A DNA stretch of 43,509 nt from a virus. The position numbers and the translations under genes are program-made. The stretch is from IMG/VR virus record IMGVR_UViG_3300020057_000061, positions 1 to 43,509 of that record; one strand, given 5' to 3'. This document shows, in pieces, positions 1 to 43,509 of the stretch. How positions within the stretch are numbered: the first letter of the stretch is position 1; each line of letters opens with the position of its first letter. A model generated the notes under the pieces. The model made no database searches. It saw only the letters and a list, made by a program, of their open reading frames with translations, and had not been told where the DNA came from.

Positions 1-198
1 TCCCCTCTCCTGCTGTTGGGAGAGGGGTCGGGGGTGAGGCTTCTTTGCGCCCGTCGGGGGTGAGGCTTCTTTGCGCCCGTCGGGGGTGAGGCTTCTTTGC
101 GCCCGTCGGGGGTGAGGCGTCTTTCCCACGTCGGGGGTGAGGCTTCTTTGCGCCCGTCGGGGGTGAGGCGTCTTTCCCACGTCGGGGGTGAGGCTCGT
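1..198 (+). repeat. Palindromic repeat block at the left contig end (hairpin plus tandem tails)
   Basis: One hairpin (arms CCCCTCTCC and GGAGAGGGG, about 3-28; loop base 15 is G instead of the usual T) is followed by about six tandem copies of a 25-26 bp tail, core CGGGGGTGAGGC. The first 141 bases recur at 43369-43509 with one mismatch. The block sits directly 3' of the major tail protein gene and most simply joins the right-end block into one array on a circular or terminally redundant genome. Confidence 0.9.
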
Positions 199-618
199 CT
201 AGCTGTACACCCCACCCGTGAACATATCCACGCTGGGCGCAGCCGCCCCTTCACCGACGACGTTAAACGTGACCGACGACTTATCGACGCTGACCTGATG
301 ATCAGCCCCCGTGATCACAAAATTTTGGACGTGGCGCGGTTTGCCGCTCACATTTGATTCGGGTCCGTACTCAATGCTGATCGTCTGCCCGGCTGCGATC
401 TTCTGGATGTACGTTTGTACATCCGTCAGGTCATACGCCAGCGTAATCGAGATGCTCGTGTCATTCAGACCCGGCGCACGCTGCACATGATCCACCCCCG
501 CACCCGTCGTAATATCCACCGCCGAATTAGACGGGGAAAGCTGCACATCCTTAAAATAGGCTTGTACCGCCGTCCCGCCCATCGTCAAATAAACCGTATT
601 TTCTGCGTAACTGACCAT
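199..618 (-). CDS. Major tail protein (tail tube subunit)
   Basis: A 139-residue protein of the size and composition of a siphophage tail tube subunit: beta-rich, few cysteines, with the stretch 'GLNDTSISITLAYDLTD' near residues 50-66, typical of tube proteins that polymerise into the tail shaft. The ATG at 618 has an AGAGGA ribosome site nine bases upstream. It follows the tail completion gene by three bases. If the contig is circularised, the next gene on this strand is the frameshifted tail chaperone pair at 43339, the expected neighbour. Assignment rests on fold-like composition and gene order, not on a catalytic motif. The stop codon (TAG, 199-201) lies just beyond the repeat array. Confidence 0.75.
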   Translation of the reverse strand: MVSYAENTVYLTMGGTAVQAYFKDVQLSPSNSAVDITTGAGVDHVQRAPGLNDTSISITLAYDLTDVQTYIQKIAAGQTISIEYGPESNVSGKPRHVQNFVITGADHQVSVDKSSVTFNVVGEGAAAPSVDMFTGGVYS

Positions 619-621
619 CGT

Positions 622-1044
622 CTAAATCCTCTCCATCCTAAAGCGAAACCGATTGCCGTCGTGATACACCTGCACACCCTCCACCATCTCAACCATGTGG
701 ACGATTTGCTCTTGCTTCACGTGGATGATCACCCACTCGCTGCCCGCGTCCAACGCCCCAGACCTCGACAAATCCGCGTCATTAAACAAGCTGCTGATCC
801 GCTGCGCCCCATACAGCGCCTGTCCTAATTCCGTGCTGATGATCTTAATAGTCAGCACGATCTCCGCATCCTGACTCACCCGCGCATTCAGTTCGCCGCC
901 GCCCGTGTAGTTAAACACCACATACGGACGCTCGGTCTTCGCGGGCGCAAGGTCGGGAAACGCTTTCGTCCCCCAAATCTCGCTCGATGCGATCAATCGG
1001 TTGCGAACCGTCCGGTACAGCGCATCCAGTGCGACCTCAGCCAT
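622..1044 (-). CDS. Tail completion / tail terminator protein (DUF3168-like)
   Basis: About 140 residues. The sequence starts with a helical 'ALDALYRTVRNRL' segment and continues with beta strands such as 'PYVVFNYTGGG' and 'AEIVLTIKIIS', the pattern of tail completion proteins that cap the tail tube or join it to the head. An upstream TTG would extend the frame to 1098, deep into the preceding gene. The ATG at 1044 overlaps the upstream TGA as TGATG and is preferred because the neighbouring genes are coupled the same way. It lies between the HK97 gp10-like gene and the major tail protein, where this family is normally found. Confidence 0.65.
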   Translation of the reverse strand: MAEVALDALYRTVRNRLIASSEIWGTKAFPDLAPAKTERPYVVFNYTGGGELNARVSQDAEIVLTIKIISTELGQALYGAQRISSLFNDADLSRSGALDAGSEWVIIHVKQEQIVHMVEMVEGVQVYHDGNRFRFRMERI

Positions 1045-1406
1045 CAGCGCATTACCCCGAAGTCTCGCACATAGTCCGCGAATTTGCGTTGACGCCATTC
1101 CTCAAACACAGGGGTCACAAACGGACGCGCCGCCATATTCTCAGTACCCCATTCCAGCATAATCCCATAGATTACGCCGTCCTGAACCAGATAGCGCAGC
1201 TTCCCGTCTTTCGACCAGCGCATCGACGCCCGCAGCGTCCCCGTATCAACGCCCGGCGGATCACCCGCAGCAGACACGCCGCTCCCGAAGCTCAACACTA
1301 TATCGTTGACTATCTCCGTCGCCACGCCGCGTAGCATCTGGTCGGCGCGTTCTGGCGTCTCCCTGATCAACCGTTCCAGCTTGGCTTTATTCAGCCTGAC
1401 CGTCAT
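1044..1406 (-). CDS. HK97 gp10-like head-tail / tail component
   Basis: 120 residues. The order of features fits the HK97-gp10 family: an N-terminal amphipathic helix, a 'VDTGTLRASMRW' segment (about residues 52-63), then 'YGIMLEWGTENMAARPFVTPVFEE', the family's characteristic 'EfGT..maArPFl.Pa.e' signature. These proteins act at the head-tail interface or on the growing tail. It starts one base before the stop of the head closure gene and ends overlapping the next start, so the connector genes form a tightly coupled block. Confidence 0.85.
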   Translation of the reverse strand: MTVRLNKAKLERLIRETPERADQMLRGVATEIVNDIVLSFGSGVSAAGDPPGVDTGTLRASMRWSKDGKLRYLVQDGVIYGIMLEWGTENMAARPFVTPVFEEWRQRKFADYVRDFGVMR

Positions 1407-1781
1407 CTAATCCCTCCTCTGCAAAACCGCGCTGTGATACGCTTCATCGGTCAGCGCGTCCTCAATCCGCACAACGTTGTACACCAGCGCGGCAATCGTC
1501 ACCCGCATATCCACCGCCAGCGCCACATCCTGCGCCACGATCAACCGATATTCATATTTCAGCGACTCCGCCGCGCCCGCTTCCGCGATCCCGCTGCCCA
1601 GCCGCGCCCCAACCGAGATCAACCTGCACGGCTTATCCGCCGCCGTCACTTCCCATTGATGCGTCGGTTCGCCATACGTCCCTACCGTATTCGACTCGCG
1701 CTCGATCAGGCACGTATCGCTGAAACTGGTCTCAGTCACACGTCGGATCATGGCAAGCACTTGGCTGCTGATGATTGGCAT
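1407..1781 (-). CDS. Head closure / head-tail joining protein
   Basis: 124 residues, with 'SDTCLIERESNTVGTYGEPTHQW' (about residues 21-43), beta-strand-rich 'CRLISVGAR', then 'YRLIVAQDVALAVDMRVTIA' and 'YNVVRIED'. This matches the phage head-tail joining family (SPP1 gp16 / HK97 gp7-type), which seals the portal channel after packaging. The ATG at 1781 has an AAGGT element about six bases upstream. Its 3' end abuts the gp10-like gene, and a repeat block separates it from the connector gene upstream. Confidence 0.75.
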   Translation of the reverse strand: MPIISSQVLAMIRRVTETSFSDTCLIERESNTVGTYGEPTHQWEVTAADKPCRLISVGARLGSGIAEAGAAESLKYEYRLIVAQDVALAVDMRVTIAALVYNVVRIEDALTDEAYHSAVLQRRD

Positions 1782-1816
1782 AAGCTACCTTCTATCTCCC
1801 ATCGCCCACTTCTTTT

Positions 1817-1961
1817 CTCCCCTCTCCTGCTTTTGGGAGAGGGGTCGGGGGTGAGGCGTCTTTCCCGCGTCGGGGGTGAGGCGTCTTTCCCACGTCGGGG
1901 GTGAGGCGTCTTTCCCCACGTCGGGGGTGAGGCGTCTTTCCCCACGTCGGGGGTGAGGCTA
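1817..1961 (+). repeat. Palindromic repeat block with tandem tails
   Basis: One hairpin (1817-1845) plus five TCGGGGGTGAGGC tails at 25-26 bp spacing. The last tail reads GAGGCTA, whose CTA is the complement of the TAG stop codon of the connector gene at 1959-2333. The repeat therefore supplies that gene's stop. Confidence 0.9.
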
Positions 1962-2333
1962 CTCATCGTCAGTCGATTCATAATCCGGCGCTTCTGTTGC
2001 CAAACTATCCGCCCGATACGTATGCACCGCCGTCGCTGTAATCGCAGAGATACCAAAATCGCGCCGCTTCTCATTCAGCATCAGTTGATACCCCGCCCGC
2101 GCCGTGCCGTTGCTCACTTTGAGCCAGTCGGCTTGAAAATCCGGCTGACTCAATTTCAGGATGATAAACTTCAGCCCGGCGATCACCGCTGGCTTCCACG
2201 TCGTTTCCTCAGCGATCATCATGGCGATTTCTTCATCGCTCAAAAATGATTCCGCCGATACGGTCTGCCCCGTGTGAAATCTCACCCGCGTCAAATCGGT
2301 TGGCGTCGCTGAGGGGCTATACGTGAAAGTCAT
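1959..2333 (-). CDS. Head-tail connector (gp6/gp15-like adaptor)
   Basis: 124 residues, largely alpha-helical in the first two thirds: 'DLTRVRFHTGQT' then 'FLSDEEIAMMIAEE' then 'AVIAGLKFIILKLSQ'. Connector proteins of the gp6/gp15 type begin this way: 'd.lR..igd......l.D.eI...l.e......aA..l...ia'. They dock onto the portal dodecamer. The ATG at 2333 has GAGG ten bases upstream inside the previous gene's 3' end. The C-terminus is acidic and ends inside the adjacent repeat tail, so the last residues may have been changed by repeat insertion. Confidence 0.7.
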   Translation of the reverse strand: MTFTYSPSATPTDLTRVRFHTGQTVSAESFLSDEEIAMMIAEETTWKPAVIAGLKFIILKLSQPDFQADWLKVSNGTARAGYQLMLNEKRRDFGISAITATAVHTYRADSLATEAPDYESTDDE

Positions 2334-2335
2334 GG

Positions 2336-2701
2336 TTACGCCTCTACAAAAATCGTCACATCTAACGTTTGCGCCGCGTCGCCTTGTGCGATAGCCGCCG
2401 TCATGTACCCGTCGACGGGCTGCCGATCATACCACCCGGTCAAATCCGCCCCCGTTGGGCCATCACCCAATACACGTGGATAATACCACCCCGACGACGT
2501 GACATTTGTGAGTGTCAGCACCGCCAGAGCGGGGGTGACAATCGAGATCGTGATGTCAGTCGTCGCCGCTGGCGTCCCCGCTTGCGCCACATAGATCGCG
2601 TGGATTAGCCCGCTGATGATGTTGCTTGTCACCGTTGCCACCGCCGATCCCGCGCTCCCCGCAGCAACCGCTTGTGTCAGCTTATGCGCCCGGATTGCCA
2701 T
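2336..2701 (-). CDS. Small virion-region protein of unknown function
   Basis: 121 residues, rich in Ala, Thr, Val and Gly, with alternating hydrophobic stretches ('IHAIYVAQAG', 'DITISIVTPALAVLTLTNV') that suggest a beta-sandwich. No catalytic motif. It lies between the beta-helix protein and the connector, so a capsid or neck structural role is likely. The ATG at 2701 is only three bases downstream of the beta-helix gene's stop and has no clear ribosome site of its own, so translation is probably coupled. Confidence 0.55.
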   Translation of the reverse strand: MAIRAHKLTQAVAAGSAGSAVATVTSNIISGLIHAIYVAQAGTPAATTDITISIVTPALAVLTLTNVTSSGWYYPRVLGDGPTGADLTGWYDRQPVDGYMTAAIAQGDAAQTLDVTIFVEA

Positions 2702-2704
2702 GAT

Positions 2705-3625
2705 TTACGTGTCCGCCACCGGGTCAAGGATGCCTGACTTGTTCGCCGTATTGAGCGCGTAGTTTTCCGCCCCATAAGCCGATGCCAGCGCAACCGTCCC
2801 CGCCAGCGTGGTTACAGCCGCAGCGACACGATTGTCATACACAATTCCCGTCGATGCCGACACCAGCAAAATCGCGCTCACTTGCGAAGTGCCGCCCGTT
2901 TGCAAAATCACATTCCGCGCAATTTCGCAGTTCACAACCGCCGTTGTCGCATTGATCGCCGCGCACGTTGCGCCGTTTTGCAGCACAAGGATGAACGTGT
3001 TGTCAATGATGCGGGTGTTGTCCGTCCCCACCAGTTGAATCCACAGTTGAGCCGCAGCCGCAGCCGTCGCTTGATAGTGATAGCAATTCTTCACCGTCAA
3101 GTAATCCGCCGCCGCCGTCGTCAACAAAAACTGAATCGTCTGGAAGGTTGCTGTCTCAAAGTGTTCGATGCCGTCCAGTGTCACATAAGCCGCAGTAACA
3201 TGGAACATCTTGACCACTTCATCAATCGTCGATGTGACGCGCAGGTTCGCCACCGTGATATTCGCCGCGCTGATCGCAAACGTTGCCGCCGCTGCGCTAA
3301 ACGATAGCGTTGGACGATTCGTCCCGTTGCCCATCCCGATAATGCTGATCCCCGCTACATCTGCGGCGATCCCCGCCGCCGCGCTGACCGTCTCAGCATG
3401 ACCGGGCATCACGAAAATGATGTCGCCCTTATTCGCGCTACACAGACCGATGGCGTAATCAATCGTCGCCAGCGGTCTTGACGGCTCTGTGCCGCCATAA
3501 CTATTCAATCCCGTGCCGCTGTGAACGAAGAACACGCTGCCCGTTGTCAGCAGCCCGCCCGCTCCCGGCAAAATGGGCATTCCGAAGCTGCTCACCCCGT
3601 TCGGGAACTTTGTGAGATTGGTCAT
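2705..3625 (-). CDS. Parallel beta-helix (pectate-lyase-like) virion-associated protein
   Basis: 306 residues. After the N-terminal 'FPNGVSSFGMPILPGAGGL', the protein has 'RPLATIDYAIGLCSANKGD' and 'IIFVMPGHAETV', then repeating short beta rungs such as 'ISIIGMGNGTN', 'ITVANLRVTST' and 'TRIIDNTFILV', the hallmark of a right-handed parallel beta-helix. Proteins with this beginning are common beside phage major capsid genes and are presumed decoration proteins. No polysaccharide-lyase catalytic residues are evident. The frame opens at 3655, but ATG 3625 is chosen because AAAGAGG lies five bases upstream. Two palindromes (3644-3696) separate it from the capsid gene. Confidence 0.7.
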   Translation of the reverse strand: MTNLTKFPNGVSSFGMPILPGAGGLLTTGSVFFVHSGTGLNSYGGTEPSRPLATIDYAIGLCSANKGDIIFVMPGHAETVSAAAGIAADVAGISIIGMGNGTNRPTLSFSAAAATFAISAANITVANLRVTSTIDEVVKMFHVTAAYVTLDGIEHFETATFQTIQFLLTTAAADYLTVKNCYHYQATAAAAAQLWIQLVGTDNTRIIDNTFILVLQNGATCAAINATTAVVNCEIARNVILQTGGTSQVSAILLVSASTGIVYDNRVAAAVTTLAGTVALASAYGAENYALNTANKSGILDPVADT

Positions 3626-3640
3626 AGAAACCTCTTTCTT

Positions 3641-3705
3641 GTAGGGACGAGGCACGCCTCGTCCTTCAATTTGACTCCCTCCCCAAATGGGGAGGGGGTT
3701 AAGGG
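3641..3705. repeat. Two other small palindromic repeats
   Basis: GGACGAGGC / GCCTCGTCC (3645-3653 and 3656-3664) is followed by CCCTCCCC-aaat-GGGGAGGG (3677-3696) with tail GTTAAGGGGTGAGGC. Both resemble short dispersed palindromes of bacterial chromosomes but differ from the main repeat family. The second shares only the GGTGAGGC tail ending. In the minus transcript they would form hairpins between the capsid and beta-helix genes. Confidence 0.7.
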
Positions 3706-3715
3706 GTGAGGCTAA

Positions 3716-4639
3716 CTAGCTAGGGTTGCTGCCCGCGACCCACTGCCACCCGCTCCAGCCGTAGCTAAAGCGCATGTACGCACGCCAGTACGCCTTCAAC
3801 GTCGTGTCATCGCCTTCACGCCGCGCAACGCTAAACGGCGCACGATTGAACCAATCCAATGACATCCTCATTTCGTTGGAATCAATCATAAACCATGCGT
3901 TGCTGTCGGTCAGGTAATGCCAAGGCATGACCTGAAACCGACCAAACATGGGATTAACCGTGTTGTTCGCCGTGTCAGGGTTCAAAGTGCTGTTGACGAT
4001 CTCAATCGCATCGTCCTGTAATTGAGGCGGCACGAGCAGCAAATTCGGGGTGATCCCGCGCTTGTTGCCGTTATCATCCGTGAACGCCATCATCGCCTCG
4101 CGGATCGTGCGGACGTTGGTTTTAGTCAGCGCCAGCGCGAAATTGTTGTCTTGTGTGACGCCCGTCTTTTGCGGTGACAGCGGATGCAAATCGCTGCACA
4201 GCGCCACCGCGTCCGCGCCCACAAACGAGCTGTTAAACGCATTGTTGAACACGCTTGCCGCTTCCGTCTCACGAAACAGCGATCCGCTGTCACCAATGCG
4301 TTCCGCCACCCGGAACGCCTCAGCGAGGTTGGAATCATCCGCGTCTTTTCGGAAAATACCGAAATCGAGACTGTATTCCTTGTGGGTATACGTCTTTTTG
4401 TATCCCTGATCGAAGTCGACTTCCGGCGTAATGCCGCCCGAATTTTCGTAGTTCTTCCAAGCGTCGATCCCGATTGCCCCCACGCCGGAGATTTGTTCAC
4501 GCGCCCCACTCGACCCCTGCACGTTGAACAACATCGGCAGCATCGACTGACGCCGTACAAATGCCGCGTCCGCCTTAAACTTTACCGTCGGGTCAAGCAA
4601 ATCTGCCCAACCCGACCCTGCGCCTGTCACGATAGCCAT
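3716..4639 (-). CDS. Major capsid protein (HK97-fold)
   Basis: 307 residues. It lies directly after the decoration and scaffold genes, has no cysteine-rich or enzymatic motif, and shows capsid-like segments: an N-arm ('FVRRQSMLPMLFNVQGSSG'), an E-loop-like 'YKKTYTHKEYSLDFGIFRKD' (about residues 80-99), a helical 'ETEAASVFNNAFNSSF' spine, and the C-terminal 'RMSLDWFNRAPFSVARREGDD' beta region. The arrangement resembles Mu gpT-like and other HK97-fold capsids. ATG 4639 has GGGAGAAA eight bases upstream. A separate scaffold gene upstream fits assembly through a scaffolded procapsid. Confidence 0.9.
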   Translation of the reverse strand: MAIVTGAGSGWADLLDPTVKFKADAAFVRRQSMLPMLFNVQGSSGAREQISGVGAIGIDAWKNYENSGGITPEVDFDQGYKKTYTHKEYSLDFGIFRKDADDSNLAEAFRVAERIGDSGSLFRETEAASVFNNAFNSSFVGADAVALCSDLHPLSPQKTGVTQDNNFALALTKTNVRTIREAMMAFTDDNGNKRGITPNLLLVPPQLQDDAIEIVNSTLNPDTANNTVNPMFGRFQVMPWHYLTDSNAWFMIDSNEMRMSLDWFNRAPFSVARREGDDTTLKAYWRAYMRFSYGWSGWQWVAGSNPS

Positions 4640-4677
4640 AGCTTTTCTCCCTGTCTAATCCGGCTTCAACCGACTAA

Positions 4678-5100
4678 TTACGGTTGCTGCCAGTGTTCAC
4701 CATGCGCGATCATGACGAGTGTTTCCTCAGCCGCCGTGCTGTTTGCCACGACGATCAAATCAACGTTGCTTGATGCGGCGACGGTCATTGCGCCCGTTGC
4801 CCCGGCTAAATCCAGCGTCGCGCCAATAAGCCGCGCATTCGCATCATACACCCCGTACACGGCGTCAAAGTCTGTGATCACTCTGGCGGTTGTGACGCTA
4901 TCCGTCCCGGCTTTCGTCTCCTGTATCGCGCCGACTAGCGTGGTGTCATTCGTCGCCGCGAGGTCAATCTCACCCGTTTCAAGGTTGGTGAGATCGCCTT
5001 TCGTCAGCGTCTCCGTGTCCTTGAACGTCAAAGTTTGGATCGTCGGCGGCTGCCCGCTCAACCGATACCGAAACCGGAATCCTAAACTAGTATCTGGCAT
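4678..5100 (-). CDS. Capsid decoration-like protein
   Basis: 140 residues, beta-rich. The 'LTKGDLTNLETGEIDLAATNDTTLVGAIQETKAG' region (about residues 32-65) has the shape of small cement proteins: 'G.lv.l..g.v......d...lvGv...'. The gene is placed exactly between scaffold and major capsid genes, where decoration proteins commonly lie. A second protein of the same kind is encoded at 7947-8381. ATG 5100 has GAGGGGAA just upstream. Alternative: a minor structural protein without decoration function. Confidence 0.6.
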   Translation of the reverse strand: MPDTSLGFRFRYRLSGQPPTIQTLTFKDTETLTKGDLTNLETGEIDLAATNDTTLVGAIQETKAGTDSVTTARVITDFDAVYGVYDANARLIGATLDLAGATGAMTVAASSNVDLIVVANSTAAEETLVMIAHGEHWQQP

Positions 5101-5118
5101 TGTTCCCCTCTGTCTGCG

Positions 5119-5661
5119 CTATTTCTTGTACTGTGCGTATTGCGCGTCCGTCATTCCCGCCCGGCGAGCCAGCGCTTGTTCCTCTGCCGTCAGTATGACC
5201 GCCCGCGTCCCACCTCCACCGCCCGCCCCCGCGTCGATGTCCGGCGCGGGCTTGACAGTCAGTAGACTCCAGTTGTCGTTCAGCCACGTCTGGAGATGTT
5301 CCGGCGGGTAATTCACCGGGATCAACTTTCGCATCGTTTCCGGCACGAGCGCGATCCGCGCTTCATTCCCCGCCTTGATCGTGCTTTCGAGCGTTTCCGC
5401 CCGCGTCTTGAATGCCTTCAGCGAGTCGGCTTCTTTCGTCGCGTTCTCCGCGATAGTCTGCCACTCACCTTGTTTCTTAAGCCGCTCCTGCTCAGAAGCG
5501 TGGCTGTCCGTCTGGTGCTTCACCAGCGCCTCTTCTGCCTTACGTGCGCGTTCTAGCACCTCGTTAAACCGTGATTGCGGAATCATGTTTCCGGTATTTT
5601 GCGTCCCCTCAGACGATGATCCGCCGCCCTGCTGCCCTTGCTGATTTTGTTCGTCTGCCAC
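5119..5661 (-). CDS. Capsid scaffolding protein
   Basis: 180 residues. A Gln/Gly/Ser-rich N-terminus leads into a long charged helix ('QSRFNEVLERARKAEEALVK' through 'KAFKTRAETLESTIKAGNE'), predicted coiled coil from about residue 30 to 100, then a short C-terminal domain. This is the usual form of phage scaffold proteins (DUF4355-like) that template procapsid assembly and are then lost. The start is GTG at 5661 with GAGGG seven bases upstream. It is immediately 5' of the decoration and capsid genes. No protease domain is present here or next door, so the scaffold is probably recycled rather than cleaved by a phage enzyme. Confidence 0.8.
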   Translation of the reverse strand: MADEQNQQGQQGGGSSSEGTQNTGNMIPQSRFNEVLERARKAEEALVKHQTDSHASEQERLKKQGEWQTIAENATKEADSLKAFKTRAETLESTIKAGNEARIALVPETMRKLIPVNYPPEHLQTWLNDNWSLLTVKPAPDIDAGAGGGGGTRAVILTAEEQALARRAGMTDAQYAQYKK

Positions 5662-5759
5662 GTCTTGCCCTCTTTCGTTTTTTACGAGCTACGCCTCGAA
5701 AAGTTTTTCATCTTTCGATCATGCACTTTATTACTTGGTGTAACGCACATTCTATAACC

Positions 5760-6695
5760 CTACTTTGCAAACATCGGCAGATGACTCACGTCGTCATTCA
5801 CGGGCATATGCCGCGCTTCAAAGGGCAGCCTCCCCCTATCCCGCGCAATCGCCACATACTCAGGCGATTGATCCCCGCAGATGTAGCGCCGCTTGCAATT
5901 CCGCGCCGCTAATGCCGTTGTCCCGCTTCCCACGAACGGATCGAACACCACCGCCCCTATCGGGGTTGTCAGTTCGATAAGCCGCGTCCACATCTTGACG
6001 GGCTTCATGGTGGCGTGCTGATGCCCCCCGCCGAGCGTTGCCAGATTTTCCGGTAAAAATGACCACACATTGGTAAAATTGACGTACTCAGGTGAGCGCA
6101 TAACTTCCTTCATCCATGAATGTCCTGCATGAGATTTGTGCTGGCTCTCGTCGCCACGACGTTTCATAGTCGGTGGTTCACCGCGCCGGATAGTTACATG
6201 TAGGTTCTCGATGTATGTGGCTACTGAGGCAATAGTGGCAGCATCGACCAAAAGTCCCGGCAGTTTCACGTCGGTGTATTTCCCTTTGGTTTGGTGATAT
6301 TTCGACACCCCTTTCGTGTAAATGAACAGTTCCTCGTGCGAACGATTGATCTCCAACATACTTGTCGTTGTTTTTCGCTTGATCCACGCAATATGATCCT
6401 TATAGCGTAATCCGGTGGCGCGAAGCGCAACTAACCAATCAATCATCATCGGCATTTGGGTTGTAAAGGCGCAAAACCCCTTCGGCTTCAAAACGCGCTC
6501 GACCTCGTTGAGAAACGGGAGTATCTCAATAGGTTGATCCCACTTGTCAATTCCCATCCCATACGGAGGATCGAACAGCACGGCGTCAACCGACTCATTG
6601 GGCAGCAGCGCACACAATTCCATTGCATCAATGACGTGTATACGATTCATCAGCACATGATCAAATAAGTAGGGTCGCATCATCGGTGTCGTCAT
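5760..6695 (-). CDS. DNA adenine-type methyltransferase (DPPY family)
   Basis: 311 residues. Catalytic motif IV is DPPYGM at residues 42-47 and the AdoMet-binding motif I is DPFVGSGTT at about 252-260. Motif IV before motif I is the beta-group order of amino-methyltransferases; DPPY is typical of N6-adenine enzymes. No restriction endonuclease gene is adjacent, so it is an orphan enzyme that probably protects phage DNA or alters host marks. ATG 6695 overlaps the MuF stop as ATGA, so the enzyme is translationally coupled to a head gene and made late. About 100 AT-rich bases follow before the scaffold gene. Confidence 0.9.
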   Translation of the reverse strand: MTTPMMRPYLFDHVLMNRIHVIDAMELCALLPNESVDAVLFDPPYGMGIDKWDQPIEILPFLNEVERVLKPKGFCAFTTQMPMMIDWLVALRATGLRYKDHIAWIKRKTTTSMLEINRSHEELFIYTKGVSKYHQTKGKYTDVKLPGLLVDAATIASVATYIENLHVTIRRGEPPTMKRRGDESQHKSHAGHSWMKEVMRSPEYVNFTNVWSFLPENLATLGGGHQHATMKPVKMWTRLIELTTPIGAVVFDPFVGSGTTALAARNCKRRYICGDQSPEYVAIARDRGRLPFEARHMPVNDDVSHLPMFAK

Positions 6696-7696
6696 CGTGC
6701 CAGCATCCCCTTCACTGACGCCTCTCGTACCATCTCCCCGAACACGCGATCATTGTACGGTTGCACAAAATCGCGCAGATCAATCCGCCCCCGACGCCAC
6801 AATTCATACGCCGAGTCGCCCATCTGCGCCCGTTGCCGTTCTTCCGGCAACCCCCCAAACCACGCCTCGCCCGTCCGCACATCACGCGGACGCCCCTTCA
6901 CCACGCTAATCGACGTACACCTGCCCGCATGGTGATCATTAATCCGCTCACCAATCGGCAGCCGCGTCCCATGCAGCGCCACGCACGCCATACACGTCCG
7001 CGAATCCAGCGCCGCAATTCTAATTTGTTCCGTCAAAATATCAGCATTAGCGACCCGTTGCAGTACCGCCGCATCCCGATAGCTCTGCAATTGAACCGTC
7101 CGCATCAGCGTATTCGCTTGCGCCACGCTGAACCCCTCGGTCATCTGCCTGATCAATCGCGCCGTTTGCAGCGGATTCCACCCCGCCACAATCCCGCGTA
7201 TCGCTTGGTTTTGTACCGTCACCAAAACCACGCCGGGATACCGTCGCATTTCCTCAGCCCACCCCGGCGAATTGACATACCCCACCAGCGCATTGACCGC
7301 CTCCGGGTCTGGCGTATTCCACTGCACGCCAATCACCGCCAATTGCTGATCGTTAATGCCCGGTATCGCCAGTTCCCGCACGAGCCGCCGCGCCGCCTCA
7401 ATCCCCGCCCGTTGCGCCTCAGCCGCGCCCACATCAATCCGCGCCGCATTCCGCCGCAATTCCGGTTCGAGGTCAGCCAGCAGCGCCCGCAGCACCGGGT
7501 TATCCGGTTTAAGCCGTTCGCCCGCCGCCGCCAATCGCGCCGCCTCAGCGTCTAATTCCGCTAGTCGCTGTTTAATCAGCCCCGTCCCCACCGACGCCCC
7601 GATAGATCGCAGCGTTGCGCGGGTCGCCCGTTCGTAGCCGCGATCCAGCAGCAGCCTTGTCAAATCGCCTATTCGGTTCGTCGGTTGTGTCACCAT
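6692..7696 (-). CDS. MuF-like head morphogenesis protein (SPP1 gp7 / Mu gpF family)
   Basis: 334 residues, mostly helical for the first two thirds, then the MuF signature 'DSRTCMACVALHGTRLPIGE' (about residues 230-249) followed by 'NDHHAGRCTS', a Cys-x-x-Cys...His...Cys arrangement typical of the MuF domain. These proteins bind the portal and enter the capsid in small numbers. ATG 7696 follows a repeat block whose complement (GGGGAGAAAG) supplies the only Shine-Dalgarno-like sequence, about ten bases upstream. It lies downstream of the portal and a decoration gene, the usual place. Confidence 0.85.
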   Translation of the reverse strand: MVTQPTNRIGDLTRLLLDRGYERATRATLRSIGASVGTGLIKQRLAELDAEAARLAAAGERLKPDNPVLRALLADLEPELRRNAARIDVGAAEAQRAGIEAARRLVRELAIPGINDQQLAVIGVQWNTPDPEAVNALVGYVNSPGWAEEMRRYPGVVLVTVQNQAIRGIVAGWNPLQTARLIRQMTEGFSVAQANTLMRTVQLQSYRDAAVLQRVANADILTEQIRIAALDSRTCMACVALHGTRLPIGERINDHHAGRCTSISVVKGRPRDVRTGEAWFGGLPEERQRAQMGDSAYELWRRGRIDLRDFVQPYNDRVFGEMVREASVKGMLAR

Positions 7697-7706
7697 TCCA
7701 ATCTTT

Positions 7707-7940
7707 CTCCCCTCTCCTGCTCTTGGGAGAGGGGTCGGGGGTGAGGCTTCTTTGCTCGTCGTCGGTGGGGCTTCTTTGCTCCCCGTCGGTGAGGCGTCTT
7801 TGCTCCCCTCTCCCCTGGGAGAGGGGTCGGGGGTGAGGCGTCTTTACTCGTCGTCGTCGGTGAGGCGTCTTTGCTCCCCTCTCCTGCTCTTGGGAGAGGG
7901 GTCGGGGGTGAGGCGTCTTTACTCGTCGTCGGTGAGGCTT
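7707..7940 (+). repeat. Palindromic repeat block, three hairpins
   Basis: Hairpins start at 7707 (loop TGCTCTTG), 7803 (short loop) and 7874 (loop TGCTCTTG). Between them are tails and a variant tail CTCGTCGTCGGTGAGGC. All have the family orientation. The block fills the 250 bases between MuF and the decoration-like gene upstream of it on this strand. Confidence 0.9.
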
Positions 7941-7946
7941 CTCTGG

Positions 7947-8381
7947 TTAAGCCGTGAGTGCGGCAGTCCCGCGCACGATCTTGAGGTTCATTTTCGTGGT
8001 AGATTTCGCCACACCGAGGATCACCGGGTAATGCCCAGACGCCAGATCCCCAACAGGCGCAATCCCGCCCGCCGTCGCGCTGAGAACATACGTACCGTCG
8101 TCGGCAGCCGCGCTCAAGCTGAGTGTCCCGCCTGGCGTAAAATCATCGTCCTCATACACATACGTGAGCGGCTGCCCACTTGCCGCGCCATGCAGCGCAA
8201 TCCCCACCGGGTTCGCCGTCGCAGCGCTGGCGTTTGCATCCGCCAGTTTCAGCACTTGCGAGGCGCTGCCATCCTCATACAACACCTGCCCGGCGGTGAT
8301 CGTCGCGCCCGCCGTCCCCGTCCGTGTTTTGGCATTCGCCCCCTTCAGGACGCTTCCCGGTGTAATAACAATATCTGTCAT
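7947..8381 (-). CDS. Capsid decoration-like protein (DUF2190-like)
   Basis: 144 residues. 'GSVLKGANAKTRTGTAGATITAGQVLY' then 'SAATANPVGIALHGAASGQPLTYVYED' follow the pattern of DUF2190-like cement proteins: 'a.iaag.vvy...g....a......vvGva......G..v.v'. It probably binds the outside of the capsid lattice. It lies between portal and MuF, is preceded by a terminator and a conserved post-terminator motif (8417-8484), and so may be transcribed from its own signal. ATG 8381 has GAGGG about ten bases upstream. Confidence 0.65.
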   Translation of the reverse strand: MTDIVITPGSVLKGANAKTRTGTAGATITAGQVLYEDGSASQVLKLADANASAATANPVGIALHGAASGQPLTYVYEDDDFTPGGTLSLSAAADDGTYVLSATAGGIAPVGDLASGHYPVILGVAKSTTKMNLKIVRGTAALTA

Positions 8382-8416
8382 AATTCTTATTCCCTCTCTA
8401 TCCGTCGATACGTTGC

Positions 8417-8452
8417 TGTCAGCCTACCCCGCTCCCCCCCCATTAACGCGCC
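8417..8452 (-). promoter_or_regulatory. Conserved post-terminator motif, copy A
   Basis: On the minus strand, GGCGCGTTAATG, then a G-run, then GCGGGGTAGGCTGAC directly follow the terminator at 8459-8484. The same two blocks follow terminators at 13958 and 42816 with similar spacing. TAGGCT could serve as a poor -10 element but there is no good -35. A phage-specific late promoter or processing site is possible; function unproven. Confidence 0.45.
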
Positions 8453-8458
8453 GGAATC

Positions 8459-8484
8459 AAAAAGGCGCTGCAATCGCACCGCCT
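8459..8484 (-). terminator. Intrinsic terminator A
   Basis: On the minus strand the hairpin AGGCG-g-TGC-gatt-GCA-g-CGCCT (8463-8484) is followed by TTTTT (8463-8459) and GATTCC. It would end transcripts that have passed through terminase and portal. The remaining 8485-8551 has no gene and contains a 9-bp tandem repeat (CCCGTCTCG units, about 8511-8540). Confidence 0.75.
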
Positions 8485-8551
8485 CACTTTTCATAATCCG
8501 CTTTCTATATCCCGTCTCGCCCGTCTCGCCCGTCTCGCCTGTCTCCCCTGT

Positions 8552-8838
8552 CTCCCCTCTCCTGCTTTTGGGAGAGGGGTCGGGGGTGAGGCGTCTTTGC
8601 TCGTCGTCGGTGAGGCTTCTCTACTCCCCTCTCCTGCTTTTGGGAGAGGGGTCGGGGGTGAGGCGTCTTTGCTCGTCGTCGGTGAGGCTTCTCTACTCCC
8701 CTCTCCTGCTTTTGGGAGAGGGGTCGGGGGTGAGGCGTCTTTCCCCACGTCGTCGGTGAGGCTTATCTCCCCTCTCCTGCTTTTGGGAGAGGGGTCGGGG
8801 GTGAGGCGTCTTTGCTCGTCGTCGGTGAGGCTTCTTTC
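8552..8838 (+). repeat. 72-bp higher-order tandem of the palindromic repeat (four units)
   Basis: Hairpins start at 8552, 8624, 8696 and 8767 (period 72, 72, 71). Each unit is hairpin, standard tail, then the variant tail GCTCGTCGTCGGTGAGGC; the third unit has a Ccacgtcgtcggtgagg variant. This fills most of the 461-base gap (8382-8842) between the decoration-like and portal genes. The regular period shows whole-unit duplication. Confidence 0.92.
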
Positions 8839-8842
8839 CCCC

Positions 8843-10276
8843 CTACGCCGCGACCAGATCGCCCGCGCCCGTCGGCACATCAACATTGACCGCATCAAAA
8901 TTCGGCAAACTCGACCCCAGCGCCGCGAATGCATCCGCCTGTTGTGACCGTTTCGCCGCCATAATTTGATTGATCTTGTCCTCGTCCCACCCAAACACGG
9001 GCGCGATCTCGCGCAGCGCCTGTTCATCCCCGATCAATTCCGCCACTTCCTTCACATTCTTGATCGTCTCGCTGTCGTTCCTGATCTCCGCGTCCTGCCA
9101 GTGACACGACCACCGTGTGACCTTCGGCATACTGACGCCCGTCCCGAACGCCTTCTGCACGCGGGCAGCGAGAGCCATCACATCTTCCCAGCTATTCCCG
9201 CCCTTCACCTGAAATCGTTTCAGCTTACCCAACAGCCCCGTCTCACGTTGCTTGAGCGCCTCGCCGCTCGACGAGTCCCCGCCCATCTGCGACGGCAGCG
9301 GCGTTTGGCTCACCGTGCCGATTTGGTCAATCAAAAACGTAGCTTGTGAAATAAACGGCACAAGCTGCGCCTGTTCCAGCACAAACGCATCGACCTTCTG
9401 CCCGTCGGGGATTCCGTTTTCGCCAATTATTACCCACATCCCCGGCGTCACCTCTGCGGGTGGCGGAAATCCCAACGCCACCTTAATCTGAAACGCGGAC
9501 AATTCAGCCGTCATGACCATGCTCACCAGCGTGCGGTTGAGCGCGTCTTGCATCGGGATCACGCTGGCAATCTCGCTGATTCCCGTCGTCATCCGTGATT
9601 TGGCGCGGTTGATGAATGCCACCACCGGCACCCCGACGCCGCCGTTGCTCACGTCCATCCACTCAATCGCTTGCTCGTCAATCGCCAGCAGTCCGCCGCC
9701 CAGCCCGCCTTCTCGGAAGCGTTCCACCCGATCCGCGTAATAAATATTCACGCGCCGCGCCGTGTCCGTCTCATACCAAATCTTGATCGCGGCGACGATC
9801 TTCTTTCCCATCCGGTCATACACCGTGACCATTCCCCAGCTTCCATCCCACGCCAGTTCATGCGCCAGCATCGGCTTCTGGGCAGCATTGTCATACGCCA
9901 CCATCACATACGACACCCCGTCACGGATCGCCGCGTCATGCACATCCATCTGGAGCGCGTCAAATCGGTTGTACTCCAACATATCCCCCGCCCACGCCGA
10001 CCCCGCCTCGTTATCCCCGTCAATACTGCTGACCGTCAACCGATCTCCCATTTTTGCAATCACCAGATCGCAATAGTTGATCGCAAATTGATCGGTTTTC
10101 GCATCACTGATCCGCAGCATTTTTCGCATTTCCGTCGTCAGTTTCGCCCGGTGATTACCCTCGCTGTAATCCCGATACAGCGCCACCGTCTCACCCCACG
10201 CCTGTACGTCCGTTTCCCACGTCGCCGACAGCGCAATCCCCGCCGTCGTTAATTTTTCCTTGATTGCACTAAGCAT
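8843..10276 (-). CDS. Portal protein (SPP1 gp6-like)
   Basis: 477 residues, the normal size of SPP1-type portals. It starts with a helical segment, then 'YRDYSEGNHRAKLT' and 'FAINYCDLVIAKMGDRLTV' (about residues 65-83), then a middle region with 'YVMVAYDNAAQKPML' and 'IYYADRVERFREGG', and ends in the helical clip-stem 'MQDALNRTLVSMVMTAELSAF' and 'SQTPLPSQMGGDSSSGEALKQRETGLLGKLKRFQ', where 'SG.ALk..e..L..K' is a conserved portal motif. It forms the dodecameric DNA channel. ATG 10276 has GGGGAG five bases upstream. Neighbours are terminase and MuF. Confidence 0.92.
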   Translation of the reverse strand: MLSAIKEKLTTAGIALSATWETDVQAWGETVALYRDYSEGNHRAKLTTEMRKMLRISDAKTDQFAINYCDLVIAKMGDRLTVSSIDGDNEAGSAWAGDMLEYNRFDALQMDVHDAAIRDGVSYVMVAYDNAAQKPMLAHELAWDGSWGMVTVYDRMGKKIVAAIKIWYETDTARRVNIYYADRVERFREGGLGGGLLAIDEQAIEWMDVSNGGVGVPVVAFINRAKSRMTTGISEIASVIPMQDALNRTLVSMVMTAELSAFQIKVALGFPPPAEVTPGMWVIIGENGIPDGQKVDAFVLEQAQLVPFISQATFLIDQIGTVSQTPLPSQMGGDSSSGEALKQRETGLLGKLKRFQVKGGNSWEDVMALAARVQKAFGTGVSMPKVTRWSCHWQDAEIRNDSETIKNVKEVAELIGDEQALREIAPVFGWDEDKINQIMAAKRSQQADAFAALGSSLPNFDAVNVDVPTGAGDLVAA

Positions 10277-10288
10277 TGTCTCTCCCCT

Positions 10289-11602
10289 TTACGCCCATCG
10301 CTGAGTCGTCGCTTCAATTCGTCTCGTTTTCGGCTGGTCAACGCCCATCACGGCATAGCGCAGCGCGTCCATTGCATGATCCTTTGTTTTCAGCGGTTCA
10401 TCGCGCACGCCGTGCCTATTCTTCGCCCATTGGTAACTTTCAAATTCGTCTATCAAGTTGATCGCGTCATGCGTGATCGTCAATCGCGGCTGCCCGTCCT
10501 CCCGCATCACCAGTCGATTCTTTACCATCTGGATACCCGTCTGCACCGTGTTATCCGCGCCTTCAGCGGGCAGCCCCGCCGCCACCATCGCCTTGATATT
10601 ATCCGGTGACGACGGGTCACAATAAAATCGCTCAATCCGGTACAGCCCCCGCAGTTGAGCCGCCGCGCTCACCCATTCCTCAATTCGCATTTGCCGCGCA
10701 TACATCTCGCGGATCACCCCCATGCGCCCATCCCCATCCACCCCTAGCACCATGATCACGCCGGGATTCGCAAAACCCCAATCCACCCCCGCCACCGCCC
10801 GCCCATACGTCGGCATATTCACGCGGATATGTTTCACCCGGTCAAACTCGCTGTAGATCAATCCCTCAAACGCAACAAATTCCGCGTCTAATTCCTGCGC
10901 GGCGAAGTCCCCCGCATACTCATGTTGCCACGCCTCGACAATCGCCGTATCCATAAATGTATTTTCGCGGCTCGACGCTTTGATAATAAAGTAATTTTCA
11001 TCGTTCAAATGTTCCGTGACGAACGTCTGATACACCCAATTCCGCCCGCGAGGAGTCGTCGTAATCCAATCCCACCCTAACACCCCGTGTTGGCGCAAGC
11101 GCCCGACCATAATCTTTCGCACCTCAGCCGGATACAACGCCGCCTCATCCCCCCACCACCAGCTAATCGACGGGCCCCGCAGCCGCTCCGGAAACTGCGT
11201 AGACGCATAATAAATTTCGCTGCCATTTTTCAGCTTGATCAACTTCTCGTTTTTGTTGTGATTCGTGATCGGTTCGCCCATCGCCTCTGCAATTTCCAGA
11301 AACGATCTCAGACTCGCCTTCCGGATCATATCCTCCGTCGGCGCGGTGAACATGCCCAAATTCGGCGTCGGAATTCGCCTGTTCCCAATCCACCCGTGCG
11401 CCGCTTGCCACGCCCGCAGCGCCCCCCCCCATGACTTGCCCGACCCGATCCCTGCTACAAACGCCGCGTGATGTGCCTCAGTCAGCACAAACTCGCGTTG
11501 CTTCTCATAGGTCGGGGGCAGCGCTCGTTTCGCCAATAGCTGATACCACGCCACCGCGATCTCCGCCGCTTTCTGTTTGCCTGTCGCCTCAGCGCGGCTC
11601 AT
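10289..11602 (-). CDS. terL: Terminase large subunit
   Basis: 437 residues. ATPase: Walker A GIGSGKS at 51-57, Walker B with catalytic Glu in 'WWWGDEAA', and motif III-like 'WITTTPRGRNWVY'. Nuclease (RNase H fold): 'AVAGVDWGFANPG', 'FYCDPSSPD' and 'TKDHAMDALRYAVMG' carry the three acidic positions that bind metal. The enzyme pumps DNA into the procapsid and cuts concatemers. No cos-like site was identified, and the apparently permuted contig ends would fit headful packaging. ATG 11602 has AAGGG eight bases upstream. It is flanked by portal and the ParB-methyltransferase. Confidence 0.95.
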   Translation of the reverse strand: MSRAEATGKQKAAEIAVAWYQLLAKRALPPTYEKQREFVLTEAHHAAFVAGIGSGKSWGGALRAWQAAHGWIGNRRIPTPNLGMFTAPTEDMIRKASLRSFLEIAEAMGEPITNHNKNEKLIKLKNGSEIYYASTQFPERLRGPSISWWWGDEAALYPAEVRKIMVGRLRQHGVLGWDWITTTPRGRNWVYQTFVTEHLNDENYFIIKASSRENTFMDTAIVEAWQHEYAGDFAAQELDAEFVAFEGLIYSEFDRVKHIRVNMPTYGRAVAGVDWGFANPGVIMVLGVDGDGRMGVIREMYARQMRIEEWVSAAAQLRGLYRIERFYCDPSSPDNIKAMVAAGLPAEGADNTVQTGIQMVKNRLVMREDGQPRLTITHDAINLIDEFESYQWAKNRHGVRDEPLKTKDHAMDALRYAVMGVDQPKTRRIEATTQRWA

Positions 11603-11612
11603 AGAATATCCC

Positions 11613-12974
11613 TTATGCCAACTCAGGCTTTAAGCCCATATCCGCCATCCGTTGCAGGATAACCGCACAGTATTTCGGCTCAAGTTCGATCATGCGGCAT
11701 TGCCGCCTCAACTGCTCACAGGCGACCATCGTCGTCCCGCTGCCACCGAACGGTTCGTAGAAAATATCATCAAAATCGCTATAGGCGTTTACGAAAAAAT
11801 CGACCAGCTGAACCGCAAATGCGGCAGGATGTCCTAAACTTTCTTGATTACTCCATGCTTTCAGCACATTCGACGGGTAAGCATCGCCTTGCGTATAACG
11901 GTCTCTAAACCATACGGCATCGGGATCTCCCTGCATGTCCGTCCAACTCGAGTTCCCCGCGCCTTTACCTCGTGCTTTGACGACCGCATCGGAATGCACA
12001 GTCACTGCATCGGGACGAAACTTAAATCCCTTGTGATGGATAGCAAATTGGTAAATCGGCTCAAAGGCATTCTTGAATCTGTAAGAATATTTTCCCGGCA
12101 TACCTCTGCTAAGCCAGCAAAACTCGTCTATGAATGCCCATTCCCACCGCCGTCGCATAGCGAGAACCAAATCGAAGACATACAGCGAACGCTCGCCGCT
12201 ATCATCAACATGCGGTTTGATGTTGATAAAAAACGTCCCGTCTTTGCTCAACACGGCACGCACATTCGATTGAATATGAGACCACCAATCGACATAGGCA
12301 TCGGCGGGAATACCGCCGTACTGGTCTTTGCGCTGCATAGCATACGGCGGGCTGGTAAAAACAACCTGTGCTTTCGCCTCCCCCATCACCCGCGCCACAT
12401 CCTCTGCGTTCGTGCTATCCCCACACAGCAGTCGATGTTCGCCCTTGCCCGTCTTGCTTGGAATAATCCAGAGTTGCCCGCGTTCGGTATTCCATACCTT
12501 TTGGAGTTCCTCAGCCCGGTCAAGTTGTGCGCCCGGGTCACTCGCTGGCTCATCATCCGTCAAAGAAACCTCATACTGCTCTGCCACCTCAGCCAGCAGC
12601 CCTTCCAAATCGCCAAACGTCGCATTGACCTCGCGCAGCAGCGCCTCAAGTTGTTCGCCGTCCGTGTCAGCCATCCCCGCCAGCGGGTCATACGTCGCTA
12701 AAATCGCGTTCGCCTCAGCTTCCGTCAAATCGGTTATCGCCACGTGCGCCACCAAGTCCGGATGCACACCTTGCCGCATATGTCCGTCGATTAGCTTGAT
12801 TCGTCCGTCGGGCAGCAGCCGCGCCAGCAGCGTCCCGGTAAAGCCAATCGTCTCCGCACTCGCCTTGTACCCCTTCTTTTGCGCGTCAGGATGTTTCCGC
12901 CAATTTCCCTCATGCGGCACACAATCCCCCAGCCGCATCTTGAGCACTTTAATCACCCGATCCCGTATTCCCAT
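11613..12974 (-). CDS. ParB-like domain fused to a DNA methyltransferase (SPPY type)
   Basis: 453 residues. The N-terminal third is a ParB/Srx-like domain with 'LPDGRIKLIDGHMRQ' (GHMRQ at about 64-68). The C-terminal half is an amino-methyltransferase with motif IV TSPPY at about 207-211 and motif I EPFGGSGTT near 407-415. SPPY is more usual in N4-cytosine enzymes, so the product may differ from that of the DPPY enzyme at 5760. This ParB-MTase architecture recurs next to phage terminases. The open frame extends to 13238 through repeat sequence (six-frame KDASPPTPLP stretches); ATG 12974 is chosen because AGAGGT lies six bases upstream and the extension is pure repeat. Confidence 0.88.
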   Translation of the reverse strand: MGIRDRVIKVLKMRLGDCVPHEGNWRKHPDAQKKGYKASAETIGFTGTLLARLLPDGRIKLIDGHMRQGVHPDLVAHVAITDLTEAEANAILATYDPLAGMADTDGEQLEALLREVNATFGDLEGLLAEVAEQYEVSLTDDEPASDPGAQLDRAEELQKVWNTERGQLWIIPSKTGKGEHRLLCGDSTNAEDVARVMGEAKAQVVFTSPPYAMQRKDQYGGIPADAYVDWWSHIQSNVRAVLSKDGTFFINIKPHVDDSGERSLYVFDLVLAMRRRWEWAFIDEFCWLSRGMPGKYSYRFKNAFEPIYQFAIHHKGFKFRPDAVTVHSDAVVKARGKGAGNSSWTDMQGDPDAVWFRDRYTQGDAYPSNVLKAWSNQESLGHPAAFAVQLVDFFVNAYSDFDDIFYEPFGGSGTTMVACEQLRRQCRMIELEPKYCAVILQRMADMGLKPELA

Positions 12975-13014
12975 CCCACGACCTCTATTTCTTTCCCAAC
13001 CCTTCTTTGCTTGC

Positions 13015-13205
13015 CTCCCCTCTCCTGCTCTTGGGAGAGGGGTCGGGGGTGAGGCGTCTTTCCACCGCCCCTTCTTTGCTTGCCTCCCCTCTCCTGCTTT
13101 TGGGAGAGGGGTCGGGGGTGAGGCGTCTTTCCCACCTGTCGGGGGTGAGGCGTCTTTCCCGCCTGTCGGGGGTGAGGCGTCTTTCCCGCCCGTCCCGACG
13201 CTGAG
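13015..13205 (+). repeat. Palindromic repeat block, two hairpins plus tails
   Basis: Hairpins start at 13015 (loop TGCTCTTG) and 13084 (loop TGCTTTTG), followed by tails at about 13138, 13163 and a diverged one near 13190. It lies between the small ORF and the ParB-methyltransferase. The frame is open through it on the minus strand, which falsely lengthens the methyltransferase reading frame. Confidence 0.9.
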
Positions 13206-13219
13206 GCGTCTTTCCCACC

Positions 13220-13411
13220 CTACACCGCTAACTGGCACATCTGCGGCACGTCGATTTCTTCCCCGTCCTCAAATGTGATATACACGCGCCCCGACAGCGT
13301 GCTAAGTTTTGCACTGATCACGATCCGATCCCGCCCCGCCTCATGGATTACATACGGAAACTGACACCGCGTCGCCAGTTGCAGCGCGGTAATCCGGCTA
13401 TGCCTGTCCAT
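13220..13411 (-). CDS. Small protein of unknown function
   Basis: 63 residues with a compact pattern of alternating strands ('FPYVIHEAGRDRIVISAKL', 'GRVYITFEDGEEIDV') suggesting a small beta-barrel. No recognised family. ATG 13411 is preceded by GGAGGT five bases upstream, an almost ideal ribosome site, and overlaps the end of the terminase small subunit by 14 bases, so it is very likely translated. It lies between terminase small subunit and the ParB-methyltransferase, which could point to packaging or DNA modification; that is only context. Confidence 0.65.
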   Translation of the reverse strand: MDRHSRITALQLATRCQFPYVIHEAGRDRIVISAKLSTLSGRVYITFEDGEEIDVPQMCQLAV

Positions 13412-13862
13412 TGGAGACCTCCGCCTGCCGCCGGATCATCTCCACAAATTGATTGACCGCCTCAGTCGGTTCGACACCCATCCCCCGCATAATCGCAATC
13501 ACATCGTCCGGCAACCCCAGCGGCACACCGTCCGCTCCGGTGATCTCCGTCCGCTTAGACCAGCCCCGCGCCTTACCTTGAGTCTCAAGCACGAACAGCA
13601 CCGCCCGCATATCACCGTTATTGACAGCCCCCATCAGCTTGGTTTCCGCAAGGTCGATAATGCTCTCGCGTTCCTCCTCGACCAGCGCCATCAGTTCAGG
13701 GTATCGCTTGAGGTAATTATCGAGCGTTTGCCGCGTACATCCCAGCCGCCCCGTGATCGCCGTTTTAACCCCGCGACTCCCGCTGATCGCCTGTTTCAGC
13801 ATTGTCCGGCTGTATCGTTTTGTCCCTGCCACGCCGCCAACTCCCAAAAGATGTCTAGTCAT
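13398..13862 (-). CDS. terS: Terminase small subunit (HTH DNA-binding)
   Basis: About 154 residues. 'AISGSRGVKTAITGRLGCTRQTLDNYLKRYPEL' (residues 25-57) is a helix-turn-helix, followed by a long helix 'ALVEEERESIIDLAETKLMGAVNNGDMRAVLFVLETQGKARGW', the typical oligomerisation region of small terminases ('E.kL..ai..gd..a..f.Lk..gk.rGw'). It recognises the packaging site and recruits the large subunit. ATG 13862 has a weak ribosome site; GTG at 13832 has GGGAG eight bases upstream and may be the real start (144 residues). It is the first gene after terminator B and probably begins the late operon. Confidence 0.8.
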   Translation of the reverse strand: MTRHLLGVGGVAGTKRYSRTMLKQAISGSRGVKTAITGRLGCTRQTLDNYLKRYPELMALVEEERESIIDLAETKLMGAVNNGDMRAVLFVLETQGKARGWSKRTEITGADGVPLGLPDDVIAIMRGMGVEPTEAVNQFVEMIRRQAEVSNGQA

Positions 13863-13916
13863 GCCACGTTTTCACCATTCGCTCAACTGACTACGCGAAT
13901 GTCTATTGCAGCAACC

Positions 13917-13950
13917 TTCACCCTACCCGCGATCCCCTTGCCTAACGCGC
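13917..13950 (-). promoter_or_regulatory. Conserved post-terminator motif, copy B
   Basis: Minus strand: TGCGCGTTAGGC, about eleven bases, then GCGGGTAGGGTGAAGG, directly after terminator B and about 50-90 bases before the terminase small subunit start. It matches copies A (8417) and C (42737). Position at the head of the late operon makes it the best of the three candidates for a late promoter; there is no sigma-70 consensus. Confidence 0.45.
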
Positions 13951-13957
13951 AGGAATC

Positions 13958-13981
13958 AAAAACGCGCCACTCTGGGCGCGT
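13958..13981 (-). terminator. Intrinsic terminator B (end of early operon)
   Basis: Hairpin ACGCGCC / GGCGCGT (13962-13981), followed on the minus strand by TTTTT and GATTCC. It lies downstream of the last early gene (14069) and upstream of the terminase genes, separating the early from the late transcription unit. Confidence 0.8.
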
Positions 13982-14004
13982 CTTTTCGCTCTTTCTATGC
14001 TTGT

Positions 14005-14071
14005 CTCCCCTCTCCTTTTTCGGAGAGGGGTCGGGGGTGAGGCGTCTTTTCACCGTCCGGCGCTGAGGCTA
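14005..14071 (+). repeat. Palindromic repeat, left flank of the 14069 gene
   Basis: Hairpin with short loop (CCTTTTTCGG) and standard tail, then TTTTCACCGTCCGGCGCTGAGGCTA. The closing GAGGCTA supplies the TAG stop of the 14069 gene. The same roughly 70 bases recur at 14521-14589 with one internal mismatch. Confidence 0.9.
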
Positions 14072-14479
14072 ACTCTCCCTGTGACCGCACTCCTCGCACA
14101 CGTACACATATCCGCCGCGCTCATCTGACTCGCCGTGCCATTCAAACTCGTGGTCACACCCCACCGGGTCGCGCTGAATATCCTCTACGCTGATCGGGTA
14201 GCGCCGCACAATCCGATTCAGGCAAAACAGCAGCGATAACTCATAACCAAACTGCCCAGCATCGCAGTAATCATCCCCCCACGAAACCCATTCGCCCGCC
14301 TTGTTGACCGCCGCGACTATCTTTCCCAACCGTTGATCATCTGGCAGCCCCAGCACATATTTCAGCGCCCGCAGCGATCCGTCTCGAAATGCTTCATCCT
14401 GTGATCCGCCGTCCTCAAACGGCAGTCCCCTTGTCTCTTCATAATCCACCTGAATACTTTCAATCGTCCGCATTGCCAT
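14069..14479 (-). CDS. Small zinc-ribbon-like protein of unknown function
   Basis: 136 residues. The C-terminus has 'CDHEFEWHGESD' then 'YVCEECGHRES', a Cys/His pair and a CxxC pair that could bind one zinc, in addition to a helical 'DEAFRDGSLRALKYVLGL' middle. No family recognised. The reading frame continues upstream to 14569 only through repeat sequence; ATG 14479 (GAGGG seven bases upstream) is preferred. The gene is bracketed by two near-identical direct repeats (14005 and 14521), so it may have been mobilised or duplicated with them. Last gene of the early operon. Confidence 0.65.
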   Translation of the reverse strand: MAMRTIESIQVDYEETRGLPFEDGGSQDEAFRDGSLRALKYVLGLPDDQRLGKIVAAVNKAGEWVSWGDDYCDAGQFGYELSLLFCLNRIVRRYPISVEDIQRDPVGCDHEFEWHGESDERGGYVYVCEECGHRES

Positions 14480-14520
14480 TTCGCTATCCCTCGCTCGACT
14501 AAAATGCTGCCCTTGCTTGT

Positions 14521-14589
14521 CTCCCCTCTCCTTTTTCGGAGAGGGGTCGGGGGTGAGGCGTCTTTTCACCGTCCGACGCTGAGGCTAAT
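14521..14589 (+). repeat. Palindromic repeat, right flank of the 14069 gene
   Basis: Near-identical to 14005-14071 (GTCCGACGC instead of GTCCGGCGC). Short loop CCTTTTTCGG, standard tail and the extra TTTTCACCGTCC segment. The two copies are in direct orientation around one gene. Confidence 0.9.
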
Positions 14590-14616
14590 TCCTCAGTTTG
14601 TAGAATGTGTCTTGTC

Positions 14617-15072
14617 TCAACCGACAAACTCAAACCACAGCCGCCACACTTGAGGATCATCCTCCCAGCGTGTACCCCTCCCCTTATTGATTGTCCGCCA
14701 CAGCTCGACATACGCGGCGACGTTCTCCACCCCCTCTGCAACCGCGACCCGCTCATCCATCGCTTGCACATTGACCCGCTCAATCCGCGTCAAAAGAATC
14801 TTGACTGTCACATACCCCCGCGCCTTATACACTTCTGCATGTGCCTTGTCCGCCGGGAAGATCAGTGACTTCTTTTTGAGGAGCGCCGCAGGCATTCCTC
14901 GTTTCAACACCACGCTATATTCACGACCAACCATCCACTTGGTTCGCCCGTTCTCGCTATACACAGCGATGATCACGCCATCACGCCCCAGCGCCGTTTC
15001 GCCATCCTTGACCACGCGCTGAGTACACGTTTTCCGCTGCATCACAATTTCGCGTACCTGTTTGAAATACAT
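14617..15072 (-). CDS. ASCH-domain protein
   Basis: 151 residues. 'RKTCTQRVVKDGE' near the N-terminus (the 'K..T.R' signature), 'KWMVGREYSVVLKRG', 'VTVKILLTRIERVNVQAMDERVAVAEGV' and 'YVELWRTINKGRGTRWEDDPQVWRLWFEFV' make up an ASCH/PUA-like fold. ASCH proteins are thought to bind RNA or modified nucleotides; phage roles are unknown. The frame can begin at GTG 15078 (GTGA overlap with the upstream stop), but ATG 15072 has GGGGAG five bases upstream and is preferred. It is part of a run of small early genes. Confidence 0.82.
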   Translation of the reverse strand: MYFKQVREIVMQRKTCTQRVVKDGETALGRDGVIIAVYSENGRTKWMVGREYSVVLKRGMPAALLKKKSLIFPADKAHAEVYKARGYVTVKILLTRIERVNVQAMDERVAVAEGVENVAAYVELWRTINKGRGTRWEDDPQVWRLWFEFVG

Positions 15073-15074
15073 GC

Positions 15075-15539
15075 TCACTCCCCGCCCAAAAGCATCGGCG
15101 GCATTTTCCCGCCCTCATACGCCGCATTGAGCTGCGGCTTAAGCCATTCGCTCACTGTCTGCTGATTCGGCAGCACAATCTGTCCCATGAACGCCTCTTC
15201 AAACGTCTCAATCCCACTTTCGACGCTCTCTAACTTCGCCTTAATCGTCAGCAGCAGCGCCCGCCATCGCGCACGGATCGCCTGTTCATATTTTCCTGGA
15301 CTGAATTGACCTTTGTACCCAAATTGATTGCTTCCGGTCAACTTGCCCGCGTCCTTGGTGGGCAATGGCATGACGAACCGCACGCGCCGATTCTTCATCT
15401 CAAACGTGACCCCGACCCGGTTCTCATCCTCACCATACGCGAATTTTGTAGCACCATACCGCTTGATCAACGCCTGAACTTCATTTAACGTCTTTTCAGG
15501 CGATACGATTGTCTCTTGTGCAAATTTGCCTTTAGCCAT
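15075..15539 (-). CDS. Conserved phage early protein, unknown function
   Basis: 154 residues. It begins with 'KFAQETIVSPEKTLNEVQALIKRYGATKFAY', has 'GVTFEMKNRRVRFVMPLP', then a helical 'QAIRARWRALLLTIKAKLESVESGI' and ends 'FMGQIVLPNQQTVSEWLKPQLNAAY'. I recognise this layout from many phage and mobile-element genomes but know no assigned function. ATG 15539 has AGAGGGG about six bases upstream; the adjacent ATG at 15542 is less well placed. The stop overlaps the next gene's alternative GTG start. Confidence 0.7.
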   Translation of the reverse strand: MAKGKFAQETIVSPEKTLNEVQALIKRYGATKFAYGEDENRVGVTFEMKNRRVRFVMPLPTKDAGKLTGSNQFGYKGQFSPGKYEQAIRARWRALLLTIKAKLESVESGIETFEEAFMGQIVLPNQQTVSEWLKPQLNAAYEGGKMPPMLLGGE

Positions 15540-15542
15540 CAT

Positions 15543-15619
15543 ATTCCCCTCTCACCCCGTCACATTTCCCTTGCCCGCATCACGCCCCAGCGCCGTTTCG
15601 CCTTCCTTGTCGTCGCTCA
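15543..15619 (-). other. Intergenic remnant of the ASCH gene
   Basis: Positions about 15579-15604 repeat a 25-base stretch of the ASCH gene (CATCACGCCCCAGCGCCG... at about 14983-15007) with the same following TCCTTG after one mismatch. No reading frame is kept. It looks like a short duplication left by local recombination. Confidence 0.5.
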
Positions 15620-16117
15620 TCAATACCCCGTGAGCGGCAAGTTATTTTGGTGTAGTTCAAACAGGAGCAGCCCCGTTTTACTCTCACCAGTCAGAGTCCA
15701 CCCCGCCATCTTGAAACAGTAACCCGGATTGACGCTTCGGATTTTTGCAGGATTGACATAGGTAAAGAGGCGTTCACCTGCCCATCGCCGCCACGCAATC
15801 TCTGCAGCTTCTTCAATAAGCAAACTGCTCAAGACGGTTGACTCATTCCGAAACACAGCGCAATTTATTCCTATTTGCCCATCGCGCCGAAACTTTGATT
15901 TGTGCCACACAAATAGCGCATCAAGCCTAGCGGTCATCAAAGCAAGGTATTGTCCTGGCGACACCCCCTGCCGTCGCTCCCGCCCATCCTTATACTGATA
16001 GCAGCTGTAATGGCGCTCATACATATCCAGCAAGCGATTATCCGCGCGGTTAACGGTGATCTCCCAGTACACGCCCGTTAGGACGGGCATGTTTATCAAA
16101 CACAAATCAGCGTTCAT
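15620..16117 (-). CDS. Phage protein of unknown function, possible GNAT/Mom-like fold
   Basis: 165 residues. Features: 'DMYERHYSCYQYKDGRERRQ' (about 30-49), 'YLALMTARLDALFVWHKSKF', 'INCAVFRNESTVLSSLLIEEAAEIAWRRWAGERLFTYVNPAKIRS' and 'NPGYCFKMAGW'. The order 'RHY.......p G ... l......VW....D......c.fRNE....SSlLi.eA...a...w....lfTyv....i...NPGycFk.aGW' resembles phage acyltransferase-like proteins related to the Mu Mom DNA modifier, but I cannot confirm acetyl-CoA-binding residues. ATG 16117 (AGAGGGA upstream) is chosen over 16162. Two DNA methyltransferases elsewhere make a DNA-modification role plausible. Confidence 0.5.
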   Translation of the reverse strand: MNADLCLINMPVLTGVYWEITVNRADNRLLDMYERHYSCYQYKDGRERRQGVSPGQYLALMTARLDALFVWHKSKFRRDGQIGINCAVFRNESTVLSSLLIEEAAEIAWRRWAGERLFTYVNPAKIRSVNPGYCFKMAGWTLTGESKTGLLLFELHQNNLPLTGY

Positions 16118-16206
16118 TGCTGTGATTCCCTCTCTGACCTTCAATACCCCGCAGGCGATCATCTGTCAACCGATCCCCCCAGATACGTGTATCGCATCAT
16201 TCCGCA

Positions 16207-16533
16207 TCACGCCCCGCCCAACAGCATCAGCGGCGTCCACGCACTCACCCGATACGGCGCGGCGATCTGCGGCTGCGCCCACTCCCCCACCCGATACCCC
16301 CGTCGGCAGCCTTCCTTGCCGCCCACCCGTTCCAGATAACCCGCTTGCCACAGCAGACTCATATCGCGCCGCAGCGTTTGTTCTGCCCGGTATTCGTCGA
16401 TGAACGCCTGTACGGTGACAGGCAGCACGCCCCGATCCGGCGGCATGTTGCGTTGACGCTCCTGCACGATAGATACGATCCTGAACAACCGTGCGATGTC
16501 TGAAATCGGCTTCTCAAATAGCATCGTGTGCAT
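16207..16533 (-). CDS. Winged-helix DNA-binding protein
   Basis: About 108 residues. 'ISDIARLFRIVSIVQERQRN' then 'VTVQAFIDEYRAEQTLRRDMSLLWQAGYLERVGGKEG' matches a winged helix in which 'TLRRDMSLLWQAGYLERV' is the recognition helix and wing. It probably regulates early transcription. The ribosome site is weak; ATG 16533 and ATG 16524 are both possible, and the frame extends to 16602 only into the neighbouring gene. The C-terminus 'PLMLLGGA' resembles the end of the 15075 protein ('PPMLLGGE'), perhaps from local duplication. Confidence 0.6.
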   Translation of the reverse strand: MHTMLFEKPISDIARLFRIVSIVQERQRNMPPDRGVLPVTVQAFIDEYRAEQTLRRDMSLLWQAGYLERVGGKEGCRRGYRVGEWAQPQIAAPYRVSAWTPLMLLGGA

Positions 16534-16555
16534 TGATAAATCGCTTTCTATACGC

Positions 16556-17200
16556 CTAAAACATCGTGGATTGAACCGACACCAGCGGTTCATCCGGCAC
16601 AAACGTCACCTGCTGCGCCCAGCTCACATTTCGCATCATCTGGCGATACATTGCCAGCGTTCTCTCCGCAGGAGCGACCCATGCCATGCCCAGCAGCCGA
16701 AACATTTCTTTCTCATCCGGCACGCTGATTCGCTTTGCCTCGGGCTCAGGATTGTCACCGTCCCCCTTGACGCGCCAATAGCCCCCCTCCGCCCGGTACG
16801 GCGCGGATTGGCGGATGCATTCCTGCATCACATACTGATTGGCGTCCCCCGGGCCCGTCCGTAGCCACAGGATGTACCCCTCGTTGTGTTGATCAGCGAG
16901 AAACACCTCAATCCGCAGCCCCTCGAACATCAGCCCGCGATACTTCACCCCCCACCGCGTCGCCCCAGCGCCATATCGCGCTTTCGTGATCACGCCCGCC
17001 GCCACCAGCGCATCCAACCGCGCCAGCAGTTCTGGCGCACGATGGGGCAGCGCGACGATCTCCACATCCCCAACATCCTCCTTACCCCGTCGCATCGACC
17101 CGGCGATCACAATCCGGTCACACAAATCTTCAAGCGCCTGCTTGATCGTGTCCGCACGTCCCCGCGCATCACTCGCCTTGATTCTTACGCCGTCGCTCAC
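16556..17200 (-). CDS. Family X DNA polymerase-like nucleotidyltransferase
   Basis: 214 residues. 'VIAGSMRRGKEDVGDVEIV' (residues 31-49) is the Pol beta superfamily motif GS-x-RRG...GD-x-D/E, with D45 and E47 as metal ligands; the third acidic residue is in 'LRIEVFLAD' (about 95-103). Family X polymerases have a helix-hairpin-helix domain of about 150 residues before this; it is absent, so only palm and thumb are encoded. Start is GTG 17200 overlapping the replication gene stop as GTGA. A gap-filling, end-processing or nucleotidyl-tagging role is possible. Confidence 0.75.
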   Translation of the reverse strand: MSDGVRIKASDARGRADTIKQALEDLCDRIVIAGSMRRGKEDVGDVEIVALPHRAPELLARLDALVAAGVITKARYGAGATRWGVKYRGLMFEGLRIEVFLADQHNEGYILWLRTGPGDANQYVMQECIRQSAPYRAEGGYWRVKGDGDNPEPEAKRISVPDEKEMFRLLGMAWVAPAERTLAMYRQMMRNVSWAQQVTFVPDEPLVSVQSTMF

Positions 17201-18558
17201 GTCGTTTCCCCCACTTCCACCAGTTCAACCCGCATGTCCGCGCCGACACCCGCAAATTCCTGCAGCGTCCGCACAAGCTGCCGTTTCAGCCGCTCGCCTA
17301 GTATCTGCACGGCATACTTATTCGCCACGCCGATCACATACACGCCGCCCTCCACGCCACCCTCCACGCCGCCCTCAACGCGCAGCAGCGACACATCTTT
17401 CACCCACGTTTCAAACAGGTGTCTATCCAGTTGCAGTCCCAACCGCTCATACACAGCTGCCCACACCCGCTCATGAGGCGGCAGCGCCTCACGTGCCGCC
17501 CGTCTTTCCTCCGCCCGTTCCAATATCTCGTCCCCCGCGTCGGCGTCAACCCACCGCTTGTCGTTAGATTCCCGCGTCGGCGTTTTCTCGCTGTACATCC
17601 GCTCGACATACGCCCAGCCCCGCGCACTATGCTTCGCCGCCTTCTCGATTTTCTCAATCACATCAGCCGCGCCGTGTGTGATCACCGCCGCGTTGATCGC
17701 ATCCTGTACCACCGCGCCCGCCTTGCCGATGTTCGCCTCAAACGCGGCAATCGCCGCGTTGCCGTTTTGGAGAGGGGGGGGCGCGGAATGGGGGGGTGAG
17801 GCTAGTCGGCGCAGCGAGTGGCTCATTGCTTCGAAGGCGTTTGGTTCTTGCCCTTGCCCTTCATTCAGCCATTCTCCCGCCGCTGGTGGATGATGGATGT
17901 CGTCCTCGTCCGCGCGTTTTGTTGCTGCTGACTCAGGTCCCTGATCTAATACCTGATTCAATGATTCCTGATCTAATACCTGATCTTTTAATGGAGAGAG
18001 GTCGCCCGCCACCACTCGATAAGTCACCGGCGACTTATCGAGTGGTGTATTTTGACCATTCGATGAGTCGCCCGTGTCCGTTCCATCAGTCCCCGACGGT
18101 GTTTCGATGGGCGAACTTTCGCCGCCATTCAGCGCCGCGTTGATCGCATCCTGTACCGCTTCCACGACCAACGTATACTTCAGCCGCTTGTCGTACCGAT
18201 TGACGCCCCCATCCGCCGCCGTGATGAAGCCCAGCCGCCGCAGCAAATTCATCGCCGTCTTGACCTGACTTCCTTTAAATGCGCCCAGCAGCGCCGCGCC
18301 TAGCGCCGTCTGGTTGCTGATGCGAATCCACTCCGCCTTACCCTTCTCGCAGCGCCCTTCGATGTCCGCTCCCGCCGCCTGATAGATGCGTATCCACCCG
18401 GCTTTACCCGTTTCTTTCAGCCACAGCGTCAGCCGCTCAAACCAGTTGAGCAGCGCCGCCGCGCACGCATCCCCATTGGTGATCGCCAGATACTCCTGAC
18501 GTATCAGCAGCATATCCATCTTGATCGGCAGACTAACCAGCCGCGCCCCTGTACTCAT
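17197..18558 (-). CDS. Replication initiation-like protein with C-terminal DnaA domain I-like module
   Basis: 453 residues. The N-terminal region (about 1-140) has a winged-helix-like segment 'AFKGSQVKTAMNLLRRLGFITAADGG'. A long low-complexity linker follows, containing a degenerate copy of the palindromic repeat ('RRLASPPHSAPPPLQNG'). The last 85 residues ('VWAAVYERLGLQLDRHLFETWVKDVSLLRVEGG', 'VYVIGVANKYAVQILGERLKRQLVRTLQ') match DnaA domain I, which binds DnaB helicase. A protein recruiting host helicase to a phage origin is the simplest reading. 'VEGG' is tandemly repeated three times. ATG 18558 with AAAGGG upstream is preferred over the longer frame to 18621, which runs into a large inverted repeat. 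Confidence 0.7.
   Translation of the reverse strand: MSTGARLVSLPIKMDMLLIRQEYLAITNGDACAAALLNWFERLTLWLKETGKAGWIRIYQAAGADIEGRCEKGKAEWIRISNQTALGAALLGAFKGSQVKTAMNLLRRLGFITAADGGVNRYDKRLKYTLVVEAVQDAINAALNGGESSPIETPSGTDGTDTGDSSNGQNTPLDKSPVTYRVVAGDLSPLKDQVLDQESLNQVLDQGPESAATKRADEDDIHHPPAAGEWLNEGQGQEPNAFEAMSHSLRRLASPPHSAPPPLQNGNAAIAAFEANIGKAGAVVQDAINAAVITHGAADVIEKIEKAAKHSARGWAYVERMYSEKTPTRESNDKRWVDADAGDEILERAEERRAAREALPPHERVWAAVYERLGLQLDRHLFETWVKDVSLLRVEGGVEGGVEGGVYVIGVANKYAVQILGERLKRQLVRTLQEFAGVGADMRVELVEVGETT
17763..17815 (+). repeat. Degenerate palindromic repeat inside the replication gene
   Basis: GGAGAGGGGGGGGCGCGGAA, then TGGGGGGGTGAGGCTAGTCG. The right arm, tail core and GAGGCTA ending of the family are recognisable; the left arm is gone. 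The reading frame is intact and encodes a Pro/Ser-rich linker. Likely an old insertion. Confidence 0.6.
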
Positions 18559-18581
18559 AATTTCCCTTTCATTCCTCACCA

Positions 18582-18621
18582 ATGGGGGAATCGGGGTTGC
18601 TTCCCCGCCCGATTCCCCCAT
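18582..18621. other. 14-bp perfect inverted repeat upstream of the replication gene
   Basis: ATGGGGGAATCGGG (18582-18595) and CCCGATTCCCCCAT (18608-18621), with spacer GTTGCTTCCCCG, which can pair further with the inner G-run. It lies 23 bases upstream of the replication gene ATG and ten bases from the stop of the preceding gene. It could be an operator for the replication protein, part of an origin, or an mRNA hairpin controlling its translation. No T-run follows, so it is not a standard terminator. Confidence 0.65.
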
Positions 18622-18630
18622 GCGTCAATG

Positions 18631-18996
18631 TCAGTCCAGCCACTTATGCGGGTTCTCAATTACGAGCGTGCAATCACTCGCCAGAATCGGCACACCAATA
18701 GAAGCGATTGCGTCACTCGCACGCGCTTCCGTCAAGCCGAACATTCCCGCCAGATGGGTCACCATTCGCGCCCGCTCATCCGGCGTCAACATCGCCAAAT
18801 CGAGCATGTACACCCGTTGAGGCTCATCAAATCCCGGCACATTCGCCCAGTGGGGGACAAATGATTTCACATTGACCTCACGCCGCCCGAACACCTTCAT
18901 AAAATTCTCTGCCCGCTCCGTCCCTTCATGGACGATCACCTTAAAATCCGCACCCATAACCTTTACCCATCCTCGCTTTCCACAACCGTCTTTCAC
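18631..18996 (-). CDS. Early protein of unknown function
   Basis: About 121 residues from GTG 18996 (GTGA overlap with the previous stop; AAGG four bases upstream) or 108 from ATG 18957. 'FKVIVHEGTERAENFMKVFG' and 'VYMLDLAMLTPDERARMVTHLAGMFGLTEARASDAIASIGVPI' suggest an alpha/beta protein with a C-terminal helical region. No recognised family. It lies just upstream of the replication gene on the same transcript. Confidence 0.6.
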   Translation of the reverse strand: MKDGCGKRGWVKVMGADFKVIVHEGTERAENFMKVFGRREVNVKSFVPHWANVPGFDEPQRVYMLDLAMLTPDERARMVTHLAGMFGLTEARASDAIASIGVPILASDCTLVIENPHKWLD

Positions 18997-19349
18997 GCCG
19001 CCTTGATGCTGTAGACCCGTACACCGACGTGTTTGTTCCGTTTGACTTGCATTTCCGAGGTGATCAACCCGGCAATCTCACATTGCGCCAGCAGCTTGAT
19101 CGCGCCCCCCAGCGACCCGCCGAATTTCATTTGTACGTCTACTGGCGTCGCCTTCGGATGCGCCCCCACATACGCCGTAATCGAATACAACACGCGCTCG
19201 TCCTTTGTCACCTGCTGCGCCATCACCACACCATCAGACCACCGCACAATCCGCCACCCGCTTACGCCCGCCGTGTAGGGCAGCAGCCCCGCCATATGAT
19301 CCCCAACACGCACCAACTCTTTACCGCTGAATAATCCGTAATTCGCCAT
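18993..19349 (-). CDS. Early protein with winged-helix-like C-terminus
   Basis: 118 residues. After an N-terminal beta region ('GWRIVRWSDGVVMAQQVTKDE'), 'ITAYVGAHPKATPVDVQMKFGGSLGGAIKLLAQCEIAGLITSEMQVKRNKHVGVRVYSI' reads as helix, helix-turn-helix and wing. It probably binds DNA. Of two candidate starts, ATG 19349 lies eight bases from GAGG, while ATG 19355 is only two bases from it, so 19349 is preferred. Confidence 0.6.
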   Translation of the reverse strand: MANYGLFSGKELVRVGDHMAGLLPYTAGVSGWRIVRWSDGVVMAQQVTKDERVLYSITAYVGAHPKATPVDVQMKFGGSLGGAIKLLAQCEIAGLITSEMQVKRNKHVGVRVYSIKAA

Positions 19350-19396
19350 GATCATTTCCTCTCTTTGTTAGTTGATAGAATACTATTTATGCCAGC

Positions 19397-20458
19397 CTAA
19401 AACGGGCTGTAGTCGTCTTGCTCTTGCACCAGCCGGATAGTCAAATCCGCGCTCACCGTCGTTTCCACGCCCGCCATTCCCAGCGCCGCACGCACGTAGT
19501 TCAGTTGTGGATACAGCGCCAATGCCAGCGCCTCGGTTACGGTGAGATAAATCACGATTTGTCCGCTGACCATTTCGCTGTACGAATGGCGCACCACCTC
19601 GGCTAACTCAAATCCGTCCGCCAGCACAACCCGCACCAGCGCGCCCGGCTCTTCTCCCCTCTCCTGCGGTTGGGAGAGGGGTTGGGGGTGAGGCGTGTTG
19701 ATCGGCGTATCAAATTCAGGTCGTCGCAAATACGCCCCCCCGATCGGCGTGATGCACAATTTCCCATCCTCCTCAACGAGCAGCCCATAATCTTCCAGCC
19801 ACTTAACCAAACTGCGCGGATAATTCAGGGTGCTGCGTGTCACCCCCCCCTCAGCAGCCGCCAATTCCCGCAAAAGTTCAATCGCCTTGCCTAAACTTCC
19901 CGTAGCCATGTTTCCCCCGCTTATCCGAGGGAACGGCGTCTCTTGGACTTGAGGCGCATCACCCATACCCATATCCGGCACAGGCGTGTCAAATTCAGGC
20001 AGCCCCCGCAGGTACTCAGCCCCCGCAATCGTCAGCGTAATCAGCCCGCTCACGTTGATGATCATCGGCGGTTGCTTCCGTTCCAGCGACGCGACCAAAT
20101 TCGCCGCATAGCCCAAACGCTTCCGGGCAATCCCCACCTTGCCCGCCGCCGCCAATTCTCGCAAAAGTTCAATCGCCTTGTCTGAAATTCTCGTAGCCAT
20201 GTTCCCCCCGCTTATCCAGTCGATAATTTCATGGATGTTTGACGCCTCCAACACCACGTGACCGCCTTGTCGCACCACAATTCGCCCCGACACTCCATAC
20301 CTAGACGGGACACGCTCGACTATATAATCACTCCCGGCAATCGTGATTCTCACCGTCTGCCCGACCCACAGTTCAGTCACCCGCCGTTTTGCCAGCTTCA
20401 CCGGGTCACTCATCCACGACGGGTACACCCCCCCCGGTTGACGTTCCCACGCCCCCAT
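19397..20458 (-). CDS. Protein with duplicated winged-helix-like domain and an in-frame repeat insertion
   Basis: 353 residues. The N-terminal part (about 1-85) has a small beta domain ('VGQTVRITIAGSDYIVERV'). Two related modules follow, each starting 'SGGNMAT' then 'KAIELLRELAAA' and ending 'P EFDTP': about residues 83-160 and 180-256. Each looks like a winged helix. Then 'TPHPQPLSQPQERGEE' is translated palindromic repeat (19654-19695), after which the C-terminal domain continues in frame. Both internal Met codons (ATG 20200 and 19909) retain GGGGGAA in front, so shorter products may be made. ATG 20458 has AGGGGGG just upstream. Function unknown, probably DNA-binding. Confidence 0.65.
   Translation of the reverse strand: MGAWERQPGGVYPSWMSDPVKLAKRRVTELWVGQTVRITIAGSDYIVERVPSRYGVSGRIVVRQGGHVVLEASNIHEIIDWISGGNMATRISDKAIELLRELAAAGKVGIARKRLGYAANLVASLERKQPPMIINVSGLITLTIAGAEYLRGLPEFDTPVPDMGMGDAPQVQETPFPRISGGNMATGSLGKAIELLRELAAAEGGVTRSTLNYPRSLVKWLEDYGLLVEEDGKLCITPIGGAYLRRPEFDTPINTPHPQPLSQPQERGEEPGALVRVVLADGFELAEVVRHSYSEMVSGQIVIYLTVTEALALALYPQLNYVRAALGMAGVETTVSADLTIRLVQEQDDYSPF
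19654..19695 (+). repeat. Palindromic repeat inserted in frame in the 19397 gene
   Basis: CTCCCCTCTCC with loop TGCGGTTG, GGAGAGGGG and tail TTGGGGGTGAGGCG. The loop and tail differ from the usual sequence, and the coding frame is preserved on the minus strand as a Pro/Gln-rich linker. Confidence 0.9.
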
Positions 20459-20467
20459 AATCCCCCC

Positions 20468-21922
20468 TCACCGTCGCCGTTCATTCTTCGCGCGGATTTC
20501 CCGCTCTTGTTCCCGCAAATGCTCAAAGTACGCCATAAGCACCGCGACGACTTCCCGCTCCAGTAGTTCTCCCAACCAACCACTGGCGGTATCGAGATAC
20601 GTCTCCCACCAGCCTTCTCGCGTCCCCGTCTGATCCTTTCTTAAATTCTCGCGGCTGTAGGTCATCAATTCGGTGATTCTCAGGCGCAGTTTAGGATTGG
20701 CGGACGCCAGTTGCTTCATAAATGCCAGCACCGCCCCCGCGTTGTGACCCTTTGCCGTCCACCCGGCGAGGATCGCCACCTGTGACTCTTGCGCCTCGTA
20801 ATCGGGGTAATCGGCTTCCTCAATCTCCTCTTCGGTGTCCTCAAACTCGTCGTCATACCTCGCCGGGAGGATCGGCGGCGGCTTCACATACACCCCGCCC
20901 GTTTGTCTCTCCTCTCCTGCTTCTGGGAGAGGGGTCGGGGGTGAGGCGATTCCCCCCCCCGATACCGTCACGTCCGCAACGCCATGCAATAAAGTCACAT
21001 CAGCATTATCAGCTTTCACGGCGACCAAATAATCGCGGATTTGCCATTCCGTCCAGTTCTGTTCATCCGCTTTCAGCCACAGCGTGTCGGGTATTGACAG
21101 CAGCGCCCGGTAATTGCGGACCGCGCTGTCAGATTTCACGCCGATCACGCTCTTGACACGTTCGGTCATCCCGCGCTTGATCGGGTACAAATTCCCATCC
21201 CGCACCTGTGCATAAAAGCGGCGGTCAATCTCACCCGGCAGCACCAGCGCATCAAACGTATTAAAATCCGCGCCCGCGTCCTGCTCATACATATCCATAA
21301 TCAGCAGTGCAATCTGCCGCGCCATGCTGACCGCATTCAGTCCCACCCGTGCGCCATTCTTCGTCGCTTGCGCCCACACATCGGGCTTAGGCTTGACCAC
21401 CGCGAGGATTTTGGCGTAATCGCTGCCCACCCACAGGTTCAGCATATGAAACGCCCACCAGCGCCGCTCCCCGTCGATCAGAACATCCCCCGCATATTCC
21501 ACCGGGTCACGTTGACCATCATGTTTGATCGTCACCGCTAGGCTGATCGTTTCCAGAAACTGCGCGACCACCGGGTCGGCTTTTTGCGCGTCAGTCAACT
21601 GAGGTTCCCACGCCCCGACGATTGCGTCCTCAATCGGAATTTTGACCCCCAGCCACGTCGATACCAGATTGAGCCAGCGCCCCAGCAGAATCGGCACATC
21701 CACAGGATCACCGTCCCAACTCCCGCGCACTGCTTGCGGTAGCAACCGTCGCGGCTGCCGCCGATCCGGGCGCATCGAGTAAATATCCGTCGGCTTGGCA
21801 ATCACCCGCCCGCTGTCCGGTATCCCCGGCAAAGCGCCATACATCGACTCATCGAAGTCTTGTAAATTGTTCCGTGACGGTTGCTCAAGTGGGTCGTCCT
21901 GCTCGAAGTTTCTACGCCGCAT
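20468..21922 (-). CDS. ParB-like partition protein
   Basis: 484 residues, directly downstream of ParA and overlapping its end by 11 bases. The N-terminal part has 'DPVEYAGDVLIDGERRWWAFHML' (about 143-165), the ParB 'I.GeRRw.A...' motif, and a helical DNA-binding-like middle ('ERVKSVIGVKSDSAVRNYRALLSIPDTLW'). Between about 310 and 350, 'GIASPPTPLPEAGEE' is a translated palindromic repeat, followed by an acidic linker and a helical C-terminus with 'LLEREVVAVLMAYFEHLREQERE'. ATG 21922 has AAGGTGG six bases upstream; the frame's TTG at 21940 lies inside parA. It presumably binds a centromere site that I could not locate. Confidence 0.75.
   Translation of the reverse strand: MRRRNFEQDDPLEQPSRNNLQDFDESMYGALPGIPDSGRVIAKPTDIYSMRPDRRQPRRLLPQAVRGSWDGDPVDVPILLGRWLNLVSTWLGVKIPIEDAIVGAWEPQLTDAQKADPVVAQFLETISLAVTIKHDGQRDPVEYAGDVLIDGERRWWAFHMLNLWVGSDYAKILAVVKPKPDVWAQATKNGARVGLNAVSMARQIALLIMDMYEQDAGADFNTFDALVLPGEIDRRFYAQVRDGNLYPIKRGMTERVKSVIGVKSDSAVRNYRALLSIPDTLWLKADEQNWTEWQIRDYLVAVKADNADVTLLHGVADVTVSGGGIASPPTPLPEAGEERQTGGVYVKPPPILPARYDDEFEDTEEEIEEADYPDYEAQESQVAILAGWTAKGHNAGAVLAFMKQLASANPKLRLRITELMTYSRENLRKDQTGTREGWWETYLDTASGWLGELLEREVVAVLMAYFEHLREQEREIRAKNERRR
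20907..20948 (+). repeat. Palindromic repeat inserted in frame in the ParB-like gene
   Basis: CTCTCCTCTCC (one mismatch in the left arm), loop TGCTTCTG, GGAGAGGGG and tail TCGGGGGTGAGGCG. Translation on the minus strand continues without stop or frameshift. Confidence 0.9.
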
Positions 21923-22712
21923 GGGACGCCACCTTCTCAACCATCAAGGCGACTTCTGTCGTCACCTCGTGATGCGCTTCATAGGCGAATAACGTCTTTT
22001 GCGCAAACCCTGCCTCACGCCAGATCGTCCGTTGTGCGAACGGCGTCCAGATGAGGTTGCTGTTGCCATACTTTTTTGTGAAATGTTCTTCCAACAAATC
22101 AATCCCGTGACAATGCGCCGCCGTCTGCATATTGACCATTGTCGGAATCACCCCCATCAGCACAGCCTCGCCGCTCAACCCGTGTTCTGGGCGTGCTTCA
22201 TTTTGCTCCTGCACGTGAAACGTGCTTTTCGCCAGCCCATCGAGGCTCAACGACTCACACAACGTCGGGAACAATACATAGTCCGTCGCGGCGAATACCA
22301 TCGCTTGCAACATCGACGCGGTAGGGGGCGTATCGATAACCACGTAATCGAGTACCCCGTCCAGTTCTACGAGCCGCTCCCGCAGCAATCGGGTGTTCCC
22401 TGTCATCAGCGGGATTCCCCGCGTTTCGATATTGCTTTGCAGCACCAGCAGCCGCCCCGACGTTGCCAACTTACCGCCCCACCGCGCAAACTCCGGTTCA
22501 CGCAGCACCGTTTTCCATTCCTCGTCCTGAATCAGCAGCCGATACAGCCCGCCATAATCTTTCATCTTCAACTGATGCGCCACATGCCCCTGCGGATCGC
22601 TGTCAATCAGCAGCACGCGCTTATTCATCAACGCCAGCCCCGCCGCGATATGCAGCGCCATCGTGGTCTTACCCACGCCGCCTTTTTCGTTCGTCAGTGT
22701 GATCACTTTCAT
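21912..22712 (-). CDS. parA: ParA-type partition ATPase
   Basis: 266 residues. Deviant Walker A 'KGGVGKTT' (about 10-17, signature lysine KGG), switch I 'DSDPQGH' (about 37-43) and 'VVIDTPP' (about 123-129) identify the ParA/MinD/Soj family. It lacks a long N-terminal HTH, so it is the short (type Ib-like) form. With the ParB-like gene it would segregate an extrachromosomal prophage. ATG 22712 has AAGGGTGA upstream; a GTG six bases earlier is less likely. Confidence 0.92.
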   Translation of the reverse strand: MKVITLTNEKGGVGKTTMALHIAAGLALMNKRVLLIDSDPQGHVAHQLKMKDYGGLYRLLIQDEEWKTVLREPEFARWGGKLATSGRLLVLQSNIETRGIPLMTGNTRLLRERLVELDGVLDYVVIDTPPTASMLQAMVFAATDYVLFPTLCESLSLDGLAKSTFHVQEQNEARPEHGLSGEAVLMGVIPTMVNMQTAAHCHGIDLLEEHFTKKYGNSNLIWTPFAQRTIWREAGFAQKTLFAYEAHHEVTTEVALMVEKVASHAA

Positions 22713-22720
22713 GCTCACCC

Positions 22721-23185
22721 TTACACCCCCTTCTGATTGAGTTCTTCGCCCAGCCGTTGCAGCGCCCGCGCCGCGTCCATTTGAGCGCCCTCGCTCACAT
22801 CCCCACCAATCGCCCCCGCCAAATAATCCAACGCCCGCCGGATCGCGTCCTCGTCGATTCCTTCCTTATCCAACGCCAGCCCCGCCGCCAATACCCGCCG
22901 CTCCTGCTTCTCAGCGAACGCGATCCAGCCTGCCCGCTGCGCCGCCACCGCGTTGATCGCCGAGTCGCGCTGTAATTCCATATCAATGCTCGCCATAATC
23001 GACAGCGCCAGCAGTTGATCCCCGTCCTTGAGCGCAGCCGCCATCAACTGCACGTCCGCCCATACCCGATGCAGTTCCTCTTGACTGGCAGACTTGTGAT
23101 AAAGGACATTCTGTATCCCCGCCAGCCGCCCGTAAACGTCGCTCACCACGTCATCAATCGTCCGCAGCACCCCTGTGGTCGTCAT
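22721..23185 (-). CDS. Early helical protein of unknown function
   Basis: 154 residues, almost wholly helical, rich in Ala, Leu, Gln and Asp, with no catalytic motif. ATG 23185 overlaps the previous stop as ATGA and is preferred over the open frame start at 23200. It lies directly upstream of parA, suggesting a link to partition or its control, but this is only context. Confidence 0.6.
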   Translation of the reverse strand: MTTTGVLRTIDDVVSDVYGRLAGIQNVLYHKSASQEELHRVWADVQLMAAALKDGDQLLALSIMASIDMELQRDSAINAVAAQRAGWIAFAEKQERRVLAAGLALDKEGIDEDAIRRALDYLAGAIGGDVSEGAQMDAARALQRLGEELNQKGV

Positions 23186-23838
23186 GATTCGTCGCTCCAA
23201 TCTTCCGTATCATCACTGACGGGTTGCAGTTGCTTATCGCGTTCGAGTTCCGCACAGTAGACCTTCCATACAAATTGGGTGATGAAATCCTTCAACTCCC
23301 CGCGTAGCATCTCAGCGGTTTCGTCATCGAGGGTGTACAACCGCTGCCCCGTCAAAGCATCGTGAAATATTTCTGCCTGAGTCACCGACACATCGATCAT
23401 TGCGTTGTTCACAATGTCATCACCGGGGTTCGGCGACATATACACCCCACTCGCCATCAGGTCGTCTTCGATCATTTCCTGCACGGCTTCCACCAAGTCG
23501 CTCAAGTCGGGATGCTCAACATCCCCATCCTTGATCGCCTTTTGCAACGTCTGATGTTCCGCAATCACCGCGTCCCGTTGACCCACAGTCTGTGTCAGCA
23601 TTTCCCGTGCAGCGGCGGCAATATCAATCGCCTGCCCCGTTGTCTGCGCCATGCTCTGGATTTTCGCCCACGCTTCATTGATCAATAGCATCGCCGCATC
23701 GTCATTCGCGTGTTTGTGCTGCACATACAACGTGCCAAGACGCTGTTCGATCTGATCCAGCGTCACATCAGGGCCCATCCCTACAGCGGTGACAATTTCC
23801 GCCAACACCTGCTGCTGATAAATCGTTTGTTCGCCCAT
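23182..23838 (-). CDS. Early acidic helical protein of unknown function
   Basis: 218 residues, acidic throughout and ending 'DDTEDWSDES'. Long helices ('TLDQIEQRLGTLYVQHKHANDDAAMLLINEAWAKIQ') alternate with short loops. No recognised domain. ATG 23838 has AAGGGG six bases upstream. It is coupled to the next gene. Confidence 0.6.
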   Translation of the reverse strand: MGEQTIYQQQVLAEIVTAVGMGPDVTLDQIEQRLGTLYVQHKHANDDAAMLLINEAWAKIQSMAQTTGQAIDIAAAAREMLTQTVGQRDAVIAEHQTLQKAIKDGDVEHPDLSDLVEAVQEMIEDDLMASGVYMSPNPGDDIVNNAMIDVSVTQAEIFHDALTGQRLYTLDDETAEMLRGELKDFITQFVWKVYCAELERDKQLQPVSDDTEDWSDES

Positions 23839-23879
23839 CTCGATCCCCTTCCCTGCTTTCCCTTACGATTCTTGCTTGT

Positions 23880-23956
23880 CTCCCCTCTCCTGCTTTTGGG
23901 AGAGGGGTCGGGGGTGAGGCTAATTTCACTACCCCCCGCTCGGTGAGGCGTCTTTA
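23880..23956 (+). repeat. Palindromic repeat between two early genes
   Basis: Full hairpin and tail (23880-23921), a diverged stretch, then CGGTGAGGCGTCTTTA, whose TTA is the complement of the TAA stop of the 23954 gene. Confidence 0.9.
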
Positions 23957-24673
23957 CCCCGCTGGCACGGCGTCCGGCAAGCGCATCACAAGTCCTGTCC
24001 ATTCCCGCCCGGCGCGATTTTGTTGCCGCTGCCACAACAGATTTCGACCCGCCACCTGTATCTCCCGGTTGCCAATCTCGATCAATTCCGCCCCGCTGTA
24101 CCACCCGCTTGCCAGCGCCTCAGCGAAGCTCACATCCTCAAGCGGCGTCCGACTGGCGTCCATACCGACGACCATGCCCGTAACCACCTGTTTGCTACCC
24201 GGCGGCGGGATCGGCGGACGCCCGTCGCTCATCAGTATCCCGTCCTCGCTCCCCTCTCCTGCTTTTGGGAGAGGGGTTGGGGGTGAGGCGTCTTCTGAGG
24301 TTGGGGCTGAGGCGGCTTCTGAGGTTGGGGGTGAGGCGTCTTCTGAGGTTGGGGGTGAGGCGTCTTCTGTTGCAGGGGTTGGGGCTGAGGCGTCTTCTGT
24401 TGCAGGGGTTGGGGCTGCGGCGGCTTCTGTTGCAGGGGCTGCGGCGTCGTCGTCTTCATCGACCAACCGCATCAGCTTGACGACCTCAAAATGCTCCACC
24501 CCGTCCGCCTCACCCAGTCGGATGCTCGTCGCGCTGATCTTCAAGACTTCCCATCCGTCGTTCATGGCGGCTGCCAGTTGTTCATCAGCCGCTTGCCCGA
24601 CCATCCCCGCGAACGTGCGTATCTCAATTCGCGGTTTTTGAATATCCTTAAAAGTTGCGTGTTGATCGTCCAT
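23954..24673 (-). CDS. First early gene: two-domain protein with repeat-derived linker
   Basis: 239 residues. The N-terminal domain (about 1-80) 'AADEQLAAAMNDGWEVLKISATSIRLG' then 'VEHFEVVKLMRLV' resembles small 'l...l..GWE......' domains (DUF4177-like) seen in phages. The linker (about 85-155) is translated palindromic repeat: repeated 'EDASPPTS' and 'ATEDASAPTP' units plus 'PLPKAGEG'. The C-terminal domain has 'TPLEDVSFAEALASGWYSGAELIEI'. ATG 24673 has AGGT six bases upstream. It heads the leftward early operon and is divergent from the integrase with a 55-base gap that must hold both promoters or parts of them; no consensus was seen. Confidence 0.65.
   Translation of the reverse strand: MDDQHATFKDIQKPRIEIRTFAGMVGQAADEQLAAAMNDGWEVLKISATSIRLGEADGVEHFEVVKLMRLVDEDDDAAAPATEAAAAPTPATEDASAPTPATEDASPPTSEDASPPTSEAASAPTSEDASPPTPLPKAGEGSEDGILMSDGRPPIPPPGSKQVVTGMVVGMDASRTPLEDVSFAEALASGWYSGAELIEIGNREIQVAGRNLLWQRQQNRAGREWTGLVMRLPDAVPAG
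24249..24446 (+). repeat. In-frame palindromic repeat with codon-phased tandem tails
   Basis: A full hairpin (24249-24276) is followed by tails of 24 bp (24297, 24321, 24345) and 30 bp (24369, 24399), then a partial one. All periods are multiples of three, whereas intergenic tails of this family repeat every 25-26 bp. The encoded linker keeps the frame. Confidence 0.92.
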
Positions 24674-24728
24674 CTGCGTTACCTCGTTCCTTTGCATCTA
24701 CATTGACTTCATTCAAGAGGGATGTTTT

Positions 24729-25631
24729 ATGAATCTACTGAAAGCCATCGACCTATTTCTCGGTGAACACAAACCAACCACCGCCAAGTCCTATCTTCAG
24801 CCGCTCAAATCTTTGCGAGACTGGGTAGGTCCCGCCCGCGAGTTGTCCGACATTTCGCCAGAACTGTTGATTGAATACTTCCAGATGCTCAGCAAACGGG
24901 GATACGCCCTCGCCACCGTGCAGAAGCACGTGATCACGGTGAAGACGTTCTTCAACTGGATAGTGAAAATTGATAAGTTGGAGAAAAGCCCCGCACGGGT
25001 CATCAAAGGGCGCAAGCTGCCCCGTGCCATATCCCGTGATAAAGCCATGTCCGATGCAGAACTCTCTGCCATCATCGACGCTGTGCGTTACAAACCGCGA
25101 GATTATGCGCTGGTGATTTTCCTCTCAGACAGCGGTTGCCGTCGGGGAGGGGCTGCGGGGTTGCGCCTTCAAGACATTAATTGGCGGGAGAGGACGGCGA
25201 AAGTGACCGAAAAAGGGGATAAGCCGCGCTTTATCGCATTCGGGGAACATTGTCAGGTCGCGCTAGTCAAGTGGCTCGCCTATCGCGGTTCGCTCAAAGG
25301 CTCACTCACGGGTGTCTATATTTTCTCGTTTGATGGCGCGTTGATGAAGCCGGAAAATATCAGTCTCATCATCCGTCGCGCCGCCGCGAAAGCGGGCGTC
25401 CGGGTTCTCAGTTCCCATTCCTTGCGCCACCGTAAAGGGCATCAGTACGCCGACGCTCGTATTGCCCCTTCCATCGCCGCCACCGCACTCGGTCATTCCG
25501 ACGTGCTAATCACCTTAAATAGCTATTATCCGGGTGACTGGGAATCAGCAAAGAAAACCTTGCACGAATTGGCAACCGATCCATCCACCCTTAAAGACTC
25601 CCCCGACAATATTGTCAAATTTGGGCGCTAA
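24729..25631 (+). CDS. int: Tyrosine recombinase (phage integrase)
   Basis: 300 residues. An N-terminal SAM-like core-binding domain (about 1-95) is followed by the catalytic domain: Arg I in 'SGCRRGG' (R138), Lys in 'TEKGDKPR' (K162 or K165), 'HSLRH' (H230, R233), 'LGHSD' (H256) and the nucleophile in 'LNSYYPGD' (Y266 or Y267). The tRNA-like attP candidate starts about 70 bases downstream, so this is probably the enzyme for site-specific integration. ATG 24729 has AGAGGG seven bases upstream. Expressed on the plus strand, divergent from the early operon. Confidence 0.93.
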   Translation: MNLLKAIDLFLGEHKPTTAKSYLQPLKSLRDWVGPARELSDISPELLIEYFQMLSKRGYALATVQKHVITVKTFFNWIVKIDKLEKSPARVIKGRKLPRAISRDKAMSDAELSAIIDAVRYKPRDYALVIFLSDSGCRRGGAAGLRLQDINWRERTAKVTEKGDKPRFIAFGEHCQVALVKWLAYRGSLKGSLTGVYIFSFDGALMKPENISLIIRRAAAKAGVRVLSSHSLRHRKGHQYADARIAPSIAATALGHSDVLITLNSYYPGDWESAKKTLHELATDPSTLKDSPDNIVKFGR

Positions 25632-25776
25632 CCCCTCGCTTTGGGGGCTTCAAATGGAGAACCCTTTATACATGCAACATTGATCGTGGTATAAGAGGTC
25701 GTGGGTTCAAGTCCCGCTACCCCGACTGGGGGATCACCCTGATCCCCCCCACCTTGACTCTGTTTGGGGGTTCTCC
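25632..25776. other. attP: Candidate attP region (tRNA 3'-end sequence)
   Basis: 25701-25717 has the T-arm GTGGG-TTCAAGT-CCCGC, followed by TACCCCG (3' acceptor strand) and A (discriminator, 25725). The 5' half of a tRNA is missing, so this is not a gene but a copy of a tRNA 3' end, the usual integration core. Just downstream is the palindrome GGGGGATCA-ccc-TGATCCCCC (25728-25748). The region is bracketed by inverted GGAGAACCC (25656-25664) and GGGTTCTCC (25768-25776). It lies next to the integrase gene, as attP usually does. Confidence 0.7.
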
Positions 25777-25888
25777 TTTTGGCAACCTCTGTTCGAGTGT
25801 TGCTAGTTTCCGTTTAGGAGATTAAAAGTATTCCCGATTAGATTGTTAAGGAGCTTTGCTGCCTACTTCGCAGCCTTTCATTTCTTTA

Positions 25889-25930
25889 GGTGATCCCGCT
25901 GTTGGTCGTCAAACTTTAGGCGGGATCACC
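25889..25930. other. 11-bp inverted repeat near attP
   Basis: GGTGATCCCGC (25889-25899) and GCGGGATCACC (25920-25930), perfect arms with a 20-base spacer. The 9-mer GGGATCACC within it also occurs at 25730-25738 inside the attP palindrome. These could be arm-type sites for an integrase or excisionase. The rest of 25777-26022 has no gene that I can support; a weak hairpin (GCTGC/GCAGC near 25857-25875) followed by T-rich sequence may end integrase transcripts. Confidence 0.5.
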
Positions 25931-26022
25931 GATGTACACGCTCCGGCTCGATCCGAAGTTTGGTTGCCCCTCGTGCATCAAATGCGCTATAGTTGTGCTG
26001 TGGGTCGTGACCGCGCAGCGTG

Positions 26023-26304
26023 CTAACTTGCTACGGCTAGGCGCTGCGCGGGCATCCCGTTAGATTCTTCCACTTCCTCTATCACCAGCAAATCACCCGG
26101 CGTACAGCCAAGATAATTGCAAATTGCGATCACAACTTTGTTGTCATACATTGACACGGCGTTATGTGCTATGCGATCTACAGTGGTTTTAGCCAGTCCC
26201 GTTTTCTTAACCACGTCGCTTCTTGGGATACTTGCCTTTCCCTCACGATAGGCTTTCTCAGCCAGCAGCACACTAAATCGATTGCGTAGAATTTGACGTT
26301 TCAT
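26023..26304 (-). CDS. Cro/CI-type transcriptional repressor
   Basis: 93 residues, a single helix-turn-helix domain of the XRE type: 'RNRFSVLLAEKAYREG' (helix 1), 'IPRSDVVKKTGLAKTTVDRIAHN' (HTH, about 29-51), 'DNKVVIAICNYLGCTPGDLLVIE' (C-terminal helices ending in the family's 'l.cspgdLl...'). No cleavable C-terminal domain, so induction would not be through RecA self-cleavage. ATG 26304 has GGAG five bases upstream; the GTG five codons earlier is rejected. Its promoter (26329-26357) shares an operator-like inverted repeat with the opposite promoter, so it probably controls itself and the rightward genes. Confidence 0.85.
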   Translation of the reverse strand: MKRQILRNRFSVLLAEKAYREGKASIPRSDVVKKTGLAKTTVDRIAHNAVSMYDNKVVIAICNYLGCTPGDLLVIEEVEESNGMPAQRLAVAS

Positions 26305-26328
26305 CGGTTCTCCTTTCACCCTACAATA

Positions 26329-26357
26329 AGACTAATACGGATTTTTGATATTGTCAA
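26329..26357 (-). promoter_or_regulatory. Promoter for the repressor gene
   Basis: Minus strand TTGACA (26357-26352), 17-base spacer, TAGTCT (26334-26329). The -35 is a perfect match and lies inside the left arm of the inverted repeat. Predicted start of transcription is about 20 bases before the repressor ATG. Confidence 0.65.
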
Positions 26358-26393
26358 ACATTACGTATGATATATCGTATCAATTGTTTGACA
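26352..26393. promoter_or_regulatory. Symmetric operator overlapping both -35 elements
   Basis: TGTCAAACA (26352-26360) and TGTTTGACA (26385-26393) are perfect inverted copies, 24 bases apart, and each contains the -35 of the promoter pointing away from the centre. The centre holds the palindrome GATATATC. A protein bound to both arms would silence both promoters. Repressor identity is inferred from adjacency. Confidence 0.7.
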
Positions 26394-26417
26394 TAGGCGG
26401 GGTTTTGACTGTATAAT
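26388..26417 (+). promoter_or_regulatory. Strong rightward promoter
   Basis: TTGACA (26388-26393), 18-base spacer, TATAAT (26412-26417). Both hexamers match sigma-70 consensus exactly. It points to the second recombinase but a terminator-like hairpin follows about 15 bases after the predicted start. Confidence 0.85.
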
Positions 26418-26438
26418 GGGTTACATATCAACCAAACA

Positions 26439-26467
26439 AAAACCCCGATGGATTAAATCGGGGTTTT
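26439..26467 (+). terminator. Terminator/attenuator between promoter and second recombinase
   Basis: AAAACCCCGAT-ggattaa-ATCGGGGTTTT, an 11-bp perfect stem ending in TTTT. It would stop transcripts of about 45 nucleotides from the 26388 promoter, so either downstream genes are attenuated or a very short RNA is made. It is symmetric and could also stop leftward transcripts. Confidence 0.8.
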
Positions 26468-26519
26468 GTCCGGCGTCTACAGGGTTGGTAGAAAACCGAT
26501 TATGGAAAGCGAGGATAGA

Positions 26520-27629
26520 ATGCCTTCAGAACTAGCTCTACCCATCAGTGGGAGTATATCACAAGATTCATTCACCGATAGCGCGTGGTTGCGCTACTTC
26601 GACCCCCGCGCAGCGTTCGCCGCCGTCGCCGCCCACGTCGCTACCCTACCGTCGTCACGGACCGCTGAAAAGCATACATGGCGGGCATACGAGGATGGAC
26701 TGCGTTACTTCCTCGATTGGGCAAATGTCGCCCTACCCACCGAAGACCTGTTGAGCGGGTTCATTGCGCATTTGCTCACCACGCGCAATCTCAAGCCGAC
26801 CACCGTGTCCAGCAAGTATCTCGCGCCCGTCCGCTTGTTTCTCACGAAACTAGCCGGGCAGCGCATCACAAATTTCACAGGCAGCGAGCGCGATTATATT
26901 GCTGAATGCCGCGACCACATCCGGGCAGCCGGGGCGGTCAAGTCCCCCCGCCCCGACACGACCACCAACATAGCGCCACTCTGGAGTCCACAGTTTATCC
27001 GGCTCTCAATGCAGCAGGTCAACGCCACGCTCCGTGCGATCAACCGTCTACACCGCCCCGGATTGCGCGATTACGCCCTACTGCACGTCGCATTCAGCAC
27101 GGGGTTACGCCTCGCTGAGTTACAGCGCATCACGCTCAATTCAATAACTCCCTCCGGCACGGTCTACCTCATCACCGTGCGCGGCAAGCGTTCTAACGTA
27201 GACCCCGTGCCAATCAGCGCCCGCGCCTACGCCGATATTATGGCGTGGGTCGAAATGTACAATGCCGATCTCCCCGACGACGATCCCCGCCGCATCGTCG
27301 GGGATATTCCCATCTGGCAGCCGATGCTACACGGGGATAATTATGCTCACAATGGGGTGAACGGCTTCACCCCATTACGGGGGTTATCCCCGCAGGGTAT
27401 CCGTGACATCATCGAGCGCACGACCCGCGCCGCGCTGGGCGACTCATTAGCCCTTGCAGCGCACGATACCCGCCGCACAGCCGCCGCCATTGCCCACGAT
27501 GCGGGCATGTCCATTCCAGACATTCAGAAGCTGCTGCGCCACAAAGACGCTGCCGTGACTCTCCGCTATATCGGCACAAAACCAGACTATGATACATCCA
27601 CACTCGCCAATTATGTCCAGTTCGGTTAA
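26520..27629 (+). CDS. Second tyrosine recombinase
   Basis: 369 residues. An N-terminal core-binding domain ('RTAEKHTWRAYEDGLRYFLDWA') precedes the catalytic domain: R197 in 'STGLRLAEL', K223 in 'VRGKRSN', H315/R318 in 'HDTRR', H341 in 'LLRHKD' and nucleophile Y350 in 'TLRYIG'. All catalytic positions are present. The frame opens at TTG 26466, but ATG 26520 with GAGG five bases upstream is chosen. It is not closely similar to the integrase at 24729. Possible roles: resolution of multimers of a partitioned prophage, as with plasmid resolvases, excision, or a second integration route. Confidence 0.9.
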   Translation: MPSELALPISGSISQDSFTDSAWLRYFDPRAAFAAVAAHVATLPSSRTAEKHTWRAYEDGLRYFLDWANVALPTEDLLSGFIAHLLTTRNLKPTTVSSKYLAPVRLFLTKLAGQRITNFTGSERDYIAECRDHIRAAGAVKSPRPDTTTNIAPLWSPQFIRLSMQQVNATLRAINRLHRPGLRDYALLHVAFSTGLRLAELQRITLNSITPSGTVYLITVRGKRSNVDPVPISARAYADIMAWVEMYNADLPDDDPRRIVGDIPIWQPMLHGDNYAHNGVNGFTPLRGLSPQGIRDIIERTTRAALGDSLALAAHDTRRTAAAIAHDAGMSIPDIQKLLRHKDAAVTLRYIGTKPDYDTSTLANYVQFG

Positions 27630-27640
27630 GGGGGGGGGTT

Positions 27641-27889
27641 ATGATTATGCTGACTGTTCCGCAGCTACTTGTAAGTGAAGAGGAGTATTGGAGATCGGGT
27701 AAATATAAAGTGCGGTATCGGGCGAATAATGGAGAATTACGACCTTTCCGGCATGTAGGTACATCCGAAGAGAGTCCTAGCCTACACGTTGGTCAATTCC
27801 GTATATATCTCGACGACAGCCATACAAGCGTAATTGTCGATCAATCCACAATCTGCATAGCCATTAGTGAGCATAAGGAAGTTTCATGA
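27641..27889 (+). CDS. Small accessory protein of unknown function
   Basis: 82 residues (80 if ATG 27647 is used). Beta-rich with 'YKVRYRANNGELRPFRHVG' and 'GQFRIYLDDSHTSVIVDQST'. No family recognised. A run of nine G (27630-27638) lies immediately upstream and acts as, or includes, its ribosome site; length changes there could alter expression. Its stop overlaps the next ORF as ATGA. Confidence 0.55.
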   Translation: MIMLTVPQLLVSEEEYWRSGKYKVRYRANNGELRPFRHVGTSEESPSLHVGQFRIYLDDSHTSVIVDQSTICIAISEHKEVS

Positions 27890-28020
27890 AATACCGTGTT
27901 ATCCGCCCTATTCCTGCAACGTCCAAAGATTATGTCGAGTTTCCGCGCCGCTCCGTCCTCACAACAGAACAGATGCTTAAGCTGCTGCGCCACAAATCCG
28001 CAGCCGTGACTCTGCGCTAA
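27886..28020 (+). pseudogene. 44-codon ORF ending in a fragment of the second recombinase
   Basis: The frame begins at ATG 27886 (AAGGAAG four bases upstream, overlapping the previous stop) and reads 'MKYRVIRPIPATSKDYVEFP', then ends 'LKLLRHKSAAVTLR'. Those last 14 residues match residues 337-349 of the second recombinase ('QKLLRHKDAAVTLRY'). Over 42 bases (27979-28020 against 27528-27569) 37 are identical. The catalytic tyrosine codon TAT is replaced by the stop TAA. It may still be translated; the recombinase part is surely inactive. Confidence 0.7.
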
Positions 28021-28033
28021 TGCCCTCGCCTGT

Positions 28034-28104
28034 CTCCCCTCTCCTGCTTCTGGGAGAGGGGTCGGGGGTGAGGCGTCTTTACCAATTCGTCTAAGGAGAA
28101 AACC
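28034..28104 (+). repeat. Palindromic repeat with attached ribosome-site segment (copy 1)
   Basis: Hairpin with loop TGCTTCTG and standard tail (28034-28080), then CCAATTCGTCTAAGGAGAAAA leading to the ATG at 28105. The same repeat plus ribosome-site segment occurs at 28376-28456 before the next gene. Confidence 0.85.
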
Positions 28105-28359
28105 ATGAAGCGTGAAAACTTTATAGATGCAAGCATCAACGGCAAGTTCGCCAACAAATACTACGAGGTGCTGGTCACCGACGGCGTTATAGTGTCGTCG
28201 ACGGAACATACGCCCGATCCGGAGGAGTCGAAGCGGAATATATCGTATGTCGGGAAACTCCTAAAGGACTATCAAAACGGGCGCTTCGGTGTTTATCAGG
28301 TCATGATGGATGGCGAAATATGCGGTCCCAATATGACAGTCTATCGCGTGATGTCTTAG
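28105..28359 (+). CDS. Small accessory protein of unknown function
   Basis: 84 residues, mixed alpha/beta ('YYEVLVTDGVIVSSTEHTPD' and 'YVGKLLKDYQNGRFGVYQVMMDGEI'). No recognised motif. The ribosome site AAGGAGA is strong and lies at the end of a repeat-linked segment shared with the next gene. Confidence 0.6.
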   Translation: MKRENFIDASINGKFANKYYEVLVTDGVIVSSTEHTPDPEESKRNISYVGKLLKDYQNGRFGVYQVMMDGEICGPNMTVYRVMS

Positions 28360-28375
28360 AACGCGCCCTCGCTTG

Positions 28376-28456
28376 TCACCCCTCTCCTGCTTCTGGGAGA
28401 GGGGTCGGGGGTGAGGCGTCTTTACACTATTCGCCAATTCGTCTAAGGAGAAAAGC
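28376..28456 (+). repeat. Palindromic repeat with attached ribosome-site segment (copy 2)
   Basis: Left arm has one change (CACCCCTCTCC). Loop TGCTTCTG, standard tail, then CACTATTCG followed by the same CCAATTCGTCTAAGGAGAAAA segment as copy 1. Confidence 0.85.
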
Positions 28457-28693
28457 ATGAGCGAAAACACAGAAGAAAAACAGGAATACACCTATCCCGA
28501 TGCCACGAGCGCGGGACTGCTGACATGGGAACAGGCAAGCAAAGAGGGGTTTTGTCCCATGTGTCGATACTTCGTTCTGGGCAGTGGTGATGATGACACG
28601 ATGGGGCAGCACGGCGTCTGTTTTGAATGCCTAGAAGAGTTGAAGTACGAGACGGGTGAATACGACGACGATTACGACGACCCCGATTACTAA
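28457..28693 (+). CDS. Small zinc-ribbon protein with acidic tail
   Basis: 78 residues. 'CPMC' (about 33-36) and 'CFEC' (about 55-58) form a CxxC...CxxC zinc knuckle. The C-terminus is very acidic ('EYDDDYDDPDY'), as in DNA-mimic or polymerase-binding phage proteins, though no specific target can be inferred. AAGGAGA ribosome site. Last gene before the terminator at 28910. Confidence 0.7.
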   Translation: MSENTEEKQEYTYPDATSAGLLTWEQASKEGFCPMCRYFVLGSGDDDTMGQHGVCFECLEELKYETGEYDDDYDDPDY

Positions 28694-28834
28694 TCAGCGG
28701 CGACACCACTAGCGGACGCCTCAAAATCATCGCCCGATCAGCGCATCATCTACCCGTAATTTTCGCCCGGTCATAGCATTAGATTGAGCATCGGGATCAT
28801 GTATGGATTCCTGAAAAATAATGCCCTCGCTTGT
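28694..28834. other. Gene-free stretch with a decayed copy of the 31142 gene end
   Basis: Within the 377-base gap 28694-29070, positions 28697-28719 (CGGCGACACCACTAGCGGACGC) match the 3' end of the holin-region gene (31160-31182, one mismatch). On the minus strand this would read 'RRPLVVSPL', like the 'KRPPVVSPP' end of that protein. The rest shows no gene. Confidence 0.45.
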
Positions 28835-28875
28835 CTCCCCTCTCCCAAAAGCAGGAGAGGGGTCGGGGGTGAGGC
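28835..28875 (+). repeat. Palindromic repeat with inverted loop
   Basis: Arms CTCCCCTCTCC and GGAGAGGGG and tail TCGGGGGTGAGGC are in the usual orientation, but the loop reads CAAAAGCA, the exact reverse complement of the usual TGCTTTTG. Confidence 0.93.
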
Positions 28876-28909
28876 GACACCCTACGTGGGCGCTAGAAAG
28901 TGCATTCCC

Positions 28910-28945
28910 TCAGCCCCCCCCTTTTTCTAGGGGGGGGCTGAATTT
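28910..28945 (+). terminator. Intrinsic terminator
   Basis: TCAGCCCCCCC-ctttttcta-GGGGGGGCTGA followed by ATTTT. It closes the transcription unit running from the 26388 promoter and insulates the promoter at 28953. Confidence 0.85.
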
Positions 28946-28952
28946 TGCCTAC

Positions 28953-28982
28953 TTGACACTCACAAGTTCTTAGGAGTATAAT
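28953..28982 (+). promoter_or_regulatory. Second strong rightward promoter
   Basis: TTGACA (28953-28958), 18-base spacer, TATAAT (28977-28982): both hexamers perfect, with the same spacer length as the 26388 promoter. It drives 29071, 29406 and probably 30553. The start region contains an ATTG tetranucleotide run (28990-29004). No operator like 26352 is visible, so it may be active in the lysogen. Confidence 0.85.
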
Positions 28983-29010
28983 GGTGTTATTGATTGATTG
29001 ATTGAGTGAA

Positions 29011-29070
29011 TAAGCGAGGCGTCCGCCAGACGCCAACAATTAGCCCCATTGGGGCAGAAGGAAACACACA
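29011..29070 (+). promoter_or_regulatory. Structured 5' leader, copy 1
   Basis: Two hairpins, GGCGTC-cgcca-GACGCC (29018-29034) and GCCCC-att-GGGGC (29043-29055), followed at once by AGAAGGAA (ribosome site) and the ATG at 29071. The same arrangement precedes the next gene (29342-29405). The pair suggests a shared translational control element. Confidence 0.7.
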
Positions 29071-29319
29071 ATGTTGGCACAAATCTTTTTTCATAATGGG
29101 TTGTATACCTCAGTGGTCGCAACCGCACCGACTGCGGTGTACAAGCACTATCCCTCATACGGTTGCAATCAAAGCAAACGTATGAAAGTAACCGATCTCG
29201 GTGCGGTCGAAATCAAGGGGACTACGGGGACACTTTACCTCGTGGAGACCACAAGCACCTACGATTTTGGGGCAGATAGCGTCTCGTCACGCTATGAGTT
29301 TTTGCTCGGCAGCGAATAA
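29071..29319 (+). CDS. Small accessory protein of unknown function
   Basis: 82 residues. 'MLAQIFFHNGLYTSVVATAPTAVYKHYPSYG' has hydrophobic patches but no clear membrane segment. 'GAVEIKGTTGTLYLVETTSTYDFGADSVSSRYEFLLGSE' suggests a beta domain. No family recognised. It is the first gene after a very strong promoter and carries the structured leader. Confidence 0.55.
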   Translation: MLAQIFFHNGLYTSVVATAPTAVYKHYPSYGCNQSKRMKVTDLGAVEIKGTTGTLYLVETTSTYDFGADSVSSRYEFLLGSE

Positions 29320-29341
29320 CTCCACGCCCTACCCTTGTGTT

Positions 29342-29405
29342 GTAATAAGCGCAGCGTCCGCCAGACGCCAAAATCAGCCCCAATGGGGCAGAAGGAACGA
29401 ATAAA
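29342..29405 (+). promoter_or_regulatory. Structured 5' leader, copy 2
   Basis: GCGTC-cgcca-GACGC and GCCCC-aat-GGGGC, then AGAAGGAA and ATG 29406. It agrees with copy 1 over about 50 bases. The changes mostly avoid breaking the stems: the second loop is ATT in one copy and AAT in the other. Confidence 0.7.
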
Positions 29406-30506
29406 ATGTTGGACATGAATTGGGTCGAAAAGCTTATCGAAATGTACGATGCCTGCCCGAAAGCGGCTGGCTGGCTGCGGGCGGGTGAGTTCGCATCGCC
29501 GCAGGAAGCGTGGGATGATTGTGGGCGCGGGGACTGGATGTTATGCCTGTTGGGGCAGACAGGCACATTAAACAACAATACGGCAGTCGAGATTTCTTGC
29601 CGTATTGTTCGGCAAGTCAGCGGCGGAAACGCCGTTTGGGGTTTACTGAGCAACCCCATCTTACGGGAAGCCGTCAATACGGCGGGGGCTTGGTTGGCAG
29701 GAAAAGCCAGCCTAGAGGCGGTACAAGCAGCAGCGGCAGCGGCAGCAGCAGTGGCAGCTGCACTGGAAGAGGAAGCAGCGGAAGCGGAAGAGGCGTCGGA
29801 ACTGGCAGCGGCGGACTTGGCGATGTTGGTAGAGAAAGCGTGGACGACGGATAAGCCCGCGTCTCCGTCAGAGGAGCAGTCGCGTGCGGAAGCGTGGAAG
29901 ACTGCTGATTCAGCGGAAACAGCAGCATCAGCGAATGCGATTACGCTGCGGGCAGCGGCATGGGCGGCAGGCTGCGCAGCCCGCACAGCGGAATCAGCGA
30001 CCCACGTTGCCTCTGTAATTTGGGTCGCAGGGTCAGCGGCAGAAGTGGGGGCGGCGGGAGCAGCCGCTCGGCAAGAGATTGCTGATATTGTCCGCCAGGA
30101 ATTTTCAGTGTGTCCGTTCTCCACTGGGGAAGAAATCATCCACTTCGCCGAACTGGACGCTGCGCGCCTACGCGGGAAAGAACTGGACGCCCGTGCGGGG
30201 GTAATCGCGGGATTGTTGGACAAAAGCAATTTGGCACAGGTGATGAAGATGTGGAAGCCAGCCCACGGAAAGACAATACCCGAACTCGCGGGGGATGTCA
30301 CGGTGCGCAATGAGTGGGAAATGCAAGCCCACTGGGAGCGCGTGTACTGGGCATTCGTAGACTCGATTGAGTCGAGCGAGTATATCCTTCTTTCAGTCGA
30401 AAACGCCCTATACGCGGTTCGGGAGTATGGGTCTCCCGATGAATACTCAGCGGTGTTGGACGAGTTAGAAAAACTCGCGCAGGTCGCTGAGAGCGCACGC
30501 GAATAA
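29406..30506 (+). CDS. Alanine-rich protein resembling phage 'putative immunity protein' family
   Basis: 366 residues. The N-terminus 'GWLRAGEFASPQEAWDDCGRGDWMLCLLG' (about 22-50) matches the opening 'CpeA..Wl.......eaW..c.rgdWlLwl' of a family often annotated as putative immunity protein in phages and actinobacteria. A long Ala-rich region follows (about 95-230, 'AAxAAxxAA' helices), then a helical C-terminal part ('LSVENALYAVREYGSPDEYSAVLDELEKLA'). The true function of the family is not known to me. ATG 29406 or 29415 may be used. Controlled by the second structured leader. Superinfection exclusion or defence would fit the constitutive-looking promoter, but that is inference. Confidence 0.55.
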   Translation: MLDMNWVEKLIEMYDACPKAAGWLRAGEFASPQEAWDDCGRGDWMLCLLGQTGTLNNNTAVEISCRIVRQVSGGNAVWGLLSNPILREAVNTAGAWLAGKASLEAVQAAAAAAAAVAAALEEEAAEAEEASELAAADLAMLVEKAWTTDKPASPSEEQSRAEAWKTADSAETAASANAITLRAAAWAAGCAARTAESATHVASVIWVAGSAAEVGAAGAAARQEIADIVRQEFSVCPFSTGEEIIHFAELDAARLRGKELDARAGVIAGLLDKSNLAQVMKMWKPAHGKTIPELAGDVTVRNEWEMQAHWERVYWAFVDSIESSEYILLSVENALYAVREYGSPDEYSAVLDELEKLAQVAESARE

Positions 30507-30516
30507 TTCCATCGCC

Positions 30517-30548
30517 CTGAGCATGGCGTTAAACTGCTCAGAAAGAGG
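30517..30548 (+). promoter_or_regulatory. Hairpin before the 30553 ribosome site
   Basis: CTGAGCA (30517-30523) and TGCTCAG (30535-30541), 7-bp stem with 11-base loop, directly followed by AAAGAGG. A third case in a row of a hairpin abutting a ribosome site, though its sequence is unrelated to the two leaders upstream. Confidence 0.55.
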
Positions 30549-30552
30549 CATC

Positions 30553-30978
30553 ATGGAAATTAAAGAGGCACGGGCGCTGTTCATCGCCCTCTCGGAAACA
30601 CTGCCCGAAGAGGAGGCGCTGCTTGAAGCAGCGCGTGCATGGATGGAGTCCAAGAACGTGATTTACCCCGCGAATGGACAGTGGAATTTGGCGCTCATGG
30701 CGCTCGGCGCGCTGGCGGACGGGCAGCCGGAAGTCGCCGCAAAAGCCTTCCGGCTCTGGCAAACATCGCGGGGGGCAAGCGGGCGCGTCCTGCTGCCTGA
30801 TGAAACAATCCGAGTCACCGACGCCGCCGAGCGTGCGGGGGTGACTCGGCGTTTTATCCAGGATGAAATCAATGCGGGAAAGTTGCCCGCAAAAAAAGAC
30901 GCGAAGGGGCGGTACGCCATCCGCGTAGGCGATTTTCAGGTGTGGATGACTAATCCACGCCGGGGCAGCCGTTCGTAA
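30553..30978 (+). CDS. Protein with C-terminal excisionase/MerR-like helix-turn-helix
   Basis: 141 residues from ATG 30553 (AAAGAGG five bases upstream; the open frame to 30523 has no ribosome site). The N-terminal half is helical ('LPEEEALLEAARAWMESKN', 'LALMALGALADGQPEVAAKAFRLW'). The C-terminal 50 residues ('IRVTDAAERAGVTRRFIQDEINAGKLPAKKDAKGRYAIRVGDFQVWM') match the HTH_17 / excisionase-type winged helix. It may be an excisionase or a transcription regulator. It is the last plus-strand gene before the convergent late operon end. Confidence 0.7.
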   Translation: MEIKEARALFIALSETLPEEEALLEAARAWMESKNVIYPANGQWNLALMALGALADGQPEVAAKAFRLWQTSRGASGRVLLPDETIRVTDAAERAGVTRRFIQDEINAGKLPAKKDAKGRYAIRVGDFQVWMTNPRRGSRS

Positions 30979-30987
30979 GCCGCTTGT

Positions 30988-31036
30988 CTCCCCTCTCCTG
31001 CTTCTGGGAGAGGGGTCGGGGGTGAGGCGTCTTTCC
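30988..31036 (+). repeat. Palindromic repeat after the 30553 gene
   Basis: Loop TGCTTCTG, standard arms and tail. Lies in the convergent intergenic region and is followed by the palindrome CTTACAATTTGTAAG (31045-31059). Confidence 0.9.
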
Positions 31037-31072
31037 GTCGACCTCTTACAATTTGTAAGCGGTTGACGGAAT

Positions 31073-31098
31073 CAAAAAGCGACCAGTTTCAGTCGCTT
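31073..31098 (-). terminator. Intrinsic terminator D (end of late operon)
   Basis: Minus strand hairpin AAGCGAC / GTCGCTT (31077-31098, 8-base loop), followed by TTTTT and GATTCC. It lies after the last late gene (31142) and shares the GATTCC suffix with terminators A and B. Copy C is interrupted by a repeat. Confidence 0.8.
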
Positions 31099-31100
31099 GT

Positions 31101-31144
31101 CTCCCCTCTCCCAAGGGAGAGGGGTCGGGGGTGAGGCGTCTTTA
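31101..31144 (+). repeat. Palindromic repeat supplying the stop of the 31142 gene
   Basis: Short-loop version (CCCTCTCCCAAGGGAGAGGGG) with standard tail. The tail's GTCTTTA gives the TAA stop codon of the 31142 gene on the minus strand. Confidence 0.9.
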
Positions 31145-31456
31145 CCCCGCCGCTGCGGGCGGCGACACCACTGGCGGACGCTTGAGTATCAATTCCCCCG
31201 CCGTGCCAATCTCCACCGTGAAGCCCTGTAGCTCTGCCCACAGTTTCACCCCTTCCTCGTCAAAGGTGGGTTTGGTCATTTTCGCCCCCGCGTACACGAT
31301 TTTAATCAGTGACTCCAACCGATCCATAGTCGCAGCCGGATACTGCTCCCCCGACGTATTGACCGCCTTGTTCGAGATGATAATCACCCCCGTCACCAAC
31401 GCCAATACCACTAGAATTAGCGCCGCGATCACCCAGCCCAACATATCACCGTTCAT
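31142..31456 (-). CDS. Small membrane protein, holin-region
   Basis: 104 residues with one N-terminal transmembrane helix (about 6-27, 'LGWVIAALILVVLALVTGVI'), then a soluble domain with 'ATMDRLESLIKIVYAGAKMTK' and a Pro-rich end. It is the last gene of the late operon, next to an XhlA-like protein, so it may be a holin, antiholin or spanin-like factor. Its stop is supplied by the adjacent repeat, and the C-terminus may have been altered by that insertion. Confidence 0.55.
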   Translation of the reverse strand: MNGDMLGWVIAALILVVLALVTGVIIISNKAVNTSGEQYPAATMDRLESLIKIVYAGAKMTKPTFDEEGVKLWAELQGFTVEIGTAGELILKRPPVVSPPAAAG

Positions 31457-31457
31457 A

Positions 31458-31877
31458 TTATATTGCCCCCATTGCGCTCACAAAAAACCACCACAAAATA
31501 AGCATAAAGCCGTACACAATCAAAAACGGCAACCACCGCCGCAGCACGCCCACCACCGCCACCTGTGACACCCTCACCGCCGCCCGCTCCCAGCGCCGCC
31601 GCCCGCCTATCCATTTTTCCGTAGTATCCAGTCGGCTGATAATCTCCGCTTGCTGGTTGTCAAGTTTGTGATCAATCTTGTCAAACTTCTCCGTAAACAA
31701 TTTGCTGATCAAGTCGTAACCAGCAATCGCAAGGCTTGCTTCCTTCTCCGCCACCGAGACTCGATCCTCAATCTTATCCAGTCGCTTATTTAGTCGTCGG
31801 CTAAATGGCGCCATCTCAGCGCGGATTATTTTCCGCGTTTCTTCTGTGTCAACAAATTTTCCCTTATCATCGACCAT
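31458..31877 (-). CDS. XhlA-like lysis accessory / holin candidate
   Basis: 139 residues. N-terminal coiled coil ('RLNKRLDKIEDRVSVAEKEASLAIAGYDLISKLFTEKFDKIDHKLDNQQAEIISRLDTTEKW'), a basic patch 'GGRRRWERAAVR' and a C-terminal transmembrane helix ('LPFLIVYGFMLILWWFFV', about 116-133). This is the topology of haemolysin XhlA and related proteins that work with holins, though longer than the usual 90 residues. It abuts the other membrane protein. Confidence 0.6.
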   Translation of the reverse strand: MVDDKGKFVDTEETRKIIRAEMAPFSRRLNKRLDKIEDRVSVAEKEASLAIAGYDLISKLFTEKFDKIDHKLDNQQAEIISRLDTTEKWIGGRRRWERAAVRVSQVAVVGVLRRWLPFLIVYGFMLILWWFFVSAMGAI

Positions 31878-31881
31878 GTTT

Positions 31882-32778
31882 TTACCCGCCCAGCCCCGTC
31901 CACAATTGAGCCGCCGCGATATTCAGGCTGCCCGCCCTCCACGCCATCTCATTGAAACGTCGTAAATCCAAGTTCCACCGTGCCAAAAGCGCCATATTCG
32001 ATGTGCGCCACTTGTCCAGATTCATCGTGCGCCCATCCTTTCCGGCAGCATCACCAATAAGGTTGTACGCCAGCTTCCCGCCGACGCACATCTTGATCGC
32101 AATCGTCCGCGCCAGCACCGCCGGATCGATCAGCGTACACCCCGCCTCATGCAGCAGGATCACGCTTGATACCGTGTACCGCACGTAATTGAAATCAGGA
32201 CTCCCCAGCGCCGCATGACTTTTCGTGATCGGCATACGCTGATCCCAACTCACCGTCCCATCATCCCCCGTGACCACATGCCGTTTGAACACCTCAACCG
32301 CCTTATCCCGCCGCGCCGCGTAATCACCATCAGCCCCCAGCAGCGACAGATAGTGCAGGCTCTCAATCCCCGCCGCGTAGGGATGCGCCAAATTATCCTG
32401 CGGGATGCGCTTGTACCGTTCCATGATCCGATTGACCCACCTGATCGAGTCCCTATTGCGCCCGTGTTGCGCCAACACCAGCGCATGGAGCGCCATCGTC
32501 GCACACACAAACGACTCCCACAAATCGACCCCGACGATCATCTCATGCAGCGCCGCCTCATCCATCAGCGTCACCAGCCGATCAATCAATCCGGCATCCC
32601 CCGTCGCCAAATACGCCGCCAATATCGCAGCGTATCGTTCCTTGACCGTCCGCGCATAATCATCATTCGTCCGCCCCCGCGCCACAGGTTGATCGAGCAG
32701 TGGAGTCAAGCGGTCATACCACGCCCGCGCATCCGGCTTAAGTTGATCTGGATTAAATCGGTACACAAACCCGCTCAC
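31882..32778 (-). CDS. Helical protein of the lysis cassette, possible alpha/alpha-toroid enzyme
   Basis: 298 residues, almost entirely helical with regularly spaced hairpins ('YAAILAAYLATGDAGLIDRLVTLMDEAALHEMI', 'AGIESLHYLSLLGADGDYAARRDKAVEVFK', 'YVRYTVSSVILLHEAG'). Such repeats of about 50 residues suggest an alpha/alpha toroid like alginate lyases or unsaturated glycosidases, but I cannot identify the active site. The start is GTG 32778 (GTGA overlap with the previous stop); the longer frame to 32859 lies within the neighbouring gene. It could be the glycan-cleaving partner in lysis or an accessory; uncertain. Confidence 0.5.
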   Translation of the reverse strand: MSGFVYRFNPDQLKPDARAWYDRLTPLLDQPVARGRTNDDYARTVKERYAAILAAYLATGDAGLIDRLVTLMDEAALHEMIVGVDLWESFVCATMALHALVLAQHGRNRDSIRWVNRIMERYKRIPQDNLAHPYAAGIESLHYLSLLGADGDYAARRDKAVEVFKRHVVTGDDGTVSWDQRMPITKSHAALGSPDFNYVRYTVSSVILLHEAGCTLIDPAVLARTIAIKMCVGGKLAYNLIGDAAGKDGRTMNLDKWRTSNMALLARWNLDLRRFNEMAWRAGSLNIAAAQLWTGLGG

Positions 32779-33503
32779 GACTGCGCCACTTCCCAGCGCG
32801 TCGGGAACACGCTTACGCCCCACAGCGGCAGCCCCTCGCGCAATCCAAGCACATCCCAACCGCCCGCCATGTGATCACGATATATTTCCGACGCATTCTC
32901 ATCCAAAATCGGCGTATAGAACGTTCGATACGTCCGCACCTCACCCGCCAGCAGTTGCTCTACGCTGCGATCAATCCACATGTTCACCGTCGAGTCGAAG
33001 ATTTCCCAACTGCCGCCCACGTCGACTTCAATCAGCCCATGCCAGCCGCCGTCAACGATGACAATCCGCCATTCCACTCCCAGCGCATCATAAATCCACG
33101 ACTGCGCCACACTGTACGTTCCACAATGGGCGCTGGGCGCGTTTACAAATTCAAACAGTGTCGTCGGCGGCACAATAACCACGTTGTACGGTACGGCAAG
33201 ATGAACGATGTACATGCCGAATAAACCGCGCAATCGCGTATCATCATCCTCATCAAATATCGACGCCAGTGCCTCACGGTTGCTCTCGTAATACCCCCGA
33301 AGCGCGTCCATCACTCCCTCCTGTTCCGTCTCATCAGCCACAATCGACGCCAGCGCCGCCACATTCAACCCCGTATCATCCAGCCACACATCCGGCGGCA
33401 GCGCCAGCATAAATTCAGCCTTTGGATTTTCGCGCAGCGCCCCCACCCCCATCCCCGCCAGCAGCATGATCAGCGCGACGATAATAACCTTTCTACGACC
33501 CAT
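32775..33503 (-). CDS. Secreted transglutaminase-like cysteine enzyme
   Basis: 242 residues. Residues 1-22 are a signal anchor or signal peptide (basic 'MGRRK' then 'VIIVALIMLLAGMGVGAL'). The core 'SAHCGTYSVAQSWIYDALGVEWRIVIVDGGWHGLIEVDVGGSWEIFDSTVN' has Cys127, His155 and Asp170 in the order and spacing of the transglutaminase-like catalytic triad (C...H...D with 'W...D.t'). Bacterial members cleave peptide bonds, so an enzyme acting on cell wall or surface protein is likely. It lies where an endolysin normally is, and no classical endolysin was found. Confidence 0.7.
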   Translation of the reverse strand: MGRRKVIIVALIMLLAGMGVGALRENPKAEFMLALPPDVWLDDTGLNVAALASIVADETEQEGVMDALRGYYESNREALASIFDEDDDTRLRGLFGMYIVHLAVPYNVVIVPPTTLFEFVNAPSAHCGTYSVAQSWIYDALGVEWRIVIVDGGWHGLIEVDVGGSWEIFDSTVNMWIDRSVEQLLAGEVRTYRTFYTPILDENASEIYRDHMAGGWDVLGLREGLPLWGVSVFPTRWEVAQS

Positions 33504-33723
33504 CAGGCGGCAGTATTTCTGCCAGCAGTTTCCGCTGACCTTGCAGTTCTACCGCCTCAGTCAACAACTGATTGATCACCAGTTGATGCTCTTGAACTAG
33601 CGCGTTGATCATCTTCTCGCGCTCCGCAATTTGTCGCAGCTTCTCAGCCGCCCACTCCTGATTGCTCATCTCGCGTTCCTCATTTCGTCGCAGCTTTTCA
33701 GCGATCATCTCCTGATTCAACAT
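33493..33723 (-). CDS. Short coiled-coil protein
   Basis: 76 residues, one long amphipathic helix. The first part is a tandem duplication: 'NQEMIAEKLRRNEEREM' then 'NQEWAAEKLRQIAEREKM'. The second helix 'ALVQEHQLVINQLLTEAVELQGQRKLL' continues. No membrane segment, so not a spanin by itself. ATG 33723 overlaps the preceding stop and the stop overlaps the next start, so it belongs to the coupled group before the lysis genes. Confidence 0.55.
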   Translation of the reverse strand: MLNQEMIAEKLRRNEEREMSNQEWAAEKLRQIAEREKMINALVQEHQLVINQLLTEAVELQGQRKLLAEILPPDGS

Positions 33724-34004
33724 TACCCTCGCATCTTGACTAGGTTGACCGCTTGCCCGCTCACATCGTCACCTAGTGCGGTCAACACGTCAGAGAATGC
33801 TGTGATGCAGCCCAACATCTTCGCTTGCGTGATATGCCCGTAATCGCCCACCATTTGCAGGTCGGCATCTGTGATGCTCTGTCCAAATCCCTCAGCGTTG
33901 TACAGCGCGATTTCCCGTTGCAAATCGTCACGTAAATCCAGTAACACGGCTGCCTTCTGCTGCAACCGCCCGATAAAATTACTTTCCTGTGCCGTCAATG
34001 CCAC
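33723..34004 (-). CDS. Small structural-region protein
   Basis: 93 residues. 'ESNFIGRLQQKAAVLLDLRDDLQREIALYNAEGFGQSITDADLQ' then 'HITQAKMLGCITAFSDVLTAL', helical. Similar small proteins lie downstream of tail fibre genes in many siphophages; the role is unknown. Start is GTG 34004 with a weak GAAAG ribosome site. Confidence 0.6.
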   Translation of the reverse strand: MALTAQESNFIGRLQQKAAVLLDLRDDLQREIALYNAEGFGQSITDADLQMVGDYGHITQAKMLGCITAFSDVLTALGDDVSGQAVNLVKMRG

Positions 34005-34033
34005 GATCTTTCTCTTTCTCTATTTTTGCTTGT

Positions 34034-34148
34034 CTCCCCTCTCCTGCTTTTGGGAGAGGGGTCGGGGGTGAGGCTGCTTTCCCGCGACGGGGGTGAGACT
34101 GCTTGTCTCCCCTCTCCCTTGGGAGAGGGGTCGGGGGTGAGGCGTCTT
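34034..34148 (+). repeat. Palindromic repeat block, two hairpins
   Basis: A standard unit (34034), a tail variant CCGCGACGGGGGTGAGAC, then a short-loop unit (34104, CCCTTGGG). The final GTCTTTTA gives the TAA stop of the tail fibre gene. Confidence 0.9.
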
Positions 34149-36875
34149 TTACTGCTCCAAGCCATACCCTTGCATATCATCCACCAGCGCATTCACGAAC
34201 GCCGCCAAATCCTCAGCGAACACCCTCAAATTTTCATACGCCACGCGCAGCGCATTGACATCTGCCACCTGTCCGTAGATCGTTCCAGCTTGCAGATTAT
34301 CAATCCCCGTATACGCGACGCTTTCGTTATCCGCCGTGTACGCCGATAACGTCCTATCCGCCGTGCTGTGCGTCTGGGTGAGCGCCGCCGCTCTTACCAC
34401 CGGAGTCGCGCCGAAAAATCCAATCGCCCCCGCGCTCCCGTTCGCCCGCATCCGCATGATTTCCCGCGTCGCCGCCGAGTCGATCAGGTTGAACACGAGG
34501 TCGGGCGCACGGCTGGCATGAGTCGCCACGTTCCACAACCAATCAATCGACCCCACCGCTGTGTTTTCCGTCGTGCTGCTTTCCAGTTGCAGCGCCAGTC
34601 CGCTGCCAAACCCCGCTAACGGCGTACCCGTGTCATTGCGTCCGATGATGGCGCTGCTGACGACGGATGAGAGCGATCCCGCTGTCGTGTTGAGGACGTG
34701 CAATCGTGCGGCGGGAGTCGTCGTTCCCAACCCGACGCTGCCCTTTAGAACCGTCTTGGTAATACTGTCATTCCCAAGCACCACGCTATGAGTCCCTACC
34801 CCGATGGCGTTGTACCCAATGACGATTTCATTGGCGTCTCCATTTGCGAGGGCTTTGGTATACATTCCAAGATAGAGAGAATGATTACTAGTGGCATTCG
34901 CGGTTGAGCCGTCAGCGATGAAGCTCCCTGCGTGAAATCCCTGTGCAGTATTGTTAATCCCAGTGGTGAGGAGGTTGAGGGCAGAATGTCCCTGTGCAGC
35001 GTTGCCGTACCCAGTGGTGTTGGATACGAGGGCGTAATTCCCCTGTGCAACGTTTTCGTACCCAGTGGTGTTGGCCGTGAGGACGGAATTCCCCTGTGCA
35101 ACGTTGTTAAACCCAGTGGTGTTGGACACGAGGGCGTAACTCCCCTGTGCAGTATTGTTGTTCCCTGTGGTGGTATTGTAGCCCGCAAAAGAACCAACGA
35201 AGGTGTTGTTATACCCAGTGGTGTTGGAGTAGCCCGCGCTTACGCCAATAAAGGTGCTGTTATACCCTGTGGTGCTGGAGAAGCCCGCACCGTTTCCAAT
35301 AAAAGCGTTATATAACCCCTCATTTCCAACGCCCGAAACATTGTTGACTCGTCCTGCGTCTTTGCCTAAGAACAGATTGTTTGTATTATCGCTATGGAGT
35401 CTGAGTAATTCTGTCCCGCCACTACTAAGGAGCTTGATGAGTGGATTGGAATTGCTCTGAGTAGCATTGGCTCGGACGATGAATTGAGTAGCATCAGTGC
35501 TTCCAGCTACTTCTAGTCTGGCGCTGGGAGCAATCGTCCCAATCCCCACATTCCCATTATTTAATATCGTTGTCGCAATCGTAGCACCATTGTTGCCAAC
35601 CAATGCTTGGATGGCGGCGGCGGTTAAAGTGCCGTTGCCTGCTGTGCCTTGAAGTTTGAGAATGTCAGTGATGGCAGTGCCGCCGATAACGGTTTGTCCG
35701 CTTGACCGTCCTGCCAGCAGCGCGTACTGCGCGTGATCATCGTCCGCTAGTCCGCTGAGTTTTGCGCCATGATCCAACGTCGGGATATCCGCCGCCACCA
35801 GCGCACGAAACGTCGGCACACCCGTTGAGCCGTTCGGCGCGGCAAATACCTTGTTTGTCGTCTGCGTTGCCCATGCGCCAGCCAGCGTCCCGCTCCCCGT
35901 CACCGGACTACCCGTCACGCTAAATTCTGCGGGAAGGGTCAACCCCACGCTCGTCACACTCCCCGCGCCGTCCGTCTGTTTCCACAATGCCGCCCCCGCC
36001 GCCGCATCCGTGCAGACGTACACCTTATCGTTCGTCGTATCAATCCACACCGACCCCACGCCGTACCCGCTGGCGCTATCATCGGCTACCGTCGGCGCAG
36101 TCGTCGCGCTGAAATTGGTCTTTTGGTTGGATTGACCAAAATTCCGCAGGTTGATTATTCGCAGCACATTGACCGTCGTATCACCATTCGCCAAATCAAC
36201 CGCGCCCCGCCAATCCACGTCGGGATTGGCGGCGATCACGCTGGCAATATCCGCTTGCAACAATCCTTGCGCCAGTGACCGATTCGCCGTCAATGCCTGT
36301 GCAATCGCGTTCGTTTTCGTGTTGATCCCCACCAGCGCCCAGCTATGTTGACTCGCCGTCGCTGTCGGCGTCAGCGTGATCAACGTTTCGCCGCCCCAAT
36401 ACCCGCCTCGGTGGTGACACGCCGTGACTCGTACCTGTAATCCGGTCAGCCGCGCCAATTGAGCCGAGAACACGGTCAGCCGCCCGCCCTCAAGCGACAT
36501 CTCCCCGATTAGCGTGTCGCTGCCCACTTGCGGCAGTCGGATGCTTGGCGGGTTCGCCGCCCCCGAAGCATTGTCTCCGTAAATGTAAACCGCGTCCGTC
36601 GCGCTGGGCGACTTGACGACCAGCACGCCGTTTTCGCGCACAATCCGCACCCCCAACGCGGGGTCTTGCATCGCCCCCATGTTGATCGCCTCACCGATAG
36701 ACGCCTCAATCCCATCCACCAGTCGGACAAAATTGAAGCCCGGATGATGCGAAACTGGGACAGTATGCCCGCCGCTCCCATCCGGCAATCCGATATAGCC
36801 GTGCATCTCCTCAGCCGCCCGCGCTTGTGAGAAGATGCTTTCTAGCGCCTGTCGCCCGCGCTCAATGTCACCCAC
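34149..36875 (-). CDS. Tail fibre with tandem adhesin-like repeats
   Basis: 908 residues. The N-terminal attachment region (about 1-220) precedes a shaft with 'VTSVGLTLPAEFSVTGSPVTGSGTL', a common fibre motif. From about 510 to 700, 17-residue repeats 'NTTGxxNxAQGxxALxx' and related 'TTGYNxTFxGxxAGY' units form a repetitive beta structure similar to trimeric adhesin heads. The C-terminus ends in a short helical bundle ('ALRVAYENLRVFAEDLAAFVNALVDDM'). The 51-bp tandem units at DNA level (about 34930-35330) could change copy number. It starts eight bases before the end of the tip gene. Probable receptor-binding protein. Confidence 0.85.
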   Translation of the reverse strand: MGDIERGRQALESIFSQARAAEEMHGYIGLPDGSGGHTVPVSHHPGFNFVRLVDGIEASIGEAINMGAMQDPALGVRIVRENGVLVVKSPSATDAVYIYGDNASGAANPPSIRLPQVGSDTLIGEMSLEGGRLTVFSAQLARLTGLQVRVTACHHRGGYWGGETLITLTPTATASQHSWALVGINTKTNAIAQALTANRSLAQGLLQADIASVIAANPDVDWRGAVDLANGDTTVNVLRIINLRNFGQSNQKTNFSATTAPTVADDSASGYGVGSVWIDTTNDKVYVCTDAAAGAALWKQTDGAGSVTSVGLTLPAEFSVTGSPVTGSGTLAGAWATQTTNKVFAAPNGSTGVPTFRALVAADIPTLDHGAKLSGLADDDHAQYALLAGRSSGQTVIGGTAITDILKLQGTAGNGTLTAAAIQALVGNNGATIATTILNNGNVGIGTIAPSARLEVAGSTDATQFIVRANATQSNSNPLIKLLSSGGTELLRLHSDNTNNLFLGKDAGRVNNVSGVGNEGLYNAFIGNGAGFSSTTGYNSTFIGVSAGYSNTTGYNNTFVGSFAGYNTTTGNNNTAQGSYALVSNTTGFNNVAQGNSVLTANTTGYENVAQGNYALVSNTTGYGNAAQGHSALNLLTTGINNTAQGFHAGSFIADGSTANATSNHSLYLGMYTKALANGDANEIVIGYNAIGVGTHSVVLGNDSITKTVLKGSVGLGTTTPAARLHVLNTTAGSLSSVVSSAIIGRNDTGTPLAGFGSGLALQLESSTTENTAVGSIDWLWNVATHASRAPDLVFNLIDSAATREIMRMRANGSAGAIGFFGATPVVRAAALTQTHSTADRTLSAYTADNESVAYTGIDNLQAGTIYGQVADVNALRVAYENLRVFAEDLAAFVNALVDDMQGYGLEQ

Positions 36876-39800
36876 CGCAAATCCCCTTAATCGACGCGCC
36901 CGCCAGCGCCATATCCCCGCTCATGTCGTGAAACACTTGCCCGTCCCACCGCGCAAATCCCACCCCAATCAGGAAGATTCCGCCGTCCACCACATAGCAG
37001 CCTGTGTACGTAAGAGTCGTACCTGTGTTGACCAGCACATTCCAGTCGGATGATCCCGCCGTCACCGTCTCCGCCCGATCCGTCCAAAACACTGCATGTC
37101 CGAGATCGCCCGTAACGAGATCAATGTGGATGCCACACAGCACCAGCAGTTGACGGTTGCTGTCGCTCACACTGACCGCACGCGGACTATGTCGCCCCAC
37201 GTATCCAACCCCGAACGACTTCCCGCTGATCGCGGGCGATATATCCACGCTCGACGCGCCAATCGCCCTCGACAATCGTGTTACCACACCAGAAACGCCG
37301 ATGTCCGTGTTGCCATAATAAACCGTCGTATCCGTCATATCCGCATACGGCACAGCAATCGACCTCACCGGAAATTGACTCGGACTAATGTTGGGGTTGC
37401 TGATCGCCGCCCACGTTGCGCCATAATCCGTCGTCACAAACCCATCGCTGATCGCCCCCGCCGTGAACGCGCTGATATACGCTTTCCCCGCCGTGTGCGG
37501 GCTAATATGAATGCCCGGCGTCCACGAGTCACTATTGTTGAAATAATTCGCGTCAACGTTCGTGTTCACCGTGACGTTCGTCCAACTTGTGCCATTCGTG
37601 CTGTACGCGATCTTTGTCCCCGTTGAGCCGTACTGCGCGGCGATCAACCAATTCTGCGTGCCCCGCTCCGTCCGTAAACTCCCCGCGACAGTATCCATCG
37701 GCAAACTATGCGCCGTCCCTAGCGCCACCGTCCCAAAAATGTCAGTGATTCGCTGGACTTTCGTCGTCGTCATAATCCAACCGTTGACGGTTGTCCCCGT
37801 CGCTAAATACAGCGGCGAAAACGGGTCAACTGTGAAATCAATCAGCGTCCCGCCACCCCAGTTCGCCAGTCCCGTCAAATCCGTTGATGCCCACGTGGGA
37901 CCGCCCGCCGCGTCTGGCGTCGTCGCATCCCGCGTGATCAGCAGCTTATTCCCCGTCGTGAACGCGGCAATCGTCCCCGTATTCAGCCTCAATGTGTAAA
38001 TCAAATCCCTCGCGGGCGGTTGGATCGGCGGCGTGGTCGGTGGCACATACGAATCACTCGCTGTTGGTTTAGGGTCCCGCACGCCCGGCGTCCCAATCAC
38101 CTCTCGCTCCCATGTGAACGATTGCGTACTCACCCCCGTCTCCGCATTGACCGCCAGTTCCACGCTGATCGGCAGCCCTCGCGTTGTCGACAGTGACCGC
38201 CCGCGATACCCCATACTCCCAGCCGCCGCCGTGACCGTCACCCACGTCATGTTTGCGGGTTCAATATCCGCATCGACGCCATGTGCTGATTCAAGCGTGT
38301 ACAACCCCTCCGGCGCGGTCATTCGTGCGTAATCGTGTCCGATTCGCGCATTCGCTTCCGTCTGCGACACGACGATCCCGCGCTCCACCGACGAATCGCC
38401 CCCACCCTGTCCCGCCGCCTCACCCGGCGCAACCGAAAACACATCAGGATACGGCGTGGCATCTACAGACGCATACCCGCTGCTGATGACATAATCGTGT
38501 GTTTTCAGCACCCCAACCGACGCCCGCGCCCGCGCCGCCACCTTGATCGCCGCCCAATCGCTCTCGCCAAAATGTCGTTGGACTGTAGCCGTCCGGTCAC
38601 CAGTATCCTGCCGCAGCGGGTCAAGTTTGACCGCCAGCCGCCCGTTCGAGTCACACGTTAGCCGCCGCGCAAACGCCCGCGCCAGCAAGTCGCACACGCC
38701 GTAAATCATGCCGCCCGTCGTGCTGTAGCTCCGCACCGGGTACGCTGATGATCCGCTCAACGTCAAATCGCTCAACGACAGCGCCGTCGATCCGAACGCG
38801 AGTTCACGGTGGATATAGCGATCAGGGTTCGCCCCCTTCATATCCAGCCACGAATCTTGGGCGGCTTCATTCGCCACCATCGTCGGCATCGCCTTCAGTT
38901 GAGCCAACTTCCCTGACACATCTACCGCCGTGATAGTGGCGCCGCGTTTGGTGTACGTCCGTGTGGCTTGTGATAAGTTATTTTCTGTGTCCAACCATCC
39001 CGCGAATCGCTGCACAATCGTCACGGTGCTTCCGCGCTTTTCCCGCGCCAGATACATCACGATTGTTCCCGGCAAGTACACCGCCGGGTCAAGATACTCC
39101 TGCAAATCAGCCGAGAGCGTTTGCCCCTCAGCCGTCCGCTTGATTTTCAATCCGTTAAATTTCACCGTATCAGGATCAGCCGGATCGAGCGCCACCACCA
39201 AATACCGCCGATACGTGTACCCGCCGCCGCTGCCCTCACCAAACAGCCGTATCCACCGTTTGCCCGCCGTAAATTCCACCGTCGCCGATTGGGTGGTCGT
39301 TGTGCCAACGGTCTGGTTTCCGCCCGCAAATTCCCAATTGCGCGTTGTCCACGTTTCGCCCGCATTGACCAACGCCGATCCGCCCCAGTTAAGCGCGTTG
39401 AGCGTCAGTACCCCCCCGCTCGAAGCGCAGAAGCCCACGCGCCCCAACCCGCCCAAATCGCCGATCTGCATAATCGGGCTAGGCGGCGTCGTCCCGTTCA
39501 GGTCGTAATCTTTGTACAGTTCCCCGGTGATGTGATCCAGCCGTTGAACCTTTTTCCACACCTCATAGGTATCCAGTACCGTTATATAGGCATTATCCGT
39601 CGCATCGACTTCGCCCGCCCGCGTCCCCCGGCTCGACCAGCCAATCGGCAAGCTGCTGCTGGTAGGCGACGCCCGTAGGTACGTTCGCCCTAAGTCGTAT
39701 GCGCCATCGCTCGACCCAATCAGGATCGTTTGACCGATGTTGATGTCGCTGTACGTCCCCACCGACGCGCCGTCATACGTGATCGCCGCCAGCGGGTACG

Positions 39801-39897
39801 TCACACTCGCCATATTAACCCGCGCCTTCATCACAATCGTTGGGGCAAGGATATACAGCCAGCCCCGCGCACTCTGCGGATGATCATTCCACGCCAT
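36868..39897 (-). CDS. Tail tip / baseplate protein with BNR-like C-terminal domain
   Basis: 1009 residues. The N-terminal half has a Dit/Tal-like layout ('YDLNGTTPPSPIMQIGDLGG', a beta-rich 150-300 region, 'SVDATPYPDVFSVAPGEAAGQGGG'). A Pro-rich hinge ('PPTTPPIQPPARD', about 645) leads to a C-terminal part with Asp-box-like 'YSTNGTSWTNVTV' and 'VTTDYGATWAAISNPN' motifs of sialidase/VPS10-type beta-propellers. It probably forms the tail tip and contacts host glycans. It follows a small tail protein after the tape measure, as expected. Confidence 0.75.
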   Translation of the reverse strand: MAWNDHPQSARGWLYILAPTIVMKARVNMASVTYPLAAITYDGASVGTYSDINIGQTILIGSSDGAYDLGRTYLRASPTSSSLPIGWSSRGTRAGEVDATDNAYITVLDTYEVWKKVQRLDHITGELYKDYDLNGTTPPSPIMQIGDLGGLGRVGFCASSGGVLTLNALNWGGSALVNAGETWTTRNWEFAGGNQTVGTTTTQSATVEFTAGKRWIRLFGEGSGGGYTYRRYLVVALDPADPDTVKFNGLKIKRTAEGQTLSADLQEYLDPAVYLPGTIVMYLAREKRGSTVTIVQRFAGWLDTENNLSQATRTYTKRGATITAVDVSGKLAQLKAMPTMVANEAAQDSWLDMKGANPDRYIHRELAFGSTALSLSDLTLSGSSAYPVRSYSTTGGMIYGVCDLLARAFARRLTCDSNGRLAVKLDPLRQDTGDRTATVQRHFGESDWAAIKVAARARASVGVLKTHDYVISSGYASVDATPYPDVFSVAPGEAAGQGGGDSSVERGIVVSQTEANARIGHDYARMTAPEGLYTLESAHGVDADIEPANMTWVTVTAAAGSMGYRGRSLSTTRGLPISVELAVNAETGVSTQSFTWEREVIGTPGVRDPKPTASDSYVPPTTPPIQPPARDLIYTLRLNTGTIAAFTTGNKLLITRDATTPDAAGGPTWASTDLTGLANWGGGTLIDFTVDPFSPLYLATGTTVNGWIMTTTKVQRITDIFGTVALGTAHSLPMDTVAGSLRTERGTQNWLIAAQYGSTGTKIAYSTNGTSWTNVTVNTNVDANYFNNSDSWTPGIHISPHTAGKAYISAFTAGAISDGFVTTDYGATWAAISNPNISPSQFPVRSIAVPYADMTDTTVYYGNTDIGVSGVVTRLSRAIGASSVDISPAISGKSFGVGYVGRHSPRAVSVSDSNRQLLVLCGIHIDLVTGDLGHAVFWTDRAETVTAGSSDWNVLVNTGTTLTYTGCYVVDGGIFLIGVGFARWDGQVFHDMSGDMALAGASIKGICGG

Positions 39898-40275
39898 TTA
39901 GAACGTCTCCAATTGCCGCACAAGGATCACAACGTTGTCGTATTGCAATTGGAGTCGCGTCACCCGGCGCAGGTTGACCGCCTGCCCGTTATAGAACACA
40001 TACGTCAATCCGTCGTCACCCGGCACAGCCACCGTGACCGCCGCATACTTGGCGGTCGTCAGTCCCGCCCGCGCCAGCGTGATCACATATTGCGCGGGTG
40101 ATAAGGATGGGAATCGCAGCGTGATAAACGGCTCACCCGCGTCATACACCGCATCCGGCGCATACACTTCCTCCGGGTACTCAATCCCATCGCAGAACGC
40201 CGCCATCGGGAACGCCTGTACGCTGGCGCTGCTGCTTGCCGCCGGGAAAATCAACACTTGCGCGGTGAGGATCAT
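39898..40275 (-). CDS. Minor tail protein
   Basis: 125 residues, beta-rich: 'AAFCDGIEYPEEVYAPDAVYDAGEPFITLRF', 'SPAQYVITLARAGLTTAKYAAVTVAVPGDDGLTYVFYNG'. It lies between tape measure and tip, overlapping the tape measure stop as ATGA, so it is probably part of the distal tail. No specific family assigned. Confidence 0.6.
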   Translation of the reverse strand: MILTAQVLIFPAASSSASVQAFPMAAFCDGIEYPEEVYAPDAVYDAGEPFITLRFPSLSPAQYVITLARAGLTTAKYAAVTVAVPGDDGLTYVFYNGQAVNLRRVTRLQLQYDNVVILVRQLETF

Positions 40276-42713
40276 CGTCGCCCCCCTGCTATCCGTTCCA
40301 GCGCCATCACCACGATAGCGACTCGCTGATCATCGTCCGCCACTTCCCCGTTGAAGATCAGGTTGCCGTTCCATGTCACTCCGCCACCCCCGCCGCCCAT
40401 CTGGTCGTTCGGGATGATCGTCCCGTTCTGGCGCGGCACAAACATCTCAGCGCCGCGCTCCCCCACAAGGTACGGTTGCCCCGCGTTCACGGGTCCCCCC
40501 ATCGCCCGCATTCCCGCGATAGGGTTACGCCAATCCGGTGGATTAATGTTGGGGGTCGGCAAATTATCAAGGAAGCCATATCCGGTCATCATGCCAAGAA
40601 AATCGTTCCCCTGAAAATCGACTAATTCATTTAGCTTATCGAGCAAGATTTGCACGTAGCTGACCATCGTCGGAATACTTAACGTAAACCAGTCGTACAA
40701 CTGTGCCAGCGCCGGGCTTACCGTTGTCCAAATATTACCGAGAAGGTCAGACAGAAATTGCACAACAGGCATAAGATCGTCATTGATGAAATCGCGGATG
40801 ACCGGCAGCCCCGTATTCAAAAACCAGTCCGCCAGATCAAGCAGCGCCGGGCTAACCACTTCCCATATGCCGCCGATCAAGTCGATAAACGTCTGCACGC
40901 CGGGGATCATCGTATCCGTGATAAAACTCAAAATTCCCGGCAGCCCATCCGTGACAAACCAGTCAAACAAATCGCCGAGCGCCGGGCTTACAATGCCCCA
41001 TAACCCGCCGAGGAAGTCTTGAAAGGTTTGAAGCAAGGGCATAATGTTATCGGTGAAGGTACTTTCCAGCGCTGGCACAAGATCGCCCGAAAACCAATCG
41101 CGCAGCGTCTCCCACGCGGGGCGTATCGCCTCCCAAATATTCCCCAACGTGTACGTCATTTGAAAGCTCAACGTATTGGCGATCACTTCAATCTGTTGAG
41201 CAATCCCCTGCGCCGCATCCCGTGTCATCCCGAAGCCTTCAAGGATCGTACTCAGGAAGCTAGACCCGTCCTCCTCAGTCGAAAACATGCTTTGAAGGGT
41301 TCTGGCAATGTCCCCGTCAAACTCGCCCAGCCTCCCGAAGAACACGCCAATCTGCCCGATCACCGCGCCCAGCCCGCCCATCAGGTCGACATTGAACACC
41401 GACGCCAGCAGCAAAACCGCGCCCGTCACCAACCCAATAGGCGATAGAATGAAGGTTATCAATCCCCCCACCAGCGACAGCGCCGCGCCAATTCCCATCA
41501 AAACGGGTCCTAGTATCGTCGCCGCCGCCGTGATTCCCGCAATCGTCAAAATTAATTCTGGGTTCGCCGCGACCCACGCCATCACCTGATCAATGATCGG
41601 CGACATGCGGTCAAACAATCGGTTGAGCGCGGGCAGCAGCACTTTCCCCACCGCGATCCCCGTCGCCTGAATCTTCGATTGCAGCAGTTGAAACTGGAAC
41701 GCCGGACTCTCCCGCTGGATCGCCCGCGCCGCTTCCGTCGCGCCCGCCACCCCCCCCGCGAAACTTTGCGCGAATCCCTCAAATGTATCGCCCGTGATGG
41801 CGAGTACAGCTTGCAGCGCTTCGACGCGCCCCACCGCATTCGCCAATTCATCGGTGGACATCACGCCATTCAACCGCTCATACGTCCCTGTCAGCCCGTA
41901 CATTTCTAATGCAGCACTACCGCTCGACGCGCCAATCGCCGCCAATGCGTTTGTCATGGCGGCGTTGGGGTTGATCAGCGCAATCATCGCCCCGCGCAGG
42001 TAATCCGCCGATTGCGACGCCGAATACCCTTTCGTGGTCAAAAACGCCATTTTGGTAGCGACATCCTCAAACGAAATGCCCAATTGCGCCGCGACCCCTG
42101 TCACATTCGGGATCGCCGCCGCAAATTCGTTCATCGAGCCAACGCCGAGTCCCACCGTGCGCGTCAGGATGTCCGACACGTTCCCGGCTTGATCGGCGCT
42201 CAAATTGTAAGCATTCATTACGCTGATCAATGCGCTCGTGGTCGCGGTCAAATCCGCTTGCCCCGCTTCACTCGTCGCAATCGCTTGATTCAAAATCGCC
42301 ATATGCGTAGTCGCGTCGGCTACCCCCGACACGATCTCGTAATAAGCGTTCGCTACCCCTTGCGGTCCCGCCAGCGACACCTCGCCCAGCGCAAGAATTT
42401 CAGCGTTTATCTCGCCCATCTGCGCGGCGGTTTTTCCCAACACCGCGCCCGCGTTCGCCATTGCCGCTTCAAAGTTCATCGCTTGCGCCGCAGCCGCCCC
42501 GAACAACGCCGCCAGCGGTGCAGCCGCCGCCGTCAATTGCCCGCCGAAACGAGTCATGCCCGCGCCGATGTTGCCGATGCTCGTCCCAAATCCTTGCATC
42601 TTCTGCATCGAGCGATCCATCGCCCCATCAAACTGCCGCAGCGCCCCCGTCGCGTTATCGCGTAAGTCTAACGTTCCAAATAAACTGGCGACTTCAACCG
42701 CGCTACCGAACAA
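40272..42713 (-). CDS. Tape measure protein
   Basis: 813 residues, implying a tail near 120 nm by the usual 0.15 nm per residue. The N-terminal half is the TP901-type core ('MNFEAAMANAGAVLGKTAAQMGEINAEILALGE', 'GFAQSFAGGVAGATEAARAIQRESPAF'). Hydrophobic helices lie at about 390-440 ('LILTIAGITAAATILGPVLMGIG'). About residues 520-680 hold four copies of a roughly 45-residue repeat with 'IWxxVSPALxxLxDWF'. The end 'GQPYLVGERGAEMFVPRQNGTIIPN' is a hallmark of tape measures. Start is TTG 42713, with GGAG six bases upstream. Confidence 0.93.
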   Translation of the reverse strand: MFGSAVEVASLFGTLDLRDNATGALRQFDGAMDRSMQKMQGFGTSIGNIGAGMTRFGGQLTAAAAPLAALFGAAAAQAMNFEAAMANAGAVLGKTAAQMGEINAEILALGEVSLAGPQGVANAYYEIVSGVADATTHMAILNQAIATSEAGQADLTATTSALISVMNAYNLSADQAGNVSDILTRTVGLGVGSMNEFAAAIPNVTGVAAQLGISFEDVATKMAFLTTKGYSASQSADYLRGAMIALINPNAAMTNALAAIGASSGSAALEMYGLTGTYERLNGVMSTDELANAVGRVEALQAVLAITGDTFEGFAQSFAGGVAGATEAARAIQRESPAFQFQLLQSKIQATGIAVGKVLLPALNRLFDRMSPIIDQVMAWVAANPELILTIAGITAAATILGPVLMGIGAALSLVGGLITFILSPIGLVTGAVLLLASVFNVDLMGGLGAVIGQIGVFFGRLGEFDGDIARTLQSMFSTEEDGSSFLSTILEGFGMTRDAAQGIAQQIEVIANTLSFQMTYTLGNIWEAIRPAWETLRDWFSGDLVPALESTFTDNIMPLLQTFQDFLGGLWGIVSPALGDLFDWFVTDGLPGILSFITDTMIPGVQTFIDLIGGIWEVVSPALLDLADWFLNTGLPVIRDFINDDLMPVVQFLSDLLGNIWTTVSPALAQLYDWFTLSIPTMVSYVQILLDKLNELVDFQGNDFLGMMTGYGFLDNLPTPNINPPDWRNPIAGMRAMGGPVNAGQPYLVGERGAEMFVPRQNGTIIPNDQMGGGGGGVTWNGNLIFNGEVADDDQRVAIVVMALERIAGGRR

Positions 42714-42736
42714 GTGAGACTCCGATCACAATTCCT

Positions 42737-42771
42737 CTCAGCCTACCGCGCCACCGTTCCATTAACGCGCC
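42737..42771 (-). promoter_or_regulatory. Conserved post-terminator motif, copy C (separated by a repeat insertion)
   Basis: Minus strand: GGCGCGTTAATG then GCGCGGTAGGCTGAGAGG. It matches copies A and B, but 44 bases of palindromic repeat separate it from terminator C. It lies just before the tape measure start. Confidence 0.5.
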
Positions 42772-42815
42772 TCTCCCCTCTCCTGCTTTTGGGAGAGGGG
42801 TCGGGGGTGAGGCTA
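42772..42815 (+). repeat. Palindromic repeat inserted into the terminator module
   Basis: TCTCCCCTCTCC, loop TGCTTTTG, GGAGAGGGG, tail ending GAGGCTA. The flanking CATTAACGCGCC and GAATCAAAAA are contiguous (with one extra G) at 8441-8463 and nearly so at 13942-13962. This is a filled site with two empty sites in the same genome. Confidence 0.92.
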
Positions 42816-42842
42816 GAATCAAAAAAGAGGCTTTCGCCTCTT
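42816..42842 (-). terminator. Intrinsic terminator C
   Basis: Minus strand hairpin AAGAGGC-gaaa-GCCTCTT (42825-42842) with a GAAA tetraloop, followed by TTTTTT and GATTC. It starts four bases after the stop codon of the frameshifted chaperone. It would reduce transcription of the tape measure relative to the chaperones. Confidence 0.85.
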
Positions 42843-42845
42843 CGC

Positions 42846-43339
42846 TCACTTCTGTTCGTCCGACCACATAATTTCCATGATGTCCTCAACGTCGCTGGCG
42901 GGCATCCTATCAATCTCGTCCGGTTTTACGCCCAACCATTTCGCGATTCGGATTCGGTTGATTCGCCACACCTCGTCCTCGTCAAAAATGATCTGTTTAG
43001 GAAACTTGCGGTGCATCCAAATCGAATGCCCTAGCCCGTTTTTTTTCCCGGCTGACTGGCATTGCCCTCCGCCATGATCTCTTCGTAGTGGTCTTGACTC
43101 AGCGTATCCAACCAGCCCGCGTCACCAATCTTGACGCCTTTTGGCAGCCACCCCTCCGGCACGCCGACCACGATCTGCGCCAGGAAACGATCTACTTCCT
43201 CGAAACAGTCCGTCGCCGCCTCAAGGTCAAAATCCCGTTGCGCCCGCTGCGCCTTGATCTGCAACAAAGACGCTTGTTTCGCTTGCTTGTGCGTGATGCG
43301 ACTGCGATCAATCACAATCCCGCTATTTTCGTCTGTCAT
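42846..43339 (-). CDS. Tail assembly chaperone, -1 frameshift product (GT-type)
   Basis: The shorter chaperone frame stops at 43031. At GGGAAAAAAAAC (43049-43038 on the minus strand) a -1 slip on A-AAA-AAA or G-GGA-AAA enters a second open frame of 64 codons ending with TGA at 42848-42846. The extension reads 'NGLGHSIWMHRKFPKQIIFD', then 'WRINRIRIAKWLGVKPDEI' and ends 'VEDIMEIMWSDEQK'. It has no start codon with a ribosome site of its own, and the +1 frame closes quickly. Total length about 164 residues. This is the conserved G/GT arrangement before siphophage tape measures. Confidence 0.88.
43031..43339 (-). CDS. Tail assembly chaperone (G-type, unshifted)
   Basis: 102 residues. Helical and charged: 'VIDRSRITHKQAKQASLLQIKAQRAQRDFDLEAATDCFEEVDRFLAQIVVGVPEGWLP'. 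The shape fits phage tail chaperones that coat the tape measure during assembly. ATG 43339 has GAGAGG seven bases upstream; ATG 43345 is too close. If the ends are joined it follows the major tail protein. The slippery site lies at its last codons ('PGKKTG'). Confidence 0.82.
   Translation of the reverse strand: MTDENSGIVIDRSRITHKQAKQASLLQIKAQRAQRDFDLEAATDCFEEVDRFLAQIVVGVPEGWLPKGVKIGDAGWLDTLSQDHYEEIMAEGNASQPGKKTG
43038..43049 (-). promoter_or_regulatory. Ribosomal frameshift slippery site
   Basis: GGGAAAAAAAAC on the minus strand. Codon reading in frame 0 is CCG-GGA-AAA-AAA-ACG-GGC-TAG, giving two overlapping in-frame -1 heptamers, G-GGA-AAA and A-AAA-AAA. The downstream GC-rich CGGGCTAGGGC could assist pausing. 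Confidence 0.85.
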
Positions 43340-43368
43340 ACCCATTCCTCTCGCTTTCTTTGCTTGTC

Positions 43369-43509
43369 TCCCCTCTCCTGCTTTTGGGAGAGGGGTCGGG
43401 GGTGAGGCTTCTTTGCGCCCGTCGGGGGTGAGGCTTCTTTGCGCCCGTCGGGGGTGAGGCTTCTTTGCGCCCGTCGGGGGTGAGGCGTCTTTCCCACGTC
43501 GGGGGTGAG
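43369..43509 (+). repeat. Right contig-end copy of the terminal repeat
   Basis: Identical to 1-141 apart from T at 43383 versus G at 15. Because it is made of the same repeat family, the overlap could be true circular closure or an assembly break inside an array. Gene order across the junction supports closure. Confidence 0.9.

Follow-up and report, generated by a model that had tools for sequence, protein, structure and literature searches.

Triplex-motif hairpin units on one strand of a temperate phage genome and their apparent gain and loss between relatives

The window (the whole stretch of 43,509 nt analysed here), a virus record in IMG/VR, belongs to a temperate tailed phage; among its genes are those for tape measure, portal, large terminase, methyltransferase and integrase. 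Like all the sequences compared, it is a metagenome assembly. Its bases 1–141 repeat 43369–43509 with one mismatch, and the end junction is crossed without a break in the relatives L013, L014, L016 and L024. The genome is therefore circular or circularly permuted.

Two further phages matter for the comparison. L019 is a distant relative, with 65–69% nucleotide identity. L010 is an 83-kb phage contig whose shared DNA with the window is confined to a tail-fibre segment and early-region cassettes. The tail-fibre segment (window 34401–35686, compared with L301) is shared with L010 at 79%, which suggests that the two phages may have a common host.

The window also carries an adjacent pair of tyrosine recombinase (integrase) genes at 24729–25631 and 26466–27629. 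A T8 run (A8 on the coding strand) at 43039–43046, between the pair of tail-chaperone frames that precede the tape-measure gene, is a likely programmed frameshift site; the same run is present in L019 near 3189.

Three late operons, those of the terS-like (small-terminase), scaffold-like and tape-measure genes, are headed by modules of the same minus-strand layout: an intrinsic terminator hairpin, a T-run, GATTC, GCGCGTTA, exactly 16 nt and GTAGGCTGA. At the tape-measure operon a hairpin unit of the triplex-motif (TM) type lies within the module:

8419–8451, minus strand: bipartite element before the scaffold-like gene 7947–8381, with no hairpin between element and terminator
8453–8492, minus strand: intrinsic terminator adjoining the 8419–8451 element (z −3.2)
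13918–13950, minus strand: bipartite element with one mismatch, uninterrupted, before the terS-like gene 13398–13862
13952–13985, minus strand: intrinsic terminator adjoining the 13918–13950 element (z −4.7)
42738–42770, minus strand: bipartite element GCGCGTTA-N16-GTAGGCTGA, putative late promoter of the tape-measure operon (orthologue at L019 2926–2958)
42772–42815, plus strand: TM hairpin unit between terminator and promoter; filled in L013, L014, L016 and L024, empty in L019
42816–42849, minus strand: intrinsic terminator AGAGGCGAAAGCCTCTTTTTTGATTC of the upstream gene (RNA fold −13.2 kcal/mol, z −2.4)

Among 2.9 million viral contigs, the bipartite element was found in this phage group, in L019 and in one stray record (L302), which we rejected as a probable chance match. 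We infer that it is probably a lineage-specific late promoter. Both the terminator and this putative promoter are intact around the 42772 unit.

The first-pass annotation had described a module uninterrupted at 8441–8463, slightly diverged at 13942–13962 and split by exactly one repeat unit at 42772–42815. All three observations were confirmed. CATTAACGCGCC is exact at 8441–8452 and 42760–42771; at the former site it is directly followed by GGAATCAAAAA (8453–8463), and at the latter 44 nt (TCTCCCC...GAGGCTA) separate it from GAATCAAAAA at 42816–42825. The third site (13942–13962) reads GCCTAACGCGCAGGAATCAAAAA. With up to 3 mismatches, AACGCGCNGGAATCAAAAA occurs only at 8445 and 13944 (expected 0.05; two occurrences were reached in no shuffle), and the bipartite element, with a spacer of exactly 16, stands on the minus strand at 8451, 13950 and 42770 (expected 0.1). 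Chance falls far short of explaining how alike the three sites are. GAATCAAAAA is itself the T-tract plus the next bases of the minus-strand terminator, and a further copy at 31069 has no promoter adjoining.

The insert at 42772 can be parsed either as 44 nt replacing one G or as 42 nt (TCTCCCC...GAGGCT) accompanied by a G-to-A substitution. A target duplication is absent either way, in agreement with the earlier proposal of little or none. The proposal that the 8441 and 13942 sites are empty versions proving mobility did not stand. Judged by their sequences, the three sites are paralogous control modules and not one locus in two states; insertion can therefore not be demonstrated from these two alone.

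About 25 copies of the ~40-base unit are present in the window. Its sequence identifies the unit as the G/C-rich intrastrand triplex motif (TM/BoxC type) already described in bacteria. A CCCCTCTCC/GGAGAGGGG hairpin is followed by a mirror-matching third strand, GGGGGTGAGG, which gives the pyrimidine/purine hairpin and mirror-symmetric third strand of the motif, in a comparison with Table 1 of PMC4666352. The third strand fits 9 of 9 reverse-Hoogsteen triplets in 25/25 copies, as against 0.2% of random 10-mers. The duplex hairpin folds at −10 kcal/mol, a value for the duplex only, the triplex being predicted from sequence.

The TM of E. coli (BoxC/PIT; Holder et al. 2015, PMC4666352) has the same architecture and nearly the same sequence, CCCTCTCCC-loop-GGGAGAGGG-NN-GGGGTGAGG, and like the phage units it prefers intergenic positions and is rearranged between close strains. 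The phage units differ from it in their number (25), their one-strand orientation, their tandem tails and the gene cassettes between them, whereas Holder et al. found no strand bias in E. coli and linked the motif to neither phages, plasmids nor transposons (PMC4666352). An Rfam search of the unit returned nothing, and the exact 41-nt unit is absent from 84,980 bacterial and archaeal genomes. A looser pattern matched mainly Bacteroidota and one Anaerolineae genome; many IMG/VR contigs have single copies of the motif.

The copies in the window, besides that at 42772, are as follows:

2–40, plus strand: TM unit with tail array, the same copy as 43370–43408 (terminal overlap); empty in L019
1819–1857, plus strand: TM unit with 5 tail repeats, common to L019 (5159)
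3675–3712, plus strand: variant TM-like unit with a CTCCCTCCCC stem
7709–7747, 7805–7839 and 7876–7914, plus strand: TM units
8554–8592, 8626–8664, 8698–8736 and 8769–8807, plus strand: TM units in a tandem cluster
13017–13055, 13086–13124 and 14007–14043, plus strand: TM units
14523–14559, plus strand: TM unit, 97% like the 14007 copy including the right flank
19656–19694, plus strand: TM unit inside the long ORF 19397–20458
20909–20947, plus strand: TM unit inside the long ORF 20468–21940
23882–23920, plus strand: TM unit
24251–24289, plus strand: TM unit inside ORF 23954–24697, with tail repeats of 24 and 30 nt
28036–28074, plus strand: TM unit, left joint of the cassette gene 28105–28359
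28379–28417, plus strand: TM unit, right joint; in L015 the cassette is absent and one unit is present
28837–28875, plus strand: TM unit with an inverted loop region; the terminator/promoter module after it is without a unit in L298
30990–31028, plus strand: TM unit
31103–31137, plus strand: TM unit; other sequence in its place in L015
34036–34074 and 34109–34143, plus strand: TM units

At 28837–28862 the reversed loop reads CCCAAAAGCA instead of TGCTTTTGGG, with the tail still on the plus strand. The tail periods at 24251–24460, within an ORF, are 24 and 30 nt (multiples of 3), and most other arrays have 25–27 nt.

All copies share a core of approximately CTCCCC...GAGGC. Unlinked copies often have at least 8 further left bases (GCTTG, GCCCTCGCTTG) and at least 6 right bases (GTCTTT) in common, and some carry longer flanks or whole gene cassettes along. 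The number of tail repeats (24–30 nt) and of tandem units differs between relatives. Shared flanks, variable tails and tandem units thus do not support a single fixed element, and the 44-bp boundary earlier read from the 42772 site is not general.

All 25 copies and all tails lie on the plus strand, a bias with a nominal p of 1e-4 over 14 independent clusters. This orientation is unaffected by the flip in gene direction, being kept at 28036–30990, where genes run on the plus strand. Among unrelated multi-copy viral records with at least 4 distinct copies, chosen by copy number and not by orientation, 5/7 are one-stranded; in motif-bearing bacterial genomes the strands are used at about 1:1, often in inverted pairs. 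In most other multi-copy contigs whose genes all lie on one strand, the G-rich strand is the antisense one. We rejected a link of orientation to transcription: L190 has the opposite arrangement, and the plus-strand gene block of the window keeps the same one. GC skew tracks gene direction and gives no replication direction.

Several classes of small repeat resemble the units in part. REP/REPIN elements with a RAYT are likewise small dispersed palindromes, clustered and at gene ends. The phage units differ in that they have no GTAG or GGAG tag; of the conserved GTAG/CGTC tetranucleotides at the foot of REP hairpins, they show no GTAG, and only some copies have GCGTC after the tail. A REPIN is a mobile pair of inverted REPs, and this phage, with every copy on one strand, has no inverted doublets. 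No RAYT was found either: a Y1 gene flanked by the repeat was seen at 0/13 Y1 loci of the motif-bearing bacteria examined, and not in the phage. The terminal inverted repeats and target duplication of a MITE are both absent at 42772. Cyanobacterial small dispersed repeats (SDR5 and others), described in chromosomes, are also very small and have filled and empty sites, but their sequence is different. Finally, the unit tail contains GGGGTGAG, which resembles the GGGGWSAS motif of TIRYT-associated inverted repeats (PMC3733652), but a TIRYT gene is next to none of the copies examined.

These comparisons bear on REP/REPIN-type transposition, in which a host HuH transposase (Y1, RAYT or TIRYT) would insert units singly into DNA that is single-stranded at the replication fork, so that insertion is precise, no target is duplicated and all units keep to one strand. 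The strict strand bias and the lack of a duplication at 42772 agree with such a process, the tail fits the TIRYT motif, and bacterial genomes contain inverted pairs with the tails pointing outward (G018), which resemble REPINs. However, the boundaries differ between copies, the GTAG tag is missing, and REPINs move as doublets (PMC3116915), whereas the phage units are solitary or direct. A Y1 transposase (Y1_Tnp) was found neither in the window nor in four related records; in motif-bearing bacteria the 13 Y1 loci all lie more than about 1.5 kb from any unit, and two Prevotella genomes with 17 and 47 motif copies have no Y1 gene. We therefore consider host-driven transposition doubtful.

The comparison with relatives is more direct. 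The first-pass annotation had suggested a search for relatives that lack the insertion at 42772, and L019 is one: its chaperone/tape-measure junction (2926–2990) keeps the terminator and the bipartite element with no hairpin. Chaperone and tape-measure protein searches gave only the near relatives and L019 for this site, other tape-measure matches being too remote. The 8441 site is empty in L011, L024 and L025 and the 13942 site in L017 and L023, that is, in all relatives covering them. A repeat ancestral at all three modules and lost at 8441 and 13942, which had been named as the refuting case, is thus disfavoured.

Other positions vary in the same way. The 43370 unit is absent at the L019 orthologue, and at 55–90 L019 has a unit separating two genes whose window counterparts abut at 39897. 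The terminator/promoter module that follows the 28837 unit in the window is preceded by a unit in L010 (two copies) and stands without one in L298. An internal L010 pair at GTTCGTAAGC was dropped as a clean empty site, as its 'empty' copy has a different palindromic joint. Judged by these alignments, single units are gained and lost. The idea of a mobile unit therefore holds as far as single gain and loss between L019 and the window are concerned; transposon-like movement is not supported. Nearly all solitary copies are common to close relatives (>90%), so the movement of units is slow.

The direction of change at 42772 comes from parsimony, with one outgroup covering the site (L019) and two paralogues. 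Gain on the branch leading to the window and its near relatives is the reading we favour. The reverse would be a unit present at the junction in the common ancestor and deleted in L019, with the other two modules never having had one. TM sites do delete readily in E. coli strains (PMC4666352), and the unit at about 1817–1819 is common to L019 and the window. Yet the empty L019 junction retains its terminator and promoter, spaced nearly as at 8441 and 13942, with no footprint, and we regard loss as rather unlikely.

The uniform strand, the many positions at gene ends and the G-rich tails amplified in tandem could also point to oriented phage signals (Chi-like, packaging, replication pausing or bidirectional terminators) selected onto one strand at operon ends. 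This seems improbable: three copies lie inside long ORFs, copy number and site vary between relatives, and the motif has neither promoter nor terminator activity in E. coli (PMC4666352).

Rearrangements between relatives fall at the units more often than expected. In L016 a pair of units enclosing 775 bp stands in place of the 42772 unit, and the enclosed DNA has two small ORFs, of which one is excisionase-like; L010 matches two stretches of this cassette at 99%. Between L015 and the window, 342 bp at 28036/28379 were lost or not gained exactly from unit to unit, with one unit remaining, and the gene 28105–28359 is found without units in L298 at 94% identity. Overall, 19/38 indels between relatives touch units or tails, which make up 4.3% of the genome (5.7 expected; 0/2000 trials as high), although tail and tandem copy changes dominate this figure and the anchor method widens gaps near repeats. 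The same figure, with the same caveat about anchors, matches the rearrangement of TM/BoxC sites between close strains. The excess is no more than modest (6/16) when indels shorter than 100 bp are set aside.

A second type of intergenic joint, GCGAGGCGTCCGCCAGACGCCAACAATTAGCCCCATTGGGGCAGAAGGA, is repeated between small early genes at 29009–29063 and 29344–29408 and is common to the window and L010; it also occurs in L298. L011 (8153 bp) is a looped contig that links window 8560–8835 to 1809–1948 through TM arrays, and is either a recombination product or an assembly artefact.

That short-read assemblers joined unrelated flanks at the repeat, as the L011 loop joined through tandem arrays might suggest, is very improbable for 42772, where the filled arrangement is identical in the window, L013, L014 and L024 from different samples, a single unit of ~40 identical bases is shorter than a read, and the L019 site has no repeat at all.

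On balance, we think it probable that the phage carries its own population of TM units, that one was inserted at 42772, and that units spread without a transposase, by recombination or template switching, and serve as joints. We prefer this putative mechanism. No dedicated transposase would take part; homologous recombination between copies would both spread units and turn them into joints, and template switching or slippage might occur at the structure formed in single-stranded phage DNA. A replication step that acts on one particular strand could account for the one-strand orientation, as could selection acting against inversions that join opposed copies. Three things look new: the strand uniformity, the concentration of indels at units and the TM-bounded cassette at 42772 in a relative.

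Triplex hairpins of this type are very common, and the main study of them described no copies in mobile elements (PMC4666352). A small phage genome with 25 one-strand copies, close relatives and real filled/empty pairs offers a tractable system. It opens the questions of how the units spread, whether their orientation is set by replication polarity and whether they favour the swapping of genes between phages. As a tentative idea, some temperate phages may carry triplex-forming units as oriented, transposase-free joints, copied strand-specifically during replication, which would let unrelated phages of the same host swap small early-gene cassettes.
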